Part shown: one piece after another, positions 1 to 64,000 of the stretch | Layout of the letters: every line of letters starts with the position of its first letter | Numbering within the stretch: position 1 is the first letter of the stretch | Assembly: GCF_001697225.1 (NCBI RefSeq) | Contig: NZ_CP014671.1 | Coordinates: forward strand, 2,852,001-2,916,000 | Reading direction: 5' to 3' | DNA: 64,000 nucleotides | Source of the DNA: Immundisolibacter cernigliae | GTDB taxonomy: Bacteria > Pseudomonadota > Gammaproteobacteria > Immundisolibacterales > Immundisolibacteraceae | The notes under the pieces: generated by a model | Told to the model about the DNA's origin: nothing | Databases searched by the model: none | Seen by the model: only the letters and a program-made list of their open reading frames with translations | Made by a program: the position numbers and the translations under genes

Positions 1-40
1 GTTTTGCCCCGGGCCGGCTTAAGGTTTCCAGAGGTATTGC

Positions 41-271
41 ATGCCGATCGTTCAACTGCGCGAAAACGAACCCTTCGACGTCGCCCTGCGCCGCTTCAAG
101 CGTACCTGCGAGAAAGCAGGGGTGTTGTCCGAATCGCGGCGGCGCGAGTTTTACGAAAAGCCGACCCAGGAACGCAAGCGCAAGGCCGCCGCGGCGGTCA
201 AGCGGCACCAGAAGAAAGTCTCCCGCGGCGGTCGCAGCGTGCGCCGCGTGCGCGGTGCGCGCCTGTCCTGA
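41..271 (+). CDS. rpsU: 30S ribosomal protein S21
   Basis: Small-subunit ribosomal protein involved in translation initiation on the 30S particle. The 76-residue product is very basic and begins [20 protein letters not shown], a near-universal bS21 N-terminus, followed by the [14 protein letters not shown] segment. It is a few residues longer than the usual 71 because of a basic tail (RRVRGARLS). An AGAGG ribosome-binding site precedes the ATG. It lies 5 bp upstream of a YqeY-type gene, an arrangement common in proteobacteria, but the usual dnaG-rpoD continuation is absent. Family assignment is near certain. Confidence 0.97.
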
Positions 272-276
272 GCGCC

Positions 277-723
277 ATGTCCCTCAAGCAGCGCCTTGAC
301 GACGACGTCAAGGCCGCCATGCGGGCCCGCGACCGGGACCGCCTCGGCACGCTGCGACTGATCACCGCCGCCATCAAGCAGCGCGAAGTCGACGAGCGCA
401 TCGTGCTCGACGACGCGCAGGTGCTGGCGGTGCTCGACAAGATGGTCAAGCAGCGGCGCGAGTCGATCGCGCAGTTCGATGCCGCCGGGCGGACCGATCT
501 TTCAGACAAGGAACGGTTCGAGCTGGGCATCCTGCAGGAGTTCCTGCCGGCCGCGCTGACAGCGGCCGAAATCGACCGCTTGATTGCCGATGCCATCACA
601 GCCAGCGGCGCGCAAGGCGCCCGCGACATGGGTGCCGTGATGGCGCTGCTGCGCCCGCAGGTGCAGGGCCGGGCCGACATGTCGGACGTCAGCCAGCGCG
701 TGAAGGCGCGCCTCGGCGGCTGA
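277..723 (+). CDS. GatB/YqeY domain protein
   Basis: 148-residue protein of the YqeY family, which resembles the tail domain of the GatB subunit of the tRNA amidotransferase; its exact cellular function is unsettled. Recognisable features are the MSLKQRLDDDVKAAMRARD start, the LRLITAAIKQREVDER helix, the KQRRESIAQFDAAGR segment and the EFLPAALTAAEID linker. The length is typical. The ATG at 277 was chosen over an open frame extending to base 4 because family homology begins there and the longer version would overlap all of rpsU. It probably shares a transcript with rpsU. Confidence 0.92.
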   Translation: MSLKQRLDDDVKAAMRARDRDRLGTLRLITAAIKQREVDERIVLDDAQVLAVLDKMVKQRRESIAQFDAAGRTDLSDKERFELGILQEFLPAALTAAEIDRLIADAITASGAQGARDMGAVMALLRPQVQGRADMSDVSQRVKARLGG

Positions 724-743
724 TTCGTCGCCAGGTACCGGCC

Positions 744-1400
744 ATGAAGAGTCTCATGTGCCGGATTGTTGCTCCCCTGTTAGTGCTTGGCGCGGCCCTT
801 TGCGGTAGCGCTGCGGCTGCGCCGCTGATCGAACTGCAGGCCGTGCTCGGACAAAGCGCGGTGCTGCAGGTGGACGGCGTGCGGCGCACGTTGCGGGTCG
901 GACAGACCAGTCCCGAAGGCGTGCGCCTGCTGGCGCTCGGCTCTGCCAGCGCGCGGCTGCAGGTGGACGGTCAAACGCACGAAATTCCGCTCGGCGGGCG
1001 CGCTGGAGGAGCTTTACCGGCTGCGCCGACAGCGACCGTGCGCATACCCCGCGGTGACAGCGGCATGTATCACACGGCGGGCACCATCAACGGCCAGTCG
1101 GTCGAGTTTCTGGTCGACACCGGCGCGACGACCGTGGCCATGAACGATGCCACCGCCCGCGCCCTGGGTATCGACTACCGGGCCGGCAGCCGGGGATTGG
1201 TGGAAACTGCCAGCGGCATCACCGAAGCCTACGCGGTCACTCTGCGCGAGGTGGGTGTCGGCAGCATCCGGCTGCCGAATGTGCAGGCGGTGGTGATCCG
1301 CGGCGCCCAGCCGAGCCGAACGCTGCTGGGCATGTCGTTTCTGTCGCGCACGCAGATCGAGCATGCGCAGGACGCGCTGGTGCTGCGCCGCAAGTACTGA
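744..1400 (+). CDS. secreted retropepsin-like aspartic protease (clan AA)
   Basis: 218-residue protein with a signal peptide (basic start, hydrophobic residues about 8-26, AAA-type cleavage region), so it should act outside the cytoplasm. A beta-rich N-terminal part (about 27-85) precedes a single retropepsin-like domain with the catalytic DTGA motif at residues 125-128 in the context VEFLVDTGATTVAM. The second conserved motif is near LGMSFLSR. This fits the TIGR02281-type single-domain proteases of proteobacteria, which must dimerise to form an active site. Substrate unknown. It is 20 bp downstream of the YqeY gene and converges on folE2. Confidence 0.85.
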   Translation: MKSLMCRIVAPLLVLGAALCGSAAAAPLIELQAVLGQSAVLQVDGVRRTLRVGQTSPEGVRLLALGSASARLQVDGQTHEIPLGGRAGGALPAAPTATVRIPRGDSGMYHTAGTINGQSVEFLVDTGATTVAMNDATARALGIDYRAGSRGLVETASGITEAYAVTLREVGVGSIRLPNVQAVVIRGAQPSRTLLGMSFLSRTQIEHAQDALVLRRKY

Positions 1401-1421
1401 GGCCAGGCAAACTCGGAGAAC

Positions 1422-1481
1422 TGTGGGAGCCCAGCCCGGCTGTGCCGGGCGATCATCGCGCAGCAAAGCTGCGCTCCCACA
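1422..1481. repeat. REP-like three-stem palindrome
   Basis: TGTGGGAGC (1422-1430) pairs perfectly with GCTCCCACA (1473-1481). Nested inside are two more perfect hairpins: GCCCGGC/GCCGGGC (1434-1440 and 1444-1450, 3-nt loop) and GCGCAGC/GCTGCGC (1458-1464 and 1468-1474, AAA loop). The cloverleaf shape, the TGTGGGAGC end and the position between convergent genes match gammaproteobacterial REP elements. Degenerate relatives occur near 5490 and 55301. No T run follows, so it is not a canonical intrinsic terminator, though it could block or protect transcript ends. Confidence 0.75.
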
Positions 1482-1539
1482 ATTTCTGGGTGGCGGGCGC
1501 CGGGAAATCCAGGATGGATTTATTCGGCGCGATCCTACT

Positions 1540-2355
1540 TTAGCCGGCGCGGACCGGCTTTTCGATCAGCGCGTAGGCGGAGTGGTTGTGGATGGACTCG
1601 AAGTTCTCCGCTTCCACCACGTAGCCGGCCAGGCGCTCGTCGGCGTTCAGCGCGCCGGCGATGTCGCGCACCAGATCCTCGACGAACTTCGGATTGTCGT
1701 AGGCATGCTCGGTGACGTACTTCTCGTCCGGGCGCTTTAGCAGGCCATACAGTTCGCTTGAGGCCTGCGCCTCCACCAGTTCGATCAGTTCCTCGATCCA
1801 CACCGGCGTGCCCAGGTGGGCGGTCAGGGTCACGTGCGTGCGCTGGTTGTGGGCGCCGTAGTCGGAAATCTTCTTCGAGCACGGGCACAGGCTGGTGACC
1901 GGGATCACCAGTTTGGCGGTCAGGCGCTCGGCCTGGCCGTGCGCGATTTCGCCGATGTAGCTGACCTGGTAGTCCATCAGGCTGGTCACGCCGGTCACTG
2001 GCGCCGCCTTGTTGACGAAAAACGGAAAACTCATCTCGATGTGGCCGGCGCGGGCCTCCAGGCGCTCGCACATTTCGCGCAGCATCTGGCGGAAGGTGCC
2101 GAGCGAGATTTCCTGCTCGTGGCCGTTCAGGATCTCGATGAAACGGGACATGTGCGTGCCTTTGAAGTTGTGCGGCAGGTGCACGTACATGTTGAAGTTG
2201 GCCACCGTGTGCTGTTCGGTGCCGCTGCGGGCAAGGATGCGCACCGGATGGCGGATGCCCTTGATGCCGACGCGGTCGATGTCCAGCCGGCGCGTGTCGG
2301 GCGATCCCTGGACGTCGGCGATTTGCGGCACGGCCGGCTCGGATGGCTTGTTCAT
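1540..2355 (-). CDS. folE2: GTP cyclohydrolase FolE2 (type IB)
   Basis: Converts GTP to 7,8-dihydroneopterin triphosphate for folate and queuosine synthesis; FolE2 enzymes can use metals other than zinc. The 271-residue product carries the signature [16 protein letters not shown], with the presumed catalytic Cys157 and nearby His169, and length is typical. The ATG at 2355 was chosen because AGGAACC precedes it and family homology begins shortly after ([16 protein letters not shown]). The longer frame to 2640 adds unrelated low-complexity sequence. A good sigma70-like promoter lies about 100 bp upstream. The gene is monocistronic and converges on the aspartic protease gene. Confidence 0.93.
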
Positions 2356-2451
2356 GTGATGGTTCCTGGCGCCCTGGCACGGCTGCCGGTGGGGGAGAGC
2401 GACGATCCCGATGACCGTCGGTGCTGACAACTCGCGGCTAGGTATTGGCCG

Positions 2452-2480
2452 ATTGTACCGGCGGGGAGCCGCGTTGCCAG
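2452..2480 (-). promoter_or_regulatory. sigma70-like promoter of folE2
   Basis: On the minus strand, CTGGCA (2475-2480) and TACAAT (2452-2457) are separated by exactly 17 bp. The -35 matches TTGACA at 4 of 6 positions and the -10 matches TATAAT at 5 of 6. It would give a leader of about 90 nt before folE2. Position and spacing are good but no experimental data are available. Confidence 0.5.
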
Positions 2481-2600
2481 CCGAACCGGTGGCGCCCCAC
2501 CGCGCAAAACCGGCGTATGCTCGGTCGGTCCGGGGTTGCATGGCGACCCGACCGGCCGCCGCCACTTCGGGCGCCTTCATAAGCAAAGGAGGAGCCTGCC

Positions 2601-2774
2601 ATGGACGACGCATTCGTACTTGCCTTGGCGCTGGCGGCATGCGCGGTGATCATGATCTTCACGCTCGGGCCGTTTGGCGTGCTGCTGGGCGGCGTGGTGC
2701 TGCTGGTTGGCGCGGGCATGGGCATCGCACGGGCGATTGCCATCGTCGCCGGCCGTCGGCATTTGCCGCACTGA
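2601..2774 (+). CDS. small two-helix membrane protein (57 aa)
   Basis: A 57-codon ORF preceded by a strong Shine-Dalgarno (AAAGGAGG, about 8 nt upstream). The product begins [20 protein letters not shown] and has two hydrophobic segments (about residues 5-24 and 27-47) with a short turn and a basic C-terminus ending GRRHLPH. No family was recognised. Good ribosome-binding site, two clean membrane helices and the intergenic position between divergent folE2 and the convergent glyoxalase gene support it as real. Confidence 0.6.
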
Positions 2775-2828
2775 AGTGAATCCGCCCTGGCCCGCGCCCG
2801 TCTCGGGCCAATGGCGCAGGTGAGACGG

Positions 2829-3182
2829 TCAGCTGCGGGCGAAGAACTGCACCATGTTGCCGGCCGGATCGCGGCAGGTGAAAAAGCTGCCGTGGCCGCC
2901 CATGCCGATGATCTCGCTCACCGCGATGCCTTGCGCGGCAAGCTGCGCGCGCGTGGCGGTCAGGTCGTCGACCTGCAGCACCACCGTGGCGTTCTGGCCC
3001 GGGTCCACCTGGCCCGGCGCCGGGGTGGCCAGCGCCACCTGCGTGCCGCCGACGTCGAACTGCGTCCACTTGTCGCCGTCCTGGAATTTGATCGCCAGGC
3101 CCAGGGTGTCGCGATAAAAGGCCAGCGCGGCGTCCATGTCGGGCACGACGTAATAGACGTTGGTCACTTTGCTGATGGCCAT
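2829..3182 (-). CDS. VOC (glyoxalase/bleomycin-resistance fold) protein
   Basis: 117-residue single-module pair of beta-alpha-beta-beta-beta units. The start MAISKVTNVYYVVPDMDAAL and the DPAGNMVQFF end are typical of VOC-superfamily proteins. The usual C-terminal metal-ligand Glu in the last strand is Gln (NMVQF), so it may not bind metal like glyoxalase I. The ATG at 3182 follows an AGGAGA ribosome-binding site; longer frames upstream are not supported. It is divergent from the ttcA-like gene. Substrate cannot be inferred. Confidence 0.85.
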   Translation of the reverse strand: MAISKVTNVYYVVPDMDAALAFYRDTLGLAIKFQDGDKWTQFDVGGTQVALATPAPGQVDPGQNATVVLQVDDLTATRAQLAAQGIAVSEIIGMGGHGSFFTCRDPAGNMVQFFARS

Positions 3183-3293
3183 GTCGCGTCTCCTGATTGG
3201 GCTGTTGGCGTGGGCGGAATTGTCCCACGCAGGCCGCTGCCGGGCGCTGTGGGACAATCGCGGCCCGCCCCCCGTCACTGCCGCAGTGTTGCC

Positions 3294-4109
3294 ATGAACC
3301 CCGTCGTCAAACCCTCGCGCAGTCTGCTCGCCGCCGCCGCCGATGCGATCCGCGAGTTCGACCTGATCCGCGACGGCGATCGCATCCTGGTCGGCCTTTC
3401 CGGCGGCAAGGACAGCCTGTCCCTGCTGCACGTATTGCTGTATCTGCAGCAGCGCGCGCCGGTGCGCTTCACGATCGGCGCCGCCAACATCGACCCGCAG
3501 ATGCCCGGTTACGACCCGAGCCCGCTGGCCGCTTATGCGCAGAGTCTCGGCGTGCCCTACCACCAGGCCAGCTACAGCCTGGCGCGGGCGGCCAAGGGCT
3601 CGTTCGAGGGCCGCACGCTGTGCGCGTTCTGCTCGCGCATGCGCCGCGGCAAGCTGTACGGCCTGGCGCGCGAGCATGGCTACAACACGCTCGCCCTGGC
3701 GCACCACCTGGATGATGTGGCCGAGACCTTCCTGATGAATGCCTTCTTCGGCGGCAAGCTGCGCGCCATGCCGGCCGTGTACACCAACGACGACGGCGAC
3801 CTGCGGGTGATCCGCCCGCTGGTCTACGCCCGCGAGCGGCAAACGGCCGCCTTCGCCGAAAGCGCACCGCTGCCGGTGATCCCGGACAACTGCCCGACCT
3901 GCGATTCCGCGACCCGCCAGCGCCAGCAGATGAAGGCGCTGCTCGGCGAGCTGGAAGCGCAGCACCCGCGGCTGTACTCGGTGCTGCGCACCACGCTCGC
4001 GCCCCTGCTGCGCGCGGATGCGACCGGCGGCCTGCCCATGCCGGATGCGGTACAGGTGCTCGCGGACCTGCGGCTGCGGGAGCCGGCCGAGGTGCTGGCG
4101 ACCGACTGA
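3294..4109 (+). CDS. ttcA: TtcA-like tRNA 2-thiocytidine synthetase
   Basis: PP-loop ATPase expected to thiolate cytidine 32 of some tRNAs, using ATP and an iron-sulfur cluster. The 271-residue protein has the PP-loop SGGKDS (36-41), a CxxC at 110-113 in GRTLCAFCSRMRRG, and the LAHHLDDVAETFLMN and MPAVYTNDDGDLRVIRPL segments of the family. A further cysteine pair appears at 200 and 203 (NCPTC), where the third cluster cysteine of TtcA is expected; the local spacing differs from the enterobacterial form. The ATG at 3294 is where homology begins. It may be a TtcA-like subfamily. Confidence 0.85.
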   Translation: MNPVVKPSRSLLAAAADAIREFDLIRDGDRILVGLSGGKDSLSLLHVLLYLQQRAPVRFTIGAANIDPQMPGYDPSPLAAYAQSLGVPYHQASYSLARAAKGSFEGRTLCAFCSRMRRGKLYGLAREHGYNTLALAHHLDDVAETFLMNAFFGGKLRAMPAVYTNDDGDLRVIRPLVYARERQTAAFAESAPLPVIPDNCPTCDSATRQRQQMKALLGELEAQHPRLYSVLRTTLAPLLRADATGGLPMPDAVQVLADLRLREPAEVLATD

Positions 4110-4139
4110 GCTCGCGGCCGGCCAGCACCACCGCCGGCA

Positions 4140-5405
4140 TCACATATCCATCAGCCGCCGGTAGCCGTTCCAGAAGCCGCGCACCGGGTCTTCGCTGGCC
4201 ATGAAGGTGGTGTCCGGCGCCACCGTCTTGCCGCCCATCTCGATGATGGCCTCGGTGCCGCCGTCGCTGGCGATGCCCTGCTGCACGATCTCGATGGCCA
4301 GGCCGTCCTCCATCGACACCAGGCCGGCCGGGCCGATCAGGTTGATCTGCTTCAGGCGCATGTCGGTCAGTTCCTGGTCTTCGTCGGCATAGCCGAAGAA
4401 GGTGTAGTGCACGGTCACGCCGTCCGGCCCGTGCGGCTCGAACTGGCGGATGTTCAGAACGTTGGCGATCTGCTGCAGCATCATGATCGGGAACACGTCG
4501 ATGATGACCAGGTTGATGCCGTCGTCCCATTCCATTTTGCCCTTGAGCAGACTGCCGTCTTCCAGCTTGTAGGTGCCTTCCTGGTAGGTGTGGGCGGCTT
4601 CCTGCATGCCCTGCTGGCGGGCCGCTTCGTCTTCCTTGCCGACGTAGGTGTAGAAGCAGGTCTGCAGGCCGCTTTCGGTGACATGCAGCTGGCCCTTCTG
4701 GCTGGCCCGGAACAGGCCGAAGGTGGCAAAGAACAGGTGCAGCAGGCTGGCGTGGTAGCCGTCGCGCGGGTTCTCGGCGTACAGTTTCCAGTTGCCGCGC
4801 ATGTGCTGGTGCTGGTGGCCGAGAATCTTGATTGGCCGGTTGAAGACGCGGCGCATGAACTTGGCGACGTGCGGCCCGACGTAGTCCTCGAACGGCGGCG
4901 TCTCGTCGCTGAAGCTGACGAACAGCACGCCGCAGAAGTTCTCGACCCGCAGTTTTTTAGGCCGGATGGCGTCCATGTCGAAATCGGCCGGCATGCCGCC
5001 CTGGCCGCCGATGCCGCGCTGGAACGGCACCGCGATCAGGCGGCCGGTCAGATCGTAGCCCCACTGGTGATAGACACAGTAAAAGCTGTCCGTATGGCCG
5101 AGTTTGTCCAGGCAAATCTTGGCGTTGCGGTGCGCACAGCGGTTCAGCCAGGCGTGGATGCTGCCGTCGCGGTCACGGCTGACGATGACCGGCGTGTCGG
5201 CGACCTGCACCGTCTTGTAGTCGCCGGGGTTGGGGATTTCCACGTCCAGGCCGACGAAGTTCCACACCGGTCCGCGGAAGATGCGTTCCTGTTCGAGAGC
5301 GTAGATGTCGGCGTCCACGAATACCCGGCCCGGCACGCGGGTCACGCTGTCCTGCTGGCCGGGCCAGTCTACGGCGGGCATTGGCGGACGCTGGATGGCG
5401 TTCAT
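4140..5405 (-). CDS. Rieske ring-hydroxylating oxygenase, alpha subunit (orphan)
   Basis: Catalytic large subunit of an aromatic-ring hydroxylating oxygenase, which uses electrons from a reductase and ferredoxin to insert oxygen into an aromatic ring. The 421-residue product carries the Rieske [2Fe-2S] ligands Cys90, His92, Cys110 and His113 (CAH and CVYH). The mononuclear-iron motif NPRDGYHASLLH supplies Asp215, His218 and His223. The sequence style resembles anthranilate/salicylate-type enzymes, but the substrate is not determinable. The ATG at 5405 follows AAGGAGGA. No small subunit, ferredoxin or reductase gene is adjacent, so partners must be encoded elsewhere. Confidence 0.88.
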   Translation of the reverse strand: MNAIQRPPMPAVDWPGQQDSVTRVPGRVFVDADIYALEQERIFRGPVWNFVGLDVEIPNPGDYKTVQVADTPVIVSRDRDGSIHAWLNRCAHRNAKICLDKLGHTDSFYCVYHQWGYDLTGRLIAVPFQRGIGGQGGMPADFDMDAIRPKKLRVENFCGVLFVSFSDETPPFEDYVGPHVAKFMRRVFNRPIKILGHQHQHMRGNWKLYAENPRDGYHASLLHLFFATFGLFRASQKGQLHVTESGLQTCFYTYVGKEDEAARQQGMQEAAHTYQEGTYKLEDGSLLKGKMEWDDGINLVIIDVFPIMMLQQIANVLNIRQFEPHGPDGVTVHYTFFGYADEDQELTDMRLKQINLIGPAGLVSMEDGLAIEIVQQGIASDGGTEAIIEMGGKTVAPDTTFMASEDPVRGFWNGYRRLMDM

Positions 5406-5466
5406 GGTGGTCTCCTCCTTATCTGTAGTTTCGCTGCGCGGACTCATTCGGCCCGAGGGCGGGCCT

Positions 5467-5513
5467 CCCACACTCTATTGGTTCTGTGGGGAGCGGCGCC
5501 CATGCCGCGAACG
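5467..5513. repeat. degenerate REP-like element
   Basis: CTCCCACA (5465-5472) is followed at 5485 by TGTGGGGAGCGGCGCC and then GCCGCGA, giving an outer GTGGG/CCCAC pairing and an inner GCGGC/GCCGC hairpin. It shares the TGTGGGAGCG-type head with the perfect element at 1422-1481 but is more decayed. It sits between the orphan Rieske gene and apaH. Confidence 0.45.
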
Positions 5514-5530
5514 GTGGCTCGCGTCGTATG

Positions 5531-6358
5531 TTAGTCCCCGGCCCCCGAGCCGCGGGCGCTGCAATCCACGCTCACCCAGCGCCCTTCCTCCAGGCACAGG
5601 GCGCTCAGTTGCCGGCCCCACACGCAGCCGGTGTCGAGCGCGTACACGTCGTGGCCATCGACCAGGCCAATGCTGGACCAGTGCCCGAACACGATCGGCG
5701 TGCCGGCGCTGGCCCGGTCGGGCAGGGCGAACCACGGCAGGTAGCCTTCCGGCTGCGTGCCGGGCGGCCCCTTGGCGCGCATGTCGTAGGTGCCGTCCGG
5801 CCGGCAAAAGCGCACCCGGGTCAGGTAGTCGGTAATCACCCGCAGCCGCCGCCAGCCGCGCAGGGCATTGTCCCAGCGGTGCGGCGTGTCGCCGTACATG
5901 TGCGCGAAATAGCCGTCGGCATCGCTGGTCAGCGCGGTCTGCACCTCGGCGGCGCGCGTTTTGGCGGTGGCCAGATCCCAGCCCGGCGCCAGCGCCGCAT
6001 GGACCATCGCCATGTCCAGCGCCGGGTCGTAGTGGAATAGCGGCCTGCCGCGCAGCCAGTCGAGCAACGGCTCCCGATCCGGCGCCCCGAGCACCTCATC
6101 GAGCGTGTCGCCGCGCCGCAGGCGCCCGTGCCCGGCAGCGACCGCCAGCAGGTGCAGGTCGTGATTGCCCAGCAGCGTGATCGCGCCGTCCCCGAGTGAA
6201 TGCACGAAACGCAAGGTTTCGAGCGACTTCGGGCCGCGATTGACCAGATCGCCGACCAGCCACAACCGGTCGCGGTCTGGCCGAAAGTCGATGGCGCGCA
6301 GCAGCGCCGTGAACTCATCGAAGCAGCCCTGAATGTCGCCGATTGCCCAGGTGGCCAT
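5531..6358 (-). CDS. apaH: symmetrical bis(5'-nucleosyl)-tetraphosphatase ApaH
   Basis: Calcineurin-type phosphoesterase that hydrolyses Ap4A and removes Np4 caps from RNA. The 275-residue protein starts MATWAIGDIQGCFDEF and contains the metal-binding series GDIQG, GDLVNRGPKS and GNHDLH, with later HAALAPGW and FGHWSS motifs. Length is typical. The ATG at 6358 was chosen because the family begins at this MATWAIGD sequence. The gene is divergent from the phage-tail-like block and marks its left chromosomal border. Confidence 0.95.
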   Translation of the reverse strand: MATWAIGDIQGCFDEFTALLRAIDFRPDRDRLWLVGDLVNRGPKSLETLRFVHSLGDGAITLLGNHDLHLLAVAAGHGRLRRGDTLDEVLGAPDREPLLDWLRGRPLFHYDPALDMAMVHAALAPGWDLATAKTRAAEVQTALTSDADGYFAHMYGDTPHRWDNALRGWRRLRVITDYLTRVRFCRPDGTYDMRAKGPPGTQPEGYLPWFALPDRASAGTPIVFGHWSSIGLVDGHDVYALDTGCVWGRQLSALCLEEGRWVSVDCSARGSGAGD

Positions 6359-6584
6359 GAGGTTTCCAACACGCGCATTGGGCCGCAAGGTACACCGCCC
6401 GGGCCGCGAATGTGCACTGGTCCACAACGCCGGGGTGGTGGCGGGTGTGACGATGCCGTCCCTGTGCTGATCGACCGTCACCATGCTGTAGCGTCGGTCG
6501 GGCACGGTTCGAACGCTTCACGTCCAGCGCCATCGGGCTAGGCCGGTTTACCGCCCGAGTCCGAATGGAACCCGAGGAGGACGC

Positions 6585-7667
6585 ATGGCTGACCCGGTCG
6601 CCACCGCTGCCCTGGCAGCCCTCGACAGTGCGGTAAAAGGCCTTGCCTGGCCGCCGCCGCCGGCCGGCCTGAGCCGCCAGTTGAATCTGTCGCCAAACAG
6701 CATCCGGCCGCGTGGTCTGGGCGGCTACGTTGGCGAGCACACGGCCCCGCGCGGCGCCGTGCGGGCGCGTTTGCTGGATGCCATTCTGGAACTGCGCGTG
6801 AGCGGCGGATCCGATGCGGCAGCCGGTGATTACCTGCGCAGTCTGGCCGGGACGCTGCTCACCCAGCAGCGCGGCGATCTGCGCGCGCAGGGCATCGAGC
6901 GGCTGCGCCGGCATGCCGACGACGGAGTCGACCCGCGCCAGGCGCGCTTCGATGTCCGCTTCGAATACCGCCACCTGCCGGTGGCGAGCGAGGGACTGAT
7001 CGACACCATCGACCTGGGCTTCGACACCAATCTGACGCCCTATCGAGCCCGCTACCGCTTCGATCTGGCGATGCGCACGCTGGCCGGGGCATCCGCCCCG
7101 CTGGCCGGATTCGTGCCCGCGGACGACACAGACCTGAACGCCGCCTCCCCGGTCGGGGCGTGGAGTTACGACGCGCTGGCGGGCTGCATCGTGCAGACCG
7201 CTGCGACGCGGGGCGGCGCGCTCGCCGTGAGCGATAGCCGCAAGGCCGGGGCGCAGCTGCTGTGGCGCCTCGATGGCGCGCCGCTGGCGCTGGCGCATTT
7301 CATCGCCGTAGTCGAGTTCGAGTCCACTAGCCAGGACGGCATCGGCCTTGTCTTTGGCCGCACCGGCGCCAACGAGCGGCTGCATTTTCTGGCCTCGCAG
7401 CGCAACGGGTACCACCTGTTCGGGCGCAAGGCGGGCGTGGGCGCCTGGAGCGTGATCGGCGAGCCGGCCGCCGCGGGCTTCACTACGGGCGTTCGCCACA
7501 CGCTGACCGTGACGGTATTCGACCACACCCTGCGCGCGGCGCTGGACGGCGTGCAGACCCTCGAGGTGCAGGCCCAGACGCCGGTTCCGGCCGGCGAGAT
7601 CGGCTTTTTCACCCACGGCAACGACGGCGCGCGCTTTCACCGCGTGCGCCTGATCGAGCTCCTTTAA
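6585..7667 (+). CDS. first protein of tail-like block: possible terminator domain plus lectin-like domain
   Basis: 360-residue protein that opens the contractile-tail block, 21 bp before the sheath gene, with GAGGAGG before the ATG. Residues about 1-175 are an alpha/beta domain containing FDVRFEYRHLP and EGLIDTIDLGFDT strands. The position ahead of sheath and tube genes is where tailed phages often encode the tail terminator, so that role is inferred but unproven. Residues about 185-360 look like a concanavalin A/LamG-type beta-sandwich (LLWRLDG, GIGLVFGRTG, ALDGVQTLEV, GEIGFFTHGNDGARF). No specific family name was recognised. Confidence 0.6.
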   Translation: MADPVATAALAALDSAVKGLAWPPPPAGLSRQLNLSPNSIRPRGLGGYVGEHTAPRGAVRARLLDAILELRVSGGSDAAAGDYLRSLAGTLLTQQRGDLRAQGIERLRRHADDGVDPRQARFDVRFEYRHLPVASEGLIDTIDLGFDTNLTPYRARYRFDLAMRTLAGASAPLAGFVPADDTDLNAASPVGAWSYDALAGCIVQTAATRGGALAVSDSRKAGAQLLWRLDGAPLALAHFIAVVEFESTSQDGIGLVFGRTGANERLHFLASQRNGYHLFGRKAGVGAWSVIGEPAAAGFTTGVRHTLTVTVFDHTLRAALDGVQTLEVQAQTPVPAGEIGFFTHGNDGARFHRVRLIELL

Positions 7668-7688
7668 CCCCGGCCTGGAGACATCCCG

Positions 7689-8777
7689 ATGGAAGACAGT
7701 TTCGCCGAACAGATCATCCCCGGCGCCTACATCCGCGTGCAGGCCGAGGGGCTCATCGCGCCCAAGGGCATCGCCTTTGGCAACGTTGCCATCGTCGGCA
7801 CCGCCGCTGCGGCGCCCGGCGTGACCAATGCGCTCGACACCACCCACATCCTGTCGAGCCTGGACGATGCCAGGGCGCTGTGGGCGCCGTCGGACCCGGT
7901 CGCCACCGGCGCCCTGAATCTGATGCGCGGGATCGAGCTGCTGTTTCGTAACGGCGCCACCACGATCTACGCCCAGGCGCTCGCGGCCGGGGCCACCACA
8001 CAGAATTTTTCCGATGCTCTGGACGAGCTGCTCAAGGAAGACGTGAACGTGCTGGTAATTCCGGAGCTGGCCACGGCCACCGCCACGACGGTCATCAAAT
8101 CGGCCGTGAGCAGTGCCGAGACCAATGCGCGGGACGTGATCGGCGTCATCGGTTCCGATGCGGCGGGTAACGCCGCACCCGCCGATATCGTCGCGCAGGC
8201 CAATGCCGACAAGCGCCTCGTATTGGCCACGCCTGCCATTCATGGCCTGGACACTGATGGCAGCGACGTGCTGTTGCCGGGCCAGTACACGGCCGCTGCG
8301 GTGGCCGGGCTGATCGCCTCGCTGGCGCCACAGGCCAGCCCAACCAACAAGACGCTGCCCGGCGTCACGCGGCTTGGACGCAAGTTCGGCTATGGCGAAC
8401 TGAAGGCGCTGGTGTCGGGCAACGTGCTGGCGCTGGAAACCCGCCAGGGCATCCGCGTGGTGCGCGGCATCACCACCCAGGGCGAGGCGTTTGCCCAGAT
8501 CACCACGCGCCGCATCGTGGATTACGCCAAGACCGGCATTCGTCAGGTGTCGAATCCATTCGTCGGGCGTCTGAACAATGAGCGGGTACGAAAGGCGCTC
8601 AAGGGCGCGCTCGACAGCTTCCTGTCGACCATGCTGTTCGACGAGCAACTGACGGGCTACACGCTGGACGTGACGGCCACGCGCGCCGACGAGATCGCCG
8701 GCCGTTGCGTGGTGAACGTGGCCATGCAACCGACCTTCAGCATCGACTACATCCGCGTCACCCTGGCTCTGTCCTGA
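7689..8777 (+). CDS. contractile tail sheath protein
   Basis: Forms the contractile sheath that drives the inner tube into the target. The 362-residue protein has the sheath N-terminus (IPGAYIRV, residues 10-17), a short extension strand (GNVAIVGTA), the NLMRGIELLFRNGATTIYAQ region, and a C-terminal domain with ITTRRIVDYAKTGIRQV and the final strand FSIDYIRVTLAL used to interlock subunits. The size resembles R-pyocin and P2 sheaths. Only one sheath gene is present, whereas extracellular injection systems usually have several. Confidence 0.9.
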   Translation: MEDSFAEQIIPGAYIRVQAEGLIAPKGIAFGNVAIVGTAAAAPGVTNALDTTHILSSLDDARALWAPSDPVATGALNLMRGIELLFRNGATTIYAQALAAGATTQNFSDALDELLKEDVNVLVIPELATATATTVIKSAVSSAETNARDVIGVIGSDAAGNAAPADIVAQANADKRLVLATPAIHGLDTDGSDVLLPGQYTAAAVAGLIASLAPQASPTNKTLPGVTRLGRKFGYGELKALVSGNVLALETRQGIRVVRGITTQGEAFAQITTRRIVDYAKTGIRQVSNPFVGRLNNERVRKALKGALDSFLSTMLFDEQLTGYTLDVTATRADEIAGRCVVNVAMQPTFSIDYIRVTLALS

Positions 8778-8801
8778 GCCTGAACCCCGAGGAACTGCGC
8801 C

Positions 8802-9305
8802 ATGGCCAACACCAGCGTTTACACCGGGGCCGACGGCTCCATCACCCTGTCCACCGTGTCCGCCAACGGCAAGGAGGCGGAAGTCGCTCAGGGCATCATC
8901 GATGCCAACGACGTCCTGACCATCGGCCGCGCCACGGGCGTGTCGCTGGAAGTCCGCTCCGAGGTGCGGCCTTTTCATGAGCTTGGCCAGCGTTATGCGA
9001 CCGAGCTGCGCTCGGGCAACGTCAGCGTGCGCGGCACCATCCAGCGGGCGTATCTGAATGGCGCGTTGCTGCGCCTGCTGCTGGGCGAGGCGGCCGACGG
9101 CCGGCCGGCACAGTCCTGGGCACAGCCGTCCTTCAACATCACACTGCTGGCCGAAAACGCTGCCGTGCCGGGGGTCAAATCCACCCTCACCCTGCACGGC
9201 GTCAAGCTCGACCAGTGGGCTTACACGCTGCCGGAGGACGACTTCGTCATGGAATCGGCCGGTTTCCAGGCCCTGTTCATGACGGTCTCGGACGAGGGCG
9301 CCTGA
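8802..9305 (+). CDS. tail tube protein
   Basis: 167-residue protein directly after the sheath gene, the standard position and size of a contractile tail tube subunit (P2 and pyocin tubes are about 170 residues). It is predicted mostly beta, with strands such as VSVRGTIQRAYLNGALLRLLL, FNITLLAENA and STLTLHGVKLDQWAYTLPEDDFVMES, consistent with the two-sheet tube fold. Six-fold rings of this protein would line the lumen. Assignment rests on size, order and strand pattern rather than a short signature. Confidence 0.8.
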   Translation: MANTSVYTGADGSITLSTVSANGKEAEVAQGIIDANDVLTIGRATGVSLEVRSEVRPFHELGQRYATELRSGNVSVRGTIQRAYLNGALLRLLLGEAADGRPAQSWAQPSFNITLLAENAAVPGVKSTLTLHGVKLDQWAYTLPEDDFVMESAGFQALFMTVSDEGA

Positions 9306-9324
9306 GCGGGCGCGGAACCACGCC

Positions 9325-9789
9325 ATGCTCACGGCCGACGAGCTGCTGGCCGGCAGCGCACTGACGCACGAGGTCGCCGTACCGCCGGACCTGCTCGGCC
9401 CGGCTGGACCCGCCGACGGACGCGTGCGGCTGCGGCCGCTCACCGTGCGCGATCTGACGCTGATCTCGCGCGCGGCCAAGGACAACGATCAGCTACTGTC
9501 CGCGCTGATGGTGCAGGCGGCACTCGACGAGCCGCCGTTGACGCACGGCCAAGTGAACGCGCTGCCGGTGGGTCTGCTGGAGTTCCTGCTGCGCGAGGTG
9601 AACCGCATCAGCGGCATCACGCTGGGTGTGGACACCTTGCAGAACGCCGCTGCGGACCCGCTGGTACGCGCCGCGCACCTGCTGTCGGCAGAGTTTGGCT
9701 GGACGCCCGAGCAGGTGGCCGAACTCACGCTGGGCCAGATGCTGGTGCACCTGGAACTTATCCGGGAGCGACGCCGTGCCGACGTCTGA
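9325..9789 (+). CDS. tail assembly chaperone-like protein
   Basis: 154-residue mostly helical protein encoded between the tube gene and the tape-measure region, where contractile phages place the tail assembly chaperone. It has an LRPLTVRDLTLISRA segment, an LTHGQVNALPVGLLEFLL helix and an EFGWTPEQVAELTLGQ motif that recalls tail assembly proteins whose GW segment precedes the tape measure. It overlaps the next gene by 14 bp. The chaperone role is inferred from position and pattern. Confidence 0.6.
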   Translation: MLTADELLAGSALTHEVAVPPDLLGPAGPADGRVRLRPLTVRDLTLISRAAKDNDQLLSALMVQAALDEPPLTHGQVNALPVGLLEFLLREVNRISGITLGVDTLQNAAADPLVRAAHLLSAEFGWTPEQVAELTLGQMLVHLELIRERRRADV

Positions 9790-10843
9790 AATGGCCGGCG
9801 CGCTCGCGGGCACCGCCGCTGGCGCGGTGCGCGCCCTGCTGGGCGTACTCGGCGCGCCTGCGCTCGGTCAGGCACTGACGCTCGAAAAGGCACTCGCCGG
9901 CCGGCTGCAAGACCTTGACCGCGCCCCGGATGCCGCGAGCTTCGATCCCCTGGCGCGCCCCCCGGTCGGCACCGCCCCGGTGCGGCCCCGCACGCCCAGC
10001 CCGGACGCCACCGGGCGTCGGCGGCCAGTTCGCGGCGAGCCTGCTGCCATTGCCGCCCGCGGCATCGGTGCGCTGATCGGAGACGCGCTCGCCGGCAAGG
10101 GCAGTTCCAGTTCGCCGGCACCGATCGCAGGCACGCTGCCCGGCATCGCGGCGGCGCTGGCCAGCCTGTCCGAATCGACGCCGGGCAAGGCGCAGGCAGC
10201 GCGCGCCATCGCCCTCAACACCACCGGCGCGGTCAGTCAGGCTGCCGGCCTGGGCGCGCAGGCGCTGGCCGCTCTGTCCGGCACGGCTGGCGCCGCGCCG
10301 GTACTGGCGCAGATCGCCGCGCTGGGCAACGCGCTGTGGTGGCAGATCGCCTTGAGCCCCCCGTCGGCGGGCACTGCCACCCCGACACAGCCACCCGCGA
10401 AAGGCCCGGCCCGGCTCGGCCCGGGTGGCACCGGCACGTGGACCGGCACTGCCGCGGCGCGCGCCAGCGCGACAGCACCGGCCACCGAAGCCGACGCCGA
10501 CGTCTCGACCACCGACCACGCCCGCTCGGCGCTGGCCGGCATCGGCCGGTTGACCGTGGAACTATTCGAGTACGCCGCGCGCGCCGGCGCGACATCTGAG
10601 GCCAGCGGCCAGACCCCGGCCACGCCGCGGCAGCGCCCGGCCCCGCGCGCACCCTCGGTGCTTACACCTGAGCGCGGCGCATTGCCCGCTCCCGCCGGCA
10701 GCGCCCCGGCGGTCGCGCCCACCACTTCCGGAGCCAGCGCCGCGGTGACCGGCTTCGCCGTGAACGCTGCGCCGGTCAGCGCCGATGACCTCGCCCGCGC
10801 GCTGCGGGCGGAAGGCGCGCTGCGCGGGGTGGGCCTGCCGTGA
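9776..10843 (+). CDS. Ala/Pro/Thr-rich protein of tail-like block, unknown
   Basis: About 355 residues from a GTG at 9776, preceded by GGGAG seven bases upstream; an ATG at 9791 is an alternative start coupled to the previous stop codon. The middle and C-terminal parts are low complexity, rich in Ala, Pro, Thr and Gly, and look largely disordered. A helical segment around LTVELFEYAARAGA lies before a Pro-rich region. The frame is long and ends in a 4-bp GTGA overlap with the next gene, so it is likely expressed, but no fold or family is recognised. It could be a scaffold or lumen component. Confidence 0.5.
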   Translation: MPTSEMAGALAGTAAGAVRALLGVLGAPALGQALTLEKALAGRLQDLDRAPDAASFDPLARPPVGTAPVRPRTPSPDATGRRRPVRGEPAAIAARGIGALIGDALAGKGSSSSPAPIAGTLPGIAAALASLSESTPGKAQAARAIALNTTGAVSQAAGLGAQALAALSGTAGAAPVLAQIAALGNALWWQIALSPPSAGTATPTQPPAKGPARLGPGGTGTWTGTAAARASATAPATEADADVSTTDHARSALAGIGRLTVELFEYAARAGATSEASGQTPATPRQRPAPRAPSVLTPERGALPAPAGSAPAVAPTTSGASAAVTGFAVNAAPVSADDLARALRAEGALRGVGLP

Positions 10844-11433
10844 ACCTCACGCCCATGCTCGGCGACTACACCCTGCCGCGCGTCACGCGCCTGGAAACGC
10901 TGGAACAGCGCCAGCTCGCGGAACTGGAAATCCCCGGCCGGGCCGGCAGCCTGTTCCAGGATCTGGGGCGCGGGCCGACGCGCGTGGTCATCGAAGGCTC
11001 GCTGTTCGGTGACGAACCGGGTACCGAGTTCCTGACCAGCGCGCGCGAGAAATACCTCGCCGCCGAACCGCTCACCTTCGTGTCCGACATCGCCACCGGC
11101 ACCGAGCTTCAATATGTGCTGATCGAGCGCCTGCACGTGCAGGCCGTCGCGTCGGCCCCGGATCAGGTCGATTACTCGATGTGGCTGGTGGAATGTCCGC
11201 CGCCACCGCCGCTGCCGAATCTGCTGGGCGGCATCGACACCGGTCTGCTGGATGCGGCCGCCGGCATGCTGGACTCGGCGCTCGGCGCATTGGATGCACT
11301 CGCGGCGCTGGGCAACGTGCCGGACCTGTCGGACCCGACCAAACCGCTGGCCGGCGCGCTGGACGAAGTGAAAGACGTCGTCGGCACGCTCGGCGGAGTG
11401 GGCAGCAGCCTGCAAGGTCTGCTCGGAGGCTGA
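10840..11433 (+). CDS. baseplate/tail protein with gpN-like N-terminus
   Basis: 197-residue protein starting at a GTG that overlaps the previous stop. Residues about 1-105 resemble the N-terminal domain of Mu gpN-type DNA-circulation/tail proteins: a LPRVTRLETLEQRQLAELEIPGR strand region, GRGPTRVVIEGSLFGDE and TFVSDIATGTELQYVLIERL. The segment after about residue 110 is Leu/Ala/Gly rich, starting with a poly-Pro stretch, and resembles the composition of the next protein. It probably joins the tape measure to the distal tail. Only the N-terminal domain assignment is moderately supported. Confidence 0.6.
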   Translation: MNLTPMLGDYTLPRVTRLETLEQRQLAELEIPGRAGSLFQDLGRGPTRVVIEGSLFGDEPGTEFLTSAREKYLAAEPLTFVSDIATGTELQYVLIERLHVQAVASAPDQVDYSMWLVECPPPPPLPNLLGGIDTGLLDAAAGMLDSALGALDALAALGNVPDLSDPTKPLAGALDEVKDVVGTLGGVGSSLQGLLGG

Positions 11434-11434
11434 C

Positions 11435-14400
11435 ATGGCGACGCTGCTCGAACAGCTCGGAAGCCTCGCCAGCGGCGGCTCGGTGAGCGTGGATATCGCC
11501 GGCGCGGCCGGGCGGTTCGCGGACATCGGGGCAACGCTGCGCGGCGTGATGACCCAGCCGCCGGGCGACTTCGCGGCTCTGCTCGGCCATCTGGACGCGC
11601 TGCCGCTGCCGAAACTCGAATTGGCCGCAGATCTCACGGCGGGTCTGGGCACGCTGCTGCCGCAGCTGCAAGGCGCGCTGGCCGGTGGTGCGCAGCCTCT
11701 GTCCGGCGCGCTATCCGGACTGGGCGCGAACGTGCAAAGCGGGCTTGCCGATGCGCTCGGACCACTGCTCGCAGTAGTGGAAGCCGTGCGCACACTGCTG
11801 GCGACGGACTTGTCCTGTGGCCTGATTCCCGCGTTCGCCTCGCCGCCGGTCGCGGCGCCAGTGCCAACTCCGGCGCCAGGTGATCCGCCAGCGCCGCCAG
11901 CCGCGCCAGTGCCAGCTCCCGCGCCAGTGTTCAGTGCCGCCCAGGTGGACACTGCCAAGGCCCTGCTTGATACCTTACCGGCGGATATGAGCGCGCCGGC
12001 GCTGCTCGGCTGGCTGCATCACAGGATCGGCGTCGCGGATGGGGCGGGGTATTTCGGCGTGCGGGCCATTCCATTGCTGGACGACCTGCGCGATCCGCTC
12101 GACAGCCTGATGCGCTGGGACGCGGCGACCGGGGCGCAGCTGATGGACGAGTTCAGCGCCACGCTGAGCGCGCTTGCCAGCATTGTGACGGCGAACAGCG
12201 CGGCCCAGCCGGCAGTCTCGATACCGTCGGACACCGTGTCGGAGCTGCCCGGGGCCCCGATCGGCAATGCCGCGCAGCAATTGATGGATGCCCTGGGCGT
12301 GCTCGACGCGGCAGTGCGGGCGGACGATGCCGCTGCAATCGCCGCAGCGCTCGGAACCGGCCAGGCGGCGCAAGCCGTTCTGGAAGCCCAGAACGCACTG
12401 TTCGACGCTCAGCAGGCGGCGGTGGCAGCCCTGCGCGGCGCTGTGCTTGCGCTGCCGGGGCGGCTGGAAACCGGCATTTGCCGCCTGTTGGTTCTGCTGG
12501 CACCACGCGCTGCTGTCGGCGGGATCAGCGCGGCGTTCGTGCCCACCGTGCCGGCCTCGATCGGTGCGGACGCCTTCCAGCCGGTGGCGGATTTGCTGAC
12601 CCGGGTCCGCCAGTGGCTGGAGCGGCTGCTCGGTGCGCTCGACGTCGGCGCCGTGACCGCGCCGCTGGCGGCGGTGTTCGGCCAGGCCCAGGACGCCATT
12701 CAAACGGTGGAGCAGGGTATCGCCCAGCTCACTGCCACCGCCCGGGCGGCCTTTGGCGAAGCCGATGCCGCGCTGAGCGCCTTTGACCCGGCGGCCATCG
12801 TGGCGCAGGCGCGTGCGGCTATCGAACAGGCGGTACAGGCGCTGGCTGACGCGATTGGCGCCGCGCTCGGTCCGGCCGGCGCGGCGCTCACGCAGGCCAT
12901 CACCGCCGCCGGGGGTGCGCTGGATGCCTTCGACTCGGAAGCGCTGGCTGCCCCGGTGCAGGCCTTGCTGGACGAGCTTTCGGCCTTGCTGCAAGGGCCC
13001 CAGGTGCAGGCGCTGATCGACGCATTGGCGCAGCTACAGGCGCTGGCGCAGCAGCTGGACGCACTGAGCTTCGCGCCGGTGGCCGATGCGGTGATTGGCG
13101 GCATTGGCGAGGTCAAGTCGGCGCTGGATGCCATCGACGACGCCAAGCTCGTCGCGCCGATGCCGGAGATGATCTCGACCGCCATGTCGGTGCTGCCGCC
13201 TTCGCTGGTACCGATCATCAATCCGCTGTTGGGTGAGCTCGACGACCTGGTCGCCCAGAGCCCGGGCCCGTTGCTCGACAGTCTGCGCGAGCTGCCGCAG
13301 CGTATTGCCGGCGCGCTGGCCGCCTATTCGCCACGCGCATTACTGGACGAACCACTCGGCACACCGTTCACGGCGCTGACCGGAGAGCTCGACGGCTTCT
13401 CACCCACCGCCTGGCTGGACGGGGCGCACGATGCGCTCGACGGCGCGCTCGGCCGCTTGGCGGCTGCGCTGGAGCCGGCGCCGTTGCTGGCCCCGCTGAC
13501 GCAGGCGCATGGCGCGCTCACCCGTGAACTCGCCGCCCTGCGCCCGGGCCAGTTGCTCGAACCCCTCGCCGCGCAGGTCGAAGCGGCGCTGGCCACGCTC
13601 GATGGCGCCCTGCCCACGCAAGACCTGGCCCAGGCGCTCGCGCAGGTGGCAACGCAGGTGCAGCGGCTGCTGGAACCGTTCAACCAGGCCACCGACGTGA
13701 TCGCGGCATGGACCGCCAAGCTCGCCCTGCTTGCCGATCCGGATGCGCAGCTTTCGGCGTGGCTGGACGCCATCCTCGCCAAGCTGCCAGCGGACGCACC
13801 GGTGCAGCTTGCCGGCCCGCTCGGCGCGCTGGCTACGGCGGTGGAAAACGCCCGCGCCGCAGCCCTGCAAAGCGCCTGGACGAGGGCGCGCGCGCCCCTG
13901 GATGCGGCGCTGGCCGCAGCGGATGCGCCCGCCCGCCTGGCCCGCCTGGTGCAGGCCAAAAACGCGCTGACGGCCCCGCGCGTGGCGGCGGTGAGCGATG
14001 CGGCGCAGCGCGCTGCACTGACCGCATTCCTGGCTGGTGTCGACCCGCTTGGGCCACTTGGCCGCGGTTTGGCGGGTTTGAGTCGATTGAGCGAGGCCGT
14101 AACGCGGAGCAATACCGCGCTCACTGCCCTGTTCGCGGACTGGGACGCGCGCTACCTGCGCCTGGACGGTCCGCTGGCCGGCCTAGCGCCAGCTGCGCTG
14201 ACGGCCGAAGCCTTGCGGGCGCTTTTGCGGGAAGCTATCGACCAACAAATTGGCGCGCCGGTGGTCGGATTTCTGAAGGCACTGAAATCAATCAGCGCGC
14301 TGATCAGCACCTTTGGCGACGCGCTCGGCGATTTGCTGGAAGCCATCCAGAGCAAGCTGGCAGCGCTGTTTGCCGCGCCGCAAGCCCTGGCCGACGCCGC

Positions 14401-14887
14401 GCAGGCACTCGATGCCCTGGTGGAGCGCATCACTGGCCTTGATCTGGACGTCTACACGCGCGAAGTGGACGCCCTGCACGGTGCGCTGGTGGACAAGCTG
14501 CGCGCTCTGGATCCGGCCGCGCTGGGCACGGTCCTGCGCGGCGCGGTGCAAGACCTGCTCGATGACATCACCCTGGGCGCCGTATTCACCCCGGCGTTGC
14601 GCGCGCAGCTGGACGCCGCGTGGGCGCAGCTTCGGGCCCGGCTTGCCGCGCTCGATCCGGGTCCGCTGGTGATCGAGCCGCTGCAAGCGGTTTACGAACG
14701 GGACCTGCTGCCGGTCGCGCAAGCCTTCGACGTGGGCGATGCCATGCAAGCGGTGCTCGACAAGCTGGGCGCCCTCCCTGACGAGCTGCGCACCGAGCTG
14801 AACCGTGTGGACGTGGCCTACCAGGCCATGCTGGCCGCCGCGCCCAGCAGCAGCCCGGCTGGCGAGTCCGCTGCGGTGGCTTTCTAG
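11435..14887 (+). CDS. large Ala/Leu-rich helical protein, tape-measure candidate
   Basis: 1150 residues, the largest protein of the block, predicted almost wholly helical with repeated AL/DALGALDA-type stretches and very few aromatic residues. A Pro/Ala-rich linker occupies about residues 140-168 (from nt 11855). Position after the chaperone and gpN-like genes, length and composition make it the best tape-measure candidate; such proteins fill the tail lumen and set its length. No clear transmembrane helix or protease motif was seen. If it acts as a straight ruler at about 0.15 nm per residue, the tail would be roughly 170 nm long. Role inferred. Confidence 0.6.
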   Translation: MATLLEQLGSLASGGSVSVDIAGAAGRFADIGATLRGVMTQPPGDFAALLGHLDALPLPKLELAADLTAGLGTLLPQLQGALAGGAQPLSGALSGLGANVQSGLADALGPLLAVVEAVRTLLATDLSCGLIPAFASPPVAAPVPTPAPGDPPAPPAAPVPAPAPVFSAAQVDTAKALLDTLPADMSAPALLGWLHHRIGVADGAGYFGVRAIPLLDDLRDPLDSLMRWDAATGAQLMDEFSATLSALASIVTANSAAQPAVSIPSDTVSELPGAPIGNAAQQLMDALGVLDAAVRADDAAAIAAALGTGQAAQAVLEAQNALFDAQQAAVAALRGAVLALPGRLETGICRLLVLLAPRAAVGGISAAFVPTVPASIGADAFQPVADLLTRVRQWLERLLGALDVGAVTAPLAAVFGQAQDAIQTVEQGIAQLTATARAAFGEADAALSAFDPAAIVAQARAAIEQAVQALADAIGAALGPAGAALTQAITAAGGALDAFDSEALAAPVQALLDELSALLQGPQVQALIDALAQLQALAQQLDALSFAPVADAVIGGIGEVKSALDAIDDAKLVAPMPEMISTAMSVLPPSLVPIINPLLGELDDLVAQSPGPLLDSLRELPQRIAGALAAYSPRALLDEPLGTPFTALTGELDGFSPTAWLDGAHDALDGALGRLAAALEPAPLLAPLTQAHGALTRELAALRPGQLLEPLAAQVEAALATLDGALPTQDLAQALAQVATQVQRLLEPFNQATDVIAAWTAKLALLADPDAQLSAWLDAILAKLPADAPVQLAGPLGALATAVENARAAALQSAWTRARAPLDAALAAADAPARLARLVQAKNALTAPRVAAVSDAAQRAALTAFLAGVDPLGPLGRGLAGLSRLSEAVTRSNTALTALFADWDARYLRLDGPLAGLAPAALTAEALRALLREAIDQQIGAPVVGFLKALKSISALISTFGDALGDLLEAIQSKLAALFAAPQALADAAQALDALVERITGLDLDVYTREVDALHGALVDKLRALDPAALGTVLRGAVQDLLDDITLGAVFTPALRAQLDAAWAQLRARLAALDPGPLVIEPLQAVYERDLLPVAQAFDVGDAMQAVLDKLGALPDELRTELNRVDVAYQAMLAAAPSSSPAGESAAVAF

Positions 14888-14897
14888 GAGCCGCCAA

Positions 14898-17558
14898 GTG
14901 TCACTGGGCACCGCCTTGCTCAACCCGCAGGTTCTGGCCCGCATCGAGGGCCTGAACGATACGCAGGCGTTTGGCGACGACCTGCTGGCGGTCGGCTACC
15001 GGATTCTGTCCAGCCCGCAGTGCATGCAGGACATCGGACCGCTGTTCTCTCGCGCCTTCGCGCGCATGGGCGAGCGTTTTGCCGCGCGCCTGGAATCGCG
15101 TTTGCAGCAGGCCCTGGCCGGTGCGCAGGCATTGTTGACGCCGGTCACCCGGCAGGCGGACCAGCTGGCCAAAGACAGCGCCGGGGTGCGCAGCCCGCTG
15201 GAGGCGCTGGCGCTGGTCGAAGCGCTGCTGGATGCCGCGCTGGCGGCGGTCCGGAACCTGTCCGAAGCGGCGCTGCGCGACGTCGTGCGCCAGGTTCACG
15301 CGCTTGCGACCGGATCGCTCGGGCTGTCGCAGGACGCCCTCGCCAGCGAGTTGACGCAGGTGCTGGCCGATGTGCACGCCGGACTGCTGGAAGGCACCGC
15401 TGCGCTGGACCCGCAGACCGCCGCCACCCGCTACGCGCTGGTGGCGTTGCTGGGCCGCATAGAGGCCGAACTGCTGCCACAGCTGCCGCGTTTTGATCTG
15501 AGCCCGGACCGCATGGCGCAGGTCATCTACAAGGCCTTCGCCCGGACCGGCCTTGGCCAGCTGCGGACCGACCTGGCCTGCCTGGGTGACAAGCTCAAGG
15601 CTGCGCTGGGCGCCGTGCGCGGGCTGGCGCATGTGGCCGCCGGACAGCCATTCGGTGCGCACACGGTGGGTGCGGGCGAAGCGCACCCATCCGCTTCCGG
15701 CGACCAATACTGCTGGTACGCCTCGTGGCTGTATTCGAGCCAGAACCGTGGCGGCGGGGTCACGGCGCTGGCGATCGTGAACCAGTTGGTCGGCACGCTG
15801 CTGGGCACGCCGGACGGCTTTCCGAAAAACGAAGTCTGGTTGTCCGCCGACCGAACGCAGCTGATCCTGCGCCGGCCGCTGCAGGACGACCAGGTGCTGC
15901 ACACCTTCGAGGGCGGCAACGGCCGCTGGCAGGACGCCCCGCAGTTCGCGAGCACCGGCCCGGACAGTTACACCTTCGGGCCGTTTAACGCCGAGTTCAT
16001 GGAATTCTGGGCACAGTTGTCGGTGGCCCTGGGCAGCTTCGTCAAAAGCATTCTGCACACGGTGGCCCTGGCCACCAGCCCCAAGGAATACGCCGCCAAC
16101 ACGCCGCTTGCGGTGTGGAATCTGGCGCACTCGGTGGGAGCGAGTCTGGGTGGTGCGCCGCTGCTGTCCTTGATCACACGCGAAGCGGGCTTGGATGGCG
16201 GTTGGCAATGGCCTTTCACCGTACTCCCTTGGCTGGCGGTCGGAATCGGCTCGACCGAAGGCAAACACACGGCGGCTACCGGCGAGAATTGCCGGGCCCA
16301 GTGGGCGACGCTGTTCGCGGGCGATGTGCTGTCGACGCTCGGCATCAACGTCCTGCCTAGCGGCGTGGCAAACGCCATCCTGAGCGCGATGACGCTGCTG
16401 AACCAGAAAGGGCCCGGCAGCGCGCCGGATGGTGTGGACACGCGCCCGCGCAACCGCGAACACCTGGATCCGCTGGTCGGCGCCGCGGTGGCGGTTACGC
16501 TCAAGCTGGCTTTTTTTCCGCTGATTCCGCGTGAGGATTATTGCTATCCGTCGTTCGGGACCAACCCAAAGTTCTTTCTGTACTGGCTGCTGTCTGTGTT
16601 GATGGCCAGCGGAACCGGCATGCTGGCGACGCTGTTGTCGTGGGGTCTGGCTCGCACCGTGGAGCCGGCGCAGCTCGGCGCGCAGGCCGGATGGGCTGCG
16701 CTGCAGGCGGCGCTGAGCTTTCCGATCCAGTACTACCAGGAACTCGAAGGCGACACCGACGACGGAAAGTACAACCCGGGCCACGATTCGGAGGGCAAAC
16801 CGCTGGCGGTGGCAAGCCCGCCGTTCACCGGCTACCCGAAGCCCGACACCTCGCCTTATCGCTTGCCTTGGGAGCGCGGCGTGCCGCTGTACGTGAGCCA
16901 GGCCAATCAGGGCATGTTCAGCCACATGCGCCTGAACCCCGCCTCGCAGATTTACGCCTACGACTTCGCGCACGATTACGGCCAGGAAGTGCTCGCCGCG
17001 CGGCCGGGCACCGTGGTCGATTTCTACGACTGGGTGGACGACAACACCGAGCCCGGCCCCACCGAACAAGCCACTATCCGAATTCAATCCAACGCTGTGA
17101 TGGGCAATACCTGGCGCAGCGACAATCCGGGCTGGAATTTCATCATCGTGCGTCACGACGCGGTGGTGCCGGCGCACGATCAGGAGATTCTGGACGCCTC
17201 CATTCGCACGCTGTACCCGTGTACCTATGCCGTCTATGGCCACGGCAAGCAGGGCAGTGTCCGGGCCGCATTTGCCGCCCGCGGCGTGACCGATCCGAAG
17301 CTCATCATCGGCACCGAGGTCTTGCAGGGGCAGGTGCTGATGGGCGCCGACGACACCGGCTTTTCCTTCCACAGCCACGTTCACATGCACGTGCGTGGCG
17401 GTCCCGCCGGCCCCCCCGCGCCGCCGCCGTCGCCGGTGGCGCCGATTCCCGATGCCGACCTGTCGGTATTCACGTTCCCGTTCGTGTTCCGCGACATCCG
17501 CAGCGGCGTGCCCAGGTCCTTGACCTGGTACACCTCCGACAACGAGCGGGCCGGCTGA
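14898..17558 (+). CDS. large protein with C-terminal M23 metallopeptidase domain
   Basis: 886 residues from a GTG preceded by AGGAG. Residues 1-250 are helical and Ala/Leu rich like the tape-measure candidate. A middle region has two hydrophobic stretches (about 530-545 and 557-587). The C-terminal part (about 665-840) has the M23/LytM pattern: QIYAYDFAHDYGQEVLAARPG, then AVYGHGKQGSV, GTEVLQGQVLMG and SHVHMHV as the terminal His-x-His. M23 enzymes cleave peptidoglycan cross-bridges. In a tail block this could be a wall-penetrating enzyme carried at the tip or a delivered effector. A Pro-rich segment follows the domain. The ATG of the next gene overlaps the stop. Confidence 0.7.
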   Translation: MSLGTALLNPQVLARIEGLNDTQAFGDDLLAVGYRILSSPQCMQDIGPLFSRAFARMGERFAARLESRLQQALAGAQALLTPVTRQADQLAKDSAGVRSPLEALALVEALLDAALAAVRNLSEAALRDVVRQVHALATGSLGLSQDALASELTQVLADVHAGLLEGTAALDPQTAATRYALVALLGRIEAELLPQLPRFDLSPDRMAQVIYKAFARTGLGQLRTDLACLGDKLKAALGAVRGLAHVAAGQPFGAHTVGAGEAHPSASGDQYCWYASWLYSSQNRGGGVTALAIVNQLVGTLLGTPDGFPKNEVWLSADRTQLILRRPLQDDQVLHTFEGGNGRWQDAPQFASTGPDSYTFGPFNAEFMEFWAQLSVALGSFVKSILHTVALATSPKEYAANTPLAVWNLAHSVGASLGGAPLLSLITREAGLDGGWQWPFTVLPWLAVGIGSTEGKHTAATGENCRAQWATLFAGDVLSTLGINVLPSGVANAILSAMTLLNQKGPGSAPDGVDTRPRNREHLDPLVGAAVAVTLKLAFFPLIPREDYCYPSFGTNPKFFLYWLLSVLMASGTGMLATLLSWGLARTVEPAQLGAQAGWAALQAALSFPIQYYQELEGDTDDGKYNPGHDSEGKPLAVASPPFTGYPKPDTSPYRLPWERGVPLYVSQANQGMFSHMRLNPASQIYAYDFAHDYGQEVLAARPGTVVDFYDWVDDNTEPGPTEQATIRIQSNAVMGNTWRSDNPGWNFIIVRHDAVVPAHDQEILDASIRTLYPCTYAVYGHGKQGSVRAAFAARGVTDPKLIIGTEVLQGQVLMGADDTGFSFHSHVHMHVRGGPAGPPAPPPSPVAPIPDADLSVFTFPFVFRDIRSGVPRSLTWYTSDNERAG

Positions 17559-18625
17559 TGGACCTGCCCTTCCTGCCCGATGCCCCGGCCGCGCCGGGTT
17601 TCCGGCCGCGCTGCAAGGTGGGACCGCCGGCCCCGGCGGCGGGTGGCGGGGGGCTGCTCGACATGGCGCTCAGCCTGCTTTCGGCGCCCGCGCCGGACCC
17701 TTGGGCGGACCACCTGACAGACGTGGAAGTGCTGCTGGCGCCGGCCCCGGCGGTGAGCCACGCGCGCCTCACGCTCACCGACCGCGAAGGCGCGCCGGTG
17801 GTGGCGATCGGCGATTCGCTGCGCGTGGAACTGGGCGAGGAAGGCGCGCTCGGCGCGCTGCTCCAGGGCGAGGTACTGGCCATCGAGTCCCAGCCGGGCG
17901 AGCGGCGCGTGGTGGTGCTGGCGTCGGCCGCGATCAAGCTGGCGCGCCGGCGCGAGAACGCCGGCCATCAGGCGCGCACGCTGGCCGATCTGCTTAAAGG
18001 CTTTGCCGCGGCCGCGGGCCTGACCCCCGGCGCGCTCGAAACCGGCGCCAGCTATCCCTTCCTGGCGGTGGACGACCGGCGCAGCCTGTGGGAATGGTCG
18101 GCCGTGCTGGCCGCCCACAGTGGCCTGCTGGTGTGGGTGGACGGCGACGGCGCGCTGCGCTGCGCCAAGCCGGGCGGGCCGGCGGTGCAGACCGTCAGCC
18201 ACGGGCAGGATGTGCTGGCGCTCGAACACCGCGCCAGCGCACCGCCGCAGGGCCTGGTCACGCTGGTCGGCGAAGGCGCCGCCGGCAGCCAGGGCAGCGC
18301 GGCGTGGAGCTGGCTCGCCAAGGACCCGCAAGGCATCCAGGCGCAGGCCGGCAGTGGCGATCCGGCGCGCACCCACACCGACGGCACGCTGCGCTCCAGC
18401 GCGGCGGTCCGGGATGCCGCCGCCGCCCGGTCCGCCCAGGCCAGCGCGCGCGGTGCACGGGTGCGCCTGCACGTGCCCGGCGGTCCGGCGCTGATTCCCG
18501 GCGCCACGGTCACGGTCAAGGGCAGCCCCGGCGGCGCGGGCGATGGCGACTGGGTGATCGAAACCGCGCGCCACCGCTACGGCCGGGGTGGTTACGTGGC
18601 CCAGCTCGACGCGGTGGCGGCATGA
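17558..18625 (+). CDS. baseplate hub protein (gpD/gp27-like)
   Basis: 355-residue protein that starts at an ATG sharing its A with the previous TGA. It has the organisation of late-control gpD/hub proteins: an N-terminal beta domain with GDSLRVELGEEGALGALLQGEVLAIE, a helical segment (ARTLADLLKGFAAAAGL), a ERRVVVLASA strand, a DDRRSLWEWSAVLAAHSGLLVWVDGDGALRC segment split here for length, and a final barrel ending VIETARHRYGRGGYVAQL. The hub joins the tube to the spike as a trimer. Order hub-spike-PAAR supports the call. Confidence 0.8.
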   Translation: MDLPFLPDAPAAPGFRPRCKVGPPAPAAGGGGLLDMALSLLSAPAPDPWADHLTDVEVLLAPAPAVSHARLTLTDREGAPVVAIGDSLRVELGEEGALGALLQGEVLAIESQPGERRVVVLASAAIKLARRRENAGHQARTLADLLKGFAAAAGLTPGALETGASYPFLAVDDRRSLWEWSAVLAAHSGLLVWVDGDGALRCAKPGGPAVQTVSHGQDVLALEHRASAPPQGLVTLVGEGAAGSQGSAAWSWLAKDPQGIQAQAGSGDPARTHTDGTLRSSAAVRDAAAARSAQASARGARVRLHVPGGPALIPGATVTVKGSPGGAGDGDWVIETARHRYGRGGYVAQLDAVAA

Positions 18626-19236
18626 GCACGGCGCTGTACGACACGCTGCGCGCGCTGATCCGCGAGGAACTGGGCGCCCAGCGCAACTCCGAACTGGGCA
18701 CGGTGCAGGCGGTGGCGCCGGCCGACCCGGGCAACTACGCCGCCACCGTGGCGCTGCCGGGCAGCGATCTTGTGCTCGACGCGGTGCCGCTGCTCACCAC
18801 GCGCAAGGGCGTGGCGAGCGTGCCGGATGTCGGCGACCTGGTGCTGGTGAGCTTCGTCGGTGGCGACCTCAATCGCCCGGTGATCCTGGGCACGCTCTAC
18901 AACGACGAGGACCGCCCGCCGCCGAACGCCGCCGGGCAGTTCGTGATTCATCTGCCCGGTGGCGAAAGCGAAAGCAAGGCGCTGCGCCTGGAACTGCACG
19001 AGGCCGACCCCCAGCGCGCGGTGCTCAAGGTCGGCGATGCCTGCACGCTGACCGTGCAGGACGACGACCCGGTGGTGACGGTAGACGTGGGCGGCCAGGC
19101 AGCCATCGAGATCAGCCGGGCCGGCAATGTTTCGATTTCGGGCGGCGGCAACCTCACGCTCAAGGGCTCCGGCAACGTCACGCTGGAAGCCGGCGGCACC
19201 CTCGCGCTCAAGGGCGCCGTGATCAACCTCAACTAG
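18622..19236 (+). CDS. baseplate spike protein (gpV/gp5-like, VgrG-type)
   Basis: 204-residue protein with an N-terminal OB-fold (about 20-100: GTVQAVAPADPGNYAATVAL, VGDLVLVSFVGGDLNRPVIL, GTLYNDEDRPP) and a C-terminal beta-helix with Gly/Asn/Thr-rich turns (GNVSISGGGNLTLKGSGNVT). Such proteins trimerise into the needle under the tube. The gene overlaps the hub gene by 4 bp (ATGA) and is followed by the PAAR gene. The short helix and absence of an extension argue that it carries no fused effector. Confidence 0.88.
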   Translation: MSTALYDTLRALIREELGAQRNSELGTVQAVAPADPGNYAATVALPGSDLVLDAVPLLTTRKGVASVPDVGDLVLVSFVGGDLNRPVILGTLYNDEDRPPPNAAGQFVIHLPGGESESKALRLELHEADPQRAVLKVGDACTLTVQDDDPVVTVDVGGQAAIEISRAGNVSISGGGNLTLKGSGNVTLEAGGTLALKGAVINLN

Positions 19237-19245
19237 GCACCGGAT

Positions 19246-19638
19246 ATGGGCATGCCAGCGGCCAAACAGGGAGACCGGGTGATCGCCACCGACATCCACA
19301 TCCAGCAGGTGCCAAGCCCCGGCGGGCCGGTGCCCACGCCCCTGCCCAGTCCGTTTACCGGCATGCTCGACGGTGGCCTGTCCACGGACGTGAACATCGA
19401 GGGCAAGCCGGCGGCCGTGATGGGCTCCACCGCCACCAACACGCCCGCGCACGTGCCAACGGCCGGTCCGTTCCAGAAACCGCCGGCCAACAAGGCGACG
19501 ATCATCGCCGGGTCGGCCACGGTGATGGTGAACGGCAAGCCCCTGGCGCGCCACGGCGACGCCGCGCTCACCTGCAACGATCCGGCCGACCTGCCGGCCG
19601 GCACGGTGGTCGCGGTCGGCACGGTCATGGCGGGCTGA
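19246..19638 (+). CDS. PAAR-domain spike tip
   Basis: 130-residue PAAR-like protein that would cap and sharpen the spike. Features include MGMPAAKQGDRVIATD at the start, several Gly/Pro turns, NIEGKPAAVMGS and IIAGSATVMVNGKPLARHGD near the C-terminus, and a terminal cysteine and histidines that could bind metal. It has no effector extension. It lies 9 bp after the spike gene and 3 bp before the gp25 gene. Confidence 0.88.
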   Translation: MGMPAAKQGDRVIATDIHIQQVPSPGGPVPTPLPSPFTGMLDGGLSTDVNIEGKPAAVMGSTATNTPAHVPTAGPFQKPPANKATIIAGSATVMVNGKPLARHGDAALTCNDPADLPAGTVVAVGTVMAG

Positions 19639-19641
19639 GCC

Positions 19642-20115
19642 ATGCCGGTGCAGGAAAAACCCACCGCCCAGCTGCTGCGCGATCTCGCGCTGCACGCCAT
19701 CCACCGCGAGCTGCGCCCGGTGTACCGCCCCACCGAGAAGCTGGACGCCGGCCCCGGTGGACGCGGCCGGCAGTGGGATTTTGTGGTGCGCGAGGGTCTT
19801 GAGAACCTGGCGCAGGCCATCATCCTGCGCGTGCTCACCCCGCGCGGCGAACTGGCCGCCCTGGGCCATCCGGACTACGGCTCGCGCGTGCACGAACTGA
19901 TCGGCACCGGCAACACCGCCACCACGCGCGCGCTGCTGCGCTTGCACCTGCTCGATGCGCTGGGCCGCGAGCCGCGCATCGGCAAGATCCGCACGCTGGA
20001 CATCATCCGCACGCCGGGCCAGCGCTCCAGCGTGGACGTGCGCCTGGAGGTATTGCCCGCCGGGGCCGCGCAGGTGCTGGTCGTGGGCCCCTTCTCGCTC
20101 GATCTCGGCCCTTGA
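19642..20115 (+). CDS. gp25/gpW-like baseplate wedge protein
   Basis: 157-residue baseplate protein. The core GLENLAQAIILRVLTPRGELAALGHPDYGSRVHELIG matches the gp25/gpW fold, in which LTPRGE and the DYGS turn are characteristic (quoted here as short pieces). It helps attach the sheath to the baseplate in phages, pyocins and type VI systems. It carries an N-terminal extension of about 45 residues before the core. Confidence 0.88.
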   Translation: MPVQEKPTAQLLRDLALHAIHRELRPVYRPTEKLDAGPGGRGRQWDFVVREGLENLAQAIILRVLTPRGELAALGHPDYGSRVHELIGTGNTATTRALLRLHLLDALGREPRIGKIRTLDIIRTPGQRSSVDVRLEVLPAGAAQVLVVGPFSLDLGP

Positions 20116-20133
20116 GGCCATAAGGACACGGCC

Positions 20134-21879
20134 ATGAGCTTTCGCCGCAAAACCTACCCGGAAGTCTCCGAGCAATTGCTGACCACGCTGCTGGGCGGCG
20201 TGGCGGGCGAGGCGCATCCCTACCCGCCGCCCGGCGGGCGCGGCCCGGCGCGTTACGCGCTGCTGGCCGGCCCGGCGGCGGAAATCACCTCCGTGTATGG
20301 TCTCGCCGGTGGGGTTTCGCAGGCCTTTGCGCGCGGCGCGGACTACGCGCTGTCTGGCGACGGCGCGGCGCTGGAATGGAAAGACAGCGCCCGCCCGGAC
20401 CCCGGCTCGGTGTTCGAGGTGAACTACCTGCGCCGCGGCCAGAGCCCGCGCGTGAATGATCTGTACCCAGGTTCCGTAGTGCGCACGCTGCTGGAAGCCG
20501 TGGCGCTGGAAACCGCCGGCCTGTACGCGCAGATGCAGGCGGTGTACGACGCCGGCTTCATCGCCACGGCCACCGGCAGCGCGCTCGATCACGTGGTCGC
20601 GCTGCTGGGCATCGAGCGCATCGTCGCCGGGCGCAACAGCACCACGCTGGAGTTCCGCCGCCTGCCCACCACGCGCGGCGAAATCGCCATCGTGGCCGGC
20701 ACGCGCGTACTCACCGCCGATGGCGCCATCGAGTACGAAACCCTCGACGAACTGATCCTGGCCGACGGCCAGCCCTCCGGGCGGGTGGCGGCGCGCGATC
20801 TGGTGGCCGACAACGACGGCGTGCCGGCCGGTGCGCTGACGCTGCTGGCCAAACCCATCGCCGGCATCGAGGGCGTGAGCAATCCGGCGCCCAGTTCCCG
20901 CCTGGACCAGGACGAGACCGACGCCGAACTGCGGCTGCGCGCGCGCAGCTTTCTGGCCGGTGCCGAGCGCGGCACGCCCGGCGCCATCGTCGCCGCCATC
21001 GCCCGCCAGGGCCTGCGCGGCGAGGTCAGCGAGCCGGGCCCGGGCCGCATCGCGGTGCTGATTCACGACGCCGCCATCACGCCGCAGCAGCAGGCGCGCC
21101 TGGAGTTCGAGGTGGATCAGGCGCGCCCGGCCGGCGTGGCGGTGGAATGGAATTACGGTCCCGCGCCGGTGCCGGTGGACCTGGAACTGCGCCTGGTCAC
21201 GGCGCCGGGCCTGATCGAGGCGGACCTCAAGCGCATCCAGGCCGAGGTGCGCGGCCGCGTCGAGGACTACTTCGCGCGCCTGCCGCTGAAATCGTCCGGC
21301 AGCGTGGCCAAGCTCACCGGGCTGGCGCTGGGGGTGGCCGGTACGGAAGACCTGTCATTCGTCGCCGCCACGGCCGGCGGGGCCAACGTGCTGGACATGG
21401 CCGGCGGCAAGCTGAACCTCGAAGGCATGGTCACGCAGCTGGGCGCGCTCACGCTGGTGGACAACGCCCTGCCCACGCAGCTGCACCTCACCGTGCGTTA
21501 CCCCAACAACGCCGGCATTCCGGACCGGGCCACGATCCAGACCGCGCTGGAACAGGCCGCCGCCTACATCAACACGCTCACCACCGCCCAACCGCCGGCC
21601 GCCGAGCCGCTGCGCACGCTCACCTTCGGGCGCATGGCGCGCGCCTTGCCGCTGCCCGGCCTGCCCGCCGCCACGCTCGCGGAAGTGGACGCCGGCCCCG
21701 GACCCTTGCCAACGGCGGCGGACTACGCGCCCTACACGGTGCAATTCGCCTACACCCGCGCCAGCGGCCTGAGCCTGGTGCAGGACTCCGAAGCCGCCCC
21801 CACGCTCACGCTCGCTGCCGGTGAACGCCTGGCCGTGGCCAGCGTAAACGTGCTGGTCAAGCCCAAGGCCGGCCCATGA
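20134..21879 (+). CDS. gpJ-like baseplate assembly protein
   Basis: 581-residue protein of the baseplate J type. Typical features are the N-terminal helical part with RVNDLYPGSVVRTLLEAVA and ETAGLYAQMQ, the central beta domain with RNSTTLEFRRLP, GTRVLTADGAIEYET and GIEGVSNPAP, then DAELRLRARSFLAGAERGTP. It is longer than P2 gpJ (about 300) but in the range of T4 gp6 relatives. Together with gp25 and the gpI-like protein it would form the wedge ring. A GGA-type ribosome site precedes the ATG and the stop overlaps the next ATG. Confidence 0.85.
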   Translation: MSFRRKTYPEVSEQLLTTLLGGVAGEAHPYPPPGGRGPARYALLAGPAAEITSVYGLAGGVSQAFARGADYALSGDGAALEWKDSARPDPGSVFEVNYLRRGQSPRVNDLYPGSVVRTLLEAVALETAGLYAQMQAVYDAGFIATATGSALDHVVALLGIERIVAGRNSTTLEFRRLPTTRGEIAIVAGTRVLTADGAIEYETLDELILADGQPSGRVAARDLVADNDGVPAGALTLLAKPIAGIEGVSNPAPSSRLDQDETDAELRLRARSFLAGAERGTPGAIVAAIARQGLRGEVSEPGPGRIAVLIHDAAITPQQQARLEFEVDQARPAGVAVEWNYGPAPVPVDLELRLVTAPGLIEADLKRIQAEVRGRVEDYFARLPLKSSGSVAKLTGLALGVAGTEDLSFVAATAGGANVLDMAGGKLNLEGMVTQLGALTLVDNALPTQLHLTVRYPNNAGIPDRATIQTALEQAAAYINTLTTAQPPAAEPLRTLTFGRMARALPLPGLPAATLAEVDAGPGPLPTAADYAPYTVQFAYTRASGLSLVQDSEAAPTLTLAAGERLAVASVNVLVKPKAGP

Positions 21880-24317
21880 GCGGCGCCGAGCAACTCGCCG
21901 GCCGGCTGCCCTCGCTGTGGCGCCCGGAAGCGGGCGAGGACAGCCTGATCGCGCGTCTGGTGGCGGCGGTCGGCGCCCAGCTCGACGACGCCGGCGCGCA
22001 CGCCCAGCACGTGTTGCGCGCGCACTTTGCAGACAGCGCGGACGCGGCACTCACCGACACGCACTACCAGCGCGACCGCGCCGCGCGCGGCCTGCCGCCG
22101 GCCAACGTGCGCGCGCCCAAGGACCAGCGCGAACTGCTGACCTATCCCTACGTCACCGACCTGGCGCGTCTGGCCGCGCTGCTGGACCTGCCGCCGTGGA
22201 CCGAGCCGGCGAGCCTTGCCGAGACCGTGGAGGAATACCGCGAGCGCATCGCCGACGTGCTGGATGCCTACCGTCTGGGCCTGACCACGCGCGCCGCCAT
22301 CGCCGCGCTGGTGGAAGCCGCCTTGCCGGAAGACATGGCCGCGCCGGTCGCCGCGCGGCTGTGGCCGTTCCTGATCGAGGAACCGGCCGGCCTCGCGCGC
22401 CGGCGCGACACCATCGCCGTGCCGCAGGCCGGTGACCTGATTCCCCCGCTGTGGCGCTGGAACCCCAAGAACGCCAGCGGCGCGCCCACGGTGGTGCTGT
22501 CGGGCGTACCGGCGCAGGACGGCGCGAGCACCGCCACCACCGACCCGCTCATCGAACGCTACACGCCGGGCAGCACGCCGGTCGGGCTGGGTCTGGCGGT
22601 GCGCGGCACGCTGGCGCCGGGTACGTCGGTGCGTCTGACGCCGGTGTGGCGCAGCGCGCTGGTGCGGGACGGGCAATTGCAGCTCAGCGCCGCGCCGGAC
22701 GGCACTGCCGATGCGGCCGGCAACGGTCCGTGGGCCGCGCTGCCCGGTCTGCCCGCCGGTGCCGTGCGCGCGCTGGCCACCGCGCCAGACGGCACGCTGT
22801 GGGCGATGGTGGAAAACGCTGGCGCGTTTGCGCTGCTGCGCCACGACGGCAACACCGCGACCACAGTGGACACCGGCGCACCCGGCGGCGTCTGGCACGG
22901 CCTGGCGGTGTGCGGCGCGGCGGTGTATCTGGCCACCGACGCCGGGCTGCACCGCTGCCCGCTGTGGCCGGACGAAGGCGCCGGCTTTGCGCTGGCGCCG
23001 GTGCCGGCGGTGCCGGAAGCCGTGCAGGCCCTGTACGTGCTGCCGGACGGCACGCTCGGCTGTGCCGGGGCGGATGGCCTGGCGCTGCTCGACCCGGCCG
23101 ATGCCCTGGTCACCCGCCTGCTGCCGGGCGTGGGCCTGCACGCCGCCTTGCACCAGCGCGGGCGCTGGTATCTCGCCACCGCCGAGGCGCTGCTGCGGGT
23201 GTCGGGCACGCAGCTGTACCGCTACGCCAGCGAGGCCGTCAGCGAGGACCAGCCGGACTGGGAAGTGATCGAAACCGCTGCCGCCGCCACCGCGCAAAGC
23301 CCGCTGCCGGGTGTGCGCGCGCTGGCCGCCACGGCGGACGGCTGGCTGTGGCTGGGCACCACGGCGGGCCTTGCCCGCTGGGGCGTGGCCGGGGAGCGTT
23401 TCGACGCCGCCCAGCGGGCGGCGGACGGGCGTTCCACCCGTCTGCATGCGTATCCGGACCTTGGCACCGGCCCGGTGCAGGATCTTTCCGTGGACCATCG
23501 GGGCGTGCTGTTCGTGGCCGGCGCGAGCGGGCTTTTGCGCTGCACCGGGCGCGATCTGGCGCAGATGGATTTCAGCCAGAACCTTTGGCTGGCGCTCGGC
23601 CGGGCCGGCGCGGAGTACCCGGACGAGATCACCGAACGCCCGCGCGCGCATTACCGCTGGAACCGCGCCGACGCGCAGTGGGAACGCTTCGACGTACGTC
23701 GCGGCCGCTTTACGCGTGCCGCCGATGCGGTGCGCACCGCGGTGAGTAATGCCTGCGCCGCCTGGCTGGAACTGCCCGGCGTGTACGCCGAAACCGGCAC
23801 CGACGACGGCACCGCGTTCACCCCCACCGGCGCGCTGGCGGCGGCGGACCTGATCGTGCGCGTCAAGCCAGACGAGACGCGCATTGTCGAAGGCGGCCTG
23901 GCGTGCCTGCCGGCACACCGGCCCGGCGCGGCGTGGCGTTATCTGCAACTGGAACCCGCGCCGCTGACCGTGCCGGAAGGCCGGCCGTGGTGGAGCTGCG
24001 AGGGCCGGCTGTTTCCACCGCCCCAGCGCAGCGCGCCCTGGCCCGGGCACTTTCGCAACCTGGGCAGCCCGTTTCTCGGCGACGGCCGCTACGAGGCCGC
24101 CGTGTGGAGTTATCTGCCCTCGGCCCGCGTGGCGCTGGAATGGCCCGTCGCGCCGGCCATCGGCGTGCGCGTGCACCTGCTGCGCCGGCGGCCGGATGAG
24201 CTGATTGCCGATGCCCTGACCGCGCGGGTGTGGCAGCTGATCTCGCGCGCGCGCGCCGCCGGCGTGCCGCTGGCGCTGGCCGTCGACGGCCACACCGTGT
24301 TTGAGAGTTCACCGTGA
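21876..24317 (+). CDS. gpI-like baseplate protein with inserted beta-propeller
   Basis: 813-residue protein. Residues about 1-190 resemble phage tail protein I (LPSLWRPEAGEDSLIARL, then RERIADVLDAYRLGLTTRAAI). Between about 270 and 560 there are at least six propeller-like repeats of the form PDGTLWAMV, GAAVYLATDAGLHR, PDGTLGCAGADGLALL, GRWYLATAEALLRV, DGWLWLGTTAGLARW and RGVLFVAGASGLLR. The C-terminal 230 residues end LTARVWQLISRARAAGVPLA, again gpI-like. The propeller appears to be inserted into a wedge protein and might bind a fibre or a cell-surface ligand. The insertion call is inference from repeats. Confidence 0.7.
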   Translation: MSGAEQLAGRLPSLWRPEAGEDSLIARLVAAVGAQLDDAGAHAQHVLRAHFADSADAALTDTHYQRDRAARGLPPANVRAPKDQRELLTYPYVTDLARLAALLDLPPWTEPASLAETVEEYRERIADVLDAYRLGLTTRAAIAALVEAALPEDMAAPVAARLWPFLIEEPAGLARRRDTIAVPQAGDLIPPLWRWNPKNASGAPTVVLSGVPAQDGASTATTDPLIERYTPGSTPVGLGLAVRGTLAPGTSVRLTPVWRSALVRDGQLQLSAAPDGTADAAGNGPWAALPGLPAGAVRALATAPDGTLWAMVENAGAFALLRHDGNTATTVDTGAPGGVWHGLAVCGAAVYLATDAGLHRCPLWPDEGAGFALAPVPAVPEAVQALYVLPDGTLGCAGADGLALLDPADALVTRLLPGVGLHAALHQRGRWYLATAEALLRVSGTQLYRYASEAVSEDQPDWEVIETAAAATAQSPLPGVRALAATADGWLWLGTTAGLARWGVAGERFDAAQRAADGRSTRLHAYPDLGTGPVQDLSVDHRGVLFVAGASGLLRCTGRDLAQMDFSQNLWLALGRAGAEYPDEITERPRAHYRWNRADAQWERFDVRRGRFTRAADAVRTAVSNACAAWLELPGVYAETGTDDGTAFTPTGALAAADLIVRVKPDETRIVEGGLACLPAHRPGAAWRYLQLEPAPLTVPEGRPWWSCEGRLFPPPQRSAPWPGHFRNLGSPFLGDGRYEAAVWSYLPSARVALEWPVAPAIGVRVHLLRRRPDELIADALTARVWQLISRARAAGVPLALAVDGHTVFESSP

Positions 24318-24327
24318 GGATTCCGTC

Positions 24328-25806
24328 ATGAGTCTTGCCACCGCCATCACCGACATCGCCGCGCTGGCACCCAAGTCCGCCGGCCACCTGATCCGCCCGC
24401 AGGACTGGAACACGCTGATCGCGGCGCTGGGCGAGTTCGGCATCACGCTCACCGCGCACGATGCGGACGTCACCGACCTCAAGACCCGGGTGACGGCGCT
24501 GGAAGGCTCGCTGGCGGCGGTCAGCGCGCAGGTCACGGCGCTCGACAGCCGGCTCGATGCGCTCGAAACGCAGGTCACCCCGCTGCTCGGCCAGTACCTG
24601 GTGACGATGTCCTGCGAGCGGGCGAACTACGCCATGGGCGAGCAGTGCGAGCTGATCGCGCGCGTCACCAATCTCACCGGCCAGCCGCTGGCGGCGCCGT
24701 TTCCGTGGGTGGATTTCGTGGCCGCCTGGGGCCGGTTGCGCGCGCAGGCCGGTTTCGTCACCCGCGCCGGGGCGTCGGACAACTCGCTGTCCGTGCAGGT
24801 CAACGCGCAGGGCATCGCGCGGGTGCTGCTGCGCACCGAACACACCGAAGGTTTCAACGAAGACGAGGAACTTCAGGTCGGCGCCATGCTGGGCATGCAG
24901 GTGCCCGGCCAGAATTTCAGCGTCGGGCAGGCCTTCATGGTCGCCGCGACGCCCGACGACACCCGCGCGCGGGCGGCGTACGAAATCGTTTCCCAGCAAT
25001 ACCAGCGCGACGACGCGGTGGCGCTGCGCGCCTTTGCCGACACCTACCACGCGCGCAAGCCCGACTGGGCGGTGGAGCTGCGCCCGGGGCTGGGCGGGCG
25101 CTGGCAGGACCATCGCGCGACGGTGCTGGCCTTTGCCAAGCCGGACGCGGACCCCACCAGCGCCGATGGCGCGCGCGGCAGCGCCAGCATCCAGGTGAAC
25201 TTCCGCGACTGGCTGGGTCCGTGGGGGCTCGATTTCGTGACGCCCCGGCCGGACCGGGTCGGGCCGTGGATCGAGCGCATCCCGCCGCTGTTCGAACAGG
25301 CCGACCCGCTGCGTGGCTTCGAGGACCTGTTCCAGCGCGAATACGGCCGCACCGGCCTGCTCGGCAAAAAGCAACTGCTGGCCGGTGTGGAAGAAGCCAT
25401 GGAGCGCATCAACCCCGGCACCGACCCACTGCGCCAGGGCTACAAGATGCAGCTGCTGGCCGGCATCCAGGCCCAGGGGGCGGCCGAACTGTATGGCGCG
25501 GGCAGCAACGTGCCCAAGGCCATGGGCGCGCAGTTAAAGCAGGGCCAGCAGACCGGCCGGGTGGCCCAGCAGGTCACCGGCGTGGCCGCGCAGGTGACCC
25601 AGACGCGGGGGCTGGTCGAGTCGGTGAACGTGCTCGAAGGGCGCATGCAGGCGGCCGAGCGGGTGGGCCAGAACATCCAGTCCGGCCTGACGCGCATCGA
25701 CGACAACGTGCGCGCCATCAACCCGCTGTCCGAAGACAGCCTGCGCGGCAACATGGAGCGCATCGGCGCGGAGATCGCGTCCATCCGCGCCCGCGTGGGC
25801 GGCTAG
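24328..25806 (+). CDS. coiled-coil/Ig-like tail accessory protein, unknown
   Basis: 492 residues from ATG 24328, preceded by GAGGA; an upstream GTG at 24313 is less likely. Residues about 45-95 form a heptad coiled coil (VTALEGSLAAVSAQVTALDS). It is followed by an Ig-like sandwich (YAMGEQCELIARVTNLTG, QGIARVLLRTE) and a mixed region with NFRDWLGPWGLDF. The C-terminal 120 residues are helical, again with heptads. No family recognised. Position after the gpI-like gene suggests a fibre or baseplate accessory. Confidence 0.55.
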   Translation: MSLATAITDIAALAPKSAGHLIRPQDWNTLIAALGEFGITLTAHDADVTDLKTRVTALEGSLAAVSAQVTALDSRLDALETQVTPLLGQYLVTMSCERANYAMGEQCELIARVTNLTGQPLAAPFPWVDFVAAWGRLRAQAGFVTRAGASDNSLSVQVNAQGIARVLLRTEHTEGFNEDEELQVGAMLGMQVPGQNFSVGQAFMVAATPDDTRARAAYEIVSQQYQRDDAVALRAFADTYHARKPDWAVELRPGLGGRWQDHRATVLAFAKPDADPTSADGARGSASIQVNFRDWLGPWGLDFVTPRPDRVGPWIERIPPLFEQADPLRGFEDLFQREYGRTGLLGKKQLLAGVEEAMERINPGTDPLRQGYKMQLLAGIQAQGAAELYGAGSNVPKAMGAQLKQGQQTGRVAQQVTGVAAQVTQTRGLVESVNVLEGRMQAAERVGQNIQSGLTRIDDNVRAINPLSEDSLRGNMERIGAEIASIRARVGG

Positions 25807-25816
25807 GGCTCGGGCC

Positions 25817-27817
25817 GTGGCCACGGTGTACCTGGAGCCACAGGATCTGACCCCCGCGCAGGCGGCGCGGGTGCTCACGTTGCTCAACACCGCCGGTTCA
25901 GCGCAGGCACTGGCCGCGGCCATCGAGATTCCCGGCGAACTCGACATCGGCACGCGCCTGGCGCAGCGCCTGCTGGATGCGCGCGCGGCGCTGGGCGGGC
26001 GCTTTACCGAGCTGCGTCAGGTGCGCGCGGTGCGCCTGATCGGCCCGGAGCGGTTCACCGAAATCTGCGCCGCCGCGCTGGGGCTGGACCCGCGTCGCTG
26101 GATCACGCAGATCGGCACCTTCACCGACCGTCAGGCGGAACTCGAAGCCCAGCTCGCGCGCCTGGCCGCACTGGCCGATGGCACGCAGGCGCAGCGCGAG
26201 GGCGCGCGCCTGGATCTGACGGCTAAGCCGCAGCCGCTGTGGCTGGGACAGGCGCTGGATGTCCGCCTGGTGTGCACCGACTCAGGCGGCCAGCCGCTGC
26301 CCGGCCGGCGCGTGACGGTGAGCACCAGCACCGGCACGCTGGAGGTCGCCTTCGGCTACGCGGTGACGCGCGCGGCGGGCGTGACCGTGCGCACCGGCGC
26401 GGACGGCAGCGCCAATCTCACGCTGCGCCTGACCCCGCCGGACGGACTCACCGCCGAGCAGCAGGCGCTGCTGGAAGGCGCGCTGGGCACGCTGGACCCG
26501 CAGGCGGAAAGCGCCGCGGACCTTGGTCCGGCGCTCGCCGCGCTGGCGGAGGTCTACACCCGCGAGCGCGCGGGCACGCTGCGCGCGGCGCTCGATCTTT
26601 ACGCCCGCCAGTACCGCGCGGTGTTCGTAGACCGCCTGAACTTCGGCGGTGCCGGGGTGGCCTTTGCGCTCGAAACCAGCGTGCTGCGCGCCGATCTGCA
26701 CGGCGCCGACGGCGCTGCCCATGCTGGCGGCGCCGGCAGCCTGGCGCACGCGGTGTTGGTGGCGCACCACCGCAACTGGGTAGGCGCGTGGCTGGACGCG
26801 CTGGGCGAGTACGTGGCCGGGCGCGCGGCGCTGGATGCGGCATTCAGTGGCGCCACGCGGCGCGGCACCACCGGGCAGCGTCTGGTGAACGACCTGGTGG
26901 CCGAAGCGCAGGTCTACATCGCCGGCCTGCCGGGTATTGCCGCGCAGTGGGCGGCGCAGCGGCGCGTGAACACCGCCATGCAGCGCTATCTGGCGCGCGA
27001 CACCGCCAACCTGGACCTGCCCACCCGCCAGGGTCTTTTCGCGCAGCTCACCGATGCCGCCCAGCAGATCACGCCAGAAAGCCGCGGCACGCTGGCCGCC
27101 GTGGCGCAGGCCAAGGCGGAACTGGGCACGCGCATCGAACAGGTCGGCGGCATCAGCGGCGCGCTGGCCGACGAAATGCGCGGCCTGCGCACTGAAGTGG
27201 TGGCCCGCGCCCAGGACGTGTCGCGCACCGCCGCCACGGTCGCCCAGCAGGCGGCGCAAGTGCAGACCGACCGCGCCGCGGTCAGCGCCGACCGCCAGCG
27301 GGTGGAAACGCGCACCACCGAGTTCGACACGCGCTTTGCCACCTTCAACACCCGGTACGACGACTTCAACACCCGCTACCAGGGCTTTACCGTCGATTTC
27401 GGCAGCTTCCAGACCGACTACGGCCAATTCCGCACCGACGCCGCGGCCATCGACACGCGCATCGCCGGCGCCGAAACCGACATCAACCGCCTGGAAACGC
27501 AAACCGCCACGCTCGGCCAGCGCGTGACCACGCTCGACACGCAGACAGCGACCCTCAACCAGCGCGTGGCGACCCTGGACACGCGCACCACCACGCTGAC
27601 CCAGCAGGTTGGGGTGCTCGACACGCGCACCACCACCCTGACTCAGCAAGTGGGGACGCTGGACACGCGCACCAACACCCTGACTCAGCAAGTGGGGGCG
27701 CTGGACACGCGCACCACCACGCTGAACCAGCAGGTCACGACGCTCAATACGCAGAACAGCGCGCTGACGCGCGACGTCACCACGCTGCGCACCGACGTGG
27801 GCCGCATCTCCCGGTGA
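25817..27817 (+). CDS. probable tail fibre with Ig-like domain and 14-residue coiled-coil repeats
   Basis: 666 residues from a GTG at 25817. Residues about 140-205 look like a Big_1-type Ig domain (QALDVRLVCTDSGGQPLPGR, GADGSANLTLRL). A long helical middle follows. The C-terminus (from about residue 557) is eight tandem units of the type LDTRTTTLTQQVGT, with hydrophobic a/d positions alternating with Thr, encoded by 42-bp DNA repeats at 27485-27817. Such repeats suit a trimeric fibre stalk. The gene overlaps the next by 4 bp. Fibre role is inferred. Confidence 0.6.
   Translation: MATVYLEPQDLTPAQAARVLTLLNTAGSAQALAAAIEIPGELDIGTRLAQRLLDARAALGGRFTELRQVRAVRLIGPERFTEICAAALGLDPRRWITQIGTFTDRQAELEAQLARLAALADGTQAQREGARLDLTAKPQPLWLGQALDVRLVCTDSGGQPLPGRRVTVSTSTGTLEVAFGYAVTRAAGVTVRTGADGSANLTLRLTPPDGLTAEQQALLEGALGTLDPQAESAADLGPALAALAEVYTRERAGTLRAALDLYARQYRAVFVDRLNFGGAGVAFALETSVLRADLHGADGAAHAGGAGSLAHAVLVAHHRNWVGAWLDALGEYVAGRAALDAAFSGATRRGTTGQRLVNDLVAEAQVYIAGLPGIAAQWAAQRRVNTAMQRYLARDTANLDLPTRQGLFAQLTDAAQQITPESRGTLAAVAQAKAELGTRIEQVGGISGALADEMRGLRTEVVARAQDVSRTAATVAQQAAQVQTDRAAVSADRQRVETRTTEFDTRFATFNTRYDDFNTRYQGFTVDFGSFQTDYGQFRTDAAAIDTRIAGAETDINRLETQTATLGQRVTTLDTQTATLNQRVATLDTRTTTLTQQVGVLDTRTTTLTQQVGTLDTRTNTLTQQVGALDTRTTTLNQQVTTLNTQNSALTRDVTTLRTDVGRISR
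27485..27817 (+). repeat. tandem 42-bp coding repeats in fibre gene
   Basis: Eight consecutive 42-bp units begin at 27485, 27527, 27569, 27611, 27653, 27695, 27737 and 27779 (the last truncated by the stop codon). The units at 27611, 27653 and 27695 differ at only a few bases. Each encodes a 14-residue block of the form xxLDTRTTTLTQQV. Such repeats can change copy number by slippage and so alter fibre length. Confidence 0.85.
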
Positions 27818-29502
27818 GCGTGCTCTTCCACACCCCGGCCGGCGGCGCCGCCCAGCGTGTGCAGGCCGGGCAGGTGCTCGACCTCACCGCGCCGGTGCTC
27901 ACCGACGGCGTGACCGTGTTCCGGCGCACGCTGTACCTGCGCATTGCGCTGGATGGCGCCTGCGACCGCGTGACGCTGGACAGCGCCGCGCTGGCGCTGC
28001 GTTTTGAGCCCTGCACGGTGGCGGTGGCGCGCGGCGATGCCGACTGGGTGCGCCGCTGGCAGGGCAGCTTCGGCACGGTGGATGTGGAGCTGGCCTACCC
28101 GGCGCCGGTCACGCGCGTGGAAAGCACGCTGTACGGCAAGTTCGAGCTGTACCGGATGGACGGCGCGGCCGTCAGCACCGACCCCACCGCCACCGGCAAC
28201 ACCGGCGCCGTGCTGCCGGAACCGTTCAGCGCCACGGCGTTTGAGGTGCGCCTGTGCAGCGAGAAACCCGGCCTGCGCATGGCCGAAAAGCACAAGGTCA
28301 TCGCGCAGAAACATGCCGCCCACCGGACACTTTCCGCCGCCGCCGTGGGCGTGCAGATGCTGAATGAATCGGAACTTGCCATGCAGGACGCCGACCGCAT
28401 CGTCGAACTGGTCAACGGCCTGTCCGCGCTGCATCTGGCCGGCATGCCCGGCTCGCCGCGCCTGACGCTGCGCAGCGCGGACGGCAGCGAAACGCTGTGG
28501 CAGTGGATCGAGCCCGGCCCACAGCAAAGCGCGCTGGATTTCGCCCCCGCCACCCTCGCGCAGGACTTGCAGCCGGCCCTGGAACGCGCGCTGAAACTGG
28601 CGGACGAAGCAGCCCACGCAGCCGGCACACCGCGCCCCGCCGTGCTGGTGCTGCCGCTGGAATTGGCCAGCGACAGCCCGTGCCGGGTGCGCGTGCAGCA
28701 GGCCAACGTCACCGCACTGCTCGAACGCCCGCTGCTCGCCCAGCCCGCCAGCCTGCGTTTTGACGGCGCCGCCCGGGAAATCCTGGCCCTGGCGCTGACC
28801 GCACCGCCGGGCGCGCGCCGCCTGGCCGTGCAAGGCCAGTACGCAACCGATTCGGACGCCGCACCCGGCACGGACGCGCCTGCACCGGCCGCCACCGGCG
28901 TGTATCTGCCGGAAGGCGCCAGCGCCAGCGCGACGCTGACCCTGCCCGCCCCGCTGCGCTGCGGCGGCGTGGCGATTGGCTGGCATGCGCTCGGCGAGCA
29001 CACCACGCTCGACATCAGCCTGCACGCCCCGGCCGACGCACCCCGCCCGCTGGCCCAGGCCAGCATCGAAACCGACCGCACCACACCCGGCACGCTCCAC
29101 GCCCGCTGGCCGGCCGCAGACCTGCAAAGCGGCACCTGCCGCGTGCGCGTCACCGTGCGGCAGGGGGGCGGGGTGTGGGCCGGCGCGCCTGGCACGTCGG
29201 GCCTAAGGCTCGGCGACGGCAGCCAGGACGCGGGGCAGGATGTCGCGGTGGTGCCAGACCTGACCCTGCTGGCCCCCGGCAACCCCAACGACCCGCCGCC
29301 GGTGACACTGCGCCTGGGCGACAGCCTGCTCATACCCAATCCCGACGCCGCCCAGGCGCCACGTCCCGGCGTGCTGGACCTAAAGGTCGACCCAGTTGCC
29401 CCGGCGCTGGCCGCACAAGCGGACTGGTCGCTGACCGTGCAGGCTACCCAGCCGCTGACGCTGACCGTCGAGAGCGTGCGCGTTGCCTATACGCCGAACT
29501 GA
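27814..29502 (+). CDS. last protein of tail-like block, beta-rich, unknown
   Basis: 562 residues from a GTG that overlaps the previous stop by 4 bp. It is predicted beta-rich with a short helical zone (ADRIVELVNGLSALHLAG). Strands such as RRTLYLRIALDGACDRVTL, FGTVDVELAYPAPVTRVEST and SLTVQATQPLTLTVESVRV suggest two or three sandwich domains, and Pro/Ala-rich linkers separate them. No family recognised. Being last and beta-rich, it may be a receptor-binding or fibre-tip protein. The gene ends 6 bp before the convergent dioxygenase gene. Confidence 0.55.
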   Translation: MSVLFHTPAGGAAQRVQAGQVLDLTAPVLTDGVTVFRRTLYLRIALDGACDRVTLDSAALALRFEPCTVAVARGDADWVRRWQGSFGTVDVELAYPAPVTRVESTLYGKFELYRMDGAAVSTDPTATGNTGAVLPEPFSATAFEVRLCSEKPGLRMAEKHKVIAQKHAAHRTLSAAAVGVQMLNESELAMQDADRIVELVNGLSALHLAGMPGSPRLTLRSADGSETLWQWIEPGPQQSALDFAPATLAQDLQPALERALKLADEAAHAAGTPRPAVLVLPLELASDSPCRVRVQQANVTALLERPLLAQPASLRFDGAAREILALALTAPPGARRLAVQGQYATDSDAAPGTDAPAPAATGVYLPEGASASATLTLPAPLRCGGVAIGWHALGEHTTLDISLHAPADAPRPLAQASIETDRTTPGTLHARWPAADLQSGTCRVRVTVRQGGGVWAGAPGTSGLRLGDGSQDAGQDVAVVPDLTLLAPGNPNDPPPVTLRLGDSLLIPNPDAAQAPRPGVLDLKVDPVAPALAAQADWSLTVQATQPLTLTVESVRVAYTPN

Positions 29503-29508
29503 TGGGGG

Positions 29509-30468
29509 TCAGCCCAGCGAGGGCTCCAGAAACGCCGGATGCAGATCCCGGTCGTACCAGGACAGGGCCTTGCCGAGCTCGGCCTCGTCCCAGACCACCG
29601 GCTGGAACTGGCTATGCACTTCGGTGACGCGGCCGCCGGCGCACAGCTCCAGGCGCACGCCGAACGGATCGCGGCAGTGCAGGGAAAAGGTCTTGCCGTA
29701 GGACTGGCGGGTCGGGCCGTAGCGGTCGATGTCCACGCCGGCTTCGCGCAGGTAGATGCCGGCCAGCAGGATGTCGTTGGGGTCTTCCTTGGTGAAGGCG
29801 ATGTGGTGCAGCCGGCCGGCCGGGCCCGGGAAGACGGCCAGTTCCTGGCCGCCGACTTCCTTCGACATCCGAAACAGCAGCGCGGACAGGAGCTTGCCGT
29901 CGGCGCTATCGATGCGTTCGGATACCACGAAGCCGAGCACCTCGCGCAAAAACGACACCGCCGCCTGCGGGTCGGGCGCCGTGAAGCCGACGTGGTTCAG
30001 GAAAAACGGCGCCGGCGTGCCGCGCAGCGGTCGTGGCGTGACCCAGTCCGGCGAGTCGTAGCCGGTGACGTAGCCCGGCTGCGCCATGTCGGCATACAGG
30101 CGCAACCGCGGTCCGCTGGGGATGGCAAAGGCGATGCTGGTGCCCAGGCTCTCCAGCTCGGCACCGGCCGCACAGCGCTGCACGGCGACGCCTGCCTGCT
30201 CGACCAGGCCGGCCAGCCGCGTGAGATCAGCATCGTCCCGGACCTGAAAGCCGATCTCGACCAGCCGGTTGTCGGCGCTTTCCTCCAGCACCAGCGAGTA
30301 GGCGAACGGCTCGTGCCAGCAGCGCAGGTACAGCCGTCCCGGTCCGCGGCGCGATTCGAGCAGGCCGAACTGCTCGCAATAGAACTCGCGGGCGCGCAGC
30401 AGACGCGGGTCGGCCAGGGCCAGGCGCACGTAGCCGAGACGGTGGATGCCTTGATGTTTCAGGGCCAT
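29509..30468 (-). CDS. type I extradiol ring-cleavage dioxygenase
   Basis: Fe(II) enzyme expected to cleave a dihydroxylated aromatic ring next to the hydroxyls (meta cleavage). The 319-residue protein has two VOC modules. Likely iron ligands are His159 (FLNHVGF), His221 or 222 (LHHIAF) and Glu274 (VRLEL). It lies 10 bp downstream of a second extradiol gene on the same strand. Having two such genes suggests different ring sizes or successive rings; the substrate is unknown. Its 3' end is 6 bp from the last tail-block gene. Confidence 0.88.
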   Translation of the reverse strand: MALKHQGIHRLGYVRLALADPRLLRAREFYCEQFGLLESRRGPGRLYLRCWHEPFAYSLVLEESADNRLVEIGFQVRDDADLTRLAGLVEQAGVAVQRCAAGAELESLGTSIAFAIPSGPRLRLYADMAQPGYVTGYDSPDWVTPRPLRGTPAPFFLNHVGFTAPDPQAAVSFLREVLGFVVSERIDSADGKLLSALLFRMSKEVGGQELAVFPGPAGRLHHIAFTKEDPNDILLAGIYLREAGVDIDRYGPTRQSYGKTFSLHCRDPFGVRLELCAGGRVTEVHSQFQPVVWDEAELGKALSWYDRDLHPAFLEPSLG

Positions 30469-30478
30469 GGCGCGCGCC

Positions 30479-31405
30479 TCAGGTCACTTCCGCGAAAAAG
30501 CTTTCCGGCACCACGCTTTCGTAATAGAAGGCGCCGCGCGGGAATTCCTGTGCCTGCCAGACGATGGGCGGGATCAGGCCCGGCACGCCGCCGGCCTGGT
30601 AGGCGCCGTTGTAGACCTCGTTGCGGTTGCCGGCCGGGTCGAAAAAGTAAATGGTGGTCACGCCGGACACGCCATGCCGGGTGGGGCCGTATTCCATCAG
30701 CGTGGTACCGGCCTCCTTCATGATGTCCACGGCGCCGATGACGTCGCTGCGGCTCTCCAGGCCAAAGGCGATGTGGTGCAGGTGGCCGTTCGGGCCGGGC
30801 GCGATGGCCAGGTCGTGCATGGTGTGGCCGCAGGTGGTAAACGCCGCGATCACGCTGCCGTCCGGGGCCACCACCTGCTCGGACAGGTTGAAATCGAGCA
30901 CCTCGATCAGGAACTGCGCCGTGTCGGCCGGCCGCTCGCCGGCCAGCAGCAGGTGATCCAGGTGCGTCACCCGCGCGCCCGGCTTGCCGTGCGGCGGCAC
31001 CGGGTTCGGGTTGCGCATGCCGGTGGCGTAACCGATCTTGTCCAGGTGATGCAGCAGGCGCATTTCCTGGCCCGAGGGCAACGTGAAGGCGATTGCCGCG
31101 CCGGCTCCCAGCGCGTCACCGGCCGGCACACCGCGCACCGCAATGCCGCGCGCCCGCACGGCCGCCTGCGCCTCGGCGAGGTCTTCCACCTCGCCCACCT
31201 TGAAGGCTACGTGATCGATGCCGGCGTGCAGCGCCTCGGTCAGGATCAGGCAGTGGTGGTCCTGGTTGTCGGCCGCCTGCAGGTAAACACGGCCATGCGC
31301 ATCGCGGCCGGTCTCGCGCAGGCCGACCACCTCGACGTAATGGCGCCGGGCGGCGTCCAGGTTTGTCACGTAAAGGCTGATATAGCCGATGCGGCTGACC
31401 GCCAT
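30479..31405 (-). CDS. catechol 2,3-dioxygenase-like extradiol dioxygenase
   Basis: 308 residues, the same length class as XylE/DmpB (307). It converts catechols to 2-hydroxymuconic semialdehydes. Ligand positions fit type I extradiol enzymes: His148 or His151 (RVTHLDHLLL), His210 or 211 (HLHHIAF) and Glu263 in the XylE-like DPAGNRNEVY. The ATG at 31405 follows AGGAGA and begins MAVSRIGYISLYV; the longer frame adds no homology. It is the upstream partner of the extradiol gene ending at 29509. Substrate could be catechol or a PAH-derived diol. Confidence 0.9.
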   Translation of the reverse strand: MAVSRIGYISLYVTNLDAARRHYVEVVGLRETGRDAHGRVYLQAADNQDHHCLILTEALHAGIDHVAFKVGEVEDLAEAQAAVRARGIAVRGVPAGDALGAGAAIAFTLPSGQEMRLLHHLDKIGYATGMRNPNPVPPHGKPGARVTHLDHLLLAGERPADTAQFLIEVLDFNLSEQVVAPDGSVIAAFTTCGHTMHDLAIAPGPNGHLHHIAFGLESRSDVIGAVDIMKEAGTTLMEYGPTRHGVSGVTTIYFFDPAGNRNEVYNGAYQAGGVPGLIPPIVWQAQEFPRGAFYYESVVPESFFAEVT

Positions 31406-31681
31406 GGGGATTCTCCTGCCGGGCTGAGTTTTTGTCGGTGACCCGCCCTGTGGGCAGTCGTGACGAAGCACGGCAGGCATAGTGCAGGGGCAGCGCGGCG
31501 CAGGCTTGCCGCGGGTCAAGATCGCGCTATGTGGCCGGCTGGCACGGTCCGCGGGGGAGAATGGCGCAAGTGCGCTGGCGGATGGCCAATTGCCGATTCG
31601 CCAGGGCGTGGGACTGAAACGCCGACCGGATTCCAGCCATGCGCCCTGCGGATGAACCGAAGCCGGCCCAGAAACGACGAA

Positions 31682-31708
31682 GGCGCCGGGGCATGAGGCC
31701 CCGGCGCC
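31682..31708 (-). terminator. GC-rich hairpin after the hydratase-aldolase gene
   Basis: A perfect 11-bp stem, GGCGCCGGGGC (31682-31692) and GCCCCGGCGCC (31698-31708), with a 5-nt loop. It begins 10 bp past the stop codon of the minus-strand gene at 31718. The minus-strand flank (TCGTCGTTTCT) is only moderately T-rich, so it is a likely but imperfect intrinsic terminator. The 31406-31717 intergenic region otherwise holds only the upstream leader of the extradiol genes. Confidence 0.6.
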
Positions 31709-31717
31709 GTGCGGACT

Positions 31718-32683
31718 TCAGACCAGACCCAGATCCTTGATGCGTCCGACCAGCCGCTCCCGATCGGCTGGCGGCAGGTGCTGCACCGGCGGCTTCATCG
31801 GGCCGGCCTTCAGGCCCAGCGTCTCGCACCAGATCTTGATCACCGACATCAGCGACGCGTACGACGCGGTGCGGATCAGCGGGTTCATGAACTCGTCCTC
31901 GTACAGATGCCAGATCGGGCGCAGGCTCTTCCACTCCGCATAAGCGCCCTCCCAGTCGCCGGCGCGCGCCTTGTCCACGTAGGAGCGCAGCACCGAGCGC
32001 TTGCGGCCGTAGATCAAATACGAGAACTCGGCGAACAGCACCTGGCCGCCCTCGCGCAGGTCGTCGAGGTAGAAGTGCTCGGTCGGGTCAGACACGATGA
32101 AGTCGTCGCGCAGTTCGCGCCGCAGCAGCAGCGATTCGGCGCGGTTCAGGTTGCCCTGTTTGGTGCAGACCACGGTGTCGATGTCGACCAGGCGCTTGAG
32201 CAGTTCGAGGCCCATTACCTTGCCCGATACCGGCGTGCGGTACAGGCAGATGCCCAGATCGCTGCGGTCGGTGACGTACTTGAAGAAGTTGTAGATCTCG
32301 TCGTCGCCGCGCAGCTGGGTCATCGGGTTCATCAGCTCGGCGCCCGAGAAGCCGAGCTTCTCGACGTGCCTGAGCTTGTCCACGCAGACCTCGGCGCAGG
32401 GGTCAAGGATGATGGTCCACAGGTCCGTGCGGCCCTTGACCGCGTCGGCGGTGATCTCGTGCAGGCGATACCACCACTCCGGGCGCATGTTCCAGGTTTC
32501 GTTGGCAAAGCCGCCGACGACCAGGCCGTTGACGCCCCAGTCGATATAGGCCTCGATGTTCTCGCGGATGCCGGCTTCGTCGAGTTCGAAATCCTTGGTC
32601 AGGGGGGTGATGGGCGCGGCGTAGAAATCGCGCACGCGGGCCTTGGCCCAGGGTTTGGCTTCGCTACGGGTAAATTCGGGCAT
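31718..32683 (-). CDS. DapA-family hydratase-aldolase
   Basis: 321-residue class I aldolase of the dihydrodipicolinate synthase superfamily. The Schiff-base lysine is Lys175 (VVCTKQGN) and the catalytic tyrosine Tyr148 (CLYRTPVSG). Start is MPEFTRSEAKPWAKARVRDFY, with homology from about residue 20. In PAH pathways such enzymes convert hydroxybenzylidenepyruvates to aldehydes and pyruvate. Being next to two extradiol dioxygenases makes a lower meta-pathway hydratase-aldolase likely. Start ATG at 32683 is preceded by AGAGGAGAC. Confidence 0.82.
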   Translation of the reverse strand: MPEFTRSEAKPWAKARVRDFYAAPITPLTKDFELDEAGIRENIEAYIDWGVNGLVVGGFANETWNMRPEWWYRLHEITADAVKGRTDLWTIILDPCAEVCVDKLRHVEKLGFSGAELMNPMTQLRGDDEIYNFFKYVTDRSDLGICLYRTPVSGKVMGLELLKRLVDIDTVVCTKQGNLNRAESLLLRRELRDDFIVSDPTEHFYLDDLREGGQVLFAEFSYLIYGRKRSVLRSYVDKARAGDWEGAYAEWKSLRPIWHLYEDEFMNPLIRTASYASLMSVIKIWCETLGLKAGPMKPPVQHLPPADRERLVGRIKDLGLV

Positions 32684-32832
32684 GTCGGTCTCCTCTTGAG
32701 TTTTCTGAAGGTTTGCAGCGGGCCGGTCCGCAGTGCTCGGGCCTCGGGACGCGGCAACCTGCTCAGGTGTGGCTCAGTGCGAGCCCCACGGCTTGGGCGG
32801 GAAGTCCAACGATACTCCGCTGGTGCGCCGGT

Positions 32833-32838
32833 TAGAAT
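32833..32838 (+). promoter_or_regulatory. putative -10 box before terC/uspA
   Basis: TAGAAT (5 of 6 matches to TATAAT) lies 28 bp before the ATG of the TerC gene. The -35 region is poor. It would give a short leader of about 20 nt. Only suggestive. Confidence 0.3.
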
Positions 32839-32865
32839 GCGCGGCCTTCCCCAACGGCCCTGCCC

Positions 32866-33618
32866 ATGCACGACATACCCTCCGGTGCCGCGTTCTGGAT
32901 CGCCCTGCTGCAGATCATCGGTATCGATATCGTGCTGTCGGGCGACAACGCGGTGGTGATCGCGCTCGCTTCGCGCGGCCTGCCACCGGCGCAGCGTCGC
33001 CGGGCGGTGCTGCTGGGCACGGGCGCCGCCATCGCCATGCGCGTCGTGTTGGCACTGATGGCCGCGGCGCTGATGAGTTACCCCGGCCTGAAGCTGGCCG
33101 GTGGCTTGCTGTTGCTGTGGATCGGCGTGAGCCTGCTGCGTCCACAAGGCAGCGAGGGTGGCCACGACGGTCCCACCAGCACGACGCTGGCAGGCGCCGT
33201 ACGCACCATTCTGGTCGCCGACGTCGCAATGAGCCTCGACAATGTCGTCGGCATTGCCGCCGCCGCCAAGGGCAGCGCCCTGTTGCTGATCCTGGGCCTG
33301 GCGATCAGCATCCCGCTGATCATCTTCAGCAGCGCCGTGCTGCTGCGGCTGATGGACCGTTATCCGGTCATCATCGTCATTGGCGCTGCCCTGCTTGGCT
33401 ACGTGGCGGCCGAGATGATGGTCACCGACGGCCTGATGCGCGACTGGCTGACGGCCACCGTGCCGTATGTGCACCGGGTGGCGCCGGTGCTGGGCGCCTT
33501 GCTGGTGGTGATCGTTGGGAAATGGCTGGCAGCGCGCCTGCCGGCACCCGCGCACGAGGTGCCGCTGGCAGCGCCGGGCGGTGGCCAGACCGACACACAC
33601 AAGGAGCGCGAGCAATGA
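32866..33618 (+). CDS. TerC family membrane protein (YjbE type)
   Basis: 250-residue integral membrane protein with seven or so hydrophobic segments. It carries the TerC signature SGDNAVVIALASRGLP near residues 25-40 and AMSLDNVVGIAAAAKG in the second half, conserved acidic sites in the membrane. The C-terminus is a short cytosolic tail. TerC/YjbE proteins are implicated in metal (Mn2+ or Ca2+) export and tellurite or stress resistance. The stop overlaps the uspA start by 4 bp, so the two are co-expressed. Confidence 0.85.
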   Translation: MHDIPSGAAFWIALLQIIGIDIVLSGDNAVVIALASRGLPPAQRRRAVLLGTGAAIAMRVVLALMAAALMSYPGLKLAGGLLLLWIGVSLLRPQGSEGGHDGPTSTTLAGAVRTILVADVAMSLDNVVGIAAAAKGSALLLILGLAISIPLIIFSSAVLLRLMDRYPVIIVIGAALLGYVAAEMMVTDGLMRDWLTATVPYVHRVAPVLGALLVVIVGKWLAARLPAPAHEVPLAAPGGGQTDTHKEREQ

Positions 33619-34040
33619 AAATCCTGCTGCCCGTCGATGGCTCCGAACACGCCCTGCGAGCCGCCCGCCACGTGGCGGCCATGGGCGAGTATCTGGCCGG
33701 GCCGCCGACCGTGCTGCTGCTGAATGTGCAGCCGCCGGTGGCGTCTGGGCTGGTGCGGCGTTTCCTGAGTCAGGAAGCCCTGGACGGCTATTACCGGGAC
33801 GAAGCCCGCGCCGCCCTGGAGCCGGTCGAGACGATTCTGGCGGCAAGCGGCATGCGGGCCGAATCGCACGTGGTGGTGGGCGACATCGCCGCCACCATCG
33901 CCGAGTTCGCCGCCAGCCACGGCTGCGATCAGATCGTGATGGGCACCCGCGGCCTGGGCGGGGTCAAGGGCGCGCTGCTGGGCTCGGTGGCCAGCGAGGT
34001 ACTGCACCTCGCCGACCGGCCGGTGTTGCTGGTCAAGTAG
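33615..34040 (+). CDS. universal stress protein (UspA family)
   Basis: 141-residue UspA-fold protein. It begins MKILLPVDGSEHALRAARH and carries the ATP-binding G-x2-G-x(9)-GS-type motif MGTRGLGGVKGALLGSVA, ending VLHLADRPVLLVK. It is probably an ATP-binding stress protein. The ATGA overlap with terC suggests translational coupling. Confidence 0.9.
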   Translation: MKILLPVDGSEHALRAARHVAAMGEYLAGPPTVLLLNVQPPVASGLVRRFLSQEALDGYYRDEARAALEPVETILAASGMRAESHVVVGDIAATIAEFAASHGCDQIVMGTRGLGGVKGALLGSVASEVLHLADRPVLLVK

Positions 34041-34183
34041 CAGATCGACCCGGCACTGCTGGGTCTGTCTACGCTTGCGGCGCAGTCTTCGGGTAGCTGC
34101 GCCATGCCTGTTTCCTTTGGCAGTCTAAGATAGCGTCTGTCGACGCTGGCGCGTGTGCCGGCACGCAAAGGGAGTTCCCGCGC

Positions 34184-35503
34184 ATGAATGTGGTGATGAT
34201 TGGAACCGGCTATGTGGGCCTGGTGTCGGGGGCATGTTTTGCCGATTTCGGTGCCGACGTGATGTGTGTGGATATCGACCCGGGCAAGATCGAGCGCCTG
34301 CGGCGGGGCGAGATTCCGATCTACGAGCCGGGCCTGGATGAACTGGTGGCCCGCAACGCCGGCGCCGGCCGGCTGAGCTTCACCACCGACCTGGCGGCCG
34401 CGGTGCGCGAGGCCGATCTGGTGTTCATCGCCGTCGGTACGCCCAGCCGCCACGGCGACGGCCACGCCGACCTCAGCTACGTGTACGCGGCCGCGCGCCA
34501 GGTGGCCGAGCATTTGACCGGCTACACGGCGATCGTGGACAAGTCCACGGTGCCGGTGGGCACTGCCCGTCAGGTCGGGCGCATCGTGCGCGAGGTCAAT
34601 CCGCAGGCCGACTTCGACGTTGCCTCCAACCCGGAATTCCTGCGCGAGGGTGCGGCCATTGGCGACTTCATGCGCCCGGACCGGGTGGTGCTGGGCGTCG
34701 AGAGCCCGCGCGCCGAGGCGCTGCTGCGCGAGCTGTACCGGCCGCTGAACCTGATCGAGACGCCGATCGTGGTGACCGGTCTTGAGACGGCCGAACTGAT
34801 CAAGTACGCCGCCAACGCGTTCCTGGCCACCAAGATCAGCTTCATCAACGAGATGGCGCAGCTGTGCGAGCACGTGGGCGGCGATGTGCACGACGTGGCG
34901 CGCGGCATTGGCCTGGACGGTCGCATCGGGCGCAAGTTTCTGCATCCGGGGCCGGGTTATGGCGGTTCGTGCTTTCCCAAGGACACCCTGGCGCTGATCC
35001 GCATGGCGCAGGAGGCCGGCACCCCGTCGCGCATCGTGGAGGCGGTGGTTGAGGTCAACGCGGCCCAGAAGGCGCGCATGGTGCTCAAGATTCGCCAGGC
35101 GCTGGGTGGCAGCGAGGCCGGCAAGACCATCGCCGTGCTGGGCCTGACCTTCAAGCCGAACACCGACGACATGCGCGAGGCCCCGGCGCTGGCCATCCTG
35201 CCGCCGCTGCTGGATCGCGGCGCGCACATCCGCGCCCATGATCCGAAGGGCATGCCCGAGGCGCGCAGCCTGCTGCCGTCGGCCATCGACTACTGCGATG
35301 ATCCCTACAGCACGCTGGACGGAGCCGACGCGCTGGTGCTGCTGACCGAGTGGAACGAATACCGCGGCCTGGACCTCGACCAGGTCAGGGCGCGCATGAC
35401 CGGGCGCGTGGTGGTGGACCTGCGCAACGTCTACGACCCGGCCCACATGACGGCGCGCGGCTTCGAGTACCACTGCATCGGGCGGGTCGATCAGGCCGTC
35501 TGA
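34184..35503 (+). CDS. ugd: UDP-glucose 6-dehydrogenase
   Basis: Oxidises UDP-glucose to UDP-glucuronate for capsule, LPS or exopolysaccharide synthesis. The 439-residue protein has the N-terminal NAD-binding motif MNVVMIGTGYVGLVSGACFA, the GTPSRHGDGHADLSY segment, and catalytic Cys263 in GPGYGGSCFPKD. AANAFLATKISFINEMAQLC and the C-terminal LGLTFKPNTDDMREAP are conserved. Length is typical. No sugar-transferase genes are adjacent. Confidence 0.95.
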   Translation: MNVVMIGTGYVGLVSGACFADFGADVMCVDIDPGKIERLRRGEIPIYEPGLDELVARNAGAGRLSFTTDLAAAVREADLVFIAVGTPSRHGDGHADLSYVYAAARQVAEHLTGYTAIVDKSTVPVGTARQVGRIVREVNPQADFDVASNPEFLREGAAIGDFMRPDRVVLGVESPRAEALLRELYRPLNLIETPIVVTGLETAELIKYAANAFLATKISFINEMAQLCEHVGGDVHDVARGIGLDGRIGRKFLHPGPGYGGSCFPKDTLALIRMAQEAGTPSRIVEAVVEVNAAQKARMVLKIRQALGGSEAGKTIAVLGLTFKPNTDDMREAPALAILPPLLDRGAHIRAHDPKGMPEARSLLPSAIDYCDDPYSTLDGADALVLLTEWNEYRGLDLDQVRARMTGRVVVDLRNVYDPAHMTARGFEYHCIGRVDQAV

Positions 35504-35563
35504 GGGACGGGCAGGAAAAGCCGATACCGATCGCCTCGATGGAAGAATGCGAGTTCATGGCAG

Positions 35564-35612
35564 TCACGGCTTTGCTCGAGCGGGTCGCGATGCCCGGCGC
35601 GGCAAGCCGTGA
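35564..35612. other. imperfect dyad between convergent genes
   Basis: TCACGGCTT (35564-35572) and AAGCCGTGA (35604-35612) form a 9-bp stem around a 31-nt spacer, extendable with one mismatch. It lies between the convergent ugd and MFS genes. It lacks a T run, so any terminator role is weak. Confidence 0.3.
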
Positions 35613-35653
35613 GTGACTCGAAGCCCCACCTATCCGGGCGAGTTTCGCGGCGC

Positions 35654-36982
35654 TCATCCTGCCCGGGTTTTTGAGCTGTCCGGCGGCTGGTGCCGCCGCA
35701 CGACGAAGGCCGACGCGGCAGCGGCAAACAGCAGCGTGCTGAAGACCAGGAAGTAGTTCGCCAGGCCAAGCTTCATCTGCAGCAGCAGGCCGCCGACCAG
35801 CGGCCCCAGGATGGAACCGATGCGGCCGATGCCTAGCGCCCAGCCGACACCCGTCGAACGCGCGCGGGTCGGATAGATATGGGCGGCCAGCGTGTTGAGG
35901 CTGATTTGCGCGCCGAAGCTGAAAAAGCCGCAGCAGAACACCAGCACCAGCAGCAGCGGCAGCGACTGGCTGACGCGGCCGGTGATGATCACGCTCAGTG
36001 CCGCCAGCAGCAGTGTGGCGGGCAGCACCCGGCGCGTGCCCCATAGGGTGGTGAGCCTGGCCAGCAGCAGCGGGCCGGCCGCGCCGCCCAGATTCAGCGC
36101 CACGGTGGCCCAGGTGGCGTAGCGCAGCTCGAAGCCTGCCTCCACGATCAGCGTCGGTATCCAGCTGATCAGGAAGTAGACGGCGATCAGGTTGGTGAAA
36201 AACGTGGCCCACAGCTTGAGCGTGTCGCCCGCGTAGCCGGGCTCGAACAGCACACGCACCGGAAAGTGCGACGCCGTGGCGGCCGTCTCGGCGGGCTTGA
36301 CGAGGGCGGCGGCGGCCGGGTCGATGCGTCGCAGGATGTCGTCGGCCTGTGCAGTGGCGCCCTTGCTGACCAGAAAGCTCACCGACTCGGGCAGCATCCG
36401 CCACAGCAGCGGCAGCAGCGCCAGCGGCGCCAGGCCGCCGACGAGGTACACGGACGGCCAGCCGTAGCGCGGCAGCAGCCAGGATGCCAGCAGTCCGCCG
36501 ACGATGCCGCCCAGCGGAATGCCCAGGAAGGTGACCGCCACGCACAGGTTGCGGTGGCGTCGCGGCGCGTACTCGCTGATCAGCGCGGTGGTGTTTGGCA
36601 GCGCCCCGCCCAGTCCCAGCCCGGTGACGAACCGCATCGCAAGCAGTTGCTCGAAGTTCTGTGCCCAGGCCGTCAGCAGCGTGCAGCCGCCAAACGCGAG
36701 CACGCTCAGCAGCAAGGCCGGCCGGCGACCGTAACGGTCGCCAAGCGGACCGAGCAGCAGCGCGCCGACCGCCATGCCGGCAAGGCCAGCCGCATAGACC
36801 GGCCCCATGGCCGAGCGTTCCAGTTGCCAGGCAACCGCCAGCGCAGGACCGGAGAAGGCGGCTGCCTGCACGTCGAAACCGTCGAGCAACACGATCAGCG
36901 TGCACAGGCCAAGCACCCACCACTGCGTTGCAGACAAGGGGCGCCGGTCGATCAGTTCGTCAACGCTAAGGGCGGGTGTCAT
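35654..36982 (-). CDS. MFS transporter, aromatic acid:H+ symporter family
   Basis: 442 residues with 12 predicted membrane helices. The IVLLDGFDVQ segment in helix 1 matches the DGFD motif of PcaK/BenK-type aromatic acid symporters. GDRYGRRPALLLS between helices 2 and 3 and a large cytosolic loop after helix 6 are MFS typical. It likely imports an aromatic acid, consistent with the neighbouring catabolic genes; its substrate is unknown. It is the only transporter of this kind in the window. Confidence 0.85.
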   Translation of the reverse strand: MTPALSVDELIDRRPLSATQWWVLGLCTLIVLLDGFDVQAAAFSGPALAVAWQLERSAMGPVYAAGLAGMAVGALLLGPLGDRYGRRPALLLSVLAFGGCTLLTAWAQNFEQLLAMRFVTGLGLGGALPNTTALISEYAPRRHRNLCVAVTFLGIPLGGIVGGLLASWLLPRYGWPSVYLVGGLAPLALLPLLWRMLPESVSFLVSKGATAQADDILRRIDPAAAALVKPAETAATASHFPVRVLFEPGYAGDTLKLWATFFTNLIAVYFLISWIPTLIVEAGFELRYATWATVALNLGGAAGPLLLARLTTLWGTRRVLPATLLLAALSVIITGRVSQSLPLLLVLVFCCGFFSFGAQISLNTLAAHIYPTRARSTGVGWALGIGRIGSILGPLVGGLLLQMKLGLANYFLVFSTLLFAAAASAFVVRRHQPPDSSKTRAG

Positions 36983-37120
36983 TTACGGTTGCCTGTGCTG
37001 CAGGGAATGGAGAAACGCCGGCTTCGGGAGCCGGGAAATGCTTGTGACTGGACGCGCAAATGCCTGCCACGTCCGTGCCGGCCATGATCTGGAGTCGGCA
37101 CGGGGCAGGGCGGCGATGCA

Positions 37121-38269
37121 TCAGGTGCACAGGTGGGCGACGGCCTGGCGGAGCAGGGCGACGGTCGGGCCCAGCCTGTCGAGGGCCAGGAACTCGTCCG
37201 GCTGGTGCGCCTGGGCGATGTCGCCCGGGCCCAGGATGACCGTCTCGCTACCGAGCGCGTCGTAGTACGGGCCCTCGGTGCCGAAGGCCGCGGCGCCGGC
37301 AACGGCACCGCTCAGTTGTTCCGCAAGGCGCACGATGTGCGCGTCGGCCGCCGTGGCGAGCGGTGGCAGGCCGTCGAAGATGGCCTCGAATTCCACCGCA
37401 AGTCCCCGCGCGTCGGCCACGGCCTGCACCCGCGCCCGCAGTTCATCGCGCAGTTCGGGGATGGTCATGCCCGGCAGCGGGCGAAAATCCAGCGTCAGCT
37501 CGCACTCGCCGCAGATGCGGTTCGGGTTGTCGCCGCCGTGGATGTGGCCCAGGTTCAGGGTCGGCACCGGTACGCCGAAGGCCGGGTCGCGATGGGTGGC
37601 TTGCAGTTCGTCGCGCCAGGCGAGCAGGGTGCCGATCACCGCGTGCATGCCCTCCAGCGCGCTGTTGCCGAGCGCCGGATCGCTGCTGTGGCCGGCGTGG
37701 CCGAGCAGGCGAATGCGCTCGTCGAAGATGCCCTTGTGCTGGCGGATGGGTTTCAGGCCCGTCGGCTCGCCGATGATGCAGTGCCGACCCAGGCGCCGGC
37801 CGCTTTCGGCCAGGCGGCGCGCGCCCAGCATGCCGCTTTCCTCGTCGGCGGTGGCCAGCAGAACCAGCGGGCGCTTGAGGTCACGGGCGCGCAGCTCGCG
37901 CACGGCCTCGATGGCAAGCGCCAGGAACGCCTTCATGTCGGCAGTGCCCAGGCCGTACAGGCGGTTGTCGGCTTCGCGCAGGGTGAATGGGTCGCGCTGC
38001 CACAGCGCCGGGTCGCAGGGTACGGTGTCGGTGTGCCCGGCCAGGATCAGGCCGTCCTCGCCCTGGCCCAGGGTCGCGATCAGGTTGGCCTTGGCCGGGT
38101 CGGTGTGCAGGTCCTGGATTTCGATGTGAAAGCCGAGGTCCTCCAGCCAGCCGGCGAGCAGGTCGATGACCGCCCGGTTGCCGTGGTTCAGATCGGCCTC
38201 GAAGCTGCTGACCGACGGCGTGGCCACCAGCGCGCCGATCAGGTCCAGCAGCTTCGGGGGTGTGGGCAT
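37121..38269 (-). CDS. argE: M20 metallopeptidase, ArgE-like acetylornithine deacetylase
   Basis: 382-residue zinc deacylase. Metal-site motifs are present: LAGHTDTVPCD, GTADMKAFLALAI and TADEESGMLGA. HGGDNPNRICGECELTLDFR matches the dimerisation-domain region of ArgE. It would deacetylate N-acetylornithine in arginine biosynthesis. It lies 1 bp from the stop of the upstream CoA-transferase gene, so these two may be co-transcribed; other M20 activities cannot be excluded. Confidence 0.85.
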   Translation of the reverse strand: MPTPPKLLDLIGALVATPSVSSFEADLNHGNRAVIDLLAGWLEDLGFHIEIQDLHTDPAKANLIATLGQGEDGLILAGHTDTVPCDPALWQRDPFTLREADNRLYGLGTADMKAFLALAIEAVRELRARDLKRPLVLLATADEESGMLGARRLAESGRRLGRHCIIGEPTGLKPIRQHKGIFDERIRLLGHAGHSSDPALGNSALEGMHAVIGTLLAWRDELQATHRDPAFGVPVPTLNLGHIHGGDNPNRICGECELTLDFRPLPGMTIPELRDELRARVQAVADARGLAVEFEAIFDGLPPLATAADAHIVRLAEQLSGAVAGAAAFGTEGPYYDALGSETVILGPGDIAQAHQPDEFLALDRLGPTVALLRQAVAHLCT

Positions 38270-38270
38270 G

Positions 38271-39515
38271 TCAGATGATCTTTTTGGCCTTCAGCTGGGC
38301 CAGGTCTGCGTCGCTGATGCCCAGTTCGCCGCCCAGTATCTGGGCGTTGTGCTCGCCCAGCAGCGGCGCTGCCCGGCGCACGCCGCCGGGGGTGCGCGAG
38401 TGCTTGGTGGCAACGCCGTAGTGGGTGATCGGGCCGTGCACGGCGTGCTCGGTCTTCACGATCATGTCGCGGGCGTGGTAGTGCGGGAACTTGACGATGT
38501 CGCCGAAATCCATGACCCGCGCGGCCACCAGATCGGCGGCCTCCAGCGTGGCCTCGGCCTGGTCGGCGGTCTGCGTGGCAATCCAGGCGGCGACTTCAAG
38601 ATCGATGAATTCGGCGTTGGCGACGCGGGCGTTCCAGTCCGCGCAGCGCGGGTCGCTGGCCAGTTCCGGTTGGCCCATGACGCCGCACAGGGCCAGCCAC
38701 TGTTTCTCGAACGGCGCGAACAGGCACAGCCAGTGGCCGTCTGCGGTCTTGTACGTGTTCATGGGCGCGCCGCCGCCGATGGCGTTGCCCGAGCGCTGCC
38801 AGATGTAGTCGCATTCGGCTGCCGCCATGATGCCGTAGGAGGTGGCGTACAGCTGCGAGTCGGTCAGGCACGCGTCGATCCACTGGCCCTCGCCGGTGCG
38901 ATCGCGATGATGCAGCGCCGCCAGCGTGCCGATGGCGGCCTGCCAGCCGGCCATGTCGTCGGCGATCACCGTGCCGGCGCGCAGCGGCCGGCCGCCGGCC
39001 TCGCCGGTGACGCTCATCAAACCGCCCATCGCCTGGCCGACCGGGTCGAAGCCTTTTTTGTGCGACAGCGGGCCGAACTGGCCAAAGCCGGAGATCGACG
39101 TGTAGATGATGTCCGGCTTGATGGCGCGGATGGCCTGGTAGCCCAGGCCCCAGGCGTCCATGGTGCCGGGCGAGAAGTTCTCGATCAGGATGTCGGCCTT
39201 GGCCGCCAGCCGCCGGAACAGTTCCTGGCCTTCGGGCTTTCGGAAATCCAGCGTCACGCAGCGTTTGCCGCGGTTCATGGTGTTGTAGACCACGGACGAT
39301 TCGCCGTCGCGCTGGTCCTTGATGAAGGGCGGCACGAAGCGGTTCGGGTCGCCGGTGCCCGGCAGCTCACACTTGACCGACTCGGCGCCCAGGTCCGACA
39401 GGATCATGCCGCACACCGGCCCGGAGGCGTAGTTGGTGGCCTCCAGCACGCGGATGCCGGTCAGCGGACCCTGGGTGTCGGGGCGGGCGTTGGCGAAGAA
39501 TTCGGCCTTGTCCAC
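38271..39515 (-). CDS. class III CoA transferase (CaiB/BaiF)
   Basis: 414-residue family III CoA-transferase, which moves CoA between carboxylic acids. LTGIRVLEATNYASGPVCGM, NRGKRCVTLDFRKPEGQ, ENFSPGTMDAWGLGY and GFGQFGPLSHKKGFD are family hallmarks, and the expected catalytic aspartate lies in WIDACLTDSQLYA. Substrate unknown; likely activation of an aromatic or alicyclic acid. It lies just downstream of the DUF1329 gene and terminator, and 1 bp from argE. Confidence 0.88.
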   Translation of the reverse strand: MDKAEFFANARPDTQGPLTGIRVLEATNYASGPVCGMILSDLGAESVKCELPGTGDPNRFVPPFIKDQRDGESSVVYNTMNRGKRCVTLDFRKPEGQELFRRLAAKADILIENFSPGTMDAWGLGYQAIRAIKPDIIYTSISGFGQFGPLSHKKGFDPVGQAMGGLMSVTGEAGGRPLRAGTVIADDMAGWQAAIGTLAALHHRDRTGEGQWIDACLTDSQLYATSYGIMAAAECDYIWQRSGNAIGGGAPMNTYKTADGHWLCLFAPFEKQWLALCGVMGQPELASDPRCADWNARVANAEFIDLEVAAWIATQTADQAEATLEAADLVAARVMDFGDIVKFPHYHARDMIVKTEHAVHGPITHYGVATKHSRTPGGVRRAAPLLGEHNAQILGGELGISDADLAQLKAKKII

Positions 39516-39595
39516 GCGCTCTCCTCATTGTCGATGTGGTGAGCGTGAACCTTAGCATTGGCGACGGGCGGCCGGCAGTCGCCGCCGGCGGGCAT

Positions 39596-39629
39596 AAAAA
39601 ACGCCCACAGGCCGGTAAGCCTGTGGGCG
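39596..39629 (-). terminator. intrinsic terminator of the DUF1329 gene
   Basis: CGCCCACAGGC (39602-39612) and GCCTGTGGGCG (39619-39629) form a perfect 11-bp stem with a 6-nt loop. On the minus strand the stem is followed at once by TTTTTT (complement of 39596-39601). This is a textbook rho-independent terminator, 61 bp past the stop of the DUF1329 gene. Confidence 0.88.
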
Positions 39630-39690
39630 CTCGCAAGAACCTTGTGGGTCCGCTGCGTTTGAGGGTGCGCTGGCCGCGCCAGCGCTGTGG

Positions 39691-40938
39691 TCAGTTGATC
39701 AGGCGCGGGATGGCGCCCGGCGTGAAGTCGGCGGCCTTGGCGCCTTCGTAGTTGTGCCGGCCCTGCGGGTCGGCGAACACGATCGTGGCGTGCAGGCGCT
39801 GCAGGTCGTAGACCGGCACGTACGACACGGTTTGCGCCATGCTGCCGTCGTCGCGCTTGGTCGGCCGATAGTTGCAGTTCTCGATGCGCCACAGCTCGTT
39901 CTTCTTGTCGTAGAACTCCTGCCAATGCAGCATCGGCGCGTGCAGTTCAGCATCGTAGTACTGCACCTTGCGACTGAGCAGGTGGCCCGGCCCAGGCGTG
40001 GCCTCGACCACGAACACTTCACGCGGCTCCCAGTCGTCCAGGATGTTCCAGTACGGCGCCTTGGTGGCGTCGATCATCGGGAAGCGGTTGCCGCTATCGG
40101 TGGACACCGCCACCGTGGAATGGGCGGAACCCAGGATCCAGCGTTTGCCCAGCAGCTTCCACTCCTGGTACCAGGACGGGTCCAGGCTCATGCCGAAGGA
40201 CTCGTCGTTCAGCAAGTCGGTGGAGGACAGCGGATCCGCCCAGGCATTGCTGGACAGGCGCCGCACGCGGCGCACGCTGCGCACGTAGGCATACACGTCG
40301 GGCAGGCGGGCATCGGTGTACTGAATGGTCAGCACGCCCAGGCCGCGCGAGTCGTTGGGGTATTTGTTGAGCACTACCTCGTACTTGGCGATCTCACCAT
40401 TGGGATCCTTCAGTGCCGGGTTGATGGCGCCGTCGGCCAGGTAACGGCCGAAACGCCAATGCTGCTCGCGCTCGAAGCCCTTCTGGCCGTTGATCAGCGC
40501 GAAGTACATCGGGTTGTAGTCCAACACATCGGCGTACCACGGGCCGCGCATGAAGTTGTAGGCCAGCTTGATGCCGTCGGCCGGGTTGTTGGCGTCGATG
40601 CTGGCGAACGGCATGCCGGTGACGAAGTTCTGCAGGCGGTTCTTGTCGTCCAGGCTGGCCTTGCCGGCGTTTTCCTTGGTGGCGGCGGCCATGCGGGGGT
40701 CGACCTGTATCTGCTGAGTCGACTGCAGGCGCATCTGCAGGCCAAGCTCGCGGATCATCTTCTCCTGCGTGGGCAGAATCAGGTCGGCCAGGGGCTTGCC
40801 CTGGAAAGTCTGCGTCTTGACCTGGTCGATGTTGGCGGCGTTGATGACGGTGCCTGGGGCAATGTCCTGCGCCTGCGCGCCGGACACCAGCCCGAGCAGC
40901 GCAGCGGCGCCCAGAATCTGTATGGATTTGCTGAACAT
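39691..40938 (-). CDS. DUF1329 family outer-membrane-associated protein
   Basis: 415-residue protein with a signal peptide (MFSKSIQILGAAALLGLVSG, cleavage near AQA), so it is exported. The body has the DUF1329 pattern, with LGLQMRLQSTQQ, YNFMRGPWYADVL, DARLPDVYAYVRSVRRVRR and DPSWYQEWKLLGKRW. These proteins have a LolB-like fold and usually sit beside DUF1302 proteins and an RND transporter in steroid or aromatic degradation clusters. No such partners lie here. Start is preceded by AAGGAA. A TetR-like palindrome is about 180 bp upstream. Confidence 0.85.
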   Translation of the reverse strand: MFSKSIQILGAAALLGLVSGAQAQDIAPGTVINAANIDQVKTQTFQGKPLADLILPTQEKMIRELGLQMRLQSTQQIQVDPRMAAATKENAGKASLDDKNRLQNFVTGMPFASIDANNPADGIKLAYNFMRGPWYADVLDYNPMYFALINGQKGFEREQHWRFGRYLADGAINPALKDPNGEIAKYEVVLNKYPNDSRGLGVLTIQYTDARLPDVYAYVRSVRRVRRLSSNAWADPLSSTDLLNDESFGMSLDPSWYQEWKLLGKRWILGSAHSTVAVSTDSGNRFPMIDATKAPYWNILDDWEPREVFVVEATPGPGHLLSRKVQYYDAELHAPMLHWQEFYDKKNELWRIENCNYRPTKRDDGSMAQTVSYVPVYDLQRLHATIVFADPQGRHNYEGAKAADFTPGAIPRLIN

Positions 40939-41114
40939 GGTCTTCCTTGTCCTGATGGATACGGGCCGACGGTGCTGCCGGCCGGTGATGCGGGTAACAG
41001 TCTGCGGGTACGGGATGGCGCTTACCTCCGGCGGCGTGTGTCGGGCGAAACAGCGGCCCGCCGCGCAAGGCGCGCGACAGGGTTTGGGGGTCGGGTTTGA
41101 TCAAGGCGCCGGGC

Positions 41115-41128
41115 TGACCGAACGGTCA
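41115..41128. promoter_or_regulatory. TetR-type operator candidate
   Basis: TGACCGAACGGTCA is a perfect 14-bp palindrome of the ACCGnnCGGT kind bound by many TetR-family repressors. It lies in the 268-bp region upstream of the DUF1329 gene, between it and the convergent end of mocA. No TetR gene is present in the window. The rest of this region holds nothing recognised. Confidence 0.4.
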
Positions 41129-41207
41129 TCGACGCTGCGCAGGATACCGCAGACCCGCGCCTCGCCCAAGCCGGCGTCAGCTCGCTGTCGTCACGGAATG
41201 CTTTAGA

Positions 41208-41795
41208 TCAGGAGTCTGTCGGCATGGCCTGCATGGCCTGTCGCAACGCGCCGTGGGTGTCCACGTCCAGCAGCACGCCCGGATCGTCAACTTCGATTTC
41301 CTGAACCGAGGCCGCGTTTTCAAGCAGTACGTGGCGGGCGCCATGGTCGCCGGTCAATGACCGCAAATCCGGCACAAGCCGGCCGGCAAAGCCCACTGGG
41401 TGGCCGCGCCGACCCTGATGGCAGGGCACGGCGATGGCGGCACCGGCATCGAGCGCGGCGATGATGCGCTTGATGGTGTGCGGGGCGACGGCCGGCATGT
41501 CGCCCAGGGCCACGACTACATTGCAATCCAGAGGCGCCAGCCGGGCGCCGCAGGCCAGGCTGTGGCCCATGCCGGCCGCGGCCTGATCGCAAACCGCGAC
41601 GCGCGCGCCTGCTCGCGTGAGCACTGCGGCAAGTTCTTCGTCGCCCGGGCGCACCACGGCAATGATTTCGGTCACGGCCGGGCGCAGGGCAGCCACGGCG
41701 TGCAGGACCAGCGGCCTGCCGTGCAGTGACGCCAGCAGCTTGTCGCCACCGAAGCGCGAGCCGGCGCCCGCCGCCAGCAGGATCCCTATCGTCAC
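41208..41795 (-). CDS. mocA: MocA-like molybdenum cofactor cytidylyltransferase
   Basis: 195-residue nucleotidyltransferase. It begins MTIGILLAAGAGSRFGGDKL, the NTP-binding signature LAAGxGxRxG..K, followed by VVVALGDMPAVAPHTI and HPVGFAGRLVPDLRSLTGDHGA. MocA adds CMP to molybdopterin for enzymes of the xanthine-oxidase family. Its start overlaps the upstream XdhC gene by 4 bp, and the pair form a maturation operon without a structural hydroxylase gene nearby. Confidence 0.85.
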   Translation of the reverse strand: MTIGILLAAGAGSRFGGDKLLASLHGRPLVLHAVAALRPAVTEIIAVVRPGDEELAAVLTRAGARVAVCDQAAAGMGHSLACGARLAPLDCNVVVALGDMPAVAPHTIKRIIAALDAGAAIAVPCHQGRRGHPVGFAGRLVPDLRSLTGDHGARHVLLENAASVQEIEVDDPGVLLDVDTHGALRQAMQAMPTDS

Positions 41796-42796
41796 GCGGC
41801 GCTGACGGCCTTGCGGCTAACCTGATCGATCAGCCGCGCATGAGCGCCGGCCAGCGCGCCGTTGCGGGCGGCGATCAGCTCGGCCGCGATGGCGACCGCG
41901 ATCTCCATCGGCGCGTGCGAGCCGATCGGCAGGCCAATCGGCGCGTGCAGGCGGGCAATGGCCGCGTCCGGCAGGTCCAGTTGCCGCAGGCGTTCGAGGC
42001 GTTTTTCCGTGGTCCGCTGCGAGCCGAGCGCGCCGACGTAGAAGGCCGGTGATTCGAGCGCCTGCATCAGCGCCAGGTCGTCCACGCGCGGGTCGTGGGT
42101 GAGGGTGATGACGGCGGAGCGTTCGTCGGTGACGCGGACGCGGATCACCTCGTCCGGCATGCCGCTGACCAGTTCCGTGCCCGGCACGTCCCAGGCGGCG
42201 GCGTAGTCCTGGCGCGGATCGCAGACCACGACGTGGTAGTCGAGCGCCTGCGCGAGCTGGGCGATGCAGCGCGACAGTTCGGCGGCGCCGATGATGATCA
42301 GCTGCCACTGCGGCCCGAACACCTTGCGCAGCAGCTCGTCCCGCAGGGTGCAGGCGGCGGTGTGCGGGCCGGCCGGCAACAGGCGGCTGGCGCCGTTGGC
42401 AAGGTTCAGTTCGCGGGTGATGGCGTGGCGCTGTTCGAGCGCCGCGAGAACCTCGGCCATGTCGCCAGCCTGCGTCACCGGCTCGCACACCAGCTCCAGC
42501 GTGCCGCCGCAGGGCAGGCCGAAGCGCTCGCCTTCCTCGCGGCTGAGGCCGTATATGAGCCGTTCCGGGCCACTGGCGGCGACCTGACCGCCGCGCAGCT
42601 TCGCAACCAGATCGTCCTCCACGCAGCCGCCGGACACCGAGCCCATGAGCTGACCCGCGCCGCCCACCGCCAGCAGCGAGCCGACCGGCCGTGGCGAGGA
42701 TCCCCAGGTGTGGGTGACGGTGACCAGATGCGCCCATGCGCCGGCCCGGACCCAGCCCAGCAGGGCGCGGATGACGTTCAGATCGCTGCTGTCCAT
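41792..42796 (-). CDS. XdhC/CoxI family molybdenum-enzyme maturation protein
   Basis: 334 residues. The N-terminal XdhC domain has TVTHTWGSSPRPVGSLLAV, MGSVSGGCVEDD and FGLPCGGTLELV with a cysteine in CGGT. The C-terminal Rossmann-like domain carries LIIIGAAELSRCIAQLAQAL, DPRQDYAAAW and VGALGSQRTTEKR. Such proteins insert sulfurated cofactor into molybdenum hydroxylases. GAAELS replaces the usual GAGHV-type turn. It is co-transcribed with mocA. Confidence 0.88.
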   Translation of the reverse strand: MDSSDLNVIRALLGWVRAGAWAHLVTVTHTWGSSPRPVGSLLAVGGAGQLMGSVSGGCVEDDLVAKLRGGQVAASGPERLIYGLSREEGERFGLPCGGTLELVCEPVTQAGDMAEVLAALEQRHAITRELNLANGASRLLPAGPHTAACTLRDELLRKVFGPQWQLIIIGAAELSRCIAQLAQALDYHVVVCDPRQDYAAAWDVPGTELVSGMPDEVIRVRVTDERSAVITLTHDPRVDDLALMQALESPAFYVGALGSQRTTEKRLERLRQLDLPDAAIARLHAPIGLPIGSHAPMEIAVAIAAELIAARNGALAGAHARLIDQVSRKAVSAA

Positions 42797-42829
42797 GCCT
42801 GTTCGCTGCGGTTCAATCGTGCGGGATGG

Positions 42830-43429
42830 TCATTTTACGTCGGCGCCGGCCGGAGACCTTCGCGCCACGGCACGGGCTAGAGCGAAGCGGCTATCGGCCT
42901 CGGCGCCCGGAAACAGCCCTTCCTCGTACTGCACGACGTCCAGCTGCCACAGCAGATGCCGCAGCTCGCCGGGGCGCAGGCGAAAGTGCGGCGAACCGGG
43001 TCCGGCGACCGGCTGCGGCCAGCGCAGGTGCTGCTCGAACAGCAGCCAGCCGCCGGGCTTCAGGGCATCCGCGAACTGCGCGACCAGATCCCGGTTAACG
43101 AAGTGGATGTTCACGATCAGGTCGTAACGGGCTTCGGGCAGGCGCCAGTCGGCCAGGTCGGCGCAGCGCCAGTCGACCGTCACGCCGCGTCGCTGTGCTT
43201 CCTCCTGGGCGCGGGCGAGCGCCGTGGGCGCGATGTCGATCGCCTCGACCTGGAAGCCGGCCTCGGCCAGCGCGATGGCCGTGGCGCCCAGGCCGCAAGC
43301 GACGTCGAGCGCCCGCCCGCGCGGCAGGCGCGCCAGCCAGTCCATCACAAACGACGACGGCCTGGACGCGTAGGCGGCGTCGCCGGTCCGGTAACGGGCT
43401 TCCCAGCGGTCGGTATCGGACTGGCTCAT
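42830..43429 (-). CDS. class I SAM-dependent methyltransferase
   Basis: 199 residues from ATG 43429; an in-frame ATG at 43438 would add three residues. Motif I is ALDVACGLGATAIAL, followed by an acidic EAIDIAP and a post-motif PEARYDLIVNIHFVNRD. It resembles TehB-like methyltransferases, so thiopurine- or tellurite-type substrates are possible but not shown. It is divergent from cstA. Confidence 0.75.
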   Translation of the reverse strand: MSQSDTDRWEARYRTGDAAYASRPSSFVMDWLARLPRGRALDVACGLGATAIALAEAGFQVEAIDIAPTALARAQEEAQRRGVTVDWRCADLADWRLPEARYDLIVNIHFVNRDLVAQFADALKPGGWLLFEQHLRWPQPVAGPGSPHFRLRPGELRHLLWQLDVVQYEEGLFPGAEADSRFALARAVARRSPAGADVK

Positions 43430-43569
43430 TGCAGGCATCCGGGCGGCATTTGCCAAGCATAGTGCACCCGCTCCGAGTGCCGTCGCCGCGGCGTTTGCTG
43501 GCGTCCAGCAGTTAGCATTGGCGCTCGGACGCCGCACGGCGAACCGCTACTGATGCGAGGGGGATGTGC

Positions 43570-45597
43570 ATGAAATCGTTGGCCCGGGCTGCGTTCTGGA
43601 TTGCCGCGACCGTCCTGGGCGCGCTGGCGTTCGCTGGTATCGCCACGGCCCGCGGCGAGCCGATCAACGCCTGGTGGCTGATCGCCGCCGCGGTGTGCGT
43701 GTATGCCATCGGCTATCGCGTGTACGGCGTCTGGGTGGCGACGCGGGTGTTGCTGGTCGACGGCCGGCCGACGCCGGCGGTGCGCATCGATGACGGCCGG
43801 GACTTCGTGCCCACCAACCGCTGGGTGGTGTTCGGGCATCACTTCGCCGCCATTGCCGGTCCCGGGCCGCTGGTCGGGCCGACGCTGGCGGCGCAGTTCG
43901 GCTACCTGCCGGGCACGCTGTGGATCCTGATCGGCGCGGTGCTCGGCGGCTGCATCCAGGACATGGTGATCCTGTTCTGCTCGACCCGCCGCGATGGCCG
44001 CAGCCTGGGCCAGATGGCGCGCGACGAACTGGGGCCGGTCGGCGGCGGCGCGGCGCTGGTCGGCACCCTGATGATCCTGGTGATCCTGATCTCGGTGCTC
44101 GGCCTGGTGATCGTGAACGCCATGAAGCACAGCCCCTGGGCCACGGCGACGGTGGCGGCGACCATTCCGATCGCGGTGCTGGTCGGCGTCTACATGCGCA
44201 ACATTCGCCCCGGCCGGGTGCTGGAGGGCAGCGCCATCGGCGTGGCGCTGTTGCTGCTGGCGGTGTGGGGCGGCGGCTGGGTGGATCACCACCCGCTGCT
44301 GCGCACCTGGTTCGATCACGGGCCGCTGCCGATTGCCTACGCCATCATGGTGTACGGCTTCCTGGCGGCGGTGCTGCCGGTGTGGCTGCTGCTGGCCCCG
44401 CGCGATTACCTGTCGACCTTCATGAAGCTGGGCACGGTGGCGCTGCTGGCGGTGGCCATCGTCTGGCTCAATCCCGTACTGCACATGCCGGCGCTGACGC
44501 AGTTCGTGGACGGCAGCGGGCCGATCTTTGCCGGCAAGGTGTTCCCCTTTGTGTTCATCACCATCGCCTGCGGGGCGATTTCGGGCTTCCACGCCCTGGT
44601 CAGCTCCGGCACCACGCCCAAGCTGCTCACCGACGAGCGCGACATCCACATGATCGGCTACGGCAGCATGATGCTGGAGTCCTTCGTGGCGCTGATGGCG
44701 CTGATCGCTGCCTGCGTGCTCGAGCCGGGCGTGTTCTTTGCCATCAACACCGCGCCCGGCGTGGTGGGGGAGGGGGCGCAGGCGGTGGCCACCATCTCGT
44801 CCTGGGGTTTTCCGGTGGCGCTCGACCAGATGCAGGCCCTGGCCCGCGAGATGGGCGAGGCGACGCTGTTTGGTCGCACCGGCGGCGCGCCGTCCCTGGC
44901 GGTGGGCATGGCCAGTATCTTCAGCAGTGCCTTCGGGCAGGGACTGCTGGCGGTCTGGTACCACTTCGCCATCATGTTCGAGGCGATCTTCATTCTGACC
45001 ACGCTCGACGCCGGCACGCGCGTCGGGCGCTTCATGTTGCAGGATTTTCTGGGCAACTTCGTGCCGGCGCTGGGGCGCACCAGCTGGTATCCGTCGGTGC
45101 TGCTGTGCAGCGCGCTGGTGGTCGGCGCCTGGGGGTATTTTCTGTACATCGGCGTCATCGATCCGGCCGGCGGGGTCAACATCCTGTGGCCGCTGTTCGG
45201 AATTTCGAACCAGATCCTGGCCGCCATCGCCCTGTGCGTGGGCACCGCCATCCTGGTCAAGACCGGGCGCGAGCGCTATTTCTGGGTCACCGGCCTGCCG
45301 CTGGCCTGGCTGACGGCGGTCACCAGCACCGCCGCCTGGCAGAAGGTGATGAGCGACGATCCGCGGCTGGGCTTTTTCGCCGGTGCCAATGATCTGGCCG
45401 CGAAGCTGGCCGCAGGCGCGCTGCCGCCCGAGAAGGCGGCGGTTGCCCCGCAGCTCATATTCAACATGCGTCTGGACGGCTGGCTAACGGTGCTGTTCGC
45501 GGGCTTGCTGTGGCTGATCCTGGCCGATACGGCGCGAGTCTGTCTGCGTCACTGGCGCCGATCGTCGGCGGCGATGCCCGCCGGGGGCCGCGCATGA
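43570..45597 (+). CDS. cstA: CstA carbon starvation/pyruvate transporter
   Basis: 675-residue membrane protein with about 16 hydrophobic segments. CstA/BtsT proteins import pyruvate or peptides during carbon limitation. Conserved pieces include RDFVPTNRWVVFGHHFAAIAG, GAVLGGCIQDM, SGFHALVSSGTTPKLL and GIDPAGG-type IGVIDPAGGVNILWPLFG. The ATG at 43570 was chosen over 43564 because GAGGGGG lies 6 nt upstream. The stop overlaps ybdD, its usual partner. Confidence 0.93.
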   Translation: MKSLARAAFWIAATVLGALAFAGIATARGEPINAWWLIAAAVCVYAIGYRVYGVWVATRVLLVDGRPTPAVRIDDGRDFVPTNRWVVFGHHFAAIAGPGPLVGPTLAAQFGYLPGTLWILIGAVLGGCIQDMVILFCSTRRDGRSLGQMARDELGPVGGGAALVGTLMILVILISVLGLVIVNAMKHSPWATATVAATIPIAVLVGVYMRNIRPGRVLEGSAIGVALLLLAVWGGGWVDHHPLLRTWFDHGPLPIAYAIMVYGFLAAVLPVWLLLAPRDYLSTFMKLGTVALLAVAIVWLNPVLHMPALTQFVDGSGPIFAGKVFPFVFITIACGAISGFHALVSSGTTPKLLTDERDIHMIGYGSMMLESFVALMALIAACVLEPGVFFAINTAPGVVGEGAQAVATISSWGFPVALDQMQALAREMGEATLFGRTGGAPSLAVGMASIFSSAFGQGLLAVWYHFAIMFEAIFILTTLDAGTRVGRFMLQDFLGNFVPALGRTSWYPSVLLCSALVVGAWGYFLYIGVIDPAGGVNILWPLFGISNQILAAIALCVGTAILVKTGRERYFWVTGLPLAWLTAVTSTAAWQKVMSDDPRLGFFAGANDLAAKLAAGALPPEKAAVAPQLIFNMRLDGWLTVLFAGLLWLILADTARVCLRHWRRSSAAMPAGGRA

Positions 45598-45770
45598 AGG
45601 CGCTGCGCGCGTTCTGGGCCTGGCTGCGGGAAGTGTCCGGCGACGATGCCTATGAGCGTTACCTGGCACACCACGCGGCGGCGCATCCGGACAGCGCGCC
45701 GCTCGGGCGGCGCGAGTTTTTCAGTTGGCGACAGGCGACCGCCTGGTCCAAGGTGAAGCGCTGCTGTTAG
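45594..45770 (+). CDS. YbdD/YjiX family small protein
   Basis: 58 residues, the standard CstA/BtsT companion. It begins MKALRAFWAWLREVSGDDAY, contains YERYLAHHAAAHP and ends WSKVKRCC, as expected. It overlaps the cstA stop (ATGA), so it is translationally coupled and probably needed for transporter function. Confidence 0.9.
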   Translation: MKALRAFWAWLREVSGDDAYERYLAHHAAAHPDSAPLGRREFFSWRQATAWSKVKRCC

Positions 45771-45778
45771 GCCAAAGC

Positions 45779-46294
45779 ATGCCTCGCGTGTTTGCAACTG
45801 TTCGTGAGTTGATTTATTGGGAGTATGCGAAGCTCATTTCAGAAAAAGCTGTTGGGGATAGGCTGAACTATAAATTTGTGAATTTTACCCATCAGAAGTT
45901 AATGCATGGGAGGGCGACGCCATCTTCCATCCTCTCCGAAAACAAACAGCTTTTATTGATGGGTGATGTTTGCGCGTATTGCGGAACGACAACTGGTTCA
46001 CTTCATTGGGAGCATATCGTTCCCCGGTCTATCGGGGGGCCGGACAATATTGACAATATGGTTCGTGCGTGTGCGGCATGCAACCTCAGGAAGGGCGCGA
46101 GAGATCCCTATCAATGGTGCCTCGGAAACAAAATCACTGCGCCAATATCGCGAGTCGTTCTGGGCAAGTTCTTGAAGGTCGTATTTGATGAATACGCAGC
46201 CCACGACCTACTGGATTCGGCAGAATACATGCGCAATCATGCAGTTGAAAGAATCACATTGAGTGATATTTTTTTGCATTCGCGCGGCGAGTGA
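45779..46294 (+). CDS. HNH endonuclease in AT-richer DNA
   Basis: 171-residue protein with a zinc-ribbon HNH domain: CAYCG (Cys65, Cys68), HWEHIVPRSIGGPDN (His76, His79) and NMVRACAACNLRKG (Cys98, Cys101). The N-terminal 60 residues are a separate region of unknown function. Codon use and base composition (many A/T third positions) differ sharply from the neighbours, suggesting recent transfer. The start at 45779 lies just 8 bp after ybdD and has only a weak ribosome-binding site. Defence or selfish nuclease roles are possible. Confidence 0.75.
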   Translation: MPRVFATVRELIYWEYAKLISEKAVGDRLNYKFVNFTHQKLMHGRATPSSILSENKQLLLMGDVCAYCGTTTGSLHWEHIVPRSIGGPDNIDNMVRACAACNLRKGARDPYQWCLGNKITAPISRVVLGKFLKVVFDEYAAHDLLDSAEYMRNHAVERITLSDIFLHSRGE

Positions 46295-46389
46295 CTTTTC
46301 AAAATTAATCATTTATTTCGGCGGTTAGAAAGGTCCGAGCGCAACATTGCGCAGGTCGGTTTCGCAGATTGGGTGCAAGCGGGGACAAA

Positions 46390-47127
46390 TCAGGCGCTGG
46401 TAGACACCAGGCTGCCGGCGGGCGCCGTCAGGGCCAGGGTGAGGAATTCCAGCCGAAGCAACCACTGGCCGGGCGTGTCCGTGGCCGGCTCACAGCGCAC
46501 CACCCGTGCCAGGGCATCGAACAGGGGCGTCTTGAGCGCCAGTACGGTGTTCGCCGGCAGCGCCCCGGGTGTCGTCAGCTGGGCGCCGGCCGGCGAAAAA
46601 TCCCGCAGTGCAGCCGGCGTGGGGGCAGTCGTGCCACGCAGGAAATACTCGACTGGTGCCGCCACGGCTTGTCGTTCGAACGCGCGTCTTGTTGCGCTCA
46701 GTCGCCTCGCTGCGGGGGGCGGTGATAACGGGCTCGCGCAACCGCTACAGCGCAGGGCTGAATTTTTTGCTGTCGCGTGAGGAACCTGCGTGGCACAGAA
46801 CGGGCAGGTGCCCGGATCGTCCCCGCGCTGGGGCGCCGACACGTGAGGCGTTGCTGTCGCGACTGGCATCGGTTCCTGAGCGGCCTGGGGCGCCGCGCGC
46901 GCGGAATGCGGTCCGAGTCGCGCGTCGTACTCGGCGCGTCGTGCCGGGTCCGACAGCACGGCATAGGCCTGGTTGATCAGCGCCGCGGTGGCGCCGTCGC
47001 CGCCCAGGTCCGGATGCAGGCGCAGCTTCTGCATCAGCGTGCGGTAGGCGGTGCGGATGACGGCCTCGTGCGCGTCCGGTTGCACCTGCAGGATGCGGTA
47101 GTAGTTGCGTCGGTTGGGTCGCTGCAT
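46390..47127 (-). CDS. J-domain / zinc-ribbon / PilZ fusion protein
   Basis: 245 residues with three parts. Residues 8-71 are a J-domain with an intact HPD (38-40) in LRLHPDLGGD. A linker leads to a CxxC-x15-CxxC zinc ribbon (Cys108, 111, 127, 130). Residues about 145-232 fit a PilZ domain: RxxxR at 148-152 and DxSxxG at 176-181 (DFSPAG), both required for c-di-GMP binding, followed by ARVVRC and LRLEF. It may couple Hsp70 recruitment to c-di-GMP. Start at 47127 follows the M of MQRPNRRNYYRIL; the longer frame to 47232 lacks homology. Confidence 0.8.
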   Translation of the reverse strand: MQRPNRRNYYRILQVQPDAHEAVIRTAYRTLMQKLRLHPDLGGDGATAALINQAYAVLSDPARRAEYDARLGPHSARAAPQAAQEPMPVATATPHVSAPQRGDDPGTCPFCATQVPHATAKNSALRCSGCASPLSPPPAARRLSATRRAFERQAVAAPVEYFLRGTTAPTPAALRDFSPAGAQLTTPGALPANTVLALKTPLFDALARVVRCEPATDTPGQWLLRLEFLTLALTAPAGSLVSTSA

Positions 47128-47339
47128 CGGGGCGGCTTGCGGTCTGAACAGGCGTCGTGACGGTCCGGGATCGTGGGCGTGCGAAGCATACAGGCTCGCG
47201 TGGGGTACACTGCGCGCCATCACTGGGCGCACTTCGGTCCGCGCCCTGTCTGCTGAAGCCCACTTTCGGGCCCGTCAATCCCCGCTTTGCCTGGACCGTA
47301 CGCAGGCTCGCCCTGCGCAGGCCCACATCAGGAATCTGT

Positions 47340-48593
47340 ATGCCTTTTTCGACTCTCGGCCTGCGCGCCGAGCTGTGTCGTGCCGTGTCTGCGCACGGCT
47401 ACGATGCCCCTACGCCCATTCAACAGCAGGCCATCCCGGTCATTCTGGCCGGCAAGGACGTGCTGGCCGCAGCCCAGACCGGCACCGGCAAGACCGCCGG
47501 TTTTGCGCTGCCGATGCTGCAGCGCCTGGCGGCCAGCGAGCAGCCGGCGCGACCCAAATCGGTCCGCGCGCTGGTGCTGACTCCCACCCGCGAGCTGGCG
47601 GCCCAGGTCGGGCAGAACGTCAAGGATTACGGCAGCGGGCTTCGCCTGCGCAGCGCCGTGATCTTCGGCGGCGTCGGCATCAACCCGCAGACCAATGCCC
47701 TGGCGCGCGGTCTTGACGTGCTGGTGGCCACACCCGGCCGCTTGCTGGATCACCTGCAGCAGGGCAACTGCGTTCTGGACCGGGTCGAAATCCTGGTGCT
47801 GGACGAGGCCGACCGCATGCTCGACATGGGCTTCATTCGCGACATTCGGCGGATTCTTGCCCTGCTGCCCAAACAGCGGCAGACCCTTCTGTTCTCGGCC
47901 ACGTTCTCGAGCGACATCCGTTCGCTGGCATCGCAGTTCCTGCACCAGCCGGTGGAAATCGACGTCTCGCCGCGCAACTCGACCGTCAGCCAGATCACGC
48001 AGGTGGCTTACGCCGTCGACAAGGGCCGCAAGCGCGAGCTGCTGTCCTGGCTGGTCGGCAGCAACAACTGGCAGCAGGTGCTGGTGTTTGCCCGCACCAA
48101 GCACGGCGCCAACCGCCTGGCCGAGCAGCTCGATTCGGACGGTCTGAAAAGCGCCGCCATTCACGGCAACAAGAGCCAGGGTGCCCGCACGCGGGCGCTG
48201 GAAGGCTTCAAGAACGGCGATGTGCGCGTGCTGGTGGCAACCGACATCGCCGCCCGCGGCATCGACATCGACCAGCTGCCGCTGGTGGTGAACCACGACC
48301 TGCCGGACGTGCCGCACGATTACGTGCACCGCATCGGCCGTACCGGTCGGGCCGGGCGCGATGGCCAGGCCATCTCGCTGGTGGCGCCGGACGAAATCGG
48401 CCTGTTGCGCAGCATCGAGCGGCTGGTCAACCAGCGCATCTCGCCGCAGGTGCTGCCCGGCTACGAACCCTCGCCGCACGCAGTGCAGGCGCAGCCAGAC
48501 TCCCGGCCGCCGATGCGGGGTCGGCCGCAGCAAGGCGCTGGGCGGCGGCCGGGCGGCCCCTCGCGCAGCGCGCCTCGCGGCGGGCGCGGCTGA
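47340..48593 (+). CDS. rhlE: DEAD-box RNA helicase RhlE
   Basis: 417-residue ATP-dependent RNA helicase. All motifs are present: Q-motif [13 protein letters not shown], motif [28 protein letters not shown] in [17 protein letters not shown] in FSATFSSD, and VI-type [14 protein letters not shown] short basic Gly/Arg/Pro-rich tail (from about residue 385) is typical of RhlE-like enzymes and aids RNA binding. Start at 47340 has AGGAA upstream; the leader back to a weak -10 (TACACT, about 47204) is long. It is divergent from the J-domain/PilZ gene. Confidence 0.92.
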
Positions 48594-48610
48594 GCGATAG
48601 CCGGTCCGGG

Positions 48611-48647
48611 CTGACATGGGCGGTCGTCATGCGACCGCCCATGTCAG
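48611..48647. terminator. bidirectional hairpin between rhlE and dioxygenase beta subunit
   Basis: A perfect 16-bp stem, CTGACATGGGCGGTCG (48611-48626) and its complement (48632-48647), with a 5-nt loop TCATG. It lies between convergent genes. Neither flank is U-rich enough to be a textbook rho-independent terminator, but stem length and position suggest it ends transcription from one or both sides. Confidence 0.6.
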
Positions 48648-48659
48648 CAACCATCCGTT

Positions 48660-49175
48660 TCACAGATACACGTTCAGATTCTTCGACAGCAGCACGCTCT
48701 GGTCGAGCAGGATCGTGCGCCGGGCAATCCGCAGTTCACCCTCGATCGTGCGCAGCAGGTCCTCGCGCTGGCCGACCAGCCAGGCTTCTTCCCGCTCCAG
48801 GCGGTGGCGGTAGACGATGAAGTTCGACAGCGCGCGGATTTCGTTGCCGCTGGCGGGGAAGACTTCGACGTTGGTGATCAGGTGCCGGTAGCGGGTGCGC
48901 GGGTTCTCGGACCAGGCGGTGCCGGTGTCCAGGCGCGAGGCGCGCATGCGCAGGGACTCCAGCGTCTCCTTGTAAAAGTTCATGCGCTGCGGGTCGGGCG
49001 CGGTTTCGTCGCGGCGAAAGCGCGTCTCGCGGGTCGGCATCCAGTAGTGCAGGTCTTCGGTCAGCAGGCCGAACCAGCGTTCGTAGTCTTCCTGGTCCAG
49101 GTAGCGCGCCTCGGCGGCGTACAGGCGGTTCACGGCGAACCACAAGGCCTGGTCGTTGGAACTGTCGATGCTCAT
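48660..49175 (-). CDS. ring-hydroxylating dioxygenase, beta subunit
   Basis: 171-residue small subunit of an aromatic ring-hydroxylating dioxygenase (NTF2-like fold). It contains NRLYAAEARYLDQEDYERWF, TEDLHYWMPTRETRFRR and RTRYRHLITNVEVFPA. It stabilises the alpha3-beta3 hexamer and can affect specificity. It lies 11 bp after the alpha-subunit stop on the same strand. Confidence 0.9.
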   Translation of the reverse strand: MSIDSSNDQALWFAVNRLYAAEARYLDQEDYERWFGLLTEDLHYWMPTRETRFRRDETAPDPQRMNFYKETLESLRMRASRLDTGTAWSENPRTRYRHLITNVEVFPASGNEIRALSNFIVYRHRLEREEAWLVGQREDLLRTIEGELRIARRTILLDQSVLLSKNLNVYL

Positions 49176-49186
49176 GGCGGGCCTCC

Positions 49187-50482
49187 TCAGCGCACGCGCG
49201 GGATGTCCCGCCACGATTGTCCTGTCATGAAATCCATCCAGCGCTGGTAGAAGGCGAGCTGGTTCACGTCGCTGTACATCGGGCGGCTGATGTTGCCCGG
49301 CAGGTCCGGGTCGTCGCGGCGGCTGGTGCCCACGCGCAGGCCGTAGTGCAGGCGCTGGCGGCGGGTGACCACGCCCTCGTTGGCGCGGGTGGCGTTTTCC
49401 CAGTTCTCGCCGTCGTCCATTTCGAACACGCCGCTCGGGGAGAAGGTTTCCATGCAGGCGTCGCGCATGGCATTGCGGACCTCGTCCGGCATGTCGCGGT
49501 TGACGATGGTCCAGGCGCGCAGCTCGATGCGCCGCGGACCCTTGGGGTGCCACACGCGCATGGTGCCGATGCCGGGCAGGTAGGAGAAGTTCGGGAACAC
49601 CGAGGCCGACACCACCGAGCCGAACAGGCGCGTGGCGCGCAGCTCGCCCAGGCGGCGCGCCATCTGGGCGCGTTTTTGCTGGTAGTAGGCCATGATCACC
49701 GGCCGGCGCAGGCTCATGATGCCCAGCGTGCCCAGGCCGTCGGTGCCGCCTTCCCAGCCGTGGCCGTTGGCGTTGGCGTGAAACGAGTCCTGCTCGACCG
49801 GCATGAAGTCCGGCACCGGCTTGCCGTAGGTCATGGCCTTGGCGCCGGAGTCGTGCGTCCAGGAGGCGTGCAGGGAATCGCCGGTGAAGTTCTCGACGCC
49901 GAATTTCCAGTTGGCCTGAAAGTCGTTTCGCACGCAGCCGCCGATGAACTCGGTGCCCTCGTCGGTCTGGTCGAGCACGATGTCCAGGTACCAGCGGTAG
50001 TCACCCAGGTAGTCCTCCAGCGACGGCGCGTCGGCGTCGAAGCAGGCGAACACCAGGCCCTTGTAGGTTTCCACGCGGGCGTTTTGCAGGCCCCAGTGGG
50101 ACTTGTCGATCCAGCCGGCGTAGTGGGCTTCCTCGTGCAGGCCCATGAGGGCGCCGTCGGTGCCGAACGACCAGCCGTGGTAGTTGCAGGTGAACTGGCG
50201 CGCGTTGCCGCCGTCGGCAAAGCAGATGCGGTTGCCGCGGTGGGTGCAGGAGTTGGTGAACACGCGGATGCGCCCGTCCGTGTGGCGGGCCACGATGACG
50301 CTGTCCTGTCCCATGTAGGTGGTCAGGAAATCGCCCGGCCGGGGCAGCTCGCTTTCATGCGCCACGAACAGCCAGGCGCGGGCGAACACGCGCTCCAGTT
50401 CCTGCTCGTAGATGGCCTGGTCCCAGAAAATCCGCCGGTCGACCCAGCCCTCGCGGGTGTTGATCAGTCCAGTCACGTCCAT
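49187..50482 (-). CDS. ring-hydroxylating dioxygenase, alpha subunit
   Basis: 431-residue catalytic subunit. Rieske ligands are Cys79, His81 (CTHRGNRIC) and Cys99, His102 (CNYHGW). The non-heme iron site carries Asp202, His205 and His210 in ENFTGDSLHASWTH. It resembles naphthalene/biphenyl-type oxygenases, so an initial dihydroxylation of an aromatic or polycyclic ring is likely. GGAG precedes the ATG. Ferredoxin and reductase genes are not adjacent, so electron transfer partners must be shared. Confidence 0.92.
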   Translation of the reverse strand: MDVTGLINTREGWVDRRIFWDQAIYEQELERVFARAWLFVAHESELPRPGDFLTTYMGQDSVIVARHTDGRIRVFTNSCTHRGNRICFADGGNARQFTCNYHGWSFGTDGALMGLHEEAHYAGWIDKSHWGLQNARVETYKGLVFACFDADAPSLEDYLGDYRWYLDIVLDQTDEGTEFIGGCVRNDFQANWKFGVENFTGDSLHASWTHDSGAKAMTYGKPVPDFMPVEQDSFHANANGHGWEGGTDGLGTLGIMSLRRPVIMAYYQQKRAQMARRLGELRATRLFGSVVSASVFPNFSYLPGIGTMRVWHPKGPRRIELRAWTIVNRDMPDEVRNAMRDACMETFSPSGVFEMDDGENWENATRANEGVVTRRQRLHYGLRVGTSRRDDPDLPGNISRPMYSDVNQLAFYQRWMDFMTGQSWRDIPRVR

Positions 50483-50687
50483 GTGCCGCTCCTCGTGTGC
50501 GCTCCGTATCGGCGCTAGCGTAGGCGGGGCGCGGGTGGCGGTCAAACGAGCGTTAGGGAAGGCGTGGCAGGCGCGGCTGCCGTTCGTTTGTGACAATGCA
50601 CTTCTGGAGTCACTGAACGAGAGCGTCGCCCATGTCATCCCGTCTGCCCGAGGCTGTTAGTCCGTCAGCAACCGCACGCGCCTGGCC

Positions 50688-51455
50688 ATGAATGTCTCGG
50701 AAAACACCTTCAAGCAGGCGCTCGCCGACGGCCGCCGCCAGTTTGGCGCCTTCCTGGCGCTGGGCGATGCGCACGCGGCGGAGTTGATGGCGAGCGCCGG
50801 TTTCGATTGGCTGCTGATCGACTGCGAGCACGGGCCAAACGATCTGCCCTCGGTGCTGGCGCAGCTGCAGGCGCTGGCCGGCTATCCGGTGCAGGCGGTG
50901 CTGCGCCCGACGGATCACGACGCGGCGCGCATCAAGCAGTATCTGGACCTTGGCGTGCAGAGCCTGCTGGCGCCGATGGTGGACACGGCCGCGCAGGCGC
51001 AGGCGCTGGTGGCGGCCATGCGCTATCCGCCGCGCGGCATCCGCGGCGTGGGCGCCGGCATGGCGCGGGCGGCGCGTTGGGGCAACGTGGCGAACTACTA
51101 CGCGCAAGCAGAAAACGAACTGTGCCTGGCGGTGCAGATCGAGACCCTGGCCGGGCTCGACAACCTGGACGCCATTGCCGCCGTGGAAGGCGTGGATGGC
51201 GTGTTCCTGGGGCCGGCGGATCTGGCCGCGGCGCTGGGCCATCTGGGCCAGCCGATGCACGCCGACGTGCGCGCCGCCGTCGAACAGGCCCTGCCGCGCA
51301 TTCGCGCCGCCGGCAAGGCGGCCGGCGTGTACTGCGCCGACCCGGACATCGCGGCCGGCTATGGCGCGCTGGGCGCGAGCTTTTTCCTGATTGCCGCGGA
51401 CGCGATTTTGCTGCGCACGGCCGCGGCGGCGGCGCTGGGGCGCTTTGCGTCCTGA
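50688..51455 (+). CDS. HpcH/HpaI family aldolase
   Basis: 255-residue class II aldolase. IDCEHGPND, PVQAVLRPTDHD, MRYPPRGIRGVG and LAVQIET are the hallmark segments of HpaI-type 4-hydroxy-2-oxoheptanedioate aldolases. It would release pyruvate from a 4-hydroxy-2-oxoacid. It starts the operon with the thiolase and CoA transferase and is divergent from the ring-hydroxylating dioxygenase, with a 205-bp shared regulatory gap holding only weak half-site repeats (GTCAAACGAGCG and CGTTCGTTTGTGAC). Confidence 0.88.
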   Translation: MNVSENTFKQALADGRRQFGAFLALGDAHAAELMASAGFDWLLIDCEHGPNDLPSVLAQLQALAGYPVQAVLRPTDHDAARIKQYLDLGVQSLLAPMVDTAAQAQALVAAMRYPPRGIRGVGAGMARAARWGNVANYYAQAENELCLAVQIETLAGLDNLDAIAAVEGVDGVFLGPADLAAALGHLGQPMHADVRAAVEQALPRIRAAGKAAGVYCADPDIAAGYGALGASFFLIAADAILLRTAAAAALGRFAS

Positions 51456-51490
51456 AATCGTTTTGCCTTTCATCTGATACGGGTTCGGTC

Positions 51491-52693
51491 ATGCTCGACG
51501 CTTATATCTACGGCGGTCTGCGCTCGCCCTTTGGCCGCCACGGCGGGGCGCTGGCGCCGCTGCGGCCGGACAATCTGGCGGCGCAGGTCACGCGGGCGGT
51601 GCTGGCCGGCTTTGCGCTGGGGGAGGCGGCGGTCGAGGACCTGCTGCTGGGCTGTACCTGCCAGGCCGGCGAGGATGCTCGCAACGTCGCCCGCCACGTT
51701 GCCCTGCTGTCCGGGCTGGGTGAAGCCGTGCCGGGGCAGACGGTCAATCGCCTGTGCGCGTCCGGGCTGGCGGCGGTACTGGACGCGGCTCGCGCCATCA
51801 GCTGCGGCGAGGGCGGGCTTTATCTGGCCGGTGGTGTGGAGAGCATGAGCCGGGCGCCGTTCGTAGTCGGCAAGGCCGAGCAGGCCTTCAGCCGCGATTT
51901 CAAGGTGTTCGATTCAGCCATCGGCGCGCGCTTTCCGAACCCGCTGATCGGCGCCCAGTTCGGCGAGGACACGATGTCGCAGACGGCCGACAACGTGGCG
52001 CGCGAGTACGCCATCGGCCGCGAAGACAGCGATGCCTATGCCGCGCGCTCGCAGGCCCGTTACGCGCGGGCGCTGGCGGACGGCTTTTTTGCCGGGGAGA
52101 TCACCCCGGTGGAAGTGCCCAGCGGCAGCAAGGCGCCGCCGATCCGGGTGGCCGAAGACGAGCATCCGCGCCCGCAAAGCACCGCCGAGTCGCTGGCCAA
52201 ACTGCGGCCGCTCGAGGCCGGTGGCGTGACCACCGCCGGCAATGCCTCGGGCATCAACGACGGCGCCGCGACGCTGCTGGTCGGCAGCCGGGCGCTGGGC
52301 GAGCGGCTGGGCATCGCGCCGCTGGCGCGCATCCTGGCGGGCGCTGTGGTGGGCGTGGCGCCGCGCCTGATGGGCATCGGCCCGGCGCTGGCCATCCCCA
52401 AGGCGGCGGCGAGGGCCGGCGTGCGGCTGGCAGACCTCGATGTCATCGAGATCAACGAGGCCTTCGCGGCGCAGGTGTTGGGGTGCCTGAAGCTGCTCGA
52501 CCTGCCCTTCGACGACGCGCGCGTGAATCCCAACGGCGGCGCCATCGCCATCGGCCATCCGCTGGGCGCCTCCGGTGCGCGGCTGGCGCTGACCGCGGCG
52601 CGCCAGCTGGTCGCCGGCGGTGGTCGCTATGCGGCAGTGAGCCTGTGCATCGGTGTGGGGCAGGGCCTGGCCGTGATCCTGGAGCGCGCCTGA
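51491..52693 (+). CDS. thiolase, PcaF-like 3-oxoadipyl-CoA type
   Basis: 400-residue thiolase. The nucleophile is Cys89 in NRLCASGL; GHPLGASGARLAL and CIGVGQG hold the other active-site residues. QAGEDARNVARHVALL and AGGVESMSRAPFV match 3-oxoadipyl-CoA thiolases, so it probably cleaves 3-oxoacyl-CoA made in aromatic degradation, though a general acetyl-CoA acyltransferase is possible. The stop overlaps the next start (TGATG). Confidence 0.88.
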   Translation: MLDAYIYGGLRSPFGRHGGALAPLRPDNLAAQVTRAVLAGFALGEAAVEDLLLGCTCQAGEDARNVARHVALLSGLGEAVPGQTVNRLCASGLAAVLDAARAISCGEGGLYLAGGVESMSRAPFVVGKAEQAFSRDFKVFDSAIGARFPNPLIGAQFGEDTMSQTADNVAREYAIGREDSDAYAARSQARYARALADGFFAGEITPVEVPSGSKAPPIRVAEDEHPRPQSTAESLAKLRPLEAGGVTTAGNASGINDGAATLLVGSRALGERLGIAPLARILAGAVVGVAPRLMGIGPALAIPKAAARAGVRLADLDVIEINEAFAAQVLGCLKLLDLPFDDARVNPNGGAIAIGHPLGASGARLALTAARQLVAGGGRYAAVSLCIGVGQGLAVILERA

Positions 52694-53916
52694 TGGCGGG
52701 TCCGTTGGAAGGCCTGCGCGTGCTCGACCTGTCGCGCGTGCTGGCCGGGCCGTGGTGCAGCCAGATGCTGGCCGACATGGGCGCCGAGGTGATCAAGATC
52801 GAGCGTCCCGGCCGCGGCGACGACACCCGCTCCTGGGGACCGCCGTACGTGAAGGACCGCGACGGCCAGGACACGCCCGACGCGGCCTATTTCTTTGCCA
52901 CCAACCGCGGCAAGCAGTCGGTGACGGTGGACTTCACGCGGCCCGAGGGGCAGGCGCTGGTGCGCGAGCTGGCGGCGCTCAGCGATGTGCTGCTGGAGAA
53001 CCTGAAAGTGGGCGACCTGGCGCGCTACGGCCTGGCGTACGAGGACCTTTCTGCCATCAATCCGCGCCTGGTGTACTGCTCGATCACCGGCTTCGGGCAG
53101 ACCGGCCCGCTGGCCAGCCGTCCGGGCTACGACTTCATCATCCAGGCCATGGGCGGGCTGATGAGCGTCACCGGCGAGCGCGACGACCGCCCCGGCGGCG
53201 GGCCGCAGAAGCTGGGCATCGCCTACGCCGATCTGACCACCGGCATGCACGCGGCCATCGGCGTGCTGGCGGCGCTGGTGCAGCGCGGCGTCAGCGGCCG
53301 CGGGCAGTACATCGATCTGGCGCTGCTGGACGTGCAGGTGGCCAGCATGGCGGTGATGGCCATGAATTACTTCATCGGCGGCAAGGTGCCGGGCCGCTAC
53401 GGCAACGCGCACGCCAACATCGTGCCCTACGAGGTGTTCCAGGCCGCCGATGGACCGCTGGTGCTGGCGGTTGGTAATGACGCGCAGTTCCGGCGTCTGT
53501 GCGCAGTGGCCGGTGTGCCGGCGCTGGCCGACGACGCGCGCTACGCGACCAACGCCGGCCGGGTGCGCAACCGGGTGGAACTGATCGCACTGCTGCAGGA
53601 AATTGTCGCCACCCGCCCGGCACTGGCCTGGGAAGAAGCCCTGTGCGCCGTGGACGTGCCGGCCGGGCGCATCAACGACATGGCGCAGGTGTTCGAGCTG
53701 CCGCAGGTCGCGGCGCGCGGCCTGCGCATCGAGCTGGCGCACCCGGCGGCCGGCCAGGTGCCGCTGGTCGGCAGTCCGTTTCATTTCTCGGATACGCCGG
53801 TGAGCTACCACCTGCCGCCACCGCGCCTTGGCGAACACACGGACGCGGTGCTGGGCGGCCTGCTGGGTCGCAGTGCCGCCGACATCGCCGCCCTGCGCAG
53901 CGCAGGGGTGCTGTGA
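52693..53916 (+). CDS. class III CoA transferase (CaiB/BaiF), second copy
   Basis: 407-residue family III CoA transferase. LEGLRVLDLSRVLAGPWCSQ, NRGKQSVTVDFTRPEGQ, ENLKVGDLARYGL, GFGQTGPLASRPGYDF and QYIDLALLDVQVAS show the fold and a catalytic Asp in the last segment. It is coupled to the thiolase, so it likely activates the acid whose CoA thioester the thiolase uses. It is only distantly similar to the copy at 38271. Confidence 0.9.
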   Translation: MAGPLEGLRVLDLSRVLAGPWCSQMLADMGAEVIKIERPGRGDDTRSWGPPYVKDRDGQDTPDAAYFFATNRGKQSVTVDFTRPEGQALVRELAALSDVLLENLKVGDLARYGLAYEDLSAINPRLVYCSITGFGQTGPLASRPGYDFIIQAMGGLMSVTGERDDRPGGGPQKLGIAYADLTTGMHAAIGVLAALVQRGVSGRGQYIDLALLDVQVASMAVMAMNYFIGGKVPGRYGNAHANIVPYEVFQAADGPLVLAVGNDAQFRRLCAVAGVPALADDARYATNAGRVRNRVELIALLQEIVATRPALAWEEALCAVDVPAGRINDMAQVFELPQVAARGLRIELAHPAAGQVPLVGSPFHFSDTPVSYHLPPPRLGEHTDAVLGGLLGRSAADIAALRSAGVL

Positions 53917-53984
53917 CACCGGCATAATCCTTGCCTGTCCGGGTCTCGTCCGGATGGCCCGATCACCTGCCACGCGACTCCCCC

Positions 53985-54608
53985 ATGTCCGACCTGAACA
54001 AACTCATCGAGGCCAACCGCGCCTGGTCGGCGCGCGCCACGGCCAGCGATCCGGAATTCTTCACCCGCCTGCTGGGCCAGCAGCGTCCGCATTACCTGTG
54101 GATCGGCTGTTCGGACAGCCGCGTGCCGGCCAACCAGATCGTCGGCCTGCTGCCGGGCGAGATCTTCGTGCACCGCAACGTCGGCAACCTGGTGCACCAG
54201 ACCGACCTGAACTTCCTGGCGGTGCTGCAGTACGCGGTCGAGGTGCTGCGCGTGGACCACGTGATCGTGTGCGGGCATTACGGCTGCGGCGCCGTGCAGT
54301 CGGTGCTGGACGGCCAGCCGCTGGGCCTGATCGACAACTGGCTGCGCAACATCGAAACCGTCTACCGGCAACACCGGGACATCGACGCCCTGCCGGCCGA
54401 CCAGCGCCTGAATGCGCTGTGCGAGCACAACGTGCGCGCCCAGGTGCGGGCGGTGTGCGACAGCACCGTGATGCGCGGCGCCTGGGCGAGTGGCCAGGAA
54501 GTGACCGTGCACGGCTGGATTTACGGCATCGCCGACGGCCTGGTGAACGACCTTGGCGTCAGCTGCGCCTCGCCGGCCGACCGCGCCCGCCTGGATGCGG
54601 CCGACTGA
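53985..54608 (+). CDS. can: beta-carbonic anhydrase
   Basis: 207-residue zinc enzyme that hydrates CO2. Zinc and catalytic residues are Cys42, Asp44 and Arg46 (GCSDSRVP), His98 and Cys101 (CGHYGCGAV). EIFVHRNVGNLV is also typical. The ATG at 53985 was chosen because the family begins at MSDLNKLIEANR; the longer frame is not supported. Confidence 0.94.
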   Translation: MSDLNKLIEANRAWSARATASDPEFFTRLLGQQRPHYLWIGCSDSRVPANQIVGLLPGEIFVHRNVGNLVHQTDLNFLAVLQYAVEVLRVDHVIVCGHYGCGAVQSVLDGQPLGLIDNWLRNIETVYRQHRDIDALPADQRLNALCEHNVRAQVRAVCDSTVMRGAWASGQEVTVHGWIYGIADGLVNDLGVSCASPADRARLDAAD

Positions 54609-54611
54609 AAC

Positions 54612-55274
54612 GTGTTGCGCATCGCCCATCGCGGCGCCAGTAGCGAGGCGCCGGAGAACACCCTGGCGGCCATCCGCCGCGCCATCGATCTGGGCACGCC
54701 GTGGGTGGAGGTGGACGTGCAGGCCTGTGCCGACGGCCTGGTGGTGATCCACGACGAAACCCTGGAGCGCACCACCAACGGTCACGGAGCGGTCGCCGAT
54801 CAGCCGCTGGCGGCGCTGCGGGCGCTCGATGCCGGCCACGGCGAGCGCATCCCGCTGCCGGGCGAAGTGCTGGATCTGTGCTGCGGCCGCTGTGGTGTGA
54901 ATCTGGAACTGAAAGGGCCGGGCGTGGCGCCGTTGCTGCTGCCGCTGCTGCGCGAGGCGCTGGCCGGCGGCTGGTCGAGCCGTGACCTGCTGGCCTCTTC
55001 GTTCGACTGGACCCAGCTGGCGACACTGCGCACCACTTTGCCGCGCCTGCCGCTTGGCGTCCTTACCGAACAGGTGACCGGGCCAGCCTGCGCCGCGGCG
55101 CGGGCGGTGCAGGCCAGTGTCATCGGCTGCGCGCTGGAATACGTCGACGCGGCGGCGGTGGGCGCCGCGCACGGCGCCGGTTGCCGGCTGTGGGTGTTTA
55201 CCGTCAACTCGGCCGACGATGCGGCTCGGCTGGCGGCGCTGGGCGTGGACGGGGTGTTCACGGACCGGCCATGA
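54612..55274 (+). CDS. glycerophosphodiester phosphodiesterase
   Basis: 220-residue GDPD of UgpQ type, which hydrolyses glycerophosphodiesters. It begins LRIAHRGASSEAPENT (catalytic HRG) and has VVIHDETLERTTNGHG and NLELKGP. The start is a GTG 3 bp after the carbonic anhydrase stop. There is no signal peptide, so it is cytoplasmic. Confidence 0.9.
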   Translation: MLRIAHRGASSEAPENTLAAIRRAIDLGTPWVEVDVQACADGLVVIHDETLERTTNGHGAVADQPLAALRALDAGHGERIPLPGEVLDLCCGRCGVNLELKGPGVAPLLLPLLREALAGGWSSRDLLASSFDWTQLATLRTTLPRLPLGVLTEQVTGPACAAARAVQASVIGCALEYVDAAAVGAAHGAGCRLWVFTVNSADDAARLAALGVDGVFTDRP

Positions 55275-55294
55275 GGGCGACCGGCGCACTGCGC

Positions 55295-55318
55295 GCCGCG
55301 GGCGGCGCTCCCACAGCA
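55295..55318. repeat. degenerate REP-like half element
   Basis: CGCCGCGGGCGGCGCTCCCACA reads on the minus strand as TGTGGGAGCGCCGCCCGCGG, sharing the head of the REP-like elements at 1422 and about 5485. It lies between the GDPD and second terC genes and is bordered by GCGCACTGCGCGCC. Confidence 0.45.
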
Positions 55319-55351
55319 GTGGTGCCATCACAATCGAAAAAGGAGACCTGA

Positions 55352-56122
55352 ATGGAGTTTTTCAGCTGGATGTCGAGCCCCGAGGCCTGGCTGGCGCTCG
55401 GCGCCCTGACCGCGATCGAGATCGTGCTGGGCATCGACAACGTGATTTTCCTGTCGATCCTGGTGGCCAAGCTGCCGCACGCACAGCAGGCCAGGGCGCG
55501 CCAGATCGGCCTGGGCCTGGCCATGGGCATGCGCATCCTGCTGCTGCTGTCGCTGTCCTGGCTGCTGGGCTTCACCCAGCCGCTGTTCGCGCTGCTCGGC
55601 TACGAGATTTCCGGGCGCGACCTGATCCTGATTGCCGGCGGCCTGTTCCTGCTCGCCAAGAGCACGCTGGAAATCCACTCCGGTCTGGAAGGCGAGGAAG
55701 GCGGCGCTTCGGCACGCGCAGTGGCCTCGTTTGCGGCCGTGATCGTGCAGGTGGTGCTGCTCGACATCGTGTTCTCGATCGACTCGGTGCTGACGGCGGT
55801 GGGCATGGCCAATGACATCCCGGTGATGGTGCTGGCGATCGTGATCTCGGTCGGCATCATGCTGGTGGCAGCCAGCGCCATTCATGAGTTCATCGAACGC
55901 CACCCGACCATCAAGATGCTGGCGCTCAGCTTCCTGGTACTGGTCGGCATGGCGCTGATCGGCGAGGGCCTGGACATGCACATCCCGCGTGGCTACATCT
56001 ACTTCGCGATGGCCTTCTCGGTGGGCGTGGAGATGCTGAACATCCGCGTGCGCCGCCGCGCCGCGGCGCCGGTGCATCTGCGCCGGGCGTACGTGGAGGA
56101 GGACCAGTCACCTGACCGGTGA
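55352..56122 (+). CDS. TerC family membrane protein (YgdQ/YkoY type)
   Basis: 256-residue membrane protein with about seven helices. EIVLGIDNVIFLSILVAKLP and VLLDIVFSIDSVLTAVGMAN carry the paired acidic TerC motifs. It differs from the YjbE-type copy at 32866 and belongs to the branch often linked to Mn2+ export. AAAGGAGA precedes the start. The C-terminus overlaps the proposed start of pabBC. Confidence 0.88.
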   Translation: MEFFSWMSSPEAWLALGALTAIEIVLGIDNVIFLSILVAKLPHAQQARARQIGLGLAMGMRILLLLSLSWLLGFTQPLFALLGYEISGRDLILIAGGLFLLAKSTLEIHSGLEGEEGGASARAVASFAAVIVQVVLLDIVFSIDSVLTAVGMANDIPVMVLAIVISVGIMLVAASAIHEFIERHPTIKMLALSFLVLVGMALIGEGLDMHIPRGYIYFAMAFSVGVEMLNIRVRRRAAAPVHLRRAYVEEDQSPDR

Positions 56123-57850
56123 GGCGCCGTCCGGGCCGCTGCTGCGGGGTGTCGACGGCCGCTGGTTGCAGTTCTGCGAGCCGGCTGGCGAGGTCCAGGC
56201 GAGTGCGCTGGGCGAGGTGCTGCCGGCGCTGGCGCAGGTCGAGGGCGCGCTCGCCGCGGGCCTGTATGCGGTCGGCATGCTCGCCTACGAGGCGGCGCCG
56301 GCCTTCGACCCGGCACTGGCGGTGCGCGCGGGCGGGGAATTTCCGCTGCTGTGGTTCGGCTTCTACCGCGCCGTGCGGGACTTCGACTGGCCGCTCATCG
56401 TCCCACCGCCAGCCGCGCGCTGGCGGGCCGAACTGGCGCAGCCCGATTATCTGGACGCGGTGGCGGACATCCGCCGCGCGCTGGGCAAGGGCGACTGCTA
56501 TCAGGTGAACTTCACCCAGCGCCTGCGGGCCGCCTGGCGTGGCGACCCGTGGGCCTGGTTCGCGACTGCGGCGCGCTGGGCCACGCACGGGGCCTATCTG
56601 GATCTGGGTCGCTACGCGGTGGCCAGCGCCTCGCCGGAGCTGCTGTTCGCCCGCGCCGGTGAAATGATCGAATGCCGGCCAATGAAGGGCACCGCCCGGC
56701 GCGGCCGCACGCTGGCCGAGGACCGGCACCTGGCGCGGGCGCTGCGCCACTCGCCCAAGGAGCGGGCCGAGAACCTGATGATCACCGACATGGCACGCAA
56801 CGACCTTGGCCGCATCGCCCTGCCCGGCAGCGTCCGCGTGCCGCGGCTGTTCGAGGTGCAGCGCCATCCCGGCGTGTGGCAGATGATCAGCCGCGTGCAG
56901 GCGCGCAGCCGGGCCGGTCTGACCGAAACACTGCGCGCGCTGTTCCCCGCCGCGTCGGTGACCGGCGCGCCCAAGGTGCAGGCCATGCGCCAGATTGCCG
57001 CCCGCGAGCGCTCGCCGCGCGGCATCTACTGCGGCAGCATCGGCTACGCGGCGCCGGATGGCACGGCCAGCTTCAACGTCGCCATCCGCACGCTGCTGGT
57101 CGATCGCGACACCGGCCAGGCCCGGTTCGGCACCGGCAGCGGCATCGTGTGGGATTCCGATCCCGCCGCCGAGGCCGGCGAGTGCCGCCTCAAGGCGCGC
57201 GCCCTGCGGCGACCGCCGCTGCCTTTCGGATTGATCGAAACACTGCGCTGGACGCCGGCCGAGGGCTATTTCCTGCTGGAAGAACATCTGCGGCGGCTGC
57301 ATGATTCCGCCGTCTGGTCCGGCATTCGGCTGCCGCCCGGCGCGGCGCAGGTGGCGCTGCAAACGGCCGCGACGGGGCTCCCGAAGGCGCCGCAGCGGGT
57401 GCGCCTCGAACTGACCGCCGACGGCGACCTGCGCGTCGCGGCCACGCCGCTGGCCTGGCCCGGGCGCCGGCTCTGGACGCTGGCGCTGGCCGCAGCGCCG
57501 GTCGATGCGGCCGATCCGCTGCTGTTTCACAAGACCACCCGGCGCGATATTTACGACCACGCCCGCGCCCAGCAGCCGGCGGCCGACGATGTACTGCTGT
57601 GGAACCGGCGCGGCGAGCTGACCGAAACCACCATCGCCAACATCGCCTTCCTGCGCGGCGGCGCATGGCACACGCCGCCGCTGCGCTGCGGCCTGCTGCC
57701 CGGCACCCTGCGCGCCGCGCTGCTGCGTCAGGGCAGAATCCGCGAGGGCGTGCTGCGGCGGGACGAGCTGGCGACGACGCCGGCGCTGGCCGTGTTCAAC
57801 TCGGTGCGTGGCTGGATCGCAGCGCGGCTGGTGGATGGCACGGAGGCAGC

Positions 57851-57854
<4 letters not shown>
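56112..57854 (+). CDS. pabB: PabB-PabC fusion: aminodeoxychorismate synthase I / lyase
   Basis: Bifunctional enzyme for 4-aminobenzoate (folate) synthesis. The PabB part (to about residue 365) has GDCYQVNFTQRL, ECRPMKGTARRG, HSPKERAENLMITDMARNDLG and SVTGAPKVQAM. The PabC part is class IV aminotransferase with ETLRW, FHKTTRRDIYD (likely PLP lysine) and LTETTIANIAFL. Start: no ATG or GTG is available. A CTG at 56112 has GGAGGAGGA 8 nt upstream and includes the first beta strand (RWLQF); TTG at 56166 would cut it and lacks a site. I prefer CTG but it needs proof. The stop overlaps the channel gene. Confidence 0.88.
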
Positions 57855-58683
<829 letters not shown>

Positions 58684-58684
<1 letters not shown>

Positions 58685-59433
58685 TGGCTTTCTGGGGCAA
58701 GCTGATCGGCGGCGTGGCCGGGCTCGCGGTGGGCGGTCCGTTGGGCGCCATGCTGGGCGTCGCCGCCGGGCACACGGTGGACCAGGCCCGTGCCCGGGAG
58801 CTGCCGCAAGCGCGCCGGCGCCTGCGCCTGGATGCGCTGATCGACAGCGGCTTCGCGCTGATGGGCCACATCGCCAAGGCCGACGGCCGCGTCAGCGAGG
58901 CCGAGATCGCCGCCGCCGAGGCCTGGATGCAGCGCCTTGGACTGAATGCCACGCAGCGCCAGCGGGCCGCAGCGCGTTTCGAGGCCGGCAAGCGGGCGGA
59001 TTTTTCGGTCGCCCGCGGTATTGGCGAGTTTCGCGCCCAGGCCGGCGCCGATACCCGCCTGTTGCGCACCTTGCTGCAGATGCAGGTTTCGGTCGCCACG
59101 GCCGACGGGCGCCTGTCGGCCGCCTCGCGCCAGGCGCTGGCGGGTGTGCTGTCGCGCCTGGGCCTGCCGGCGGCGCTGCTGGATGCCATGCTCGGCCAGT
59201 CCGGCGCGGCCGGCGGCGGGCGGCGGGCGGGGCCGTCCGCGCCGCGCATCGAGCAGGACTATGCGGTGCTCGGCGTGCCGGCGAGTGCCGACCAGGCGGC
59301 CATCAAGAGCGCCTATCGGCGCCTGATGAGCCGCCATCACCCGGACCGGGCCGGCGACGATCCGGGCGCCACCGCCCGCGCCCAGGCCATCAATGACGCC
59401 TACCGGCGCATCCGCGAGGCGCGGGGCTTCTGA
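58684..59433 (+). CDS. djlA: DjlA-like co-chaperone (TerB plus J-domain)
   Basis: 249-residue protein. Residues about 5-30 form a Gly-rich membrane segment (GKLIGGVAGLAVGGPLGAML) like DjlA, residues about 45-165 are a TerB-type helical domain (ALIDSGFALMGHIAKADGR), and the C-terminal J-domain has YAVLGVPASADQAAIKSAYR with HPD in RHHPDRAG. It would be a membrane-bound Hsp70 co-chaperone. It overlaps the channel gene by 1 bp. Confidence 0.9.
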
Positions 59434-59448
59434 AGCCCGGCGGTTGCG

Positions 59449-60428
59449 TCAATCGGCCGGACGATACAGGCGCATCAGCTGCCGGCAGGCGGCGGCGGGC
59501 GTCAGGCGGCCGGCGATGACGGCCTGCGTTACCTCGTCCATGGCCGCCGCCACCGCCGGATGGCTGCGAAAGCCCTGCTGCAGCGCATCGCCGATCAGGG
59601 TCCACAGCCAGCTGAGCGCCTGATGGGCGCGCTTGTCGGCCAGCTCACCGCTGCCGGACAGCGCGGCGTGAAAGCGCATCACGGTGTCCCAGACCTGGGC
59701 AATGCCTTCCTGGCGCAGCGCGCTGCAACTCAACACCGGCGGCGACCAGTTGGGCGAGGTCGGCCGCAGCAGGTGCAGCGCAACCTCGAACTGGCTCTTG
59801 GCCAGCGCCGCCGCCTGCGGGTTGATGTCGGCCTTGTTGATGACGACCAGGTCGGCCAGTTCCACCACGCCTTTCTTGAGTGCCTGCAATTCGTCGCCGG
59901 CATTGGGCAGTTGCAGCAGCAGGAAGCAATCGACCATACCGGCGACGGCGGTTTCCGACTGGCCGACGCCGACGGTCTCCACGATCACCACGTCGTAGCC
60001 GGCCGCCTCGCACAGCAGCAGGCTCTCGCGGGTGCGGCTGGCGACGCCGCCCAGGTTCCCGCCGGCCGGGGAGGGGCGGATGAAGGCGGCCGGTTCGCGC
60101 GATAGCAGCTCCATGCGCGTCTTGTCGCCCAGGATCGAGCCGCCCGTGCGCTGGCTGGACGGGTCCACCGCCAGCACGCCGAGGCGATGGCCGCGGCCGA
60201 CCAGGTGCAGGCCGAGCGCCTCGATGAAGGTCGATTTGCCGACGCCCGGCACGCCGCTGATGCCAAGGCGCACCGCCTTGCCAGTGTGCGGCGCGAGCGT
60301 CGTCAGCAGGGCGTCGGCGACGGGGCGGTCCTGCGGCCGGGATGATTCGACCAGCGTGATGGCCTGCGCCAGGGCGCGCCGCTCGCCCGCGCGCAGTGCC
60401 TGCGCCAGCGCGGCCGGGTCGATGCGGC

Positions 60429-60432
<4 letters not shown>
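59449..60432 (-). CDS. meaB: MeaB, methylmalonyl-CoA mutase GTPase chaperone
   Basis: 327-residue G3E GTPase. Walker A is GVPGVGKS (60-67); DxxG-type [13 protein letters not shown] context and NKAD (VVINKADI) are present. MeaB protects and reloads methylmalonyl-CoA mutase with adenosylcobalamin. It overlaps the mutase stop by 4 bp on the same strand, the classic arrangement. [19 protein letters not shown] is also typical. Confidence 0.93.
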
Positions 60433-62594
<2,162 letters not shown>

Positions 62595-62864
62595 GGCGAT
62601 CCTTGGATTGACCGACAACGGCGCGGGACGGTCATTCTAACGGCTGGCCCTGCGGGTGCCCGGCCACCGCCGCGACCCTCGGCAGCGACCGTTCGTCGAC
62701 CGGGCGAGCCCACGGCGGCGTTCGCGGTCCAAAGTTGGTGCGACGGCGTGCCGATGATCCTCATTCCGGTGCGCGCCGGCGCCGGTTCCTGTCGGGTCAC
62801 GGGCTTGCAGGCCAATGGACAGGCGCTTTTCAGCGGTTGGCACGCTGCCTGCTATACCGAACCT

Positions 62865-62939
62865 GGCGGGGGCCGGGAACTCTTCCCCTCCTCCTCCTGA
62901 TGGTGACTGGCACACACCATCCCGGCCCCCGCCCTTTTT
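62865..62939 (+). terminator. large-loop hairpin followed by T run
   Basis: GGCGGGGGCCGGGA (62865-62878) and TCCCGGCCCCCGCC (62920-62933) are a perfect 14-bp pair around a 41-nt loop, followed by CTTTTT. This resembles a plus-strand terminator although no plus-strand gene ends here. The surrounding 62595-63082 gap holds the mutase leader and a possible promoter for the E1 gene, and no coding sequence I trust. Confidence 0.5.
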
Positions 62940-63030
62940 CTGCGCCCCTCCCTCCCCACGTTAAGTGCGCGGCGTTGCTCCCAGTAAAGCAACGCGCGTT
63001 CTTCGCGTATTGCGACACGCCCTCTGCCTT

Positions 63031-63059
63031 GCCGCCGACACGCGCAGGCATTACAACTC
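63031..63059 (+). promoter_or_regulatory. sigma70-like promoter of E1 alpha gene
   Basis: TTGCCG (63031-63036) and TACAAC (63054-63059) are 17 bp apart, matching the -35 at 3 of 6 and the -10 at 4 of 6. Transcription would start about 17 nt before the GTG, whose site is GGAGG at 63073-63077. Weak to moderate support. Confidence 0.35.
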
Positions 63060-63082
63060 CGGGACCGTCACCGGAGGCAAGC

Positions 63083-64000
63083 GTGAAAACCACCGTCGCC
63101 CGATTCAGCGTCGCGTACCACCAGCTCATCGACGAACACGGCCAGGTGCTCGGTCGGCTGCCACGCATCAGCCCCACGACGCTGCGCCGGCTGTACGGCC
63201 AGATGGTGCGCACGCGCCGTTTCGACGAGCGCGCGGTGCGCCTGCAGCGCACCGGCCAGCTGGGCACCTATGCCTCCAGCCTGGGGCACGAGGCACTGCA
63301 TGTCGGCCTGGCCGATGCCATGCGCGCCGAGGACGTATTTCTGCCGACCTACCGCGAGGCTGGCGCGCTATTGGTGCGCGGCGTGCCGATGGAGCAACTG
63401 CTGCGCTACTGGGGCGGCGACGAGCGCGGCAGCGACTTTGCCGGGCCGCGGCGGGACTTTCCCTACTGCGTGCCGATCGCCACCCAGTGCACGCACGCCG
63501 CCGGGGTCGCCAGCGCCATGCGTCTGCGCCGGGAAAAGCGGGTGGCGGTGTGTTGTCTGGGTGACGGCGCCAGCTCCAAGGGCGATTTCTACGAGGCGCT
63601 GAACCTGGCCGGCGTATGGCGTCTGCCGCTGGTGTTCGTGGTCGGCAACAACCAGTGGGCCATCTCGGTGCCGCTGTCCAAACAGACCGCCTGCGCCACG
63701 CTGGCGCAAAAGGCCATCGCCGGCGGCGTGCCGGGCGTGCAGGTGGACGGCAACGACCTGCTGGCGGTGCGTCAGGTGATGGCCCGGGCACTGGCCCGGG
63801 CGCGGCGCGGCGAGGGGCCGACCCTGATCGAGGCCCTCACCTACCGCCTGGGCGATCACACCACCTCCGACGATGCCCGCCGTTACCGCCCCGAGGCCGA
63901 GGTCAGCGCGGCCTGGAAGCGCGACCCGCTGCCGCGGCTGCGCCAGTACATGGCAGGGCAGGGCCTGTGGAGCACGGTTGACGAGGAAGGCCTGATTGCC
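63083..64000 (+). CDS. pyruvate/2-oxoacid dehydrogenase E1 alpha subunit (partial)
   Basis: The gene starts at GTG 63083 with GGAGG upstream and runs off the window end; 306 codons are present without a stop. It is a ThDP-dependent E1 alpha chain: GDGASSKGDFYEALN (GDG 160-162) paired with NN (189-190) gives the ThDP motif, and TYRLGDHTTSDDARRYR follows. YASSLGHEALHVGLADAM is also conserved. It oxidatively decarboxylates pyruvate or a branched 2-oxoacid with an E1 beta chain, expected just beyond the edge. Confidence 0.9.
   Translation, partial: MKTTVARFSVAYHQLIDEHGQVLGRLPRISPTTLRRLYGQMVRTRRFDERAVRLQRTGQLGTYASSLGHEALHVGLADAMRAEDVFLPTYREAGALLVRGVPMEQLLRYWGGDERGSDFAGPRRDFPYCVPIATQCTHAAGVASAMRLRREKRVAVCCLGDGASSKGDFYEALNLAGVWRLPLVFVVGNNQWAISVPLSKQTACATLAQKAIAGGVPGVQVDGNDLLAVRQVMARALARARRGEGPTLIEALTYRLGDHTTSDDARRYRPEAEVSAAWKRDPLPRLRQYMAGQGLWSTVDEEGLIA

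Follow-up and report, generated by a model that had tools for sequence, protein, structure and literature searches.

Paired extradiol genes conserved in Immundisolibacterales, the second of which may encode a remodelled metalloenzyme

Type I extradiol dioxygenases of the VOC superfamily, such as XylE and NahH, combine a two-domain fold with a 2-His-1-carboxylate iron triad and a second sphere of His, His, and Tyr. In NAH7, a gene for a 2Fe-2S ferredoxin lies just upstream of that for NahH, and genes for HMSD, a hydrolase, and a hydratase come after it. Two-subunit extradiol enzymes are known from the type II (LigB) group, which belongs to another superfamily; in aminophenol 1,6-dioxygenase, for example, two extradiol-type genes adjoin and one has a standard active site. 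The second sphere of type I enzymes has been altered by engineering in homoprotocatechuate 2,3-dioxygenase (HPCD), where H200 variants have been used to study the acid/base His, according to PDB titles. In extradiol dioxygenases this His is described as critical for rate, and HPCD without it has a vanishingly small rate (PMC10760822). Among the open-licence papers listed in the literature searches, titles and abstract openings revealed no mixed-subunit type I extradiol enzyme and no natural clade without His/His/Tyr.

The locus and its surroundings

The stretch of DNA analyzed here, referred to as the window, spans 64,000 nucleotides of the genome of the PAH degrader Immundisolibacter cernigliae. 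The initial annotation described in it a compact meta-cleavage set of a XylE-length catechol 2,3-dioxygenase (C23O)-like gene (gene A), a second extradiol gene (gene B), and a DapA-family hydratase-aldolase; all three are confirmed in place and on the minus strand, with profile scores far above chance (Table 1). For gene A the conserved ATG (31405) was taken as the start codon, although the mechanically called reading frame begins at TTG 31519. Compactness describes A and B, which are 10 nt apart, but not the aldolase, which is 312 nt upstream of A behind a GC-rich hairpin. The hairpin has no clear T tract and is absent from the list given by a pattern scan for terminators; a 61-nt stretch folds with a z score of -2.14, with 7 of 200 shuffles folding equally well or better, and the hairpin is possibly the end or an attenuation point of the aldolase transcript. 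No sigma-70-like promoter was found in 29400-32900.

Table 1. Features of the window, with positions numbered from its first nucleotide
Feature	Position	Strand	Basis or remark
Rieske oxygenase alpha subunit	4143..5405	-	93% identical to the L064 gene (tblastn)
Calcineurin-like phosphoesterase	5534..6358	-	immediately 3' of B in two siblings
Contractile-tail-like island, ~23.1 kb	6361..29508		blastn against two sibling genomes; Phage_sheath and Baseplate_J
Gene B, extradiol-fold protein	29509..30468	-	319 aa; alignments of 15 B sequences and of A with B
Gene A, type I (XylE-like) extradiol dioxygenase	30479..31405	-	308 aa; TIGR03211 match
11-bp GC hairpin just 3' of aldolase stop	31682..31708	-	folding against shuffles
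DHDPS (DapA)-fold lyase, non-NahE clade	31718..32683	-	321 aa; PF00701, E 2.3e-22

The aldolase is a DHDPS family member by profile and has the Schiff-base residues (Lys175 and Tyr148, as initially described) of the trans-o-hydroxybenzylidenepyruvate hydratase-aldolases NahE and PhdJ, but it belongs to a different DHDPS clade. It is 20.7% identical to NahE and three closer NahE homologues are coded elsewhere in the genome, and on these grounds it was rejected as the NahE orthologue. The pyruvate-carboxylate motif, GT(F/T)GE, reads GTFGE in NahE and GTTGE in the genome's own DapA, whereas the window aldolase has GFANE. A phmmer control with NahE finds PhdJ at E 4.5e-92; in the search with the window aldolase (E 0.001), no NahE/PhdJ chain (6dao, 9frt, 6dan) is among the 60 of 67 matches listed. 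Counting the window gene, this genome has nine copies that reach E 1e-65 or better, and proteins in seven Sphingomonadales plasmid records, two of them pNL1, are 47.8 to 49.4% identical; the clade carries a GGFxxExWNM-like motif that is also found on Sphingomonadales PAH plasmids, and the pNL1 relative sits near ring-hydroxylating dioxygenase genes. The aldolase is attached to only 3 of 13 A-B pairs, so the trio was rejected as a conserved unit, and its orthologues in three sister-genus genomes neighbour acyl-CoA dehydrogenase or enoyl-CoA hydratase clusters and lack A-B on the downstream side (in a fourth genome the contig breaks off there). It is likely a pyruvate-type lyase of another clade, lying upstream of A-B in this genus only among the genomes seen.

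The set had also been called typical of PAH degradation, which agrees with the host, with the C23O type of A, and with a Rieske oxygenase gene near B in two siblings, but not with the altered B, the non-NahE aldolase, or the lack of conservation of the trio. As originally reported, semialdehyde dehydrogenase and isomerase genes are missing locally, with none among those neighbouring genes that were scanned, and the same scanned set has no counterpart of the HMSD, hydrolase, and hydratase genes found after NahH in NAH7. A gene of the lower meta pathway, for 4-hydroxy-2-oxovalerate aldolase, is elsewhere in the genome (at 2,040,865), as are eight matches to PF01323, a family that holds NahD-type isomerases together with ordinary DsbA proteins, so that these matches may be of either kind. 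The Rieske gene, for which the nearest NCBIfam model is AndAc (L064 copy, score below cut-off), is two genes from B in the two siblings, past one 0.8-kb gene, and ∼24 kb away in the window, where the contractile-tail-like island (∼23 kb) parts the phosphoesterase gene from the 3' end of B. The two compared end stretches of the island have no word of 9 or more bases in common.

Catalytic residues of genes A and B

Gene A scores just below the curated cut-off of TIGR03211 (299.1 bits against 320.2; E 3.3e-89) and is therefore of the extradiol type, yet not assignable to the C23O equivalog. The iron triad (H153, H214, and E265 in XylE numbering) and the second-sphere residues His199, His246, and Tyr255 are present in all 13 A sequences, across which 68 of 308 columns are invariant. 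The C23O-like description of A is thus borne out, with every catalytic residue of a type I extradiol dioxygenase in its predicted protein and a full second sphere as in XylE and NahH. A would use the standard meta-cleavage mechanism to open the ring of a catecholic intermediate of PAH degradation.

Gene B also resembles XylE and NahH in length, two-domain VOC fold, and triad; it matches 1mpy (E 4e-36) and scores 186.4 bits with TIGR03211 (E 7e-55), below the cut-off. The window protein retains iron ligands H159, H222, and E274, and across the B sequences the ligands are kept at H153 in 15/15, at H214 in 15/15, and at E265 in 14/14. The second sphere is Gln, Gln, and His rather than His, His, and Tyr: Q208, Q255, and H264 stand where XylE has H199, H246, and Y255, and the window protein has no His between H159 and H221. 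The same replacements recur at H199 (to Gln, 14/15, the B of G007:C66 retaining His), H246 (to Gln, 14/14), and Y255 (to His, 14/14), where n is 14 because one sequence runs off its contig before reaching H246, Y255, and E265; these counts exclude a fragment of 50 residues at G005:C10, which may be the missing part of the truncated B of G005, and count L017 and L065, the same contig judging by length, once. By contrast, His/His/Tyr is conserved in the 13 A sequences, in NahH, in two further C23Os, and in NahC, a distant extradiol enzyme that served as outer control. B has the extradiol fold and iron triad that its first description implied, but it is not simply a second extradiol dioxygenase, because the acid/base residues of its second sphere are systematically replaced.

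Structure prediction for B is weak: the best of five AlphaFold models, built with 4 alignment rows, has a pLDDT of 67 (the others 54.5 to 35.0) and is unsure right around the replaced residues, although it matches C23O and HPCD over near-full length (Z 31-27, about 27 for HPCD). Natural B mirrors engineered H200Q HPCD at one position, but H200Q and Y257F each change one position whereas B has all three altered (the first in 14/15), and B, unlike these variants, is a separate natural clade that is mostly paired with an intact homologue. 4-Hydroxyphenylpyruvate dioxygenase (HPPD), another VOC dioxygenase, somewhat resembles B in having a Gln shortly before the QH motif of an iron His in 3/3 loci, but the spacing from the Gln to the iron His is 15 in the three HPPDs and 14 in B, and the likeness is a lead only. 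Judged by eye in the alignments, 9wgj also seems to be without His at the H199 position, so loss of this His alone may not be B-specific.

Pairing and distribution

Gene A is directly upstream of B on the same strand at 13 of 15 B places, with gaps of 10 to 79 nt in the 11 pairs measured, and an intact A is present in each of the eight genomes and the plasmid that carry B. The two B genes without an adjacent A both adjoin Rieske oxygenase genes. Nine of the 13 pairs have a Fer2 [2Fe-2S] ferredoxin gene just upstream of A, as NahH has in NAH7 and in a position like that of XylT; this ferredoxin probably serves to return oxidised iron in A to the reduced state, and perhaps that in B too.

The B sequences group as a single clade with support of 99/98, although the tree program warned of long branches, and 84 of 319 columns are invariant across 14 sequences. 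Distance matrices of A and B over 12 pairs are correlated (r 0.949; 0/10,000 permutations as high), which in part reflects common species history. In this set of pairs B is better conserved than A, with a mean distance of 0.35 against 0.41 and the smaller value in 49 of 66 comparisons; within the genus it evolves faster than A, with dN/dS against two siblings of 0.229 and 0.217 for B and 0.045 and 0.117 for A.

Among 56 relatives, B-type matches (identity of at least 57%) are confined to eight genomes (G000-G007). At E 1e-55, a sample of 369 gammaproteobacterial genomes has B in 4, every one of them from this order, and a phylum sample of 398 has it in 1, the window's own. There are 276 plasmid records matching B, and among the 40 matches listed one from Rhodococcus ruber is 52.8% identical while none of the other 39 exceeds 33.8%. 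Viral contigs gave no B. The Gln/Gln/His replacements and invariant iron ligands extend across the order and to the Rhodococcus plasmid, and B may be spread more widely, since the genome and plasmid samples are partial. Judged from sequence, A and B make up an extradiol module of two genes that is conserved in Immundisolibacterales, and the pair has been inherited and duplicated together.

Possible roles of gene B

These data point to a conserved A-B module in which B most likely acts alongside A as a metalloenzyme of the extradiol fold, active but remodelled, and we place the probability of this reading, with a rebuilt second sphere in B, at roughly 0.6. Several points weigh against it: HPCD that has lost its acid/base His is almost without rate (PMC10760822), so B could be inactive as a dioxygenase; B changes faster than A within the genus; the structural model is weak; the distance correlation owes something to species history; and the B of G007:C66 retains His at the H199 position. 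That the pair is a module with a functional but non-canonical B is quite probable. The rebuilt second sphere would serve a different substrate or step, the likeliest substrate being either the 2-oxo acid that A produces or a diol of a related kind; that B acts separately in this manner rather than as a partner subunit is put forward at somewhat less than even odds. A decaying, functionless duplicate is disfavoured and highly improbable: B does change faster than A within the genus, but a dN/dS of ∼0.22, frames that are full length in 14 of 15 copies (the 15th meets the contig end), greater conservation than A over the 12 pairs, and the same ligands and replacements across the order and on the Rhodococcus plasmid all speak against decay. 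The reading of the locus as a classical PAH ring-cleavage set, with two dioxygenases and a NahE-like hydratase-aldolase, draws on the PAH-degrading host, the retained class I aldolase Lys and Tyr, and the plasmid relatives of the aldolase, including that of pNL1, but the distance from NahE, the closer homologues elsewhere, and the sister-genus orthologues without A-B make it rather improbable.

A mixed-subunit dioxygenase, in which A cleaves the ring and B is regulatory, substrate-shaping, or iron-protecting, would account for the short gaps at the paired places and the matched evolution of A and B, and has a type II parallel in aminophenol 1,6-dioxygenase, with its active site in the beta subunits (AromaDeg, PMC4250580). 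However, B keeps its iron ligands in every copy covering them, although a subunit with a purely structural role could do without these, and two B genes have no adjacent A; an A-B complex is putative, and this explanation is unlikely. It is also doubtful that B works as a normal extradiol dioxygenase on a PAH diol of larger size, its second-sphere changes being either without effect or made good in another way, as by His264 acting as acid/base. The near-full-length fold match of the weak model, the engineered H200Q and Y257F HPCDs crystallised with substrate bound (PDB titles), and the Rieske neighbours of the two solo B genes are compatible with it, but three residues conserved in all the canonical enzymes compared are altered together, and HPCD without His200 is reported to lose nearly all of its rate (PMC10760822). 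Tentatively, A and B may together form a type I extradiol system of two proteins that arose in nature. B would in that case be a partner subunit, or else an enzyme that no longer relies on acid-base chemistry by His/His/Tyr and uses the unchanged iron site to convert a diol, or what ring cleavage yields, along a new route.

The retention of this odd pair among relatives, and on a Rhodococcus plasmid far removed from them, suggests that it may do new chemistry. The putative metalloenzyme B represents a natural clade in which the acid/base His (14/15 copies) and two neighbouring residues are replaced while the iron site is kept, and it would offer a direct test of the chemistry open to this site once the usual second sphere is gone. 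In PAH degraders, the capacity for ring cleavage may be overcounted where such genes are annotated as catechol 2,3-dioxygenase.

Gene layout and gene A

The genome analyzed here, that of Immundisolibacter cernigliae, which we take to be the later name of strain TR3.2, is a single contig of 3,243,537 bp. TR3.2 ('Pyrene Group 2') comes from PAH-contaminated soil (PMC5054325), and excerpts of a paper on hydrocarbon genes credit I. cernigliae with 21 variants of xylX (PMC9535955). The initial annotation described a compact meta-cleavage set for PAH degradation, composed of two extradiol dioxygenases and a hydratase-aldolase, and the three genes are indeed present; read along the minus strand, the aldolase comes first, followed by gene A and then gene B. 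The pathway reading holds in part: gene A is, by its sequence, a type I extradiol dioxygenase, but the aldolase is just 20.7% identical to NahE. The closest PDB relatives of A are catechol 2,3-dioxygenases, and each of the 13 A rows has the canonical residue at every one of the six catalytic positions. The window's A scores 299.1 bits against TIGR03211, below the cutoff of 320.2.

A and B are separated by 10 nt, and 312 nt lie between the aldolase stop codon and the conserved ATG of A. Given this spacing and an 11-bp GC hairpin closely 3′ of the stop, we infer that the aldolase may be transcribed separately from A and B. The hairpin is also found in sibling genome G001 and is missing in sibling G002, and a pattern scan for terminators listed none at this position.

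Coordinates of the genes and related features
Feature	Source	Coordinates	Remarks
Gene B	Window	29509-30468 (-)	
Gene A	Window	30479-31405 (-)	
Aldolase	Window	31718-32683 (-)	
Contractile-tail-like locus, ∼23.1 kb	Window	6361-29508	Between phosphoesterase gene and B
Rieske oxygenase alpha-like stretch	Window	49409-50443 (-)	tblastn with fetched Rieske proteins
Second A-B pair	Own genome, L062	8290-15014	Genome 11,289-18,013
Ferredoxin-A-B	Rhodococcus ruber (actinobacterium) plasmid, L058	13699-15957	
B variant	G007:C66 (row L055), L074	8150-9106	

Active-site residues and conservation of gene B

The unusual element of the locus is B, a peculiarity that the initial annotation did not remark on. 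It can be aligned with XylE over its length (E = 4e-36), and with NahH of plasmid NAH7 as the residue reference for A and B, the iron ligands (XylE numbering) are retained, H153 and H214 in 15 of 15 rows and E265 in 14 of 14. The second sphere is replaced, with H199 changed to Gln in 14 of 15 rows, and H246 to Gln and Y255 to His in all 14 (row L045 stops short of the last three positions). In the window protein, the ligands are H159, H222, and E274, and the replacements are Q208, Q255, and H264. The A-B alignment is gap-free inside the replaced motifs, with a 3-residue insertion in B a few residues before Q208, and because there is no His between H159 and H221, His199 cannot be recovered by shifting the alignment. 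The distant extradiol enzyme NahC carries the usual His, His, Tyr set there, and excerpts on a solved BphC list His-189, His-237, and Tyr-246 in the catalytic pocket (PMC6880040), which we equated with the XylE positions by our own matching; for HPCD lacking His200, the rate is described in an excerpt as vanishingly small (PMC10760822). One B variant, at G007:C66 in a genome of the same order, has His at the H199 position yet carries Gln246 and His255, and is perhaps an intermediate state.

Judged by its sequence conservation, B shows little sign of decay. In comparisons of the window with two sibling genomes, B has dN/dS values of 0.229 and 0.217, compared with 0.045 and 0.117 for A and 0.072 and 0.113 for the aldolase, and B thus evolves faster than A within the genus. 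Across 12 A-B pairs, however, the trend is the opposite, with B proteins a mean distance of 0.35 apart and A proteins 0.41, and the B distance is the smaller in 49 of 66 comparisons; invariant positions number 84/319 in B (14 rows) and 68/308 in A (13 rows). The B sequences form a single clade (support, 99/98) with a long stem, and the tree program gave a long-branch warning. The best of five predicted B models (four-row alignment; pLDDT, 67; pTM, 0.73) resembles C23O and HPCD structures with Z scores of 31 to 27, although its confidence is low at residues 202 to 206 and 255 to 259, around the new second sphere, where the geometry is unreliable.

Gene neighborhoods and the 23-kb island

The matches listed put B at 15 loci. 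Eight genomes of the order Immundisolibacterales account for 14 of these, the window's own genome contributing two, and the R. ruber plasmid carries the other; A is directly upstream at 13 of the 15. The two without A (G003:C222 and G006:C5) adjoin genes of the Rieske alpha cluster, with Rieske alpha and beta subunits identified by Pfam at G006:C5. Pairwise A and B distances correlate closely in the 12 pairs (r = 0.949; 0 of 10,000 permutations as high), and shared species history contributes to this correlation. A [2Fe-2S] ferredoxin gene lies just upstream of A in 9 of the 13 pairs, and eight of these nine sets sit behind a gene of a 2-oxoacid:ferredoxin oxidoreductase (IorB-like) cluster, for which Pfam or NCBIfam was applied to the own-genome members only. 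The aldolase takes the place of the ferredoxin in three pairs, all within the genus, and the G007:C66 pair has three Rieske alpha cluster genes and OmpW upstream. The R. ruber plasmid has the ferredoxin-A-B order, and this occurrence may reflect transfer between phyla; the pair there lies near genes for mycofactocin-coupled SDRs, amidohydrolases, and dihydroxy-acid dehydratases.

In siblings, the next gene 3′ of B encodes a phosphoesterase and the one after it a Rieske oxygenase; little sequence separates B from the first of these (about 140 nt in G001). Homology of TR3.2 to the sibling stretch breaks at 6360 and resumes at 29509, and the intervening locus, with phage-sheath, baseplate J, and long coiled-coil genes, is absent from the same place in two sibling genomes; we infer insertion in TR3.2 rather than loss from the siblings. 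This island separates B from the Rieske gene; a set that looks isolated in the window does have a Rieske neighbor, now apart.

The aldolase and predicted roles of A and B

Lys175 and Tyr148, named in the initial annotation, are both kept in the aldolase, which has GFANE where the motif is GTTGE/GTFGE. NahE as a query finds PhdJ (E = 4.5e-92), and three further proteins encoded in the genome share 55, 49, and 44% identity with NahE. The aldolase belongs to a family with nine members in the genome (E = 1e-65 or better), an expanded GGFxxExWNM-like DHDPS clade that is also present on Sphingomonadales PAH plasmids. Seven records of plasmids from Sphingomonadales, including two for pNL1, contain relatives with 47.8 to 49.4% identity; on pNL1, ring-hydroxylating dioxygenase genes are nearby. 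In three sister-genus genomes, the orthologue is beside acyl-CoA dehydrogenase or enoyl-CoA hydratase cluster genes, and A-B was not found downstream of it in the stretches fetched; in a fourth, the contig end falls inside the orthologue.

Most likely, A would carry out standard meta-cleavage. B is predicted to be a remodeled metalloenzyme that shares the fold of A, is active with iron (or manganese), and, having a different second sphere, acts on a second substrate or in the next step. XylT re-reduces the iron of XylE, and by analogy the ferredoxin, where present, probably does likewise in the A-B sets. The second own-genome pair is located behind IorA-like, IorB-like (POR plus DUF6537), and [2Fe-2S] ferredoxin genes, a layout that recurs in related genomes and may connect the oxidation of 2-oxoacids with ring cleavage.

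Follow-up and report, generated by a model that had tools for sequence, protein, structure and literature searches.

How might a cell use a single protein that carries both a contact site for Hsp70 and a receptor domain for the second messenger c-di-GMP? This question is raised by a gene in the window, the 64,000-nucleotide stretch of Immundisolibacter cernigliae DNA analysed here, whose product we give the working label JZP, for J-domain / zinc ribbon / PilZ protein. J-domains stimulate Hsp70 through an HPD motif, and PilZ domains bind c-di-GMP through an RxxxR motif together with D/NxSxxG. The initial annotation had reported an intact HPD, four zinc-ribbon cysteines and both PilZ signatures, and we recovered all of them: H38-P39-D40, C108/C111/C127/C130, RxxxR at residues 148-152 and DxSxxG at residues 176-181. 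Inspection of the reading frame placed the ATG at 47127 on the minus strand, a start codon backed by the homologues, most of which open with M-(x)-NRRNYYRI. The gene and its parts are:

46390..47127, minus strand: whole gene JZP (P0001), J-domain / zinc ribbon / PilZ, 245 aa
46924..47106, minus strand: J-domain, residues 8-68 (Pfam DnaJ, 1.9e-13; AlphaFold2 (AF2) pLDDT about 94-97; Foldseek J-domain matches)
47008..47016, minus strand: HPD motif, residues 38-40 (HPD in 78/80 aligned homologues)
46810..46911, minus strand: disordered, fast-evolving linker, residues 73-106 (18% identity between congeners; pLDDT below 50 at 78-89 and 91-97)
46738..46806, minus strand: predicted C4 zinc ribbon, Cys 108, 111, 127 and 130, Cx2C-x15-Cx2C (all four Cys in 75/80 homologues)
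46432..46689, minus strand: PilZ domain, residues 147-232 (Pfam PilZ, 4.8e-07; AF2 six-stranded barrel, pLDDT about 93-98; Foldseek matches BcsA, VCA0042 and PA0012)
46672..46686, minus strand: RxxxR c-di-GMP motif, residues 148-152 (both Arg in 80/80 homologues)
46585..46602, minus strand: DxSxxG c-di-GMP motif, residues 176-181 (exact in 75/80 homologues; the rest NSG in three, QSG in one and DTG in one)

Pfam recognised the DnaJ domain with 50.8 bits (cut-off 27.8) and the PilZ domain with 30.5 bits (cut-off 22.5). No Pfam family scored above cut-off over the zinc ribbon, which is recognised by its two CxxC knuckles and is predicted to bind metal. By fold and by its HPD motif, JZP is a J-domain protein (Hsp40), and its beta-barrel, along with the RxxxR and D/NxSxxG motifs, places it among the predicted PilZ receptors of c-di-GMP. 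Because it joins a J-domain to other domains and has no class A/B body, it falls into class C: the features of class A DnaJ (four CxxCxGxG repeats, G/F region and CTDs) were not found in the chain, which has only the four cysteines listed above, and the NCBIfam DnaJ models matched only approximately residues 5-92, far under their cut-offs. Pfam likewise gave no match to an Hsp70 NBD or SBD anywhere in the chain, and none to the YcgR N-terminal domain ahead of PilZ, where the J-domain and zinc ribbon stand instead.

The full-length AF2 model, built from the family alignment (A2), has a mean pLDDT of 84.6 and combines a J-domain made up of helices with a disordered linker and a barrel of six strands. 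Its top PDB matches in Foldseek were c-di-GMP-bound BcsA (4p00), VCA0042 (2rde) and PA0012 (8u0i), alongside J-domains. When the C-terminal part was modelled alone (pLDDT 86.7, pTM 0.80), the same PilZ matches were obtained, with MotI/DgrA, YcgR, Alg44 and MrkH at lower ranks. The Foldseek E-values are modest (best 1.5e-4), and the leading matches are all PilZ or J. The reading of residues 145-232 as a PilZ barrel, on which the initial annotation had staked its structural test, thus survives at the level of the predicted fold.

We retained the best 80 of the 136 loci that a search of 84,980 species genomes yielded; an alignment of 80 sequences, A2, supplies the motif counts. Since the loci were retrieved with J-domain peptides, similarity in the J part is inflated, but these peptides do not cover the HPD, the cysteines or the PilZ motifs. 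The aligned homologues come from ten NCBI phyla, with the caveat of possible contamination in some bins, and at an E-value of 0.01 all 80 match DnaJ and 62/80 match PilZ. JZP is not a chance fusion, because 80 relatives have the same architecture, and these homologues rule out a sequencing chimera or frame artefact as its origin. The three-module reading first given to this protein is therefore upheld, with DnaJ and PilZ above the Pfam cut-offs and the C4 cysteines widely kept.

We found that the two putative activities are conserved jointly. Mean site differences across the 80 homologues reach 72% in the PilZ part (about 28% identity) and 35% in the J part, the latter similarity being inflated by the retrieval. 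That HPD persists in 78/80 and RxxxR in 80/80 despite such low PilZ identity suggests that both activities are under selection. The J and PilZ distances across members are correlated (Spearman 0.37, against a permutation maximum of 0.15), as expected of an old fusion whose parts travelled together. Within the genus, the comparison of the window with congener G001 gave dN 0.035 and dS 0.237 for the J part, and dN 0.129 and dS 0.762 for the PilZ part; with dN/dS below 1 in both, J and PilZ are under purifying selection. The linker is nearly free of constraint, as congeners share 94% identity in J, 79% in PilZ and 18% in the linker. Together, the joint conservation of HPD and the ligand motifs gives good support, from sequence, to the idea that one chain couples Hsp70 recruitment directly to the sensing of c-di-GMP.

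Several members depart from the common pattern. The two HPD exceptions are L088 (HPK) and an Immundisolibacter relative, G002 (L007:280-960; also L035), in which HPD has become HPH with a four-residue deletion and the C4 and PilZ motifs are retained. G002 is, as far as its motifs can tell, a natural J-defective version in which J function can be dispensable. In the Nitrospirota members L107, L109 and L113, the zinc-ribbon cysteines are lost and the HPD and PilZ motifs retained, which marks the zinc ribbon as dispensable in that lineage. Four genomes (L118, L119, L120 and L121) encode tandem J-J-zinc-PilZ variants of 330-378 aa, whose second J has no HPD.

GGDEF proteins are encoded in 30/30 tested carrier genomes, at 4 to 37 each, and the window genome encodes 13, together with three further PilZ genes in the scan's first listing, which was without the JZP gene itself. 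Beyond anything the initial annotation had claimed, we found that JZP co-occurs with flagellin. The association was first noticed in a cross-phylum set, where flagellin was present in 33/33 carrier entries (32 distinct genomes, as G050 and G104 are apparently the same), and was afterwards tested against non-carrier controls. Among Gammaproteobacteria, flagellin was found in 14/15 carriers versus 185/354 non-carriers (199/369 overall; Fisher p 0.0011), and among Acidobacteriota in 6/6 carriers versus 45/193 non-carriers (51/199 overall; Fisher p 2.3e-4), the genomes in both samples being phylogenetically non-independent. A combined stratified (CMH) test gave p 1.7e-6, a value that ignores kinship, genome size and c-di-GMP content. 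Overall, 45/46 distinct carriers have flagellin, the exception being G297, with no flagellin match. We regard this association as a lead, not proof: the presence of flagellin may instead reflect a motile way of life rich in c-di-GMP. A candidate marker for type IV pili, PilM, was uninformative, as it occurred in 33/33 carrier genomes but also in 9/14 controls.

At the membership threshold used for distribution counts (E at most 1e-25), JZP is present in 15/369 sampled genomes of the window's class, Gammaproteobacteria, in 6/199 from a phylum sample centred on the Acidobacteria bin G096, in 4/198 from one centred on G106 (bin BMS3Abin06, which groups with Nitrospirota) and in 1/45 species genomes of a Legionella genus sample. 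All three searched genomes of the window's own genus carry the gene, and the nearest named relative is the Immundisolibacter bin L035. In the tree, members cluster by phylum with some mixing, and a plasmid search gave J-domain-only matches. The distribution is thus patchy, via loss and/or transfer, and some bins may be misassigned.

We estimate at roughly 60% the probability that JZP is a class C J-domain co-chaperone that c-di-GMP controls and that brings DnaK to a client, with a probable link to flagellar motility. This reading builds on the architecture, the model fold, the joint motif conservation, the presence of diguanylate cyclases and the flagellin co-occurrence. The J-domain would stimulate DnaK through its HPD, and binding of c-di-GMP at RxxxR/DxSxxG would change the conformation or partner of the PilZ domain and so decide the timing of DnaK delivery; the direction of this control we can only infer. 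Because JZP is without the client-binding parts of DnaJ (G/F and CTD), the choice of client or of site of action probably lies with the PilZ surface and the presumably zinc-binding ribbon. The process served would most likely be flagellar assembly or motor function. In E. coli, flagellum synthesis requires DnaK/DnaJ/GrpE, according to Shi et al. 1992 as cited in PMC2782266, and a dnaJ mutant of H. arsenicoxydans is non-motile (PMC2848651). Via JZP, c-di-GMP may direct protein folding or remodelling tied to motility, and JZP could tie the DnaK/DnaJ/GrpE requirement for flagella to c-di-GMP motility control. A bolder version, which we put forward tentatively and think rather doubtful, is a route used across phyla by which c-di-GMP would control flagellar assembly or motor output by directly gating a dedicated Hsp70 co-chaperone, so that the motile-to-sessile switch would act through chaperone recruitment.

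The same observations could be read with PilZ as an address and not a switch, such that c-di-GMP, or no ligand at all, docks JZP at a partner complex (the flagellar motor, for example, as with YcgR), where the J-domain would act constitutively. PilZ surfaces that have diverged strongly, to about 28% identity, while J stays alike (in part through retrieval) would suit such docking, as would the disordered linker separating J from PilZ, the flagellin association and the motAB/fliK neighbours of one clade. The invariance of RxxxR, however, fits a response to ligand better than docking alone, and we consider the address reading unlikely. Alternatively, JZP could serve general stress proteostasis, a c-di-GMP-tuned stabilisation of regulatory clients of the kind proposed for CsdK1/CsdK2 with CdbS, with the flagellin link a by-product of lifestyle. 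PilZ/Hsp70 coupling has direct precedent there (PMC10313047), and JZP has no conserved operon partner, but a flagellin association that exceeds class and phylum background counts against such a general role, which we judge quite improbable.

It is also conceivable that one module is vestigial, with PilZ no longer binding c-di-GMP or J no longer engaging DnaK. The lost or altered HPD of G002 and L088, the HPD-less second J of the four tandem variants and the degenerate zinc ribbon in a few Nitrospirota members are what such decay would look like. These losses are nevertheless rare, and dN/dS is below 1 among congeners in the J and PilZ parts alike, so that we give vestigiality very little credence. 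Our preferred reading remains that of a co-chaperone controlled by c-di-GMP.

The initial annotation had described the architecture as one it did not recognise. We found no description of a J-zinc-PilZ family in the open-access papers searched, and the JZP family is apparently undescribed; the pairing of PilZ with a chaperone is, in contrast, already known from Myxococcus xanthus. There, the PilZ-DnaK chaperones CsdK1 and CsdK2, thought to stabilise CdbS, resemble JZP in joining an Hsp70 system and PilZ in one chain (PMC10313047). In CsdK1/CsdK2, however, PilZ is fused to Hsp70 itself, whereas in JZP its partner is a J-domain co-chaperone that also has a zinc ribbon, and the fusion occurs in many phyla. 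Moreover, PMC8316039 states that 4/24 PilZ proteins of M. xanthus have a 'DnaK or DnaJ' domain, unspecified as to which. These share a chaperone-system domain with JZP, and any DnaJ member would represent the same pairing; the comparison is by description only, and the passages that describe them do not mention a zinc ribbon.

Among PilZ proteins, YcgR and MotI (DgrA) share with JZP the PilZ fold (5y6g, 5vx6) and a presumed motility link, but have no J-domain or zinc ribbon, and YcgR has its own N-terminal domain before PilZ. Among J-domain proteins, class A DnaJ similarly combines a J-domain with cysteines, but in the form of four CxxCxGxG repeats followed by CTDs, whereas JZP has one Cx2C-Cx2C pair and no CTDs. 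DjlA, HscB and AtcJ (class C / type III) carry, like JZP, an HPD J-domain without the G/F and CTD modules of DnaJ; unlike JZP, none of the three is known to have a PilZ domain. Chaperones and second messengers are usually viewed as separate layers, and JZP has predicted contact sites for both. Two purified proteins and one nucleotide would be enough for a direct test of whether c-di-GMP controls Hsp70 via JZP, and the near-exclusive presence of JZP in flagellate genomes offers a concrete process to probe. Such work would also give a name and an annotation to a family now visible merely as 'J domain' and 'PilZ' matches.

We found no conserved operon partner of JZP: when flanking ORFs were clustered by BLAST, the synteny was for the most part lineage-specific, and the immediate neighbours were diverse in their Pfam tallies. 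At L041, flagellin and fliD adjoin JZP, and at L069, L090 and L100 JZP lies by fliA, motAB or fliK. A Halieaceae-type clade has motA/motB pairs, fliA and a FliK-like gene near JZP, with a GGDEF gene also nearby at L069. Flagellar neighbours occur at approximately 5/80 loci in three lineages, about chance level by a rough estimate, and we treat them as anecdote, not as proof of a flagellar role. Nearby matches to cheY, fliI and some motB were discarded, as they resemble the generic hits that receiver, ATP synthase and OmpA proteins give. In the window genome, JZP lies about 1.3 Mb away from flagellin.

Divergent from JZP in the window is a gene for a DEAD-box helicase, RhlE-like by sequence (47340-48593, plus strand). 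This arrangement is kept in 3/3 genus genomes (the window, L006 and L007), and the helicase was not found as a recurring neighbour of JZP outside the genus. On the other side, between CstA/YbdD-like genes and JZP, lies an HNH-endonuclease-like gene (45725-46294, plus strand) with the motif CxxC...WEHIVPRSIGGxxNIDNMVRACxxCN, recognised by eye. In congener G001 (L006), the HNH-like gene is missing at the same junction, and approximately 20 bases separate the YbdD-like frame from JZP. Nine loci (L053:10992-16688 and eight more; one representative identified) encode a large RHS-repeat / SpvB-like protein on the downstream side of JZP, at a distance of two to four genes.
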